Assembly: GCA_947176035.1 (NCBI GenBank)
Contig: CAMWPJ010000007.1
Span: 1-35,168, forward strand
Length of the DNA: 35,168 nt
DNA from: an uncultured Clostridia bacterium
GTDB taxonomy: Bacteria > Bacillota > Clostridia > Oscillospirales > Acutalibacteraceae
Reading direction: 5' to 3'
How positions within the stretch are numbered: the first letter of the stretch is position 1; every line of letters starts with the position of its first letter. Under the pieces are notes generated by a model that was given only the letters and a program-made list of their open reading frames with translations, had not been told where the DNA came from and made no database searches. This document shows positions 1 through 35,168 of the stretch, piece by piece. The position numbers were made by a program, and so were the translations under genes.

Positions 1-585
1 ATTATGAATCGATTTTATTTTAGCATAATCAGATTTCCCCTCAAGCTTGTTATCTCTGATTATTTTTTCAACTTCATTTTGAACAGCAAGCTCTTGTGCA
101 GCTGTGGTGTTATATGCAATATTAAATGTAATTTCATACAAATAATAATCGGGATAAATATAGTAAAGTCCGGATGCACCGTAATTACTCCAATTGTATT
201 TTAGGTAATCTCCGTCAAGGCTGCATTTTGAAAGATCATTACTGATAGCTGCTTCAAAAATACTCTTAACAAGAAGGCTAAAATCATCCTCAGTGCTCTG
301 CAGCCGGACAATAATCTCCCCCTCACGGCTTATCATATGCTCGCGAACATAGTCTGCAGCCTCTTCAACAGAGTATAAAACATCCGATTTATCTGTTTCA
401 GCAGCTCTGGCAAATACTTTTCTTTGTGAACTCTGCTCAGACGAAGAAATTCCGAAAAATGAATAAATCGGATTTGTCTCATAAATCTCAAAGGAATTAT
501 TCTGCGCATATGCTGAAAAATCAATTCCTGCAGTAATACTCAAAAGCATTAATAATGATAAAAAAACGGATAATAGTTTTTTCAA
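1..585 (-). CDS. Secreted protein, N-terminal part, probably transglutaminase-like (runs off window edge)
   Basis: The frame is open from a TTG start at 585 to the window edge, giving 195 residues with no stop. A GGAGG ribosome site (595-599) lies 9 nt upstream. The nearby ATG at 593 reads into a stop after three codons, so TTG is the start. Residues 1-27 form a signal peptide (MKK, Leu/Ser-rich core, ending AYA). The rest is a Tyr/Glu-rich extracellular region. Its last visible part (VEKII..KLEGKSDYAKIKSIH) resembles the segment just before the catalytic core in clostridial secreted transglutaminase-like proteins. The catalytic Cys-His-Asp core would lie outside the window, so the assignment is an inference. 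The gene is real because signal peptide, ribosome site and a long open frame agree. Confidence 0.65.
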   Translation of the reverse strand, partial: MKKLLSVFLSLLMLLSITAGIDFSAYAQNNSFEIYETNPIYSFFGISSSEQSSQRKVFARAAETDKSDVLYSVEEAADYVREHMISREGEIIVRLQSTEDDFSLLVKSIFEAAISNDLSKCSLDGDYLKYNWSNYGASGLYYIYPDYYLYEITFNIAYNTTAAQELAVQNEVEKIIRDNKLEGKSDYAKIKSIHN

Positions 586-625
586 AACAACATTCCTCCA
601 AAATTTATAAATGGCATAAATATAA

Positions 626-655
626 AGAATGTATTTTAACATAAAAATACATTCT
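626..655 (-). terminator. Hairpin terminator after the mini-amidohydrolase gene
   Basis: Perfect 12-bp arms (AGAATGTATTTT and AAAATACATTCT) with a 6-nt loop lie 29 bp past the stop of the gene at 685-1011. On the minus strand a T-rich tail (TTTATATTTAT) follows. It also separates that gene from the secreted-protein gene downstream. Confidence 0.6.
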
Positions 656-684
656 CACAAAATCATTATAGCTTTCCCATTAAT

Positions 685-1011
685 TCAGACCTTTTTTCTG
701 CCTTTTACATAAACCTCTAAAATCTGTGGTTTATCATCTGCAAGCACATTTTTATCAATAACTATAAAATCTGCCTGTGCCCCCTCTTCAAGTACCTCAC
801 ATTCAGCGTGAGAGGTGTCATAATAAACCTTATCGTTAATAAGCGGAAGAACATATCCGCCTTTTAAATCTATTACCTTTTCATCATCATAGCACATTGG
901 TGTGTTGTAACCAAGATAAACAATCTCTTTGCCATGCACTACCATAACTGAATATATATCATTTCCCTCATTAAGGGATATAAAACGGGCATTTGTAAAA
1001 ACAACTGTCAT
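685..1011 (-). CDS. Miniature amidohydrolase-like protein lacking the catalytic barrel
   Basis: 108 aa, with a GGAG ribosome site 8 nt before the ATG and its own hairpin terminator. Residues 1-55 match the N-terminal beta-sandwich strands of amidohydrolase-superfamily enzymes of the YtcJ or dihydroorotase type (TNARFISLNEG, VIDLKGGYVLP). Residues 78-108 match their C-terminal strands (EEGAQADFIVIDKNVL, then ILEVYVKGRK). The roughly 350-residue TIM barrel normally lying between them, with the HxH metal ligands that follow the VLPG motif, is absent. About 20 unrelated residues fill the place. No catalytic residue can be seen, so the product should not be a hydrolase. It is either an in-frame deletion remnant or a stand-alone sandwich domain. 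The intact frame and signals argue against a recent accident. Confidence 0.6.
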   Translation of the reverse strand: MTVVFTNARFISLNEGNDIYSVMVVHGKEIVYLGYNTPMCYDDEKVIDLKGGYVLPLINDKVYYDTSHAECEVLEEGAQADFIVIDKNVLADDKPQILEVYVKGRKKV

Positions 1012-1133
1012 AAAATATCTCCGAGTATATTAAATATATTATAATTTTATTTGTATTATTTAATGCAATAATAATATAAATATCACAATTTGTCAAATAA
1101 AAAAATACCCTCAGTAAAACAAATGAATAATAT

Positions 1134-1171
1134 AAAACAGCAATTCCCCCAAAAAGGAAAACTGCTGTTTT
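1134..1171 (-). terminator. Terminator after fprA
   Basis: Nine-bp arms (AAAACAGCA and TGCTGTTTT), extended by an inner TTCC/GGAA-rich stem, lie 13 bp past the fprA stop. The minus-strand tail has only four T. The plus-strand tail is much stronger (five T, A, seven T), so the hairpin may act in both directions and shield fprA from opposing transcription. Confidence 0.6.
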
Positions 1172-1184
1172 TATTTTTTTAAAA

Positions 1185-2339
1185 TTATTTAATTTCATCT
1201 GCAAGCTTTTCAAGTGCTGCAATATCATCCGGCTTAACTGTTGTTTTAATTGTAACAACGTCACCGACAAAGGTAATATTTTTCATCTGCTCAAATTCAG
1301 CCTTCATTGCTCTTGCAGCAGATGCAGCCCATGACGCATTTTCAACAAGTGCAACCTTTCTGTTCTGGAAAGCCTTGCTCTTAAGATGATGCAGATAATC
1401 AGCCATCGGAGCAAATACACCGCCATCATAGCTTGAAGCCATACATAACAATGTACTGTGACGGAAAGCATCCTCAACACACTCAGCAATATCATCTCTT
1501 GAAAGGTCTGCAATAGCAACTCTCGGGCATCCCTTTTCCTCAAGAATTTCTTTCATTTTATGTGCAGCTTCGGCTGTATTGCCGTGAATCGAAGCATATG
1601 CAATAAATACACCCTCGTCCTCTGGCTCATATGATGACCATGTGTTGTAAAGGTCAAGCACCTGTGGGATTGTATCTGTAAGAACAGGACCATGGAGCGG
1701 ACAGATTGTTTTGATATCAAGAGCTGCTGCTTTTTTCAGAACAGTCTGTACAGGAGCACCATATTTACCAACAATATTAAAATAGTATCTTCTTGCCTCA
1801 CAGGTCCATTTTTCATCAGCATCAATTGCACCGAACTTACCGAACGCATCAGCTGAAAAAAGCACCTTTTCGCTGCTCTCATATGACATCATAACCTCAG
1901 GCCAGTGAACCATAGGTGCCATAATAAATGTCAATGTGTGACTGCCAAGCTCAAGAGTATCGCCCTCGTTTTTGGTAATAATCTGCTCTTCATTCACATC
2001 TGCAAACTGCGGCAGCATTGCCTTAGCCTTTGCAGAGCATACAAGCTTAACCTCAGGATAAAGCTCCAAAACAGACTTAATATTGCCTGAATGGTCAGGC
2101 TCTAAATGCTGAACAATAAGATAATCAGGGGTTCTGCCGTCAAGTGCAGTCTTTAAATTATCAAGCCATTCATCGGCAACAAGCTTATCGGCAGTATCCA
2201 TAACTGCAATTTTATCATCAAGAATAACGTATGAATTGTATGCCATTCCGTTTGGAATAATGTATTGACTCTCAAATAAATCAAGGTCATATACACTTGC
2301 ACCAATGTATTTGATATTATCTGAAATTTCTACTCTCAT
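1185..2339 (-). CDS. fprA: A-type flavodiiron protein (O2/NO reductase), FprA family
   Basis: 384 aa, the usual length for a flavodiiron protein without a fused rubredoxin. These cytoplasmic enzymes reduce O2 to water or NO to N2O, taking electrons from rubredoxin or a similar donor. The N-terminal metallo-beta-lactamase-like domain has the diiron signature His78-x-Glu80-x-Asp82-His83, a later MVHWPE segment and the LHGPVL motif. The C-terminal third is a flavodoxin-like FMN domain (IAYASIHGNTAEAA). A longer frame opens at 2405, but the start at 2339 has a GGAGG 9 nt upstream and a promoter at 2371-2399 lies inside the extension, so 2339 is preferred. It is a single gene with its own promoter and terminator. 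With the rubrerythrin at 26026 it indicates an anaerobe defending itself against oxygen. Confidence 0.95.
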   Translation of the reverse strand: MRVEISDNIKYIGASVYDLDLFESQYIIPNGMAYNSYVILDDKIAVMDTADKLVADEWLDNLKTALDGRTPDYLIVQHLEPDHSGNIKSVLELYPEVKLVCSAKAKAMLPQFADVNEEQIITKNEGDTLELGSHTLTFIMAPMVHWPEVMMSYESSEKVLFSADAFGKFGAIDADEKWTCEARRYYFNIVGKYGAPVQTVLKKAAALDIKTICPLHGPVLTDTIPQVLDLYNTWSSYEPEDEGVFIAYASIHGNTAEAAHKMKEILEEKGCPRVAIADLSRDDIAECVEDAFRHSTLLCMASSYDGGVFAPMADYLHHLKSKAFQNRKVALVENASWAASAARAMKAEFEQMKNITFVGDVVTIKTTVKPDDIAALEKLADEIK

Positions 2340-2370
2340 TGTATAAATCCTCCTTAATTTTCCACAAAAC

Positions 2371-2399
2371 ATATTAGCACAAGTTATATCTTTATGCAA
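2371..2399 (-). promoter_or_regulatory. fprA promoter
   Basis: On the minus strand, TTGCAT (2399-2394), a 17-bp spacer and TAATAT (2376-2371) form a good housekeeping promoter. It sits about 30 bp upstream of the fprA start at 2339 and so excludes the longer start at 2405. Confidence 0.6.
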
Positions 2400-2412
2400 T
2401 ATCAATATATTA

Positions 2413-2856
2413 TTAAATATCCTTAATTCTATTCTGCTTAAATACTTTGGCAGCTAATGCTGTAATCAGAACAGGACAAGCTGAACATAATAGTGTTACA
2501 ATTGAATAAGTTAAAATTTGCGAATCAGTTATTAAATTAGCCAAAAATGTTGCAGGAAGAGCAAATGGAGAGATAAACAAAAGCATATAGAAATCATCCC
2601 TGTTGCTGTATTCAGCTGAGATAAGTATGGCAATACAGGCTGCAGCAACAAGCAAAAACGCAGCAATTGCAGATATTACCTTTGTCTTTTGGCTTTCAAT
2701 TTTTGAAAAAAGCTTTCCTGCCAATATATAGATAACAAGTGATATAGGTATAATTATAAACCATGACAAACTGCCTGTAAAACTCATAATTAAGCCAATC
2801 ACACCGACTAAAACCTGCGTTAAAGGCAAAACAGCAAAATCTTTAATCTTTTTCAT
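2413..2856 (-). CDS. Small four-helix membrane protein, unknown function
   Basis: 147 aa when started at the ATG at 2856, which has a GAGGG ribosome site about 8 nt upstream. A longer frame from 2907 would overlap the preceding gene and has no ribosome site. The protein begins MKKIKDF and has about four hydrophobic segments (near residues 12-28, 32-50, 62-82 and 90-135) with short Lys-rich loops, ending in a basic tail. It follows the DUF4091 gene by 28 bp and is probably cotranscribed with it. I do not recognise the family. A role as a small integral membrane protein is all the sequence supports. Confidence 0.7.
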   Translation of the reverse strand: MKKIKDFAVLPLTQVLVGVIGLIMSFTGSLSWFIIIPISLVIYILAGKLFSKIESQKTKVISAIAAFLLVAAACIAILISAEYSNRDDFYMLLFISPFALPATFLANLITDSQILTYSIVTLLCSACPVLITALAAKVFKQNRIKDI

Positions 2857-2884
2857 ACTCCGGCCCTCAAACATGCATTTTCGG

Positions 2885-4513
2885 TTACTGCACACTACAT
2901 ACTGCAATTGCCTGATTTACGCGTTCACGCACATCGGTAAGCCAGTGGGCATCATGCGGATACTCAGTAAAGCTGATAGGCTTATCAAGTCCTTCTTCAA
3001 CTATAGCAAGTGTTTTATCCTTGCCAATTTTGCTTTCAAGCAGCTGCAAAGCACGCATATCCTGAAAGGCATCATAAAATACATGCAGTCTTAGCGAATC
3101 AAGCGGCTGTCCTCCCTCACCCGGGTAAACAACAAAGCTGTCCCCGGATTGGAATTTCCCGCCTGCATCCGTTACCTCAAACGGATCAATAACTGCTTTT
3201 GAAAACTGACTGTAATAAAAATTATAGCCCCAGTGCAAAAAGCCTTTAACATTAAATTTGTAAAGCTGGAGACCGAGAACACGATTCCTTTCTGACGGCA
3301 TTGCAAAAAAACGGTTTGACACAAATTTACTGCCCTGTGCACAGCAATAATACGTCCACAGCTCAGGCACATTACCGATAAACGGTTCAATATGATCATT
3401 TGCCGGTATCGGCAGCTCAATAAGTCCGTTTTTATAAAAATCATATGACGACAAGGCATCAATAATTTTGAAGTCTGAAAAATTATCTCTGACAATTTTG
3501 GCAGCCTTGGCATATGCTCTTTTCATCGATTGTGCCGGCTCATCCGACACATGGAAAAAACACTTTTCACGTATTCCCCTTTTGTCAATATATTCGGTCA
3601 GCGCCTTTGCAAACTGCTCAATGAAAAGACGATATCTTTTACCGCTAGCAAAGGTCCGCCAGCCAAAAATTTTCTTTTGAACACCATTCTTTTCAGCAAT
3701 AATTTTAGGAGCATGCTTTGCACCCCACTGCGTAAAGAGATGACTCATTTCATAGTACTTGATATTACATCTGTCACACATCTCAATCCACTTATCAAGT
3801 CTGTCAAAGCCAAAGGAATATTGATTTTTTCCTGTAACCTTAACATCAACCAGCTGAACAGTAGGGCGTTCACCGCCTACCTTAGTATCAAGCGGCGGAG
3901 TAAACAGAGGTGTAAGCACACAGTTCATTCCATATTCCACAGCACGGCGCAGGAAATTCTCAACCGTTTTCCAATATTCATCCGAAAAAACCTCAAAGCC
4001 GTAAATACTCATAAGGCAATCGGTATGAAACCAATTGGTAAATATCAGGCTCTGCTCAGGCAGACTTGCATCAATAACAAGCACAGCAATACTGCAGTCA
4101 CCCTTATCGGATTTTACATTTACATTATGAACACCTGCAGAAAGACTGTCGCCCTTTATCTGCACCCACACACTGTTATAACCATCATTTTCGGCAATAA
4201 AGCAATTATCCTTGATTGGCACAAGCATATCGGGATAATACTCGTGATTACCCTTAATATAGTAATCATCGGCATCTTTAGCAGCAACATATCCGCCTTT
4301 CATCATTTTTACAACTGAAAAATTCATATAATCCATGAGAGCGGACTCAATTTCAAATGAAACCTTCTCTCCTTTTTTTACATTGAAAACAATCTGAAAT
4401 GCTTTTTTCTCATTTTTCAGCATTGAAAATTTATCGAGCTCATAAATGTCACTGCTGTCCGGGAAAATCTTATCAAGCGAGGATGCTATAATCACTTTTT
4501 TAGTATCAGCCAT
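2885..4513 (-). CDS. DUF4091-domain glycoside-hydrolase-like protein
   Basis: 542 aa without a signal peptide, so probably cytoplasmic. It has the layout of DUF4091 proteins: an N-terminal beta-sandwich (about 1-140), a TIM-barrel glycosidase-like domain (about 150-460) and the C-terminal DUF4091 region. The barrel contains CFFHVSDEP, whose Asp-Glu pair sits where acidic catalytic residues are expected, and HWGYNFY. The DUF4091 region shows FVVYPG, then SLRLHVFYDAFQDMRALQLLE. Substrate is unknown; relatives occur near sugar-processing genes. A GGAG lies about 9 nt before the ATG at 4513. The small membrane protein gene follows 28 bp downstream. Confidence 0.85.
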   Translation of the reverse strand: MADTKKVIIASSLDKIFPDSSDIYELDKFSMLKNEKKAFQIVFNVKKGEKVSFEIESALMDYMNFSVVKMMKGGYVAAKDADDYYIKGNHEYYPDMLVPIKDNCFIAENDGYNSVWVQIKGDSLSAGVHNVNVKSDKGDCSIAVLVIDASLPEQSLIFTNWFHTDCLMSIYGFEVFSDEYWKTVENFLRRAVEYGMNCVLTPLFTPPLDTKVGGERPTVQLVDVKVTGKNQYSFGFDRLDKWIEMCDRCNIKYYEMSHLFTQWGAKHAPKIIAEKNGVQKKIFGWRTFASGKRYRLFIEQFAKALTEYIDKRGIREKCFFHVSDEPAQSMKRAYAKAAKIVRDNFSDFKIIDALSSYDFYKNGLIELPIPANDHIEPFIGNVPELWTYYCCAQGSKFVSNRFFAMPSERNRVLGLQLYKFNVKGFLHWGYNFYYSQFSKAVIDPFEVTDAGGKFQSGDSFVVYPGEGGQPLDSLRLHVFYDAFQDMRALQLLESKIGKDKTLAIVEEGLDKPISFTEYPHDAHWLTDVRERVNQAIAVCSVQ

Positions 4514-4631
4514 GGTATAATTCTCCTTATAATTAACAAACTATTGAGTCTTCATTCTATCAAAAAACAGTCAACTTGTAAAGTCATGACAACCTTTACT
4601 GTTTTCTTTAAATTAAAATAATATATACCCC

Positions 4632-4660
4632 TTGCCAATTGCAAGGCTAAGTGGTAAAAT
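4632..4660 (+). promoter_or_regulatory. typA promoter with a small inverted repeat over the -35 box
   Basis: TTGCCA (4632-4637), a 17-bp spacer and TAAAAT (4655-4660) precede typA. The -35 box lies inside an inverted repeat, CCTTGC-N5-GCAAGG (4630-4646), which could be an operator. The same divergent region serves the DUF4091 gene on the other strand. Confidence 0.6.
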
Positions 4661-4706
4661 ACAAACGGCTATTTTTAGAAATAAGAACTAATTGAGGGTG
4701 ATGAAG

Positions 4707-6530
4707 TTGAGTAAGAGAGACGATATAAAAAACATAGCAATCATAGCTCACGTTGACCACGGCAAAACAACACTTGTTGATGAAATGCTGCACCAGAGTG
4801 GTATTTTCCGTGACAACGAGGAGGTTGCAGAAAGAGTAATGGACTCCAACGACCTTGAAAAAGAGCGTGGAATTACCATTCTTTCAAAAAACACCTCTAT
4901 CCATTATAACGATACAAAAATTAATATTGTTGATACACCTGGACATGCTGATTTCGGCGGCGAGGTTGAACGAATTTTAACAATGGTTGACGGCGTTTTG
5001 CTGCTTGTAGACGCATTTGAGGGCTGTATGCCGCAGACACGCTTTGTTCTGAAAAAAGCACTCGGTTTACATAAAAAACCGCTCGTTGTCGTAAACAAGG
5101 TTGACCGTGAGGGTGCAAGACCTGAAGAGGTTGTTGACGAGGTACTCGACCTTTTCATTGAGCTTGGTGCAGATGATGAGCAGATTGAATTCCCTGTTGT
5201 ATACGCATCAGCAAGAAACGGCTATTCAAGCCTTGACCCGAATGTGCGCGAGGGCGATATGAGGCCGCTGCTTGATGCAATTATTGAGCACATTCCGTCA
5301 CCTGTGGGTGATATTGACGGACCTGCTCAAATTCTGTTTTCATCACTCGAATATGACGATTATGTAGGCCGTATCGGTGTCGGCAGAGTTGAGAGGGGCA
5401 CAATCAAGGCTAACACGCCTTATGTTCTCTGCAAGCAGGACGGCACACAGGAAAACGTTAAATTCTCTAAAATCTATCAGTTTGAGGGATTAAAAAGAAT
5501 TGATTGCACCGAAGCAAAATTCGGTGACCTTGTATGCGTTGCAGGTATTGCAGATCTTAATATAGGTGAAACTGCCTGTGACCCTAACTGCATTGAGGCA
5601 CTTCCTTTTATTAAAATTGACGAACCGACAATTGCAATGAACTTTATTGTTAACGATTCACCATTTGCAGGTAAAGAGGGCAAATATGTAACATCCCGTA
5701 ATCTGCGTGACAGACTTTTCAAAGAGGTTGAGACGAATGTCTCTATGCGTGTTGAGGAAACTGACTCAATGGATACCTTCAAGGTATCAGGCAGAGGTGA
5801 GCTTCATCTTTCCATCCTCATTGAAACAATGAGAAGAGAAAATTATGAATTCCAAGTATCCCGTCCTCAGGTTATTATGAAAAAAGGAGAGGACGGCAGG
5901 ACACTCGAGCCTGTCGAGCTTGCTATTATTGAAGTACCTGAGGAATATGTCGGCGCCGTTATGGAAAAGCTCTGCTCACGTAAGGGTGAAATTGAAAATA
6001 TGGATACCCGTTCAACAGGTATGACACATCTTGAAATCAAAATTCCGTCACGCGGTCTTATCGGTTATCGTTCTGAATTTCTTACAGATACAAACGGAAA
6101 TGGTATTATGAATCAGCTATTTGTAGGATATGAGGATTACAGGGGTGATATCGCTACAAGGAGCCGCGGCTCAATCGTAGTTCATGAAACAGGTACAACC
6201 ACAGGCTACGGACTCTGGAATACACAGGACAGAGGTAAGCTCTTTGTAGGACCGGGTATTGAGGTTTACGAGGGCATGATTGTAGGTGAATGTGCAAAGG
6301 ACGAGGATATTGTCTGCAACGTTTGTAAGAAAAAGCATGTAACGAATACACGTGCCAGCGGTTCGGATGAAGCGCTCAAGCTTGTTCCGCCGACAACACT
6401 CTCACTTGAACAGAGTATGGAGTTCCTGGCAGATGATGAGCTGCTTGAGGTAACACCAAAATCAATCCGTCTCAGAAAAACAATTCTTGATAAGGGATTA
6501 AGATTAAAGGCTGAAAGCAGAAAAAAATAA
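4707..6530 (+). CDS. typA: Translational GTPase TypA/BipA
   Basis: 607 aa from the TTG at 4707. A ribosome-associated GTPase that acts in 50S assembly and stress adaptation. The G1 motif is [10 protein letters not shown]2 lies around ERGITI, G3 is [11 protein letters not shown] and G4 is NKVD. Domains follow the EF-G pattern: G domain (about 1-195), beta barrel, EF-G III/V-like domains and the BipA-specific C-terminal domain, with the motif [17 protein letters not shown]. The frame extends to 4692, but GAGGG at 4694-4698 lies 8 nt from the TTG at 4707 and too close to the ATG at 4701. The TTG start also gives the family's standard N-terminus. hemW follows 30 bp downstream on the same strand. 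Confidence 0.97.
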
Positions 6531-6560
6531 TTTATCTAAGCAAAAAGGAGTGTGAAAAAT

Positions 6561-7589
6561 ATGGGTAATGGCTTATATTTTCACATTCCTTTTTGTCGTT
6601 CCAAGTGCCCTTACTGTGATTTTTACAGTGTTAAATATGACAGCACTCTTGCGGAAAAATACGTTGAGCGGCTATGCAGTGAAATAAAAAAATACAATGG
6701 CAGCTTTGACACAATATATTTCGGCGGCGGCACACCATCAATTCTTGACAGCCATTTAATCGGCAAAATCATAAGCACTGCACGTGAGCATTTTGACATT
6801 GCTGACAACTGCGAAATAACAATGGAATGCAATCCGTCAAAAAATCTAGAAAAAGATTTTGAGGATTATGCCGCATTTGGTGTGAACAGAATAAGCCTTG
6901 GAATGCAGAGTGCAAGAAACGAAGAGCGTTTTGCACTCGGCAGGGTTGCGGGTCAAAACGAGGTTGCAAAAGCAGTCAGTGATGCAAAAAAAGCAGGTAT
7001 CACCAACATAAGCCTTGACGTTATGCTCGGTACACCCAAGCAGACTATTGACAGCCTTGATGAAACCTTTGAATTTATTGACAAAATGCAGGTTACGCAC
7101 ATCAGTGCATATTTGCTGAAGATTGAAGAAGGCACAAAATTCTTTGAAATGAGTGACAAACTTGCACTGCCCGATGAGGATATTATTTGTGAGATGTATT
7201 TAAAAACAATTGACTCGCTTAAAAATCTCGGTTTTAATCAATATGAAATCAGCAATTTTTCAAAACCGGGCTTTGAAAGCAGACATAACCTGAAATACTG
7301 GCAGCTTGATGAATATCTCGGACTTGGTGCAAGTGCACATTCTCTATGGAATGGTAAACGATTTTATTATGATAAAAATTTTAATATAATTAATGATGGT
7401 ACCGGCAGCACTGATGAAGAAAAAATAATGCTCGGTCTCAGACTTAACAAAGGAATTGAAAAATCACTTATCAATAAAGATTACAGCAGATTTGTAAAAA
7501 TGGGATTATTAGGCGAAAATGATAAAAGAATATTCCTCACAAAGCAAGGAATGTTAGTATCAAACTCTATCATAAGCGAATTGATTTAA
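6561..7589 (+). CDS. hemW: HemW, radical-SAM heme chaperone (formerly HemN-like)
   Basis: 342 aa from the ATG at 6561, which lies 10 nt after AAGGAG; the earlier GTG at 6552 is too close to that site. The radical-SAM cluster motif is Cys12-x3-Cys16-x2-Cys19 in HIPFCRSKCPYC. The SAM-contacting GGGTPS and the HemW-type RHNLKYW motif are present. HemW lacks the extra N-terminal cysteine typical of true oxygen-independent coproporphyrinogen oxidase, as here, and hands heme to target proteins. It is somewhat shorter than many homologues. It follows typA closely, a common order in Firmicutes. Direct involvement in the heme import locus at 8.7-19.8 kb is possible but unproven. Confidence 0.9.
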   Translation: MGNGLYFHIPFCRSKCPYCDFYSVKYDSTLAEKYVERLCSEIKKYNGSFDTIYFGGGTPSILDSHLIGKIISTAREHFDIADNCEITMECNPSKNLEKDFEDYAAFGVNRISLGMQSARNEERFALGRVAGQNEVAKAVSDAKKAGITNISLDVMLGTPKQTIDSLDETFEFIDKMQVTHISAYLLKIEEGTKFFEMSDKLALPDEDIICEMYLKTIDSLKNLGFNQYEISNFSKPGFESRHNLKYWQLDEYLGLGASAHSLWNGKRFYYDKNFNIINDGTGSTDEEKIMLGLRLNKGIEKSLINKDYSRFVKMGLLGENDKRIFLTKQGMLVSNSIISELI

Positions 7590-7593
7590 AAAT

Positions 7594-8037
7594 ATGAAAA
7601 TTATTGAAATTGAAAATAATAAAAAAGAATATCTGCCACTGCTTTTGATTGGTGACGAACAGGAGGATATGATTGATAAATATATAAATCATGGAAGAAT
7701 GTTTGTGCTTTGTGACAATGAACCAAAAGCGGTCTGTGTTATTACTGACGAGGGCAATAGTATACTTGAAATCAAAAACATTGCCGTTGCTCAAAATGCT
7801 CAGCGTCAGGGATATGGTAAAAAAATCATTGAATTCATATCCGAAAAATTTAAAGATAAATACAGCCTTTTACAGGCAGGCACAGGCGATAGTCCCTTAA
7901 CTGTTCCGTTTTATGAAAACTGTGGTTTTAAACGTGCATTTAAAATCAAAAATTTTTTTATAAACAATTATGACCACCCGATAATTGAAAATGGAATACA
8001 GCTTGTAGATATGATATATTTCCAAAAGAAAATTTAA
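7594..8037 (+). CDS. GNAT-family N-acetyltransferase
   Basis: 147 aa. The acetyl-CoA binding motif A is clear: IKNIAVAQNAQRQGYGKK, with the R-x-x-G-x-G/A pattern at residues 71-75. Motif B follows around VPFYENCGFKRAF. The start lies 4 bp after the hemW stop without a good ribosome site, which suggests translational coupling. The substrate (protein N-terminus or small molecule) cannot be told from sequence. The transcript probably ends at the hairpin at 8044-8085. Confidence 0.88.
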   Translation: MKIIEIENNKKEYLPLLLIGDEQEDMIDKYINHGRMFVLCDNEPKAVCVITDEGNSILEIKNIAVAQNAQRQGYGKKIIEFISEKFKDKYSLLQAGTGDSPLTVPFYENCGFKRAFKIKNFFINNYDHPIIENGIQLVDMIYFQKKI

Positions 8038-8043
8038 TAAATA

Positions 8044-8085
8044 AAAAACTCCTTTACGCTAATAATAAGTGTGAAAGGAGTTTTT
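8044..8085 (+). terminator. Terminator hairpin that also contains the ribosome site of the next gene
   Basis: Perfect 12-bp arms (AAAAACTCCTTT at 8044-8055 and AAAGGAGTTTTT at 8074-8085) end in a T-run, as an intrinsic terminator for the hemW-GNAT transcript would. The GGAG in the 3' arm (8077-8080) is also the only good ribosome site for the ATG at 8089, 8 nt away. In read-through RNA that site would be paired and masked. Confidence 0.7.
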
Positions 8086-8088
8086 ATT

Positions 8089-8247
8089 ATGCCGGATATG
8101 TTTAATCTTACGCCGCAGATGCAGCAATATTTTGACTCACTGCCCAAAATGACACAAGAGTCAATTATTCAAAGCGGTGCAAAAATCAATTCATTGGACG
8201 ATTTAAAAGCAGTTGCAGAGGGTACAACGGGAAATGAGCAGGGATAA
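8089..8247 (+). CDS. Small 52-aa protein, unknown function
   Basis: Reads from ATG at 8089 to TAA at 8245-8247, with GGAG 8 nt upstream in the hairpin's 3' arm. The product is acidic and has the look of a short clostridial family with a YFDSLP..TQESIIQSG..INSLDDL core: one or two amphipathic helices, no membrane segment and no cysteine. I recall similar peptides in Clostridia but know no function. It overlaps the next gene by 14 bp in another frame, so the two are probably translated together. The gene is shorter than common length cut-offs and easily missed. Confidence 0.65.
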   Translation: MPDMFNLTPQMQQYFDSLPKMTQESIIQSGAKINSLDDLKAVAEGTTGNEQG

Positions 8248-8491
8248 AAAGGAAAAGCCGCAGCAGACAATAAACAGTCTGAACAATTACGATGTGCCGG
8301 TAAGCACTCATAAGCACCGACGCAATTATAAAGATAAGCTTGAGCTTGATCCCAAGCTGACAAACCGTTACAGCAGCTGGGCTTACAACCCTACCGTACA
8401 GCCCGATGATAAAACAGAAATGGGTGTACCGATACCGGATAAGCTTAACACTGAATTTTCAAAAGAATATCAGGAAGAAAATCAGCTATAA
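8234..8491 (+). CDS. Small 85-aa hydrophilic protein, unknown function
   Basis: ATG at 8234 (product begins MSRDKKEKPQQ). The same frame is open from 8213, but that start has no ribosome site. At 8234 an ACGGGAA stretch directly precedes the ATG and the start is buried in the end of the 52-aa gene, which fits coupling. The product is strongly hydrophilic, with a basic N-terminus and an acidic C-terminus, and has no membrane segment. The SSWAY...VPIPD pattern weakly recalls short DUF3787-type clostridial proteins; I would not assign it on that basis. A terminator follows at 8577. Confidence 0.65.
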   Translation: MSRDKKEKPQQTINSLNNYDVPVSTHKHRRNYKDKLELDPKLTNRYSSWAYNPTVQPDDKTEMGVPIPDKLNTEFSKEYQEENQL

Positions 8492-8576
8492 TATAAATTA
8501 TTAAAAAACAAAAAGGTTACCGGAACAAGCACCCCAGATAAAGAGAGGGCTCACACGACGCCTTTGATTTAGAATT

Positions 8577-8611
8577 ACAGCATAGTTTATTATGCTGTTT
8601 TTTCTTTTTTT
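8577..8611 (+). terminator. Intrinsic terminator of the small-protein operon
   Basis: Eight-bp arms (ACAGCATA and TATGCTGT) with a 6-nt loop, followed by T6-C-T7. This is a strong plus-strand terminator 86 bp after the 85-aa gene. The stretch in between (8508-8572) is unusually GC-rich for an intergenic region and may be structured. Confidence 0.85.
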
Positions 8612-8615
8612 AATA

Positions 8616-8671
8616 GAGAAATCATAAAGCTGCATATGGCAAATTCTTTCTCATATGCAGCTGCTTTTCTC
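8616..8671 (-). terminator. Large hairpin ending the heme-locus transcript
   Basis: Perfect 11-bp arms (AGCTGCATATG at 8628-8638 and CATATGCAGCT at 8652-8662), extended by an outer GAGAAA/TTTCTC pair. It lies about 20 bp past the stop of the DUF454 gene. On the minus strand the tail is only moderately T-rich (TTATGATTT). Confidence 0.6.
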
Positions 8672-8688
8672 TCCATTAATGTATATTA

Positions 8689-9102
8689 TTATTGAATATC
8701 AGTATGTATTTCTTTTTCTTCTGCCTTTTTGATTGTTTTTACGCCAAAAGTGAAATATATAATATGGCAAATCCATACAACACCGAGTATTATGCAAGGA
8801 ATATATATTGCCTTACGAAACATCATAAAAAATCCAAAGCCCATAAGCAGTGTTACACTTGTTATGATTGTTGCTTTTGTTTGCACAGTCATACCCTTTT
8901 TCTTAACAAAAGATTCAAGATGCTTTTTATACATTTTTGTATTTATAAACCAATTATGTAATTTTTCAGATGATTTTGCAAAGCAGAATACGGTTACCAA
9001 AAAAAACGGCACAGTAGGTAAAATCGGGAGCGCTATTCCTATACAGCCAAGTGCAAGGCAAATACAGCCTAAAATAATAAATAATATTTTTTTGATTTTC
9101 AA
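8689..9102 (-). CDS. DUF454/YbaN-family membrane protein
   Basis: 137 aa with the YbaN (DUF454) signature: an N-terminal hydrophobic helix with GCICLALGCIGIALPILPTVPF, then FFLVTVFCFAKSS. Two further membrane helices lie at about residues 78-95 and 97-117, before a Lys/Glu-rich cytoplasmic tail. The molecular role of the family is not established; members recur beside iron and heme transport genes. It is the last gene of the heme locus, 25 bp after the CydC-like exporter gene, with a GGAGG before its start. Cotranscription is likely, but a heme role is only an inference from position. Confidence 0.85.
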   Translation of the reverse strand: MKIKKILFIILGCICLALGCIGIALPILPTVPFFLVTVFCFAKSSEKLHNWFINTKMYKKHLESFVKKKGMTVQTKATIITSVTLLMGFGFFMMFRKAIYIPCIILGVVWICHIIYFTFGVKTIKKAEEKEIHTDIQ

Positions 9103-9127
9103 AACTCATTCCTCCAAGCATTTCTTT

Positions 9128-10786
9128 TTAACACATTCTTCCATGTTCAACTGTATAAATGTTATCTGCAATTTTCATAGTTGACTCTCTGTGAGATACA
9201 AGCATAACTGTTTTCCCCTGCCGTTCCTCTCGTAATGATTTAAGTATTACTGCTTCATTCAAACTATCAAGATTACTTGTAGGCTCGTCAAGCAGCATAA
9301 ACGGTGCGTTATGCAAAAAGGCTCTTGCAAGACCTATACGCTGCCTTTCTCCGCCTGAAAGTGTGTCACCAAGCTCACCAACCTGTGTATCATAACCCCT
9401 TGGCAGACTTATGATAAAATCATGAACAGATGCCTTTTTGCAGGCATTTTCGATTTCTTCATCAGCTGCATTCAGCTTTGCTATGCGCAGATTATTCTTA
9501 ATACTATCGTGGAACAGATGAGTTTCTTGTGTAACAAGGCTCTCCATATCTCTGAGATTAGATGTGTTTACATTGTCAATAGGGGTATTCGATATTTTTA
9601 TATCGCCCTTCTGCACATTCCAAAAGCGCATTAAAAGCTTTAGTAAAGTGGATTTACCACTACCGCTTTTACCAACAATTCCTATAATTTTGTTTTCAGG
9701 AATATCAGCAGATACATCTGACAAAATCATTTCATTACCATATGAGAAGCTTACGTCTTTAACATCTGCACCACTAAACTCTATAGCAGGCTGATTTGTT
9801 ATTTCTTCTGTAACAGGTGTTTCCTCTAAAATATCAAGAACTCTGTTTCCCGCTGCAAAAGTGTTCTGCAGTGTACTGCCAAGATTTGCAAGAGCAACTA
9901 CAGGACCAAATGTACTCATTAACGCAATTGTTGGAATCAGTATTCCGTCAAATTCAATCTTACCTAAATTATAAAGTAGAACTGCTGTAAAAAGCATAGT
10001 AAGGTCAAAAAGCAGAATGATTGTATTTGTTATAGCAATATTTCTGCCGGTAATTTTTTTCATATGCTTTTCGTCATTTGAAAGCAAATCGTTTTTCTTG
10101 TTTATCTGTTCAAGTCTTATTAAACCATGATTAAACTGTATTGTTTCACTAAGGCCACGAATACTATCAAGAACAAATGCACTCAGTTCACCTGATTTGG
10201 TGCGAAATTTCATTCCGTCATCACCACTGATTTTTGATATTACAAGCGGAATAATAACACCTACAGCTATGTATGCAAGCAATGCAATAATACCCAGCAG
10301 CCAATGGTAACTGCCGATAAAGGTACATAAGACTATTGAAAATAAAAATGCTATTGCTGTCGGTGAAATCGTATGGGCATAAAAAACCTCAAGCAGTTCT
10401 ATGTCTGATGTGATTACAGAAATCAAATCACCCTTATCTCTGCCTTCAAGCTTTGCAGGACATAATTTGCGCAATGCTTTAAATACCTTGTCTCGAATAA
10501 GTGCAAGCAGCTTGAAAGCAATAAAATGATTACATGCCTGCTCTGCATATCGAAGCAATCCACGTATTAAAGCAAAAAAACAAACACATATAAATACAGT
10601 TTTTAAAGAAATAAACACATCAAAATTCAACAAATTTAAAACAGCATATCCACCAAAAATTGTTATAAAGGAGGCACAAAGGTGACCAATTAGTCCCATG
10701 AAAATCGCAAGTAACATATAGCCTGTAAGTGGTTTGACTAATCCTATAAGACTTGTCATTACTTTAAAGCCGTTTCTTTTTTTCAT
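9128..10786 (-). CDS. ABC transporter half, CydC-like (membrane plus ATPase domain)
   Basis: 552 aa exporter-fold half transporter. Six membrane helices occupy about residues 10-300. The nucleotide-binding domain has Walker A GKSGSGKST, signature LSGGERQR, Walker B FMLLDEPTSNLD and switch VSHRE. Its start overlaps the stop of the CydD-like gene in an ATGA, the usual arrangement for heterodimer partners. E. coli CydDC exports cysteine and glutathione, binds heme and has been described structurally as a heme transporter. With the heme uptake genes just upstream, transport of heme or a thiol across the membrane is plausible, but direction and substrate are not visible in the sequence. Confidence 0.85.
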   Translation of the reverse strand: MKKRNGFKVMTSLIGLVKPLTGYMLLAIFMGLIGHLCASFITIFGGYAVLNLLNFDVFISLKTVFICVCFFALIRGLLRYAEQACNHFIAFKLLALIRDKVFKALRKLCPAKLEGRDKGDLISVITSDIELLEVFYAHTISPTAIAFLFSIVLCTFIGSYHWLLGIIALLAYIAVGVIIPLVISKISGDDGMKFRTKSGELSAFVLDSIRGLSETIQFNHGLIRLEQINKKNDLLSNDEKHMKKITGRNIAITNTIILLFDLTMLFTAVLLYNLGKIEFDGILIPTIALMSTFGPVVALANLGSTLQNTFAAGNRVLDILEETPVTEEITNQPAIEFSGADVKDVSFSYGNEMILSDVSADIPENKIIGIVGKSGSGKSTLLKLLMRFWNVQKGDIKISNTPIDNVNTSNLRDMESLVTQETHLFHDSIKNNLRIAKLNAADEEIENACKKASVHDFIISLPRGYDTQVGELGDTLSGGERQRIGLARAFLHNAPFMLLDEPTSNLDSLNEAVILKSLREERQGKTVMLVSHRESTMKIADNIYTVEHGRMC

Positions 10787-12531
10787 ACTAATGCATCCTC
10801 CTTTGCGTAATTTTCAATATTTTGCTGTGTGTTCCACAATTTTGCATAACATCCGTTTAACGATAATAACTGCTCATGATTGCCGTATTCAACTATATTT
10901 CCTTTATCTAAAACATAAATATTGTCGCTGTTTACTACATTAGCAAGGCGATGTGAAATCAAAATAACTGTTTTTGTTTTTGCAAGGGTATATATCTGAT
11001 TCATAATTTCATTTTCACTCTCAATATCAATGTTTGAGGTCGCCTCATCAAAAATATAAATCGGGGTATTATGCAACAGTGCTCTTGCAAGGGCAAGTCG
11101 CTGGCACTGACCTCCTGAAAGATTGGATGCTTTTTCAGCAAGTGTGGTATCAAGACCATTTTCATTTTTCATAAAATCAGCAAGTTTTACCTGTTCAAGA
11201 GCACTCCACAATTCTGCATCTGTGGCATTCGGATTACCCATCAGCAAATTATCTTTTACTGTTCCTTTGAAAAGATAACTGTTGTGACTTATATAGGTTA
11301 TATTCTCCATAAGACTTTTTTCGGATATATCCTTCAGTTCATAAGTTCCGATAGCTATTGAACCTCTATAGCCTTTGTTTTTGCCTATAAGAATAGATGC
11401 TATTGTTGATTTACCACAACCGCTTTCTCCGACTATTGACACAAAACTGTTATGGTTATTAGGAATATTCATATTTATACCATGAAGAATTTCACGTTCT
11501 TCTTCATATGAAAAATGAACATTGTTACACACAATACCGTAATCATTACCAATAGCAAGTTTGTTATCCTGATTTTGTTCAGGCAAATCAAGAAATTTAA
11601 AAATCTTATCACTTGCAGCCATACCATTCATTGCTATATGAAAAAAGCTGCCTAACTGACGCATAGGGATAAAAAAATCAGCAGATAGAAGTATGATTAA
11701 AAGACATCCGCTAAGCGTAACCTTATCAGCCCGATACTGTGTTGCTGCCATAATTACACCTAATGCCGCACCACCATAAGCAATCAAATCCATAATGGTT
11801 ATGGAATTAAGCTGCATAGTCAGTACCTTCATAGTGATTTTACGAAATTTTTCCGACTCCTCGTTCATTTCATCGTTTTTATATTTATCTGCCTGATAGA
11901 TTTTTAATGTAGTCAAACCCTGCAGATTTTCAAGAAAAGTATCACCAAGCATTGTGTACTGTCCCCAGTATTTTGAAAGCAGTTTTTTTGCCCATGTTTG
12001 TACTGCTGCTATGGCAATCGGAATCAAAGGTACACATATCAGCAGTACAATTGCGGATGGAAAATTTATAAAGCTCAGATATATAAACAGCGTAAACGGT
12101 GCAAGCATCGAATAAAAAAATTGGGGCAGATAAGCACCGAAATATGTTTCAAGCTGATCCACACCCTCAACGGAAAATTGTACTATTTCGGCTGTTTTTA
12201 TCTGTTCGCCGTAGGATGTTCCGAGGTTAAGCAGCTTTATATATATCATTTCACGTAAGGTTTTCTTTACAGATTTTGAAGAAAGATAGCCCATTTTGCT
12301 TGCCATTATACTGCATATAAATCTGATTAAAACAGCAACAGCTGCAACCAAAATTGTTAGAATAAAATCTTTTGCTTCTGCTGCTTTTCTGAACAAACTC
12401 TGCAGAAGATATGTAATGCTTGTCATCATTGCAATATTTGCCGCAAGTGAACACCATTGAAAAATAACATTGCCTACTATATATTTTTTGCTGTCATTGA
12501 CTACATTTATCAGTTTTCTATTTATCATCAT
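10783..12531 (-). CDS. ABC transporter half, CydD-like (membrane plus ATPase domain)
   Basis: 582 aa partner of the CydC-like gene. It has the membrane domain (about 1-310) followed by an ATPase with Walker A GESGCGKST, signature LSGGQCQR, Walker B IYIFDEATSNID and switch ISHRL. The start is ATG-ATG at 12531 with only a weak GGGG-containing ribosome site, and 145 bp separate it from the importer ATPase gene. No strong promoter or terminator is evident in that gap, so read-through from the heme uptake genes is possible. Assignment to the CydD type rests on the paired arrangement and general similarity; other heterodimeric exporters cannot be excluded. Confidence 0.82.
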   Translation of the reverse strand: MMINRKLINVVNDSKKYIVGNVIFQWCSLAANIAMMTSITYLLQSLFRKAAEAKDFILTILVAAVAVLIRFICSIMASKMGYLSSKSVKKTLREMIYIKLLNLGTSYGEQIKTAEIVQFSVEGVDQLETYFGAYLPQFFYSMLAPFTLFIYLSFINFPSAIVLLICVPLIPIAIAAVQTWAKKLLSKYWGQYTMLGDTFLENLQGLTTLKIYQADKYKNDEMNEESEKFRKITMKVLTMQLNSITIMDLIAYGGAALGVIMAATQYRADKVTLSGCLLIILLSADFFIPMRQLGSFFHIAMNGMAASDKIFKFLDLPEQNQDNKLAIGNDYGIVCNNVHFSYEEEREILHGINMNIPNNHNSFVSIVGESGCGKSTIASILIGKNKGYRGSIAIGTYELKDISEKSLMENITYISHNSYLFKGTVKDNLLMGNPNATDAELWSALEQVKLADFMKNENGLDTTLAEKASNLSGGQCQRLALARALLHNTPIYIFDEATSNIDIESENEIMNQIYTLAKTKTVILISHRLANVVNSDNIYVLDKGNIVEYGNHEQLLSLNGCYAKLWNTQQNIENYAKEDALV

Positions 12532-12676
12532 AACTTTCAGTGCCCCATAATACTCTAAATATATGTTTTTAGTACTGCATAGCTCTCCGGCTTAAAGCAT
12601 ACTCCATTTTATAGACATTCTCATCCAAGCTATAAACACACTTGATTTTTGCGAGTATATAATTTGCCCGCTCCTA

Positions 12677-13462
12677 TCAAATAGTTAATATAAATGGTTT
12701 ACCATTCATATTCTGTATATGCAAATCAACATCAAAAACTGATTGCAGCAGCTGCGTTGTAATAATTTTCTCCGGTACACCCTGTGCAATAATCTTTCCA
12801 TCTTTCATCGCAACAACTTCATCACTGTAATAAAGCGATTGATTTATATCGTGCAATACCATAATGATAGTAATACCAAACTCTCGATTCAATTTCTTAA
12901 TTAGTTTTAGAATTTGAAGCTGATAACGAACATCCAAATAGGTTGTCGGTTCATCAAGAAACAGAACTTTTGTATCCTGTGCCAATGCCATAGCAATCCA
13001 GACACGCTGCTTCTGCCCGCCTGAAAGCTTTGCAACAAGTTTGTTCTTCAATTTTAAAGTATGAGTGATTTCCATTGCCCATTGTATTTTCTTCTCATCC
13101 TCTTCTGCATTTTGCGGCATACCCAACTTATGATATGGAGTTCTTCCATAAGAAATAAGCTTTTCCACAGTAAGATCAGCAGGTGCAGTATTATATTGAT
13201 GAACAATAGCTGCTTGTTTTGCAAAATCCTTTAAGCGGATATCCTCAATATTTTTTCCGTTGAGTGTAATTTCTCCGCTATCAGGCTTCAGATTTTTTGT
13301 CATTAAATTAAAAAGAGTACTTTTTCCGCAGCCATTAGCACCAATCAATGTAGTAATTTTCCCCTCATTAAGAGCAAATGAAAGATCTTTTAAAACCTCA
13401 TGCTTGCCATAGGCAAAATAAAGATTTTTGACTGAATATACAATATTATTGTTCGCAGACAT
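12677..13462 (-). CDS. htsC: ATPase of the heme ABC importer (FecE/HtsC-like)
   Basis: 261 aa ATP-binding protein of an iron-siderophore/heme/B12-type importer. Motifs are Walker A GANGCGKST, signature LSGGQKQR, Walker B VLFLDEPTTYLD and switch VLHDINQ. It would power heme passage through the neighbouring permease at the cytoplasmic face. Its start overlaps the permease gene by 17 bp, and a GAGGAGGG ribosome site sits inside the end of that gene 7 nt before the ATG. Heme rather than siderophore as substrate is inferred from the partner lipoprotein and surface proteins. Confidence 0.9.
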   Translation of the reverse strand: MSANNNIVYSVKNLYFAYGKHEVLKDLSFALNEGKITTLIGANGCGKSTLFNLMTKNLKPDSGEITLNGKNIEDIRLKDFAKQAAIVHQYNTAPADLTVEKLISYGRTPYHKLGMPQNAEEDEKKIQWAMEITHTLKLKNKLVAKLSGGQKQRVWIAMALAQDTKVLFLDEPTTYLDVRYQLQILKLIKKLNREFGITIIMVLHDINQSLYYSDEVVAMKDGKIIAQGVPEKIITTQLLQSVFDVDLHIQNMNGKPFILTI

Positions 13463-14438
13463 TTTTTGCCCTCCTCAAAAGAATAATAAAGAACGGACCA
13501 CCGATTACAGCCATAATAATTGATGCACTGATTTCATAAGGATATGCTATGGTACGACCAATTGTATCAGCTAAAAGCAATGTGAATGCACCTAACAAAA
13601 TTGTATAAGGTATCAACACTTTATGATTTGAACCGACAAGCAAACGCGCGATGTGCGGAACAATAAGCCCCAAAAAGCTTATAGGACCAATAATTGCAGT
13701 TGAAATACTTGCCAAAAGCACAGCAATAATTGAAATTATAATACGGCTTTTTGTTACATTAACACCAAGTGAGCGTGCTGTCTTGTCCTCTAATGCCAAT
13801 AGATTACACTGTCGTGTTACAAACAAAGAAGCAAGCAATCCAATTACAGCATAGATAACAAGAGTCTTAAAGTCATCCCATGTTTTCATTGAAATATTGG
13901 CATTCACAATACTTGCAACACCGGAATATGTACTGCCTGTACCTGAATTAAAAGCACTCATCAAACCTGAAAGCATTGCCTCAACTGCAACACCAACAAG
14001 TATTATTCGGATAGGAGAAAGTCCGCCTTTCCATGAAAGACTGTATACTAATAAAAATGCGAGCATTCCTCCGATAAAGGCAAACAAGGGTGTAAAGAAA
14101 TACATTGCAGGAAAGAAAGCAGTAACAAGTACCGCAGTAAAACTTGCCCCTGAACTTACACCAATAATACCCGGATCAGCAAGTGGATTTTTCATAACTG
14201 CCTGTAACAATACACCTGAAACTGCTATTGCTGCACCACCAAGCATAGCTATAAAAATGCGAGGAAATCGCAAATCATAAATCGTTGCAACGTCAGGATT
14301 ATGTTCAACGAATAATCCCATGAACAGTTCTATCGGTGTAACCTTTAAGCTGCCTGTATTGACAGAAATCAAAAAAAGTGCAAGTAAACCAATAGCCGTT
14401 ATCAAAAAGGACAATACTTTTTTTCTTGTACTTATCAA
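13446..14438 (-). CDS. htsB: Permease of the heme ABC importer (FecCD family, HtsB/IsdF-like)
   Basis: 330 aa, a typical length for FecCD/BtuC permeases that work as homodimers, with about ten membrane helices. Family patterns are present: RFPRIFIAMLGGAAIAVSG near residue 60, NPLADPGIIGVSSGA near 85, and GPISFLGLIVPHIARLLVG near 245, the last contacting the ATPase. The start is TTG at 14438, with GGAGG 7 nt upstream. It lies 92 bp after the NEAT gene, and a hairpin in that gap may lower its expression relative to the surface proteins. Confidence 0.92.
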   Translation of the reverse strand: MISTRKKVLSFLITAIGLLALFLISVNTGSLKVTPIELFMGLFVEHNPDVATIYDLRFPRIFIAMLGGAAIAVSGVLLQAVMKNPLADPGIIGVSSGASFTAVLVTAFFPAMYFFTPLFAFIGGMLAFLLVYSLSWKGGLSPIRIILVGVAVEAMLSGLMSAFNSGTGSTYSGVASIVNANISMKTWDDFKTLVIYAVIGLLASLFVTRQCNLLALEDKTARSLGVNVTKSRIIISIIAVLLASISTAIIGPISFLGLIVPHIARLLVGSNHKVLIPYTILLGAFTLLLADTIGRTIAYPYEISASIIMAVIGGPFFIILLRRAKNVCEQ

Positions 14439-14494
14439 GTTAATACCTCCTGTTTTCGGTCACTCAATTAGATGCTGCTAACTCACTTCTTTAA

Positions 14495-14522
14495 AGAATG
14501 CCCACTTTTCAGCAGGCATTCT
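14495..14522 (-). terminator. Hairpin between the surface-protein gene and the permease gene
   Basis: Eight-bp perfect arms (AGAATGCC and GGCATTCT) with a 12-nt loop, starting 8 bp past the NEAT-gene stop. The minus-strand tail is TTTAAAG, a weak T-run, so it is better read as a partial terminator or an RNA-processing/stability element within the operon than as the operon's end. Confidence 0.5.
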
Positions 14523-14530
14523 AAAATAAA

Positions 14531-17122
14531 TTATTTACGCTTTTGCACTTTTGCGTTTTTTGTCACAATAATAGCACCAAACAGTCCAAATCCGGCAGCT
14601 GCAAGCATAGTCCACATTTCCATATCAGGAGCACCTGTATTAGGGCTTATTTTACTACTATTACCGTTCGATGCGTTCTCAGCGTCCGTAATAGTGCTGC
14701 CATTTTCAACAATTGCATAATTGCCTGCAGTCTTAGTAACTATTGTATAATAATCATCTGCTGCATTTCCATTTACAAGAGTTTTTGAGCCATCGTCATT
14801 TATACGATAAACAACAAGATTATTAGCATCATATCCTGCTGCAACAGGTAAGCTGATTGTTACTGTTCCATTAGGAGTAACTTCCTTGCCATCTGCATCA
14901 ACAAATTCAACATTATAAAGCTTAAACTTTTTACCAATATCACTGAGTACTGATACAGTATTGTCATAATCAGCACCTAATGTAATTTCAGTAACAACAA
15001 TCTGTACACCTTCTTCAAATACACCTTTATCTGCGTGTACTTTTACACCTGTTGCTGCATCCGTATAATCAACAGCAGGAGATAATTCTTCAGGCTCATC
15101 CGGAATGAATGCAGAATCATCCTCTGTTGTCTTTTTTAATGTGCTCCAGTCAAGCTTCAAAAGCACATCCTGATCACCTGTTCCTTCTGAAATATCCTCC
15201 ATTACAGGAACAAATACATGAAGAGGAACATAACCCTCGTCGTCATTCAAAGCATCTGTAACTAATGGAAATTTCAGCTGATCAGGATACAGCAAGCCTT
15301 CTGATGAACCGCCAACCTGATTAAATTCATCAACAACATCCGTACCATCAGCATTTTTCTGTGTAGAAAGAACTTCTGCAGGGATCAGATTTCCGTTTAT
15401 TGCTCCATACTGACCGTATGTATAGCCGTTGTCATAGTAGGACAAATTTGCAAGATAACCGAATCTATTAAGGTAATGTAAACCGTGAAAATCAAGAGTA
15501 AGATAATACTTTCCACCTTCAACAGTTAATTTTATTGTATGATTAACGGCATCGTTGCTCATGGATTTGTCCTGACGATTTACTTTAATCATTTCTCCAT
15601 TGATTGAATAAACGCCGTCATCAAGATTGTTTTTATTAAGTGAAGAATCAATATTCTTTACTTCAAGAGCTGCAATCGCCTCTGTAATTCTTTTGGCCAT
15701 AGCATCTACAGAATCCTGCTCAGTAATATTCTTCCCGCGTACAACAGAATTTTTAGCCTCATTAACAACATCAACACTTGCCTGTGTATATACTGTTAAA
15801 TCGGCAGGAATTTTTTCAATAGCAGCATCGACTGCACTGTAATCGGCATCCTTATAAACTAAAGCCTCTATTGCTGAATTCAAAGACTGGACAGCATTAC
15901 TTACCTCTGTTACACCTGCATCCTCATTGCTCTGTGCTTTTTCGGCAATCGCAAGTGCATCTTTCATTACAGCATAGCTCTCAACAGTATAAAGATTTTC
16001 ATTTATTTTCTTCGCCTGCTCAATTACCGAAATAAGTGTATCCTTTTCACCTTTAAAATCCAAAGAAGAAACTGCGGCATTCAGCTTTTCTGCCATTTCG
16101 GATTTTTCGATATCACTATATTCCTTTTGTTCCAAGTTCGGCTGTGCTGCAAAACCGCTGCCTGACATAGTAATAGTTTGATTAGGCCATACATTTTCAA
16201 GCTTTGTTGTTATTTCGCTAATTGCATTCTGTAAGGCTGTATAAGAAGAATCTGTATAATTGCCCTTTTCGATCTGCTTTGCATTCCAAAGACTGTATTC
16301 AAGATTTTTTTCAGGATTCTCAATTTTCTCAAGCGTAGTCCAATCAACCTTCATTCTTGCATACTGGTCACCTGATGACGCTGAAATAGAAAACATTACA
16401 GGTACAAATACATGTACATAAGCTGCATTATCAATTGTATATTCTGAAATATCAGTAGGGACGCCCGGATCATCGGTTGCAAAGCTGATATGTATCGGTG
16501 TAACATCAAGAGCCAATATATGTGAATATGGCTGATTACTGATATCAACTGTTCTGTCATAATCATAACCAAAACCCGCAGGTCGCTGTTTATTTCCATT
16601 AAAAACGGAGTCGGATTCAGGATTATTAAAGGCATCATAAACAGTTTCACCGCTGCATGTCATATGTCTTGCTAATACCTCTGCCGGAGTGAAAACGGCA
16701 TCTTTATCATAGACACCTCCCCACTGCTGAAGATATTTAGCATCCACGGCTTCAAGCTCCATCATAAAGCCATACATTCCGATATATCCCATTGGCATAA
16801 ACTCAACAATAGCTGTTGCCTTATTATCCTTTACAACAACTATTGATTTGTAATATGTATCATTTGGCTGCTTTTGCTTGAAGCTTGTGCTTCCTCTAAG
16901 AGCTGCATTTCCCATAGAAAACTGCTTAGGATTACTTGCCTGTAACAATTCAATATCCGCGTAATATACGCCATCCTCAACAGGAACATCAATCTTTTCA
17001 ATAGGAGTTGTTGGCTCAGCGGTTGCAGCAAATGCTGTAATACTCACTGCACCCAAGCACATAATAAGCGCCATAAACAGTGCTATACTGCGTTTGATCC
17101 AACTTTGCTTAGTTTTTTTCAT
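14531..17122 (-). CDS. Wall-anchored heme-binding surface protein with two NEAT-like domains
   Basis: 863 aa. A signal peptide (1-33, ending TAFAA) precedes the first NEAT-like domain (about 49-265, with SMGNAALRG near 69 and YVHVFVPVMF). A helical, Glu/Ala/Asn-rich FIVAR-like spacer (about 272-490) follows. The second NEAT-like domain spans about 501-662 (DDGVYSINGEM, YYLTLDFHGLHYLNRFGYLANL, YVPLHVFVPVME). A ZU5/Ig-like beta domain (about 690-805) comes next. The C-terminus has a sorting signal: SPNTG (826-830) as an LPXTG variant, a hydrophobic stretch and a basic tail. NEAT domains bind heme at the cell surface and pass it on. Both end with the same GDQ..KLDW-type tail, so they probably arose by duplication. 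AAAGGA lies 9 nt before the start. Assignment rests on domain patterns recognised by eye. Confidence 0.85.
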   Translation of the reverse strand: MKKTKQSWIKRSIALFMALIMCLGAVSITAFAATAEPTTPIEKIDVPVEDGVYYADIELLQASNPKQFSMGNAALRGSTSFKQKQPNDTYYKSIVVVKDNKATAIVEFMPMGYIGMYGFMMELEAVDAKYLQQWGGVYDKDAVFTPAEVLARHMTCSGETVYDAFNNPESDSVFNGNKQRPAGFGYDYDRTVDISNQPYSHILALDVTPIHISFATDDPGVPTDISEYTIDNAAYVHVFVPVMFSISASSGDQYARMKVDWTTLEKIENPEKNLEYSLWNAKQIEKGNYTDSSYTALQNAISEITTKLENVWPNQTITMSGSGFAAQPNLEQKEYSDIEKSEMAEKLNAAVSSLDFKGEKDTLISVIEQAKKINENLYTVESYAVMKDALAIAEKAQSNEDAGVTEVSNAVQSLNSAIEALVYKDADYSAVDAAIEKIPADLTVYTQASVDVVNEAKNSVVRGKNITEQDSVDAMAKRITEAIAALEVKNIDSSLNKNNLDDGVYSINGEMIKVNRQDKSMSNDAVNHTIKLTVEGGKYYLTLDFHGLHYLNRFGYLANLSYYDNGYTYGQYGAINGNLIPAEVLSTQKNADGTDVVDEFNQVGGSSEGLLYPDQLKFPLVTDALNDDEGYVPLHVFVPVMEDISEGTGDQDVLLKLDWSTLKKTTEDDSAFIPDEPEELSPAVDYTDAATGVKVHADKGVFEEGVQIVVTEITLGADYDNTVSVLSDIGKKFKLYNVEFVDADGKEVTPNGTVTISLPVAAGYDANNLVVYRINDDGSKTLVNGNAADDYYTIVTKTAGNYAIVENGSTITDAENASNGNSSKISPNTGAPDMEMWTMLAAAGFGLFGAIIVTKNAKVQKRK

Positions 17123-17151
17123 ATTATCAAATCCTTTCTTTATTATAATGA

Positions 17152-18042
17152 TTATTCTTCACCATACAGCATTGGCTGTAAGGCTTTGAGTGCGTCAGAA
17201 TATTTGAAATTCGCACTCATATTGAAAAGTGAAGGATCAAGGTCATAAACCTTACCATTCTGAACAGCACGAAAATGCTTCCAAATATCGTTTGTTTCAA
17301 ATTCTTCAGCAAACATTTCTTTAACCTGATCAGGCAAAGCGTGTGCCGCACGGAGAATTATATCCGGTTCTTTAGTTTTCATATCCTCAGTATTGGCAGT
17401 GAGAAATTCCTCGCCGTCTCCGTCACCATAAACATTAACACCGCCTGCAAGTTTAACAAGATTGCCTACATAGCTGCTTTCAGTGGCCACGATATATGAG
17501 CCGGGAAGTCCCATAAGCAAAAGAACTTTCGGACTTTCTTTGCCTTTACTTGCATTTTGATATGACTCCATAAATGAATCAAATTCTGCAAGCATCTCAG
17601 ATGCCTCTTTTTCACGGCCAAATTTTTTTCCAAGGTCTTCAATTGAGGCGTACATTCCCTCAACACTTTTTAAATTAAGGAAAAGCGAGTTTACTCCAAT
17701 AGAAGCATATTTGGGCTGTTGATCACTTTGCAAAGAATTCGGAGAAAGAACATAATCAGGATTAAGCGATTTTATAATTTCCAAATCCGGATTCATCGCC
17801 ATTCCGACTTTTGTCAAATCTTCATATTTTTCAGGAAGTGTACTGCTTGTTTCACACACACCAACCAAATCAAGATTAAGACGGCTACAAATCTGAGCAA
17901 CGGCAGGAGAAGTTGCAATCAGACGAACAGTTTCATTATTTTCCGAATGAACCTCTTCTTCCGGGTGCTGATTGACACAGGCACAGAATGAAAGCATCAT
18001 TACACCTGCAAGGAAAACACATAAAAATCGTTTTAATTTCAT
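17152..18042 (-). CDS. htsA: Heme-binding lipoprotein of the ABC importer (HtsA/IsdE-like)
   Basis: 296 aa. A lipoprotein signal ends in LSFCAC, so Cys20 or Cys22 is lipidated and the protein sits on the outer face of the membrane. The body is a helical-backbone substrate-binding protein of the BtuF/FhuD class. Characteristic IsdE/HtsA stretches are GLPGSYIVATESSYVGNLV, VKLAGGVNVYG and RAAHALP. HtsA and IsdE hold heme iron with one Met and one His. Here Met81 or Met83 (GMAMNPD) and His234 lie at matching positions. It takes heme from Shp or NEAT domains and feeds the permease. The gene follows shp by 12 bp and precedes the NEAT gene by 29 bp. Confidence 0.92.
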   Translation of the reverse strand: MKLKRFLCVFLAGVMMLSFCACVNQHPEEEVHSENNETVRLIATSPAVAQICSRLNLDLVGVCETSSTLPEKYEDLTKVGMAMNPDLEIIKSLNPDYVLSPNSLQSDQQPKYASIGVNSLFLNLKSVEGMYASIEDLGKKFGREKEASEMLAEFDSFMESYQNASKGKESPKVLLLMGLPGSYIVATESSYVGNLVKLAGGVNVYGDGDGEEFLTANTEDMKTKEPDIILRAAHALPDQVKEMFAEEFETNDIWKHFRAVQNGKVYDLDPSLFNMSANFKYSDALKALQPMLYGEE

Positions 18043-18054
18043 CCGCTTATCTCC

Positions 18055-18951
18055 TTATTTCTTTTTCTTATAAAAGCAGAAATACCATATAGCCGCACCT
18101 GCTGCTGCGACAATAACAATACCACCGACAATCCATCCTACTTTGTTGCTGTCGTTATTTTCAGGTTTTGATAAGTCTTCACTGCCAACCTCATTTCCGG
18201 ATGCATCAAACTCCTGCAAACCAGCACTATCGTCGTTTTGCTTAGAAGTATCATTAGCGATACTCTCAGTTGAATTTACTGCAACATTTGTGCTTTCAGC
18301 TGTCGTAGTCAAAGCAGTGGTATTTTCAGTTTCCGAAATCTCTGTAGCTTCTTCACTTTTATTTGCTGTAGTTTGAGATTGTGTTGAAGTCTTTACAGTA
18401 GTTTGCTTCTTTGTTGTTTCTTCAAGCTTTATACTCGTAACAAAATCATCTGATCCGGATTGCAAATCAGACACAGTAATATAAAATATTACATCTCGTC
18501 CCATTGGAATAACATACATATCACAGCGAATAACAGCATTTTCACTCGGAACATTCATACGATAGTCTGCAGTATTATTGATATAATCCTCCTGCATGAG
18601 AGAAGCAGAAACTGACGAAAATGAGCCATTTCTTTTTCCATCAACCTTAAACTTCGGATTTTGTATATTATCCATAAGCTGCAAACGAACAGTAACATAT
18701 GTATTACCTGATGAATCGACTTCTACGAGTGCTTTAGTATATGTAGCACTTTCTGTCATTGATTGACCTAGAACAGCAGAGCCCTCACCACCTGAATCCT
18801 CAATAATACCTGTACCAGGATGCTTATAATGAGGTGTAGCTGTCGCAATATATATACCATTGCTTGCCGCAAATGCCGTAACACAATTCAAGCTCATTAC
18901 AACAGCCAATACTATAGATATACAACATAGTATTTTAAAAATCTTTTTCAT
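18055..18951 (-). CDS. shp: Shp-like heme-binding surface protein
   Basis: 298 aa. A signal peptide (1-29) precedes the Shp heme-binding domain (about 31-178), recognised by ATPHYKHPGTG, EDSGGEGSAVLGQSMTE, TVRLQLMDNIQNPKF and MYVIPMGRDVIFY. A Thr/Ser/Glu-rich spacer (179-265) crosses the wall, followed by a membrane helix (271-293) and a KKKK tail, as in streptococcal Shp. Shp binds heme with two methionines (Met66 and Met153 in Streptococcus pyogenes). Met65 and Met150 fall at equivalent places here. In streptococci Shp takes heme from a NEAT protein and gives it to HtsA, whose homologue is the next gene. It is the first transport gene after the regulator, 41 bp downstream. Confidence 0.9.
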   Translation of the reverse strand: MKKIFKILCCISIVLAVVMSLNCVTAFAASNGIYIATATPHYKHPGTGIIEDSGGEGSAVLGQSMTESATYTKALVEVDSSGNTYVTVRLQLMDNIQNPKFKVDGKRNGSFSSVSASLMQEDYINNTADYRMNVPSENAVIRCDMYVIPMGRDVIFYITVSDLQSGSDDFVTSIKLEETTKKQTTVKTSTQSQTTANKSEEATEISETENTTALTTTAESTNVAVNSTESIANDTSKQNDDSAGLQEFDASGNEVGSEDLSKPENNDSNKVGWIVGGIVIVAAAGAAIWYFCFYKKKK

Positions 18952-18992
18952 AGTAAATCTCCTTTAATATCATCTGAATACAAATCAGTCAT

Positions 18993-19823
18993 TTAAATCA
19001 GAATGGTAAAAATAGCTGTGGATTCAGGCATATGTACTGAACCTGCCGAACTTCCCATTCTAACACAACAACTTCCATGAAGAATTTGACCAACACCACT
19101 TCCCATATTCAAAAAATTCAGTGCCTCAGCCGGGAAAGAAAATACATTACCATTTATTTCAGCATCAATAAATTGTCCGCTATCAAAATACTGCATACTT
19201 TGTGCCTTGCCACGCAGTAATTTTCCGTTTGAAGCAGACTTTGCAGATACTGTCTGTGCACAAAGCTGGATCCAGCCTTCACCATCTTCAACATACAAAG
19301 TACACGGGTGTTCAAAACCTTCATTTGCCATAGAAATATTACTGCCGTTTTTTACCTGTTCTCGATATATAAGAAATGGAAATTGATAAGATCCATTTTT
19401 CAACAGATTACAAAGCTGCTTTCCATTGAATGTTTTTTGATTACGAAGTTCATATTTAACTCTGTACTGTTCTTCTGTTGCCTTGACTGTGTTCATTGTT
19501 GCATCTGAACAATATAGAGCCCAATAAAAAGCATCACGCTTAGCATTTTCAATATCAACACCCTCATACAATAGATGATCCAGAGTGATTTCTATGCGTT
19601 CAGAATATCGAATACCCATCATATGCCCGCGTTCAGTCAACATAGGCTTACGCGGATTACTCCTGTCAAGCAGTCCGTCTTTTTCAAGAGCCATCATAGC
19701 ACGGCTGATATTCTGCTTAGATTCTTTCAGTGTTCGGGAAACTCCGGTTACTGTGCAGGATTTATCTTTTTTCAAAAAGCAAAGCAATATTCGCAGACGC
19801 AAAATATCCGGTGTTTCCAACAT
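18993..19823 (-). CDS. DtxR/MarR-like winged-helix regulator with unassigned C-terminal domain
   Basis: 276 aa. Residues 6-70 form a winged helix-turn-helix (SRTLKESKQNISRAMMALEKDG, then the wing LLDRSNPRKPMLTERG). Residues 70-115 resemble the dimer/metal helices of DtxR-family repressors (GVDIENAKRDAFYWALYCSDATM). Residues 130-276 match no domain I know; they look beta-rich and contain Cys138, Cys174, Cys188 and the pair Cys252-Cys253, possible metal or heme contacts. It is longer than DtxR or MntR. Being the first gene of the heme locus, with a perfect 13-bp inverted repeat 42-73 bp upstream, it is the best candidate for the repressor of that locus. The ligand (Fe2+, heme or other) is unknown. 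The ribosome site GGAG is 11 nt from the ATG. Confidence 0.75.
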   Translation of the reverse strand: MLETPDILRLRILLCFLKKDKSCTVTGVSRTLKESKQNISRAMMALEKDGLLDRSNPRKPMLTERGHMMGIRYSERIEITLDHLLYEGVDIENAKRDAFYWALYCSDATMNTVKATEEQYRVKYELRNQKTFNGKQLCNLLKNGSYQFPFLIYREQVKNGSNISMANEGFEHPCTLYVEDGEGWIQLCAQTVSAKSASNGKLLRGKAQSMQYFDSGQFIDAEINGNVFSFPAEALNFLNMGSGVGQILHGSCCVRMGSSAGSVHMPESTAIFTILI

Positions 19824-19864
19824 AGATTTATCAACTCCTTTTGCTTATTAATACTTTTAGTCCG

Positions 19865-19896
19865 AAGCATTAGTTAGCTACCACTAACTAATGCTT
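19865..19896. promoter_or_regulatory. Palindromic operator upstream of the heme-locus regulator
   Basis: Perfect 13-bp arms (AAGCATTAGTTAG and CTAACTAATGCTT) with a 6-bp spacer. The core is GTTAG-N6-CTAAC, shared with sites at 21326, 21409 and 25049. A possible -10 (TATTAA, 19853-19848 on the minus strand) would place the -35 region inside the palindrome, which fits autorepression of the regulator and heme operon. Confidence 0.7.
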
Positions 19897-19899
19897 TCT

Positions 19900-19921
19900 A
19901 AAAAACTTCGCCTTTGCGAAG
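19900..19921 (-). terminator. Hairpin with T6 tail downstream of flavodoxin
   Basis: Six-bp GC-rich stem (CTTCGC and GCGAAG) with a 4-nt loop, followed on the minus strand by six T. It is a compact intrinsic terminator for the DUF3793-flavodoxin transcript, about 150 bp past the flavodoxin stop and just before the regulator's operator. A possible promoter at 19929-19956 would start RNA right at this hairpin, so it might instead be a 5' stem-loop. Confidence 0.65.
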
Positions 19922-19928
19922 CGTTCAT

Positions 19929-19956
19929 ATAATATCATACTTTTCTACATATTCAA
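19929..19956 (-). promoter_or_regulatory. Possible promoter for the regulator/heme operon
   Basis: On the minus strand, TTGAAT (19956-19951), a 16-bp spacer and TATTAT (19934-19929). Sequence quality is good, but it would begin transcription at the hairpin at 19906-19921. The alternative promoter over the 19865 operator is weaker in sequence. I cannot decide between them. Confidence 0.35.
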
Positions 19957-19965
19957 TAAGCAAAA

Positions 19966-19985
19966 TTGTCACATACTCGTGACAA
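19966..19985. promoter_or_regulatory. Palindrome TTGTCAC-N6-GTGACAA, copy 1
   Basis: A perfect 7-bp inverted repeat with a 6-bp spacer (ATACTC). It lies 10 bp upstream of the possible -35 box at 19951-19956. The identical arms and spacing recur at 20044, which suggests a protein-binding site rather than chance. I do not recognise the cognate regulator. Confidence 0.5.
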
Positions 19986-20043
19986 ATCAAGAGTTTTTGA
20001 TATTATAAAAAAGATTTTTTCCTTTTTTTATGCATTACTAACA

Positions 20044-20063
20044 TTGTCACACAGTTGTGACAA
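20044..20063. promoter_or_regulatory. Palindrome TTGTCAC-N6-GTGACAA, copy 2
   Basis: Same arms as the copy at 19966, 78 bp away, starting 11 bp after the flavodoxin stop. On the minus strand it can pair as 8 bp around a 4-nt loop, so an RNA hairpin at the 3' end of the flavodoxin message is an alternative. No T-run follows it. Confidence 0.5.
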
Positions 20064-20074
20064 AATTTATAGTT

Positions 20075-20503
20075 TTATGCTTCAGCAAGCAATTTTCCAA
20101 GCACAATACAAGCATCTTGTGCTTCATCATCAGGTGTTTCATTACAAATAACACTATCACAGACAAGCACTGCTCCATCTGCCTTGCATAATTCCTCCCA
20201 GCTGCGCATCCATTCGCCATCACCCCAGCCGTATGAGCCAAAGAGTGCGATTTTCTTACCGTTAAGCTTAGACGCACAACTTACAAACATTGGCTCAAAC
20301 TCACTATCCTCAAGCTGTTCACACCCCATTGACGGACAACCAAATGCAACTGCATCAAAATCATCAACCATATCCACGTTGAAATCAGTTGGGGTGAATT
20401 TTGCAACCTCAGCTCCTGCTGATACGGCTCCTTCTGCAACCTTTGCTGCCATTATTTCGGTATTACCCGTACCGCTCCAATAAACTACTGCAATTTTACT
20501 CAT
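20075..20503 (-). CDS. Short-chain flavodoxin
   Basis: 142 aa, the normal size of a short-chain flavodoxin, a small FMN electron carrier of the cytoplasm. The phosphate loop is YWSGTGNTEIMA near residues 8-19. The FMN-flanking loops are FGCPSMGCEQLE (near 53-64) and FGSYGWGDGEWM (near 88-99), the latter with the Tyr and Trp that sandwich the flavin. Flavodoxins often replace ferredoxin when iron is scarce. It follows the DUF3793 gene by 66 bp on the same strand, with AAAGGAGA before the start, and is probably cotranscribed with it. The palindromes upstream of DUF3793 make iron-responsive control likely. Confidence 0.93.
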   Translation of the reverse strand: MSKIAVVYWSGTGNTEIMAAKVAEGAVSAGAEVAKFTPTDFNVDMVDDFDAVAFGCPSMGCEQLEDSEFEPMFVSCASKLNGKKIALFGSYGWGDGEWMRSWEELCKADGAVLVCDSVICNETPDDEAQDACIVLGKLLAEA

Positions 20504-20569
20504 ATGTAAAATCTCCTTTCAAAAATATAATTTTTATATGATAACAGAATGATTCTGTAATACCCTTCA

Positions 20570-21124
20570 TCAAACTGCAACTGTCAGCTGCATAATATTT
20601 CTTTTCTCTTCACTCCAAAGGCGTGTATAAACTTCTCTGCACTTTTTGTATTTTGCAAAAGTACGAATTGCTTCACACTCATTGCAATAAACCTTCCAGC
20701 AACCGGTACATTTGCTATTTTCCCCTGCATTATCTATAAAGCCAATAACATCACCCAAAGGATAATCAAGAAAAATTCCTATTTCGTGAGGAAATGAATT
20801 ATATTGATTTAGTCTTATTTTCAGCCTGTTTATTGCATAATCAGCATCTGCACTTTCATATCCATATTCTGCTAAAAATTCTGCAACACCTGCTTTATTT
20901 AAATCCATTTGAAGCCTTGATTTACGGCAAACATAAATCAGTGCAAAACCCTTTTCCTTTTTCAGCAAAATCAATTCAATGCCTTTATTTTTAAAATTCA
21001 AATTCCATATATCAAGATATTTTGAAATATCCTCTTCAGCTTCAAAATGATATGTAAAAAGATTTGCAGTTTTCAAAGATGCAAGTGTTGGAGCACAATG
21101 CTCGATTAAATACTTTTCTATCAT
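20570..21124 (-). CDS. DUF3793 family protein
   Basis: 184 aa with the DUF3793 pattern: an N-terminal HCAPTLASLKTANLF segment, then FPHEIGIFLDYPLGDVIGFI, then a cysteine cluster CTGCWKVYCNEC (C-x2-C-x5-C-x2-C). The cluster could bind zinc or an Fe-S centre. No biochemical function is established. In Clostridia the family often sits beside flavodoxins and ABC transporters of iron-related loci, as here. AAAGGA precedes the start. Its 354-bp upstream region has two tandem GTTAG-N6-CTAAC promoters and two very short open frames in the leader, making this one of the more elaborately controlled genes in the window. Confidence 0.88.
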   Translation of the reverse strand: MIEKYLIEHCAPTLASLKTANLFTYHFEAEEDISKYLDIWNLNFKNKGIELILLKKEKGFALIYVCRKSRLQMDLNKAGVAEFLAEYGYESADADYAINRLKIRLNQYNSFPHEIGIFLDYPLGDVIGFIDNAGENSKCTGCWKVYCNECEAIRTFAKYKKCREVYTRLWSEEKRNIMQLTVAV

Positions 21125-21175
21125 AATAATCCTTTCATTATCAAGTCGGCAACTTTAACTTGATGTTAAAATATT

Positions 21176-21211
21176 CTAATTTGTAGTACCTTCCATATAG
21201 CAAGGCGGCAC
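21176..21211 (-). other. Possible leader peptide 2 (11 aa) before DUF3793
   Basis: A GTG-started frame encodes VPPCYMEGTTN and ends 51 bp before the DUF3793 start. GGTGA lies 7 nt upstream. It is very short and may be chance; the Pro-Pro-Cys start is suggestive of a stalling peptide only by analogy. Confidence 0.2.
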
Positions 21212-21230
21212 TAATGCATCACCGATAACT

Positions 21231-21287
21231 TTATTTTTTCAGTATAAAACTATACCATTTCCTTTGAAGAAAAGTATTATTTTTCAT
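21231..21287 (-). other. Possible leader peptide 1 (18 aa) before DUF3793
   Basis: ATG at 21287 encodes MKNNTFLQRKWYSFILKK, with AGGA 6 nt upstream. It is placed about 40 nt after the expected start of RNA from the promoter at 21326-21352. The product is basic and aromatic. Translation is not proven. Confidence 0.3.
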
Positions 21288-21325
21288 ACCGATTCCTGTA
21301 AAAATTAAAACACTCTTTCTATAGA

Positions 21326-21352
21326 GTTAGCACTGACTAACTTGATATTCAA
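21326..21352 (-). promoter_or_regulatory. Proximal operator-promoter of the DUF3793-flavodoxin operon
   Basis: On the minus strand, TTGAAT (21352-21347), 5 nt, then GTTAG-N6-CTAAC (21341-21326). The palindrome occupies the whole spacer up to the expected -10 (TAACTC), so a bound protein would block polymerase. The arrangement is the same as at 21409 and 25049. Confidence 0.7.
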
Positions 21353-21408
21353 AAAATATCGGCTTATTGCCGTAATGTGAATGTATGAAATATATTGTCC
21401 ACACATAA

Positions 21409-21435
21409 GTTAGCACAGACTAACCGATTTGTCAA
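21409..21435 (-). promoter_or_regulatory. Distal operator-promoter of the DUF3793-flavodoxin operon
   Basis: On the minus strand, a perfect TTGACA (21435-21430), 5 nt, then GTTAG-N6-CTAAC (21424-21409), with TAACTT at -10 distance (17 bp). It is 83 bp from the proximal site and begins just after the exporter terminator. Confidence 0.7.
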
Positions 21436-21441
21436 GAAAAA

Positions 21442-21470
21442 TTTTTAAGAGCCTGTATAAACAGGCTCTT
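21442..21470 (-). terminator. Terminator of the IrtAB-like ABC operon
   Basis: Nine-bp perfect arms (AAGAGCCTG and CAGGCTCTT) with a 6-nt loop, 9 bp past the stop of the second ABC gene. On the minus strand a T-run (ATTTTTC) follows. Confidence 0.8.
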
Positions 21471-21478
21471 ACGTATTA

Positions 21479-23212
21479 CTATGAAATAGTCCAGCTCTGC
21501 GACTGAGTCTGAAGGTCAACCATATGCTTAAAGATACCGTTTTTATTAAGCAGGCTTTGCGGTGTACCCGTTTCTGCTACATAGCCATCTTTGAGTACAA
21601 CTATCTTATCAGCACCTGCAACAGTTCTCATTCTGTGTGCAATAACAAGGACCGTCTTATTCTGAATGAGTCTTGAAAGTGCAGTCTGAATCAGTGTTTC
21701 ATTCTCAACATCAAGAGATGCCGTTGCTTCATCAAGCAAAATGATAGGTGCATTTTTTAAAAATGCTCGTGCAATAGATATTCGCTGTCGTTCACCGCCC
21801 GAAAGCTGGCATCCATTTTCACCAATATCTGTATTATATCCGTCAGGAAGCTTCAGAGCAAACTCGTCAACATTTGCAAGCTTTGCTGCTGCCATAACCT
21901 CAGCATCCGTTGCATCCTTTCTGCCTACACGGATGTTTTCCATAATAGAGTTATTAAACAGCGTTACATCCTGAAATACAATTGAATAAAGAGAAAGCAG
22001 TGTTTCAGGGTCAACCTTTGAAATATCCATACCACCAACAGTGATCATCCCCTGATTAATATCCCAAAAGCGTGATGCCAATCTTGATACAGTTGTCTTT
22101 CCGCCGCCGCTTGGTCCAACAAGCGCAGTAATCTCACCCTGCTTTGCAGTAAAAGTAATATCTTTGAGTACAGTTTCACCTGTGTTATAAGCAAAGCCTA
22201 CATTACTGAACTCGACATCATAGCTTGCATTTGAAAGATGATTGCTGCCTGTCTGAACAGGATGGAAAAGTATTTCATCCATTCGTTTAACATTAGTGCG
22301 AACAGAAATCACTGCTGCAAGATTCTGAAGTGCAGTTTGAAGAGGATCATAAAGTCTTGATACAACAAGAAGATACATAAAAAATGTGAGAACATTAATT
22401 TCGCCTTTAATCAATAGTGCCGACCCAACAAGTGCCGTAGTTGCTATACCGAGTTTCAAAATTAAACCTGCAGTAACTACAAAAGCAGCTACAGTAAATT
22501 CATTTTTTATGGAGCGGTTTTCTACAGTTTTAATTTTTTTATTTAATCCTTCCAGATAAGTATGCTCCGCATTATTTGCTTTCAAATCTCGTGATGTTTC
22601 AATACATTCCTGAATACCATCAGCACAGGCAATCTTTACTGCCATAGCCTTTTCACTGACCTTTTCCTGCACCTTTGCGGAGAATCCGACAATTGCAAAT
22701 GCAACAGGCAATACCCAAAGAGAAGCCAACGACATACGCCAATCAAAGAAAAGCATACTTATGGCAATAAGCGTTGTTGAAATAATTGAACCTATAAGGG
22801 TTGGTATATAATGTGAACCCGTTGTTTCAAGCGTTGCACAATCTGACATAATTGTGCTTGTTAAGTCTGCCAAATCCTTCTTTCCAAAAAATGAAAGCGG
22901 AATTTTTCGCATTTTCTCTGCCAGTGTAATTCGCCTTACACCTGACTCAATATAGGTTGAAAGATAAGTTGCATTATACTGAAACCAAGTTGCAAGCATT
23001 ATCAATGCAATACAGACAATACAACCAATCGCATAAAATAAAACTCTGCTTTTCTGAATACCGCCCTGCATTAAGTCACTAACAAGATAATATAGTAAGC
23101 TTACAGGGAACATCAGTGAGATATTCTGAAACACGCAAGCTGCAATACCCTTTATCAAATCCTTTGCACCTTTTTCAGAAAGCGCATATTTTCGCTGTAA
23201 TTTTTTTATCAT
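21479..23212 (-). CDS. ABC transporter half, IrtB/YbtQ-like
   Basis: 577 aa, exporter fold: membrane domain (about 20-310) and ATPase with Walker A GPSGGGKTT, signature LSGGERQR, Walker B IILLDEATASLD and switch IAHRM. The frame is open from 23233, but GGAGG lies 9 nt before the ATG at 23212, one nt past the stop of the partner gene. Pairs of this type include mycobacterial IrtAB and Yersinia YbtPQ, which despite exporter folds import siderophores. Many relatives have unknown substrates. A metallophore or metal-complex transporter is the best inference, supported by the shared palindrome with the heme locus. Confidence 0.85.
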   Translation of the reverse strand: MIKKLQRKYALSEKGAKDLIKGIAACVFQNISLMFPVSLLYYLVSDLMQGGIQKSRVLFYAIGCIVCIALIMLATWFQYNATYLSTYIESGVRRITLAEKMRKIPLSFFGKKDLADLTSTIMSDCATLETTGSHYIPTLIGSIISTTLIAISMLFFDWRMSLASLWVLPVAFAIVGFSAKVQEKVSEKAMAVKIACADGIQECIETSRDLKANNAEHTYLEGLNKKIKTVENRSIKNEFTVAAFVVTAGLILKLGIATTALVGSALLIKGEINVLTFFMYLLVVSRLYDPLQTALQNLAAVISVRTNVKRMDEILFHPVQTGSNHLSNASYDVEFSNVGFAYNTGETVLKDITFTAKQGEITALVGPSGGGKTTVSRLASRFWDINQGMITVGGMDISKVDPETLLSLYSIVFQDVTLFNNSIMENIRVGRKDATDAEVMAAAKLANVDEFALKLPDGYNTDIGENGCQLSGGERQRISIARAFLKNAPIILLDEATASLDVENETLIQTALSRLIQNKTVLVIAHRMRTVAGADKIVVLKDGYVAETGTPQSLLNKNGIFKHMVDLQTQSQSWTIS

Positions 23213-23213
23213 A

Positions 23214-24986
23214 TTACTGCACCTCCTTTGCAACTTTCCATTGTACGGATGACTGATAGCTATTCCACATTTTTGAAAACAATCCGTTTTCAGCTATTAG
23301 TTCCTCACAGGTTCCGTCTTCAACAATACTACCATTTTCAAGAACAAATATTTTATCAGCGTTGGCAACTGTTGACAGCCTATGCGCAATCATAATCACT
23401 GTTTTACCCTTTGAAAGCTCATTCATTGCCTGCTGAACTCTAACCTCATTATCAGGGTCCGCAAAAGCAGTTGCCTCATCCATAATGATTATAGGTGAAT
23501 TTTTCAGCATTGCTCTTGCAATTGCAATTCTCTGCTGCTCACCACCGGAAAGATAAACACCATTTGTTCCGATAACAGTATCAATACCATTCGGCAGCTT
23601 TTCAATAATATCCATACACTGTGCAGATTTTAAGGCCTGCATAACTTCCTCTTTAGTTGCGTTCGGCTTACCCATTCGCACATTGTCGAGTATTGATGCC
23701 TTGATAAGTTTACTATTCTGAAATACAAAGGATATTGTATTCATCAATGTTTCTTTTTGGATATCCTTAACATCAACACCGCCAATAAGCACTCTGCCTT
23801 CCTGCGGATCAAAAAATCTTGAAATAACATTAGCAAGCGTACTTTTACCACCGCCGCTTGGCCCTACAAATGCGACAGTCTGGCCTGATTTTATATCTGC
23901 AAACACATGCCTGAGTGCAAAATTTTCTCCATCATAGCTATAACTTACATTATCAATATTTACAGATGCGTCAGCCGGATGCTTTGCCTTATTTGTTTCT
24001 GACAGTGGTTTTAAATCAAGCACACTATCAATTTTCGCAATTGCATCATCAACAATCATCGTATTTTCACTTTGATACATAATCCTTGTCAATGTAACTG
24101 AAATTATCGGAGTAATGATTATATAAAACATAAGATTCAGCAGAAATTCGGTTGTTACACCATCCCTTGTAAAATAAATACCGGCAGCAATTAAAACTGC
24201 AAATACAGCATTTATTGCTGTAGTATAAAACAGCATCGGCAAACGCAAATCCTTTGTATAGGAGATTACCCATTTTTCATATCGTTCAATAGAATTTTTA
24301 AATTTTTTGAAAGAAAAAACACTCTGACCAAAGGTCTTAACGACCGGAATACCGCGCACATATTCAACAGCTTCATTCGACATATCATCCAATGCTTTCT
24401 GATATTCTGCCATTTTCACTTTCATGCTTTTTCCTGTCATGGCAGACATAATTATAAAGCCTAAAACTACAGGAACAACACTTAATAATCCCAGTCTCCA
24501 GTCAAAGGCAAACAATAAAACAATCAGTCCTACCGGAGTTACAATTGCCCCTGCCATATCAGGTAAGTTATGTGCAAGATAGGTTTCCGTTGCTGCACTA
24601 GATTCGTTTACAATTTTACGAAGCTTACCGCTGCCAAAGCGCTCGGCAAATCCAAGCGGCAATTCAACAATATGCTCCATTGCCTTTATTCTAATATTTG
24701 TTGCAACACGAAAAGCAGATATATGTGAGCACATTAATCCTGCAATATAAATTACAACTGACAGTACGGAAAATAAAACTGCCATCCAACCATTATGTGT
24801 CAGGTTTTCTGCCTTGCTGAAATCAGGAGAAACCTCAATCACCTCCTCTATTATTTTCCAAATGTACCAAAACGGCACAAGTGCAATAATTGCACTGACT
24901 GCTGATAAAATCCAAGAAGCATATGTAAAATATTTATGCCCGCCTGCATATTCCATCAGTGTTGATAAATTAGATTGCTTTTTCAA
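23214..24986 (-). CDS. ABC transporter half, IrtA/YbtP-like
   Basis: 590 aa partner of the gene at 21479. Membrane domain (about 15-320), then ATPase with Walker A GPSGGGKST, signature LSGGEQQR, Walker B IIIMDEATAFADPDNE and switch IAHRL. The ATAFADP form of the D-loop recurs in the IrtAB/YbtPQ branch and differs from the ATSNLD form seen in the CydDC-like pair of this window. The start is TTG at 24986, with GGAGG 7 nt upstream; a nearby ATG is out of frame. It is the first gene of a two-gene operon whose promoter carries the GTTAG palindrome between its -35 and -10. Confidence 0.85.
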   Translation of the reverse strand: MKKQSNLSTLMEYAGGHKYFTYASWILSAVSAIIALVPFWYIWKIIEEVIEVSPDFSKAENLTHNGWMAVLFSVLSVVIYIAGLMCSHISAFRVATNIRIKAMEHIVELPLGFAERFGSGKLRKIVNESSAATETYLAHNLPDMAGAIVTPVGLIVLLFAFDWRLGLLSVVPVVLGFIIMSAMTGKSMKVKMAEYQKALDDMSNEAVEYVRGIPVVKTFGQSVFSFKKFKNSIERYEKWVISYTKDLRLPMLFYTTAINAVFAVLIAAGIYFTRDGVTTEFLLNLMFYIIITPIISVTLTRIMYQSENTMIVDDAIAKIDSVLDLKPLSETNKAKHPADASVNIDNVSYSYDGENFALRHVFADIKSGQTVAFVGPSGGGKSTLANVISRFFDPQEGRVLIGGVDVKDIQKETLMNTISFVFQNSKLIKASILDNVRMGKPNATKEEVMQALKSAQCMDIIEKLPNGIDTVIGTNGVYLSGGEQQRIAIARAMLKNSPIIIMDEATAFADPDNEVRVQQAMNELSKGKTVIMIAHRLSTVANADKIFVLENGSIVEDGTCEELIAENGLFSKMWNSYQSSVQWKVAKEVQ

Positions 24987-25048
24987 GCATATCCCTCCTT
25001 AAAAATTTATTTATACACACATAAGTGTTATATATTATTTTGCCCTTA

Positions 25049-25075
25049 GTTAGTTACAGCTAACTTTGGTGTCAA
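25049..25075 (-). promoter_or_regulatory. Operator-promoter of the IrtAB-like ABC operon
   Basis: On the minus strand, a perfect TTGACA (25075-25070), 5 nt, then GTTAG-N6-CTAAC (25064-25049), with one extra matching base on each arm. TAACTA stands at -10 distance (17 bp). It matches the DUF3793 promoters to the base in -35/operator spacing. Confidence 0.72.
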
Positions 25076-25097
25076 AAATTAAGGGGTTTATAGCCCC
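25076..25097 (-). terminator. Weak terminator overlapping the tetR stop codon
   Basis: A four-bp GGGG/CCCC stem with a 7-nt loop contains the TAA stop of the TetR gene and is followed by TTAATTTTT on the minus strand. The stem is short, so some read-through into the ABC operon is likely. Confidence 0.45.
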
Positions 25098-25705
25098 ATA
25101 ATTTTATTCCAGCCCGCCATATGAAACTCTCTTAACTGGGCAATAAACACCTTTGCTCTTTCCTTGGGCATATCGTGATACAAAGCCTCAAAAATTCCGT
25201 TGAACATTCCGCTTGCTATCATATGCGCAAGATCGTCATCAATAGTTTTAACATCATTGCCAAGCCTTTTTAAAACCTCAATGTATCTGAAAGTAGATTC
25301 AACTTCAACCTCAACCATTCGGTCAACGAAGGTTTCATAAGATGTGCCATCATTACAGCATATAAGAATTTTAACCTCTTCATAATGGTCATACATATAG
25401 TCAATTGTCCAGTTCACACATTCTGTCGATTCAACGCCCATATGATCAGGCTGTTCTTCATAAGGTAAATCAGCAAAATCGAGCTGAGCCTTCATAAATC
25501 TACCCATTATTGCAGCTGCGTGCGGCTCAACAATAGATGCATAAAGAGCCTCTTTACTTGAAAAATATCCATAGAAAGCACCTGTTGTTACACCTGCTTC
25601 TTTAACAATATTTCTTAGTGAGGCCGTTTTAAAACCTTTTTTTAAAAATTCCTTTTTACCTGCACTTATAATATTATGCAATGTTACTGCATCATCATTA
25701 CTCAT
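25088..25705 (-). CDS. TetR-family transcriptional regulator
   Basis: 205 aa, normal TetR length. The N-terminal helix-turn-helix is typical: LRNIVKEAGVTTGAFYGYFSSKEALYASIV at about residues 25-55 as one continuous motif region. The all-helical C-terminal ligand domain has no recognisable specificity; it contains a C-C pair (ILICCNDG) near residue 110. It lies directly upstream of the ABC pair on the same strand and has a near-perfect palindrome at its own promoter, so it should repress itself. The ABC promoter carries a different palindrome, so TetR control of the transporter may depend on read-through. Confidence 0.88.
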   Translation of the reverse strand: MSNDDAVTLHNIISAGKKEFLKKGFKTASLRNIVKEAGVTTGAFYGYFSSKEALYASIVEPHAAAIMGRFMKAQLDFADLPYEEQPDHMGVESTECVNWTIDYMYDHYEEVKILICCNDGTSYETFVDRMVEVEVESTFRYIEVLKRLGNDVKTIDDDLAHMIASGMFNGIFEALYHDMPKERAKVFIAQLREFHMAGWNKIMGL

Positions 25706-25721
25706 AACTATACCTCTAATA

Positions 25722-25773
25722 TAACAATGTTATATAACACTGTTACATTATCATAATCCAACCAATTTGTCAA
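25722..25773 (-). promoter_or_regulatory. tetR promoter and TetR-type operator
   Basis: On the minus strand, TTGACA (25773-25768), a 17-bp spacer and TAATGT (25750-25745), then a 24-bp near-palindrome (25745-25722) with TAACA/TGTTA ends and a TTATATAA centre and only one mismatched pair. The palindrome abuts the -10 and ends 16 bp before the start codon, a classical autorepression layout. Confidence 0.75.
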
Positions 25774-25784
25774 TAGTAAAATTA

Positions 25785-25812
25785 AAACCGTCCTGAAAAT
25801 TCAAGACGGTTT
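25785..25812 (-). terminator. Hairpin between the rubrerythrin and tetR transcripts
   Basis: Eight-bp arms (AAACCGTC and GACGGTTT) plus an inner TGAA/TTCA pair. Tails are T-rich on both strands. It could end a short transcript from 25813-25978 or stop read-through from the rubrerythrin operon. Confidence 0.5.
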
Positions 25813-25869
25813 ATTATATATATATTATTTCACTATATACAGCTTCTTTTATCTGATTAGCAATGCTAT

Positions 25870-25941
25870 CTATTCATATTCGATTTCTATACCTATAGTA
25901 TTTAATCGTCTTTCAAATAACAACTTAGCCTTTGTCTCCAA
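25870..25941 (-). other. Possible 23-aa open frame in the 320-bp gap before rubrerythrin's terminator
   Basis: Within the gene-free stretch 25706-26025 the only coding-like piece is a TTG-started frame (25941) reading METKAKLLFERRLNTIG and then a short acidic end. It looks like the amphipathic tail of a protein, has no ribosome site and is preceded by an in-frame stop. It may be a gene remnant or chance. Apart from this, the tetR promoter and two hairpins, I see nothing in the gap. Confidence 0.2.
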
Positions 25942-25978
25942 AAGCTAATTTCATCACTTGGCTGCTTACAAAATTTTA

Positions 25979-26003
25979 GGGCACTCTCCTTATAAGAGTG
26001 CCC
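25979..26003 (-). terminator. Terminator of the perR-rubrerythrin operon
   Basis: Nine-bp perfect arms (GGGCACTCT and AGAGTGCCC) with a 7-nt loop, 22 bp past the rubrerythrin stop. The minus-strand tail is TAAAATTTTG. Confidence 0.7.
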
Positions 26004-26025
26004 CGACCACCTATTTATTTAGATA

Positions 26026-26562
26026 TTAGTCTGCAAAATATCTCTTAAGAAGACCCTCAAAAGCCTTACCATGACGAGCCTCATCTCTTGCCATCTCGTG
26101 AACTGCATCGTGAATAGCATCAAGACCCTGCTCCTTTGCCATTTTAGCAAGCTGAGTTTTGCCAAGTGTAGCACCATTTTCTGCAGATGCTCTCATCTCA
26201 AGATTCTTCTTAGTTGAGTTCGTAACAACCTCACCAAGCATTTCGGCAAATCTTGCTGCGTGATCAGCTTCTTCATAAGCTGCCTTTTCCCAATAGAGAC
26301 CGATTTCAGGATAGCCCTCTCTGTAAGCTACTCTTGCCATTGCAAGATACATACCCACCTCTGTGCACTCACCATTAAAGTTGTCACGAAGACCCTGAAC
26401 AACAGCCTCATCAACACCATCGATAATACCTACCTGATGCTCAGCTGCCCAAGATGTTACACCTTCTTTTCTTTCTTCCATCTTTGCACCGCAAACAGGG
26501 CAAACATCAATTGGTTCGTCACTCTCATAGCCGCAAACAGGGCAATAATACTTCTTAGCCAT
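26026..26562 (-). CDS. Reverse rubrerythrin (N-terminal rubredoxin domain)
   Basis: 178 aa. Unlike classical rubrerythrin, the rubredoxin-like iron site is at the N-terminus: Cys7-x2-Cys10 and Cys21-x2-Cys24. The four-helix diiron domain follows, with E-x2-H pairs in [12 protein letters not shown] and [11 protein letters not shown] and further Glu ligands in [10 protein letters not shown]. Such reverse rubrerythrins in Clostridium act as NADH-linked peroxide/oxygen reductases via electron carriers and are strongly PerR-controlled. It is the second gene of an operon with the PerR-like repressor, 29 bp downstream, with an AAAGGAG ribosome site. Confidence 0.93.
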
Positions 26563-26591
26563 TTTAAATTACTCCTTTAAATTAAAAATTA

Positions 26592-26996
26592 TTATCTGCA
26601 GCAGCTGCATAAGCCACTGTAATAAACATCTCTTTGTCTGATTTCAAAGCCTTCAATACCTGATACCTTTGTGTCATCACATTTAAAATCATATATTTTT
26701 CCACAGCTTTCACACCTGAAATGGCCATGAAAACTTGTATCGGCATCATATCTGATTTTTTCATTATCAATTTTAACAGGTATCAGCAGTCCACAATCTG
26801 CCAGAACCTGCAGGCAGTTATAAACTGTAGTTTTAGAAAAGGACGGATGCGCCTTAACAACACTGTTATACACTGTTTCAACATCGGGATGGATTCGGTT
26901 TTCAATAAGGAATTTATAAACCGCAATACGCTGAGGTGTTGCCTTGATACCCTTTTGCTTAAAGATATCTGCAATTTCTTTTGTATTCACTCCCAC
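26592..26996 (-). CDS. perR: Fur-family repressor, PerR-like
   Basis: 134 aa. The winged helix (about 1-85) includes KATPQRIAVYKFL and FSKTTVYNCLQVL, typical of Fur/PerR. The metal region reads TSFHGHFRCESCGKIYDF. CESC and the terminal CSCC supply the structural zinc cysteines, and the HGH and Asp residues are the usual regulatory ligands. PerR rather than Fur is chosen because the gene heads an operon with rubrerythrin and has a Per box at its own promoter. The start is GTG at 26996 (AAGGA about 4 nt upstream) or GTG at 26990 (10 nt); both give a similar protein. Peroxide oxidation would release the operon. Confidence 0.88.
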   Translation of the reverse strand: MGVNTKEIADIFKQKGIKATPQRIAVYKFLIENRIHPDVETVYNSVVKAHPSFSKTTVYNCLQVLADCGLLIPVKIDNEKIRYDADTSFHGHFRCESCGKIYDFKCDDTKVSGIEGFEIRQRDVYYSGLCSCCR

Positions 26997-27020
26997 ACCA
27001 TCCTTGTAATTATTATCATT

Positions 27021-27067
27021 TTGTAATGATTACAATTTAATTATACAATTTTTCCAAATTTTGTCAA
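27021..27067 (-). promoter_or_regulatory. perR-rubrerythrin promoter with a perfect Per box
   Basis: On the minus strand, consensus TTGACA (27067-27062), a 16-bp spacer and consensus TATAAT (27045-27040). The palindrome TTGTAAT-G-ATTACAA (27021-27035) follows at once and covers the expected start of RNA. It matches the 7-1-7 form of PerR/Fur boxes. Strong promoter plus downstream operator means tight repression with high output on derepression. Confidence 0.88.
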
Positions 27068-27075
27068 TAGATTAT

Positions 27076-27252
27076 TTACCAAAATTTGTTATTTTCTTCG
27101 CTATATTCAAATCCCGCTGAGTTTAGCTTTTCACAAAGCTCATTTTTATCAATATTCATATCCTCGCAAAGCGCATCGAGATTTGAATAAAAATCTCTGA
27201 GCTTAAGATTAATAACACTTAAAAGCATAAAAGGATCATTGGGCAGCTCCAT
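27076..27252 (-). CDS. DUF4250 small protein
   Basis: 58 aa from the ATG at 27252 (MELPNDPFMLLSV); an adjacent ATG at 27255 and a longer frame from 27291 are possible, but GGAG lies 6 nt before 27252. The pattern ELPNDPFMLLSVINLKLRD..., with LDALCEDMNI and a GFEYSEENNKF end, identifies DUF4250, a short family of Firmicutes with no known role. It is a single gene, transcribed toward perR. It may share the divergent region with gltX. Confidence 0.85.
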   Translation of the reverse strand: MELPNDPFMLLSVINLKLRDFYSNLDALCEDMNIDKNELCEKLNSAGFEYSEENNKFW

Positions 27253-27343
27253 CATTCTCTCCTTATCTAAAATATAGTATATAATATACATAATAAACTA
27301 TCACAATAAAATAATTTTTTCAAGAAAATATGCTTATTTAATG

Positions 27344-27372
27344 TTGATTAATTACATAATATATGCGATAAT
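27344..27372 (+). promoter_or_regulatory. gltX-glnS promoter overlapped by an inverted repeat
   Basis: TTGATT (27344-27349), a 17-bp spacer and GATAAT (27367-27372). An inverted repeat, ACATAATAT-N8-ATATTATGT (27354-27379), spans the -10 and the start of RNA and may be an operator. RNA starting near 27379 excludes the upstream ATG at 27376 as the start of gltX. Confidence 0.6.
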
Positions 27373-27414
27373 ATTATGTATTTTATTGGCAATTTTAAAA
27401 ATATAGGTGAAAAT

Positions 27415-29076
27415 ATGACAGATTATAACAAATTAGCAGATTTATTATTTCCGGATATAGACAAGACACCTGATTATTACGAAGAGCTTTATCCACAGAG
27501 AAATCTAAAGGAGGGTGCAAGGGTTACAAGGCTTGCACCAAGCCCTACAGGATTTCTTCATTTCGGAAATCTTTTTACAGGCACCGTGGCATACAAAACA
27601 GCAAAGGCAACAGACGGAATATTTTTTGTTCGTGTTGAGGATACTGACCAAAAAAGAAAAATCGACGGTGCTGTTGAGGTAATGCTCAAGGGCCTTGCCG
27701 CATATGATGTCGCTCCTGACGAGGGTGTTATGGTTGATGGTACTGAGCAGGGTAATTATGGTCCATACTATCAGAGTCAGCGCAAAGAAATTTATCAGAC
27801 ATATGCAAAATCACTTGTTGAACAGGGACTTGCCTATCCTTGCTTCTGCTCTGCTGAAGAGCTTGAAGAAATCAGATCCCAGCAGGAAAATGAGGACATC
27901 AAAGGCTACTATGGCAGATATGCAAAATGCCGCAATCTTTCATTTGATGAAATCAAAGCAAATATCGACGAAGGAAAGACATGGACACTGCGTCTTAAAT
28001 CTCCCGGCGATATAACTAAAAAGTGCTATTTTGATGATATGATAAAAGGCAAAATTGAGATGCCTGAAAATGTTATAGACGTTGTTCTTCTTAAAACAGA
28101 CGGAATTCCAACCTATCATTTTGCACATGCAATCGACGATCATCTTATGCGCACAACTCATGTTGCACGAGGTGATGAATGGATTGCATCTGTACCGCTG
28201 CACCTTCAGCTGTTCAAGGTGCTTGGCTTCAAGCCTGTTAAATACGCACATGTTGCACCGATTATGAAGGCTGAGGGCGAAGGCAAACGTAAGCTGTCAA
28301 AGAGAAAAGACCCTGAGGCAGCAGTTACCTATTACATTGAAGAAGGCTTTCCGTCAGCATCTGTAAATGAGTATATGATGACAATTATGAACTCAAACTT
28401 TGAAGACTGGCGCAGAGCAAATAAGGATGCTGACATTAACAAATTCCCATTCAATTTAAAAAAGATGTCTGTATCGGGTGCACTTTTTGATATGGTTAAA
28501 CTGACCGACGTATCAAAAAATGTCATCAGCGTAATGCGTGCGGAAGAAGTATTCAGTCAATCATATGAATGGGCAAAGGAATTCAACAAAGAGCTTGCTG
28601 CACTTTATGAACAGGACAAGGCTTATGCAACCGCCGTTCTGAACATTGACAGGGGTAATAAAAAGCCTCGTAAAGATATAGCAAAATGGTCGGATATCCC
28701 TGACTACATCAGCTATATGTATGACGAAAGTTTTGAAGAAAATTATGAACTCACAGGTAATGCAACACCTGCTCTTGCAGTCGAGGTATTAAAGCTTTAC
28801 AAGAATATTGTTGACACAAATGACGATAAGGATACATGGTTTGAAAAAATCAAGAGCATCTGTGAACCTGTAGGCTGTACCCCTAATGTTAAGGAGTTCA
28901 AGCAAAATCCTGAAGCTTTCAAGGGTCACGTTGGCGATGTTTCAACAATAATCCGTGTTGCACTTACAGGAAGAACCAACACACCTGACCTTTGCTCAAT
29001 CACATCACTTCTTGGGGCAGAAAGAGTACAAAACAGAATTGAAAAAGCAATCAAACATTATGAGGAGGTAAAATGA
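27415..29076 (+). CDS. gltX: Glutamyl-tRNA synthetase
   Basis: 553 aa from the ATG at 27415, with GGTGA 7 nt upstream. This class I synthetase charges tRNA-Glu. The HIGH motif appears as HFGN (residues 49-52) after RLAPSPTG, normal variation for GluRS. The KMSKS loop is KLSKRKD near residue 292. A zinc-like knuckle is visible as CFC near 145 and YAKC about 30 residues later. The Glu-specific context GIPTYHFAHAIDDHLMRTTHV is present. It is longer than most bacterial GluRS (about 480 aa), with extra sequence in the C-terminal anticodon-binding half. Its stop overlaps the glnS start in ATGA. Confidence 0.93.
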   Translation: MTDYNKLADLLFPDIDKTPDYYEELYPQRNLKEGARVTRLAPSPTGFLHFGNLFTGTVAYKTAKATDGIFFVRVEDTDQKRKIDGAVEVMLKGLAAYDVAPDEGVMVDGTEQGNYGPYYQSQRKEIYQTYAKSLVEQGLAYPCFCSAEELEEIRSQQENEDIKGYYGRYAKCRNLSFDEIKANIDEGKTWTLRLKSPGDITKKCYFDDMIKGKIEMPENVIDVVLLKTDGIPTYHFAHAIDDHLMRTTHVARGDEWIASVPLHLQLFKVLGFKPVKYAHVAPIMKAEGEGKRKLSKRKDPEAAVTYYIEEGFPSASVNEYMMTIMNSNFEDWRRANKDADINKFPFNLKKMSVSGALFDMVKLTDVSKNVISVMRAEEVFSQSYEWAKEFNKELAALYEQDKAYATAVLNIDRGNKKPRKDIAKWSDIPDYISYMYDESFEENYELTGNATPALAVEVLKLYKNIVDTNDDKDTWFEKIKSICEPVGCTPNVKEFKQNPEAFKGHVGDVSTIIRVALTGRTNTPDLCSITSLLGAERVQNRIEKAIKHYEEVK

Positions 29077-30761
29077 TGGCTGAGGTAAATAACGCAGAAG
29101 AAAAAATCATTAACTCTAATTTTATACACGATTTTATCGACGAAGATTTGCAGGAAGGAAAATACCAGGCTATCCAAACTCGCTTTCCTCCCGAGCCAAA
29201 TGGCTATCTGCACATTGGTCATGCCAAGGCAATCTGTATCAATTTCGGTGTAAAGGACAAATATAAGGGAGTATGCAATCTTAGATTAGACGATACAAAC
29301 CCTACAAAAGAGGATACAGAATATGTTGATGCAATTATGGAGGACATTAAGTGGCTCGGCTTTGACTGGGACAATGTTTACTACGCATCAGACTATTTTG
29401 ATTTCCTTTATGAATGTGCAATAAAGCTCATTAAAAAGGGTAAAGCATTTGTATGCGAGCTCACACCTGAGCAGATGAGAGAATACAGAGGCACACTCAC
29501 ACAGCCCGGTAAGAATTCGCCATACAGAGACAGAAGTGTTGAAGAAAACCTTGATTTGTTTACCAGAATGACAAACGGTGAATTCCCAGAGGGCAAAATG
29601 GTGCTCAGAGCAAAAATTGATATGGCATCACCTAACCTGAATATGCGTGATCCTATCATCTACAGAATTATGTATGCTCACCACCACAGAACCGGCGACA
29701 AATGGTGTGTATATCCTATGTATGATTTTGCACATCCACTTTCAGATGCTTATGAGAGGGTAACCCATTCACTGTGCTCACTTGAATTTGAAAATCACAG
29801 ACCGCTTTACGATTGGTTTGTAAATGAGCTTATAGATTGGGAAAAGCCCAGACAGATTGAGTTTGCTCGAATGAATCTCAATTACACGCTTACATCAAAG
29901 AGAAAATGCTTAAAGCTTGTACAGGATAATATTGTATCCGGATGGGATGACCCGAGAATGGCTACACTCAGCGGTATGAGAAGAAGAGGTTATCCTGCTG
30001 AAGCAATTCGTGATTTCTGTGAAAGAATCGGTGTGTCAAAGGCATACAGCGTTATCGACTTCGCTTTGCTTGAGGCTTGTGTACGTGATAATCTCGGTGC
30101 AAATTCACCAAGAGCAATGGCTATTATTGACCCACTCAAGCTTGTTATAGACAATTATCCTGAGGATAAGACTGAAGATATTGAGTGTGAATATCATCCT
30201 GACCATCCTGAATACGGCTCAAGAACCATGCCGTTCTCAAAGGAGTTATGGATTGAGAAAAATGACTTTATGATTGAGCCGATTAAAAAGTACAGACGTC
30301 TTTTTGTTGGCAATGAGGTGAGACTTTATAAGGCTTATTTCGTAACCTGCACAGGCTATGACCTTGATGAAAACGGTGAGGTTTGCTGTGTTCACTGCAC
30401 ATACGATCCGGCAACACTCGGCGGTGATGCACCTGACGGAAGAAAGGTTAAGGGTACAATTCACTGGGTATCTGCAAAGGACAACTGCCCTGCACAGATC
30501 AGACTTTATGAAAGACTGTTCAATGTTGAAAATCCAAGTGACGAGGAGGGCGTAAGCTCATTTGAGGATAACCTCAATTCTGATTCACTTGTTATTGCGA
30601 ACGGATATGTTGAAAAAGCACTTGCAGACTGCAAAGCAGGTGCAAAATATCAGTTTATGAGAAATGGATATTTCTGCAAGGACAAGGATTCAACAGATGA
30701 TATGGCAGTGTTCAACAGAACAGTTGCCCTGCGTGACAGCTTTAATAAAAAGAATAATTGA
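29073..30761 (+). CDS. glnS: Glutaminyl-tRNA synthetase
   Basis: 562 aa. Class I synthetase charging tRNA-Gln directly. RFPPEPNGYLHIGHAKA contains the Gln-type PEPNG and HIGH motifs (near residues 39-55). The KMSKS loop is TSKRK near 270, and the C-terminal anticodon beta-barrels carry VSAKDNCPAQIRLYERLF. ATG at 29073 overlaps the gltX stop; the second ATG at 29076 is equally possible and better spaced from GGAGG. Presence of GlnRS means tRNA-Gln need not pass through Glu-tRNA amidation, although GatCAB could still coexist elsewhere in the genome. Confidence 0.95.
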   Translation: MMAEVNNAEEKIINSNFIHDFIDEDLQEGKYQAIQTRFPPEPNGYLHIGHAKAICINFGVKDKYKGVCNLRLDDTNPTKEDTEYVDAIMEDIKWLGFDWDNVYYASDYFDFLYECAIKLIKKGKAFVCELTPEQMREYRGTLTQPGKNSPYRDRSVEENLDLFTRMTNGEFPEGKMVLRAKIDMASPNLNMRDPIIYRIMYAHHHRTGDKWCVYPMYDFAHPLSDAYERVTHSLCSLEFENHRPLYDWFVNELIDWEKPRQIEFARMNLNYTLTSKRKCLKLVQDNIVSGWDDPRMATLSGMRRRGYPAEAIRDFCERIGVSKAYSVIDFALLEACVRDNLGANSPRAMAIIDPLKLVIDNYPEDKTEDIECEYHPDHPEYGSRTMPFSKELWIEKNDFMIEPIKKYRRLFVGNEVRLYKAYFVTCTGYDLDENGEVCCVHCTYDPATLGGDAPDGRKVKGTIHWVSAKDNCPAQIRLYERLFNVENPSDEEGVSSFEDNLNSDSLVIANGYVEKALADCKAGAKYQFMRNGYFCKDKDSTDDMAVFNRTVALRDSFNKKNN

Positions 30762-30765
30762 TAAA

Positions 30766-30795
30766 AACAGGAGCTGTTATATAACAGCTCCTGTT
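30766..30795 (+). terminator. Terminator of gltX-glnS, a perfect 30-bp palindrome
   Basis: The arm AACAGGAGCTGTTAT is followed directly by its exact complement, 4 bp after the glnS stop. The plus tail is TTATTGTTATTT. The full symmetry makes it work in either direction. Confidence 0.82.
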
Positions 30796-30880
30796 TATTG
30801 TTATTTAATAGCAAAAATTATTATTTATCTTAATAATTTATCAAAGTAATATTGACAAATACAATACTATATGATAGCGT

Positions 30881-30918
30881 AATACTAAGACGTTCTATGC
30901 ATAGAGTGTCTTGGTATT
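30881..30918. promoter_or_regulatory. Imperfect 38-bp palindrome before the padR gene
   Basis: Outer arms AATACTAAGAC and GTCTTGGTATT (one G-T mismatch) enclose an inner CTATGCATAG palindrome. A TTGACA at 30852-30857 lies upstream, and ATTTTTAT follows the palindrome. It may be the PadR operator or, as RNA, a leader hairpin close to the ribosome site at 30927. Confidence 0.5.
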
Positions 30919-30938
30919 ATTTTTATAGGAGATATATT

Positions 30939-31268
30939 ATGAAAATCAGCAAAGAGCTGCTGACGGGCAGCACGCCGACATTGGTTCTTTCCGTCATTGA
31001 GAAGGAAGATATGTATGGCTACAAGATTATAAAAGAGCTTGAAAAACGCAGTGACAATGTCTTCTGTTTAAAAGAGGGTACGCTCTACCCAATTCTCCAT
31101 TCGCTTGAAAAAGAAAAATTCACAGAAAGCTACTGGCAGGTTGCTGACGGCAGAAAAAGAAAATATTATCATATAACAAAGAAAGGTCTGCACCACTTGG
31201 CGGAAAAGAAAAAGGAATTCAAAGAATATACTGTTTCTGTCGCTAAAGTGCTTAATTTTGCACAATGA
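30939..31268 (+). CDS. PadR-family transcriptional regulator
   Basis: 109 aa from the ATG at 30939, with AGGAG 7 nt upstream. A longer frame from 30852 would begin at the -35 box and is rejected. The winged helix has the PadR hallmarks: MYGYKIIKELEKRS, LKEGTLYPILHSLEKEKF, then the wing GRKRKYYHITKKG. The short C-terminal helix places it in the small PadR-s2 group, which commonly represses an adjacent membrane-protein gene. The stop overlaps the next start in ATGA, so both are coupled and probably respond to envelope or drug stress. Confidence 0.92.
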   Translation: MKISKELLTGSTPTLVLSVIEKEDMYGYKIIKELEKRSDNVFCLKEGTLYPILHSLEKEKFTESYWQVADGRKRKYYHITKKGLHHLAEKKKEFKEYTVSVAKVLNFAQ

Positions 31269-33394
31269 ATAAAGAGGATTACATAAAAGGTGCCACATCA
31301 AAAATTTTTAATCACAGCCACAAAAAAGCCGTGCAGACAGAACTGGCTGACCATATTCTCAATGCACAGGGATTTAATGAAGAAATCGGATATGAAGCTG
31401 AGGCTGCTGAGAATTTAGCAGTTGAAAGAATGGGTGACTATGAAGAAATTGCAGAAAACCTCGGTACACTTCATAATGATTTCTACACTCCGATTGGTGA
31501 CATAATCGCTTTTATCATATGGCTTGCAGGGCTCATCGGAACATATTACCTGCTGAATAAATACATATTCGGCGACTTTTGTGCAATGCCGATTACACTT
31601 GCGGCAATATGCCTGAGCTGTGTCGTATTTTTTATCAGTGCAGGTTTTATGCTCAAGCGCAACAGACTGCCTGTGATCATCGGTAACTTCCTTTGCGGCG
31701 GTGCAACATCGGTATTTATATATTTTTTACTTAAAAATATAATTGCTCAAGTGTATAACAATATCCATAATCTTTATGAATTGATAGTCAACTCAAATAT
31801 TGCAACAGTAACTGCTCTTCCAAACAAAAAAGCTGCTATTGCATTAATCGTATTAAGCCTATTCATACTGCTGCCGATATCTGTTTCACTGATTTATTAT
31901 GTAAAATATCATACAAATAACAATACACTATTCGATAACCATATTAAAAGGTTTTTCAAAAATCTTTCATTTGTAGTATCCATTGCTTTTATCGTTTGCA
32001 CAGTATTTTTCGGATATAAATTTTTCACGATTCAAAATGATTTATATAATGAATACAAAAATGCTTATCAGGATACGCTGAATATGTGTAGGGAATGCAA
32101 AACCTTTGATGAATTGAGTGACTATATTTCATCAGGCAAAGCAGGCTTTATTGATGAAGACAAACTTTTTGTATCAAAAAAAAATAATGAAACTATAAAT
32201 GGTTACAGGTACAAAAATAATCTTATTGAAATAAATATTGAACGAAAATTTGAATCATCAGAAGACTATGACTATCAATTTTTATATGGCAGTATGGTGC
32301 CCTCAAATATGCCAAACGAGTATGAATATCAGTTTATTTTTTCGCTGGCAAATCAAGAACTGTTCAATGGGAGTCTGGATTCATTATCGTTGAGAAAGTA
32401 TAAAGTAAATGATAATGAACTTGATGAAATCGCATTATTTGATATGAAAGAGCATTCGCTTGACGATAACATAGAATTTTACTCAGCTCATATACCTACC
32501 ATATTAGCGGCCTTTCCGGCTAAAAGCAGTAATAATTATGATACTTATCAATTCACATATATATCAGGCAAAGGCAAATATAAATATACTGATGTAATTA
32601 AAATAATAAATTATCCCGAATACTTTAAAGAAATAAAAAAACGTCAATTAGAAATCAGCGAAATCATTAAGAACAACCCCAATAGTTCTTTTGAAGAAAT
32701 TGCAAAGCTCACAAACACAACCCTAGTTAAACCGGATGTTTCATTTGAGGATTATTCAATGGCAGTCGGTGTATTGGGCTCATTCTTTGATGATTATAAA
32801 CAGGAGATATTGGATGAATATTATTCTCTGTATGAATTCAGGGTTACAGATGATTTATATTTTACATTGACGTCTAAACCATATGAATATGTAAACTTTG
32901 TTTCCCCTGATGTTACTTTTTCACTTTCAGAACTGAAGATTACTTCTATTGATAAACTGAAATATTTTTCTATTATTCCTTTGACAGAAAATGCAAAATA
33001 TATTTCATTTGATTCAGAGCCTTTCAAAAAAGTAGGCCTTTATGGTAAAGGCTATTATGCAAAGAATGGTTTGGTTTATGATTATACAAGAATCCCCTAT
33101 TTTGAAGAAAACGGAACAAGATATAAATTGTATATGATTGATGTTGACCCGGGTGATATGAGCGGATATATCAAAACATATTACCTTGTAAATGAAAAGA
33201 GCGAATTATACAAGGCTGATGATTGCTTTATTGATTCCAACGGATATTTGTTTATTGATACATATCATCGTCTGAAAGTACAGGATGACGGCTTGATATA
33301 TAGTGATTCAAACGGCAATACCTACACGAAAGCGCTTGAGACAAGCTGGGATGAAAATGGTAATATTCTACCCTTTGATGAATATTTGGATTAA
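31265..33394 (+). CDS. HAAS/DUF1700-type membrane protein with large ectodomain
   Basis: 709 aa. The N-terminal 70 residues form the helical HAAS (DUF1700-like) domain usually encoded next to PadR (KGATSKIFNHSHKKAVQTEL..., ENLAVERMGDYEEIAENLG). Five membrane helices follow (about 77-99, 106-128, 133-158, 188-212 and 232-254). About 450 residues then face outward: a Tyr/Asp/Glu-rich beta-sheet region with no recognisable enzyme motif. Typical partners of PadR are only 200-300 aa, so this extension is unusual. Base composition stays like its neighbours. Function is unknown; a sensor or permeability protein is a guess. Confidence 0.8.
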   Translation: MNKEDYIKGATSKIFNHSHKKAVQTELADHILNAQGFNEEIGYEAEAAENLAVERMGDYEEIAENLGTLHNDFYTPIGDIIAFIIWLAGLIGTYYLLNKYIFGDFCAMPITLAAICLSCVVFFISAGFMLKRNRLPVIIGNFLCGGATSVFIYFLLKNIIAQVYNNIHNLYELIVNSNIATVTALPNKKAAIALIVLSLFILLPISVSLIYYVKYHTNNNTLFDNHIKRFFKNLSFVVSIAFIVCTVFFGYKFFTIQNDLYNEYKNAYQDTLNMCRECKTFDELSDYISSGKAGFIDEDKLFVSKKNNETINGYRYKNNLIEINIERKFESSEDYDYQFLYGSMVPSNMPNEYEYQFIFSLANQELFNGSLDSLSLRKYKVNDNELDEIALFDMKEHSLDDNIEFYSAHIPTILAAFPAKSSNNYDTYQFTYISGKGKYKYTDVIKIINYPEYFKEIKKRQLEISEIIKNNPNSSFEEIAKLTNTTLVKPDVSFEDYSMAVGVLGSFFDDYKQEILDEYYSLYEFRVTDDLYFTLTSKPYEYVNFVSPDVTFSLSELKITSIDKLKYFSIIPLTENAKYISFDSEPFKKVGLYGKGYYAKNGLVYDYTRIPYFEENGTRYKLYMIDVDPGDMSGYIKTYYLVNEKSELYKADDCFIDSNGYLFIDTYHRLKVQDDGLIYSDSNGNTYTKALETSWDENGNILPFDEYLD

Positions 33395-33420
33395 CTGAAA
33401 AATTAATAAATAAGAAAAAC

Positions 33421-33450
33421 GAATGGGGGGTCTTATAAGACCTCCCATTC
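33421..33450. terminator. Shared terminator between convergent operons
   Basis: A 30-bp near-palindrome (GAATGGG...CCCATTC, one mismatched pair) lies between the HAAS gene (plus) and the SufB-like gene (minus). The minus-strand tail, GTTTTTCTTATTT, is strong; the plus tail is weaker. It serves mainly the sufC-sufB transcript. Confidence 0.8.
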
Positions 33451-33465
33451 ACCATACATTATACT

Positions 33466-34383
33466 TTATTTCAAAAATCCGTTTACAATCTGCTCTTCTG
33501 CTTCCTCTGCTGTCAGTCCGAGGGTCATAAGCTTGATGATCTGCTCACCTGCAATTTTGCCGATTGCCGCCTCGTGGATAAGCGCTGCATCAAGATCATT
33601 TGCTGTAATTTCGGGAATTGCACTGATAACAGCTTCACCCATTATGATTGCATCACATTCCGAATGACCTGAGCACTTATTATTGCCATTGATTTTTGAC
33701 AAAAACACCTGCTTTGATTTGTCCTTGGCAACCGAACGGGAAATTACATTTGCACTTGAGTTCTCACCGTCCATATCCACTTCAAAGGTGGTTTCGGCAA
33801 ACTGACTGCCGTGGGTCATCAGCTTTTCTGTAATAATAATTTTTGCATCGTCAGCAAGCCTTGCTTTGGTAAAACGCTTTGTAGAATCAATGCCTTTAAT
33901 CTGCACAGTTTCCATTTCAAGGCTACCGCCCTCATCAATCTCAACAATGGTCTGCGGGTTCATAATTCTTTCGCCATTGCCGTCACCACTGCCGTAATGC
34001 TTTTCGACATACTTTACCTTGGCATTTTTGCCGATATGGAAGGTGTGAATACCATTATGCTTTGAAAGCTTGTCGCCTGCATTGTGAATACCACAGCCTG
34101 CAACGATAACAACATCGGCATTTTCGCCTACATAAAAATCGTTATAAACACATTCCTCAAGTCCGCTTTCACTTATGATTACAGGAATATGCACACTCTC
34201 TTTTTTCGTATCAGGCTTAATAATAATATCAATACCCTGCTTGTCCGTCTTTGTAACAATATCAATATTCGCAGTTGTATTTCTGCCTGCACTTGTACCG
34301 TTTGAGCGGATATTATATGCACCGCTCGGCACCTCGTGCAGGTCAGCAACCTGCTCTAACAGTGTTTTCTGAATCTCATCCAT
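33466..34383 (-). CDS. sufB: SufB/SufD-like Fe-S scaffold of a minimal SUF (SMS-type) system
   Basis: 305 aa, much shorter than E. coli SufB (about 495) or SufD (about 420): the beta-helix core and C-terminal helices without the long N-terminal part. The C-terminal region HSECDAIIMGEAV... then IHEAAIGKIAGEQ and IVNGFLK aligns with SufB. Cys243 matches the essential cluster-assembly cysteine of SufB, and His270 matches the conserved His-Glu site. It starts 10 bp after sufC. With no second scaffold, SufS or SufU beside it, it fits the two-gene SUF-like minimal system (SmsCB) described in archaea and anaerobic bacteria. Confidence 0.85.
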   Translation of the reverse strand: MDEIQKTLLEQVADLHEVPSGAYNIRSNGTSAGRNTTANIDIVTKTDKQGIDIIIKPDTKKESVHIPVIISESGLEECVYNDFYVGENADVVIVAGCGIHNAGDKLSKHNGIHTFHIGKNAKVKYVEKHYGSGDGNGERIMNPQTIVEIDEGGSLEMETVQIKGIDSTKRFTKARLADDAKIIITEKLMTHGSQFAETTFEVDMDGENSSANVISRSVAKDKSKQVFLSKINGNNKCSGHSECDAIIMGEAVISAIPEITANDLDAALIHEAAIGKIAGEQIIKLMTLGLTAEEAEEQIVNGFLK

Positions 34384-34393
34384 ATGTTATCCC

Positions 34394-35119
34394 TCACTTT
34401 TCCTCTGAATAAAACCGGCAGCCGTCAGCATTACCAAGCACCTGACAAAGCATATTATCCCTTGTACCGCTTGACTGCAGTTTACCATTTGCAAGCACAA
34501 CAATTTCATCGGCAATTTTTAAAATACGTTCCTGATGAGAAATAATGATAATTGTATTTTCCTTTTTGGACTGCAACTTTTCAAATACCTTAATCAGATT
34601 ATGGAAGCTCCACAAATCAATACCTGCCTCAGGCTCGTCAAAAACAGAAAGCGGTGTTTTTCTTGCAATGACACCTGCAATCTCGATTCTCTTAAGCTCA
34701 CCGCCGGAGAGACTGCCGTCAACATCACGATTGATGTAATCCCTCGCACACAATCCAACCTCTGAAAGGAATTCACACGCACCTGCTGCTGAGAGTCTTT
34801 CACCTGCTGCAAGACGAATCAAATCAATAACCTTAATGCCTTTGAATCTTACAGGCTGCTGAAAGGCATAGCTTATACCAAGATTTGCACGCTCTGTTAT
34901 GCTAAACTCAGTTATATCCTGACCGTTATATAAAATTTTGCCTGCTGTCGGTTTTTCAATACCTGCAATCAGCTTTGCAAGGGTTGACTTGCCACCGCCG
35001 TTAGGACCGGTAATGACAGTCAGCTTATTATCCTCGATAGTATAATTAAGATTATCTATAATGACCTTTTCTCTGCCGTTTTCCTCAACGCTGAAGGTAA
35101 GGTCCTTAAATTCAAGCAT
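34394..35119 (-). CDS. sufC: SufC-type ATPase of Fe-S cluster assembly
   Basis: 241 aa, soluble ABC ATPase that drives conformational change in the SufB/D scaffold. Walker A GPNGGGKST, signature LSGGELKR, Walker B LSVFDEPEAGIDLW and switch IISHQ are present. The EAGID form after Walker B is typical of SufC (family form ExxSGLD/AGID). AGGAG lies 8 nt before the ATG. It heads a two-gene unit ending at the hairpin at 33421. The promoter is probably in the last 50 bp of the window, which are AT-rich, but no convincing -35 is complete here. Confidence 0.93.
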   Translation of the reverse strand: MLEFKDLTFSVEENGREKVIIDNLNYTIEDNKLTVITGPNGGGKSTLAKLIAGIEKPTAGKILYNGQDITEFSITERANLGISYAFQQPVRFKGIKVIDLIRLAAGERLSAAGACEFLSEVGLCARDYINRDVDGSLSGGELKRIEIAGVIARKTPLSVFDEPEAGIDLWSFHNLIKVFEKLQSKKENTIIIISHQERILKIADEIVVLANGKLQSSGTRDNMLCQVLGNADGCRFYSEEK

Positions 35120-35168
35120 TTATATCGCTCCTTTTATAATATATAAATATTATTACATTCTTTTAGCA

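Follow-up and report, generated by a model that had tools for sequence, protein, structure and literature searches.

Iron-dependent repressors of the DtxR/IdeR type combine a winged helix with a metal-binding dimer domain that carries a Cys-x2-Glu-His motif. The site of one IdeR dimer is TTAGGNNNNCCTAA, and DtxR/IdeR boxes of 19 bp are interleaved (PMC8464063). In Corynebacterium glutamicum, the iron sensor DtxR and the heme-responsive two-component system HrrSA have common targets (PMC12327846). The small RNAs FsrA (PMC8464778) and IsrR (PMC9410917) follow an iron-repressor operator, contain an unpaired C-rich region and end in an intrinsic terminator; FsrA is controlled by Fur, and its targets include gltAB and lutABC (PMC8464778).

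Here, we analyzed a 35,168-nt stretch of DNA (the window) from an uncultured Clostridia bacterium. A sequence-only reading had linked three operons through the palindrome GTTAG-N6-CTAAC and had assigned this palindrome to the DtxR-like protein at 18993-19823. The four copies do mark an iron/heme regulon, the reader of which was probably wrongly assigned. We give a probability of about 0.8 to the reading that GTTAG-N6-CTAAC is the single-dimer operator of P0002, a Feo-linked DtxR, and that the protein at 18993-19823, NEAT-DtxR, is a second regulator acting at TTGTNNC-N6-GNNACAA. The features of the window are as follows.

12677..13462, minus strand: heme importer ATPase (Pfam ABC_tran, 6e-35)
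13446..14438, minus strand: FecCD-type permease of the heme importer (Pfam FecCD, 3e-88)
14531..17122, minus strand: NEAT/FIVAR surface protein (Pfam NEAT, 3e-12)
17152..18042, minus strand: IsdE heme ABC substrate-binding protein (TIGR03659, 396 bits against a cut-off of 299)
18055..18951, minus strand: Shp-type cell-surface heme-binding protein (Pfam HemeBinding_Shp, 5e-56)
18993..19823, minus strand: NEAT-DtxR, a DtxR/MntR-like winged helix with a NEAT-like C-terminal domain, metal ligands lost (sequence profiles)
19873..19888, unstranded: putative GTTAG-N6-CTAAC operator of the NEAT-DtxR/heme operon, with an intrinsic terminator on one side and the gene on the other
19966..19985, unstranded: TTGTCAC-N6-GTGACAA, proposed NEAT-DtxR operator (conserved near orthologs)
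20044..20063, unstranded: second copy of TTGTCAC-N6-GTGACAA, 78 bp off (conserved near orthologs)
20075..20503, minus strand: flavodoxin (TIGR01753, over the cut-off)
20570..21124, minus strand: DUF3793 protein (Pfam, 6e-58)
21326..21341, unstranded: putative GTTAG-N6-CTAAC operator of DUF3793-flavodoxin, proximal; TTGAAT -35 at 21347-21352, minus strand
21409..21424, unstranded: putative GTTAG-N6-CTAAC operator of DUF3793-flavodoxin, distal; TTGACA -35 at 21430-21435, minus strand
21479..23233, minus strand: ABC exporter-fold half-transporter, second of the pair (domain profiles)
23214..24986, minus strand: ABC exporter-fold half-transporter, first of the pair (domain profiles)
25049..25064, unstranded: putative GTTAG-N6-CTAAC operator of the ABC pair; TTGACA -35 at 25070-25075, minus strand
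25088..25705, minus strand: TetR-type regulator upstream of the ABC pair (domain profile and gene order)

The copies at 19873, 21326, 21409 and 25049 are the only exact ones in the window and lie, as had been proposed, upstream of the heme, DUF3793-flavodoxin and ABC operons. Dinucleotide shuffles contained 0.01 exact copies on average, and none of 100 reached four. At up to two mismatches, the window holds 9 matches against 11.4 expected, which is no excess; therefore, the signal lies in the exact copies only. Three copies start 5 nt past a -35 box (TTGAAT, TTGACA and TTGACA) on the transcribed minus strand; unlike these, the 19873 copy lacks a -35 box at that distance. Its 13-bp arms, extending over 19865-19896, were confirmed. 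The proposed DtxR/IdeR half-site spacing and repressor geometry are supported as well: the spacing of TTAG-N6-CTAA equals that of the IdeR one-dimer site (PMC8464063), although the outer rather than the inner positions are G/C, and the tandem copies here, some 25 bp from each other, form two distinct single-dimer sites and do not interleave. A full-text search of open-licence papers yielded no description that we recognised of a GTTAG-N6-CTAAC operator; DUF3793 occurred in a single paper of this literature, which concerns a fungus.

Genome-wide, the exact palindrome occurs at 9 places (18 strand rows) and the reversed control pattern at 4. Of the 9, 8 are intergenic, the exception (C15:22533) lying within a 105-aa ORF. 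Two copies 25 bp apart separate feoA-feoB from the divergent gene of P0002 (G000:C68:10696-11064). The regulon is larger than had been proposed: heme uptake, DUF3793-flavodoxin and the ABC pair are indeed joined, and feoAB and a candidate small RNA outside the window belong with them.

P0002 is a canonical two-domain DtxR protein of 123 aa that exceeds both Pfam cut-offs (PF01325, 45.4 bits against 26; PF02742, 53.4 bits against 27). Its DAC-x2-EH, YERH and YLE residues, which we take to occupy the DtxR metal-ligand positions, and the helix KPSVS are almost invariant across 25 segments, its own included; Asn stands where DtxR has its N-terminal ligand. P0002 shares the winged helix, the metal-binding dimer domain and the Cys-x2-Glu-His motif with DtxR/IdeR (PMC8464063), from which it differs in its two-domain, 123-aa build and its Clostridial host.

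The promoter architecture TTGACA-N5-GTTAG-N6-CTAAC, in which the palindrome, by its sequence, occupies the spacer and -10 region of extended -10 promoters, was found at 28 sites (4 of them in the window's own genome) in 19 of 150 family genomes, and the reversed pattern at none. Of these 28 sites, 18 lie upstream of feoA/feoB. A P0002 ortholog (identity of at least 63%) is encoded divergently next to 11 of the 28. Within the genus, allowing up to one mismatch, we found 63 places in 42 of 60 genomes, compared with 4 control matches; feoA/feoB-like genes follow 26 of the 50 classified sites. Of the 60 genomes, 20 match P0002 at 70% identity or more, and every one of these carries an operator site; so do 22 of the remaining 40, many with an altered -35 box. 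In G401, G438 and G448, operator sites are present but no protein matches P0002 at E<=1e-20; in G343, which has an exact site, the match to P0002 reaches only 54%. Of 60 distinct promoter sites of the TTGA type, 49 have a second operator 24-34 bp downstream, compared with 0.8 in shuffles, and in 41 of the 49 the spacing is 25-26 bp. The palindrome is thus very probably where a Clostridial iron sensor docks, the gene of which lies elsewhere in the genome, and P0002 is its likely reader.

Could NEAT-DtxR instead read GTTAG-N6-CTAAC, alone or along with P0002? Its winged helix is DtxR-like (A3 profile to MntR, E=2.1e-11), and exact GTTAG palindromes occur in 15 of 16 named NEAT-DtxR loci, which would fit such a role; 13 are clearly intergenic, L132 has its copy at a broken-gene end and L127 has an intragenic one only. 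However, 14 of the 19 motif-bearing family genomes lack a full match to the protein, a pattern that the earlier reading had itself named as refuting it, and three of these 14 have only weak matches of 25-29% to other winged-helix proteins. Moreover, its recognition helix (KQNIS) is unlike KPSVS of P0002 and goes with another palindrome, its metal ligands are missing, and a canonical DtxR, divergent from feoAB, adjoins 11 of the 28 promoter sites; the assignment is not supported. We rejected NEAT-DtxR (P0001) as the main reader and regard any share in reading GTTAG as very improbable.

NEAT-DtxR is, by its profiles, a winged helix joined to a NEAT-like domain. Against NCBIfam MntR it scores 30.9 bits, far under the cut-off of 153. 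The ligand residues of DtxR/IdeR metal sensors are not conserved in it: E is replaced by R, H by I, and C-x2-E-H by F-x2-A-L. The A3 profile matches IsdA at 2.4e-6, and Pfam NEAT matches 16 of 21 members at E<=0.01, the window protein itself scoring 20.4 bits, under the gathering score of 32.8. The A4 profile matches 4 of the 8 surface proteins supplied (the window's own not among them) and none of 500 shuffled sequences. The profile match to the NEAT domains of IsdA and IsdC extends over the domain's first half and takes in the SMAN-x-x-F region. Classical NEAT domains ligate heme through YxxxY tyrosines; reading the A3 alignment, we found that the C-terminal strand region, where YxxxY would be, has no conserved Tyr. 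Unlike IsdA and IsdC, NEAT-DtxR is fused to a winged helix and has the nearly invariant residues His172, Cys174, Cys138 and His249 instead. The protein seems built for heme. To our knowledge, the NEAT domain is familiar only from surface heme capture, and a full-text search of open-licence papers yielded no description of a NEAT-DtxR fusion that we recognised; the fusion would move a surface heme-capture domain into transcription control.

The palindrome probably read by NEAT-DtxR is TTGTNNC-N6-GNNACAA, which lies next to 20 of 24 NEAT-DtxR orthologs (mean of 0.35 in shuffles) and is absent from the other 4 loci. The exact form TTGTCAC-N6-GTGACAA occurs twice in the genome, both times at this locus; at up to two mismatches there are 7 matches genome-wide and 7 for the control, so that only the exact copies stand out. 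Its N6 spacing is that of a DtxR-type single-dimer site, and its inner bases follow one residue of the recognition helix. In the 13 motif-bearing loci with Y or W, both arms carry AG or TG, and CA is absent. In the 5 loci with Q, CA is present in one arm or both, and neither AG nor TG occurs. V goes with TT, and S goes with AC. On a helix-free tree, Q changes three times. These matched changes argue against a site for a third factor, an RNA hairpin or a terminator that is linked to NEAT-DtxR by neighbourhood only. Such an origin would be compatible with the purely positional and sequence-based nature of our evidence, with the weak terminator-like hairpin score of both window copies, with a possible single origin of the Q/CA class (AU p=0.064) and with the restriction of CA to one arm in L122, L123 and L128; we judge it distinctly unlikely. 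Read as the operator of NEAT-DtxR, the palindrome would offer a natural specificity series of helix residues and operator bases.

The iron switch also appears to drive a small RNA that is apparently undescribed. Behind the C4 tandem operator lies a candidate RNA, conserved in sequence across 8 genomes of the genus and ending in an intrinsic terminator; in 8 of 8, it is preceded by TTGACA-N5-GTTAG-N6-CTAAC and a second copy about 25 bp on. The terminator stem covaries (14 cells changed on both sides, 0/500 shuffles), while the CU-rich loop and a 5' CU-rich stretch are conserved. A covariance model of the terminator alone, searched with stricter filters, missed the training-set member G434 and found two members beyond the training set, each behind tandem operators. 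A further match, in G408, is an ordinary terminator without the operator. The seed pattern occurs in 4 of 398 family genomes; the one match outside the genus, in G138, falls within long open frames, the stretch inspected around it shows no operator, and it was therefore taken as chance. Compared with FsrA (PMC8464778) and IsrR (PMC9410917), the candidate shares the iron-repressor operator, the C-rich unpaired region and the terminator; it differs in its sequence, in having candidate rather than proven targets, in its DtxR-type operator, where FsrA has Fur, and in its confinement, among the genomes searched, to one genus.

A mere terminator or leader, rather than a trans-acting small RNA, is an unlikely alternative. 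The candidate was recognised from sequence alone, and its targets are not enriched: the sequence complementary to the 5' stretch (TTAACTTAAGGAGT, with at most 2 mismatches) has 17 matches, the RNA itself among them, against 51 for the reversed control. On the other hand, no downstream ORF of at least 100 aa is common to any two of the 8 genomes (E<=1e-10), the loop and 5' stretch are kept over a covarying stem, and both extra members of the terminator model follow tandem operators. Three matches to the 5'-stretch complement have one mismatch. Among them is the Shine-Dalgarno of a gene (L145) for an amidotransferase of the glutamate synthase type (Pfam GATase_2), where the duplex is predicted at -29.6 kcal/mol; a LUD-domain gene (L160) has a two-mismatch match. 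These are attractive because FsrA targets gltAB and lutABC. Glutamate synthase leaders gave duplexes of -16.1 to -28.6 kcal/mol in the 8 RNA-bearing genomes and -8.7 to -23.1 kcal/mol in 20 genomes without the RNA, which were paired with the RNA of the window's genome, with wide overlap and with relatedness as a confounder. In this set, the G459 leader is unlike the others, the G434 gene is in two pieces, and 2 of 30 genomes have no match. The loop complement had 27 matches against 17 in the control, with nothing compelling among them. The RNA is a candidate for iron sparing.

We propose that P0002 is a global Fe(II)-type DtxR with GTTAG-N6-CTAAC as its single-dimer operator. Iron-loaded P0002 would repress feoAB, the heme operon, DUF3793-flavodoxin, the ABC pair and the small RNA, and NEAT-DtxR would act as a second, probably heme-responsive regulator at TTGTNNC-N6-GNNACAA; the heme genes would thus answer to both iron and heme. 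Such convergence would resemble that of DtxR and HrrSA (PMC12327846), except that a one-component winged-helix-NEAT protein with a presumed heme response would here take the place of the two-component system. A fuller model, to which we give slightly less than even odds, is a one-component heme sensor in which a cytoplasmic NEAT-like domain replaces the DtxR metal site and a changeable helix-base code sets the operator, working in series with the Feo-linked iron DtxR that drives a CU-rich iron-sparing RNA. Iron control in these Clostridia could become annotatable from sequence, through an iron-sensor operator code and a proposed heme-sensor operator code, along with the candidate iron-sparing RNA.

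The operator also recurs upstream of the orthologous ABC pair in L125 and L137 and, in L096, where the locus ends, upstream of the first gene of the pair. The order TetR-operator-ABC is conserved in L096 and L125.

All four copies of GTTAG-N6-CTAAC that the sequence-only reading had claimed are present and exact in the window, where dinucleotide shuffling expects 0.01, and three of them follow a -35-like hexamer of the transcribed strand at a distance of 5 nt, as had been described. The draft genome of the same organism (2.16 Mb in 186 contigs) holds nine exact places:

Window, 19873-19888, 21326-21341, 21409-21424 and 25049-25064: four copies
L003, upstream of feoA-feoB: operator pair, 25 bp apart
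L001 on contig 4, intergenic region: operator pair, 25 bp apart
L002, within an open reading frame: single copy, taken as chance

Since the reversed control pattern already occurs at 4 places in this genome, the raw count of nine is weak alone and the argument is carried by position. Exact copies also lie at a comparable place within the Shp coding sequence of two genomes (L137:9895 and L127:9259), probably through coding constraint.

The consensus drawn from 60 distinct TTGA-type promoter sites, TTGACAAat.aGTTAGttt.TGCTAACaTAta, reveals that the GTTAG operator fills a 17-bp spacer and an extended -10 element. Of the 60 sites, 49 have another operator, with no more than 2 mismatches, 24-34 bp further downstream, compared with 0.8 in shuffles; in 41 the distance is 25 or 26 bp. 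The one-dimer site of IdeR, reported as TTAGGNNNNCCTAA (PMC8464063), has the same half-site spacing as TTAG-N6-CTAA here. Judged from sequence, the layout has the geometry expected of steric repression. Between the spaced operators at 21342-21408 lies a short GGC..GCC hairpin with a T run (TATTTTTT), also seen by eye downstream of the promoter site in L054 and L037, making three genus loci. TTGCCAT often replaces TTGACA before the operator (L068, L070, L074, L075, L076, L089, L094, L104 and L105), in genus members whose best match to P0002, a 123-aa two-domain DtxR protein, is only about 50-57% identical. Upstream of the NEAT-DtxR gene, a promoter-like site (TTGAAT, extended -10 TATTAT; 19905-19922, minus strand) ends just before an intrinsic terminator (19929-19956, minus strand), followed by the GTTAG hairpin with 13-bp arms; this arrangement may be a leader attenuator or merely the end of the flavodoxin operon.

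P0002 is encoded divergently from feoAB, scores above both Pfam iron-repressor cut-offs and matches, at the sequence level, structures of MntR, DtxR and IdeR. The strict promoter motif TTGACA-N5-GTTAG-N6-CTAAC has 28 sites, 4 of them in this genome, spread over 19 of the 150 family genomes; its reversed form has none there. Downstream are feoA and/or feoB at 18 of the 28 sites, an ABC-transporter-like gene at 3, the window's own DUF3793-flavodoxin and ABC-pair operons at 2, a small RNA at 3 and other genes at 2; a divergent P0002 ortholog adjoins 11. With at most one mismatch, the site was found in 42 of 60 genus genomes at 63 places (control, 4 hits). feoA/feoB-like genes, some only distant homologs, follow 26 of the 50 places classified; the other 13 comprise 12 from three genomes treated separately and 1 from G415. 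Of the 60, the site is present in all 20 genomes that match P0002 at 70% identity or more, and in 22 of the remaining 40. The proposal that NEAT-DtxR (P0001; 18993-19823, minus strand) reads this palindrome was not supported: of the 19 family genomes that carry strict sites, 14 lack a full match to NEAT-DtxR, with G134, which has a fragment at a contig end, scored as positive and with single absences being soft because the genomes are drafts. Three of the 14 (G036, G123 and G142) have weak N-terminal matches only.

The tandem operator on contig 4 is followed by a terminator and no gene. Six homologous RNAs emerged from locus comparison. They share a CU-rich 5' stretch (ACUCCUUAAGUUAA, exact in four, variant in G434 and G021) as well as a terminator hairpin, the large loop of which reads ACCACCUACAUCA in four and a close variant in the rest. 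The terminator stem covaries: 97% of cells are paired and 14 are changed on both sides, each value reached by 0 of 500 shuffles, although the stem pairs were picked by hand on the scored alignment, which favours the score. Both-sided change affects 6 of 12 stem pairs (reached by 10 of 500 shuffles), and slid-register controls pair 28-54% of cells. Searching 80 genus genomes with a covariance-type model of the terminator region alone yielded 8 hits, of which five are training members (out of six), two lie outside that set and one, G408, is false. G469 is wholly new and has a tandem operator in front; in G417, whose tandem operator and 5' stretch were known before, the terminator assigned by the model lies about 330 nt downstream, and this RNA has a long insert and no longer carries the ACCACC section of its loop. 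The total is eight genomes, including G434, which the model missed. No downstream ORF of at least 100 aa is common to any two of the eight, and one upstream gene is common to G000 (this genome), G149 and G417. On this strand, nothing in Rfam matches this genome's stretch at gathering score. The RNA may play an FsrA- or IsrR-like role. On the opposite strand, slightly past the small RNA, lies an Rfam pemK RNA motif (L001:8012-8076; 51.3 bits, gathering score 34.8). In L036, L038 and L120 the RNA body is interrupted by inserts, judged by eye to be very roughly 40 to 250 nt long; inverted repeats flank those of L036 and L120, as though small mobile hairpins had inserted themselves.

From the regulator family and the targets, we infer that the GTTAG operators depend on iron. 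When iron is present, P0002 would occupy one or two single-dimer sites across the promoter and shut feoAB, heme uptake, DUF3793-flavodoxin, the ABC pair and the small RNA; when iron is absent, all would be released, and the flavodoxin and small RNA would then spare iron. The sites, geometry, conservation, domain make-up and covariation behind this model are read directly from the sequences. This regulon is a new instance of an already known type.

P0001 and P0002 align across the winged helix and dimer region, but P0001 has a different recognition helix and substitutions at the metal-ligand residues (E to R, H to I, C-x2-E-H to F-x2-A-L). The C-terminus of P0001 is NEAT-like. At its front the orthologue profile matches MntR (E=2e-11). 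At its back it matches IsdA (2.4e-6), a chain titled 'Iron Transport-associated domain protein' (2e-5) and two 'Conserved domain protein' chains (3e-6); a profile of the C-terminal part by itself matches NEAT heme domains (IsdA, IsdC) across the domain's first half. Pfam NEAT is found at E<=0.01 in 16 of 21 orthologs, the window protein falling below the gathering score. The NEAT-like domain profile detects 4 of 8 surface NEAT proteins of such operons and matches neither the window's own surface NEAT protein, Shp or IsdE nor any of 500 shuffled sequences. In the ortholog alignment His172, Cys174, Cys138 and His249 are near-invariant, and the classical heme tyrosines show no conservation. Among 391 genomes of the class, 7 have an ortholog, this one counted, and 16 named genome loci, several incomplete, carry one too; a NEAT surface gene is seen at 10 of these loci, Shp at 8 and IsdE at 7.

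Upstream of P0001 lie the genome's only two exact copies of TTGTCAC-N6-GTGACAA (19966-19985 and 20044-20063), the proposed NEAT-DtxR operator. Scanning as far as 450 bp upstream and 500 bp downstream of the gene, with one mismatch allowed at fixed positions, we found TTGTNNC-N6-GNNACAA in 20 of 24 loci (shuffles average 0.35, maximum 3), a figure partly fitted because the form was derived from 19 of these loci. Later-added loci have it in 4 of 5, one of which (L138) is the same protein as L137; L122/L123, L130/L131 and L142/L143 are further near-identical pairs. The two inner bases track one recognition-helix residue, aligned with Pro39 of DtxR. They are AG or TG in both arms with Y or W (13 loci), TT with V (1 locus) and AC with S (1 locus). 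With Q (5 loci), both arms read CA in the window and in the further-downstream copy of L126, a single arm reads CA in L122, L123 and L128, and no locus has AG or TG. In a tree without the helix columns, three changes give Q, and a single origin is not rejected (AU test, p=0.064). Eight loci have two copies, separated by 67 or 68 bp (2 loci), 74 (1) or 77-79 (5); 67.5 and 78 bp are one helical turn apart.

NEAT-DtxR would provide a second input, most likely heme, through its own palindromes near heme genes; metal and heme as ligands, the direction of control and the small RNA targets are presumed. Within the reach of our literature searches, two elements count as new variants: NEAT-DtxR, whose operator shifts, and the CU-rich RNA under DtxR control. 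The heme importer genes are followed, also on the minus strand, by a second exporter-fold ABC half-transporter pair (9128-12531).
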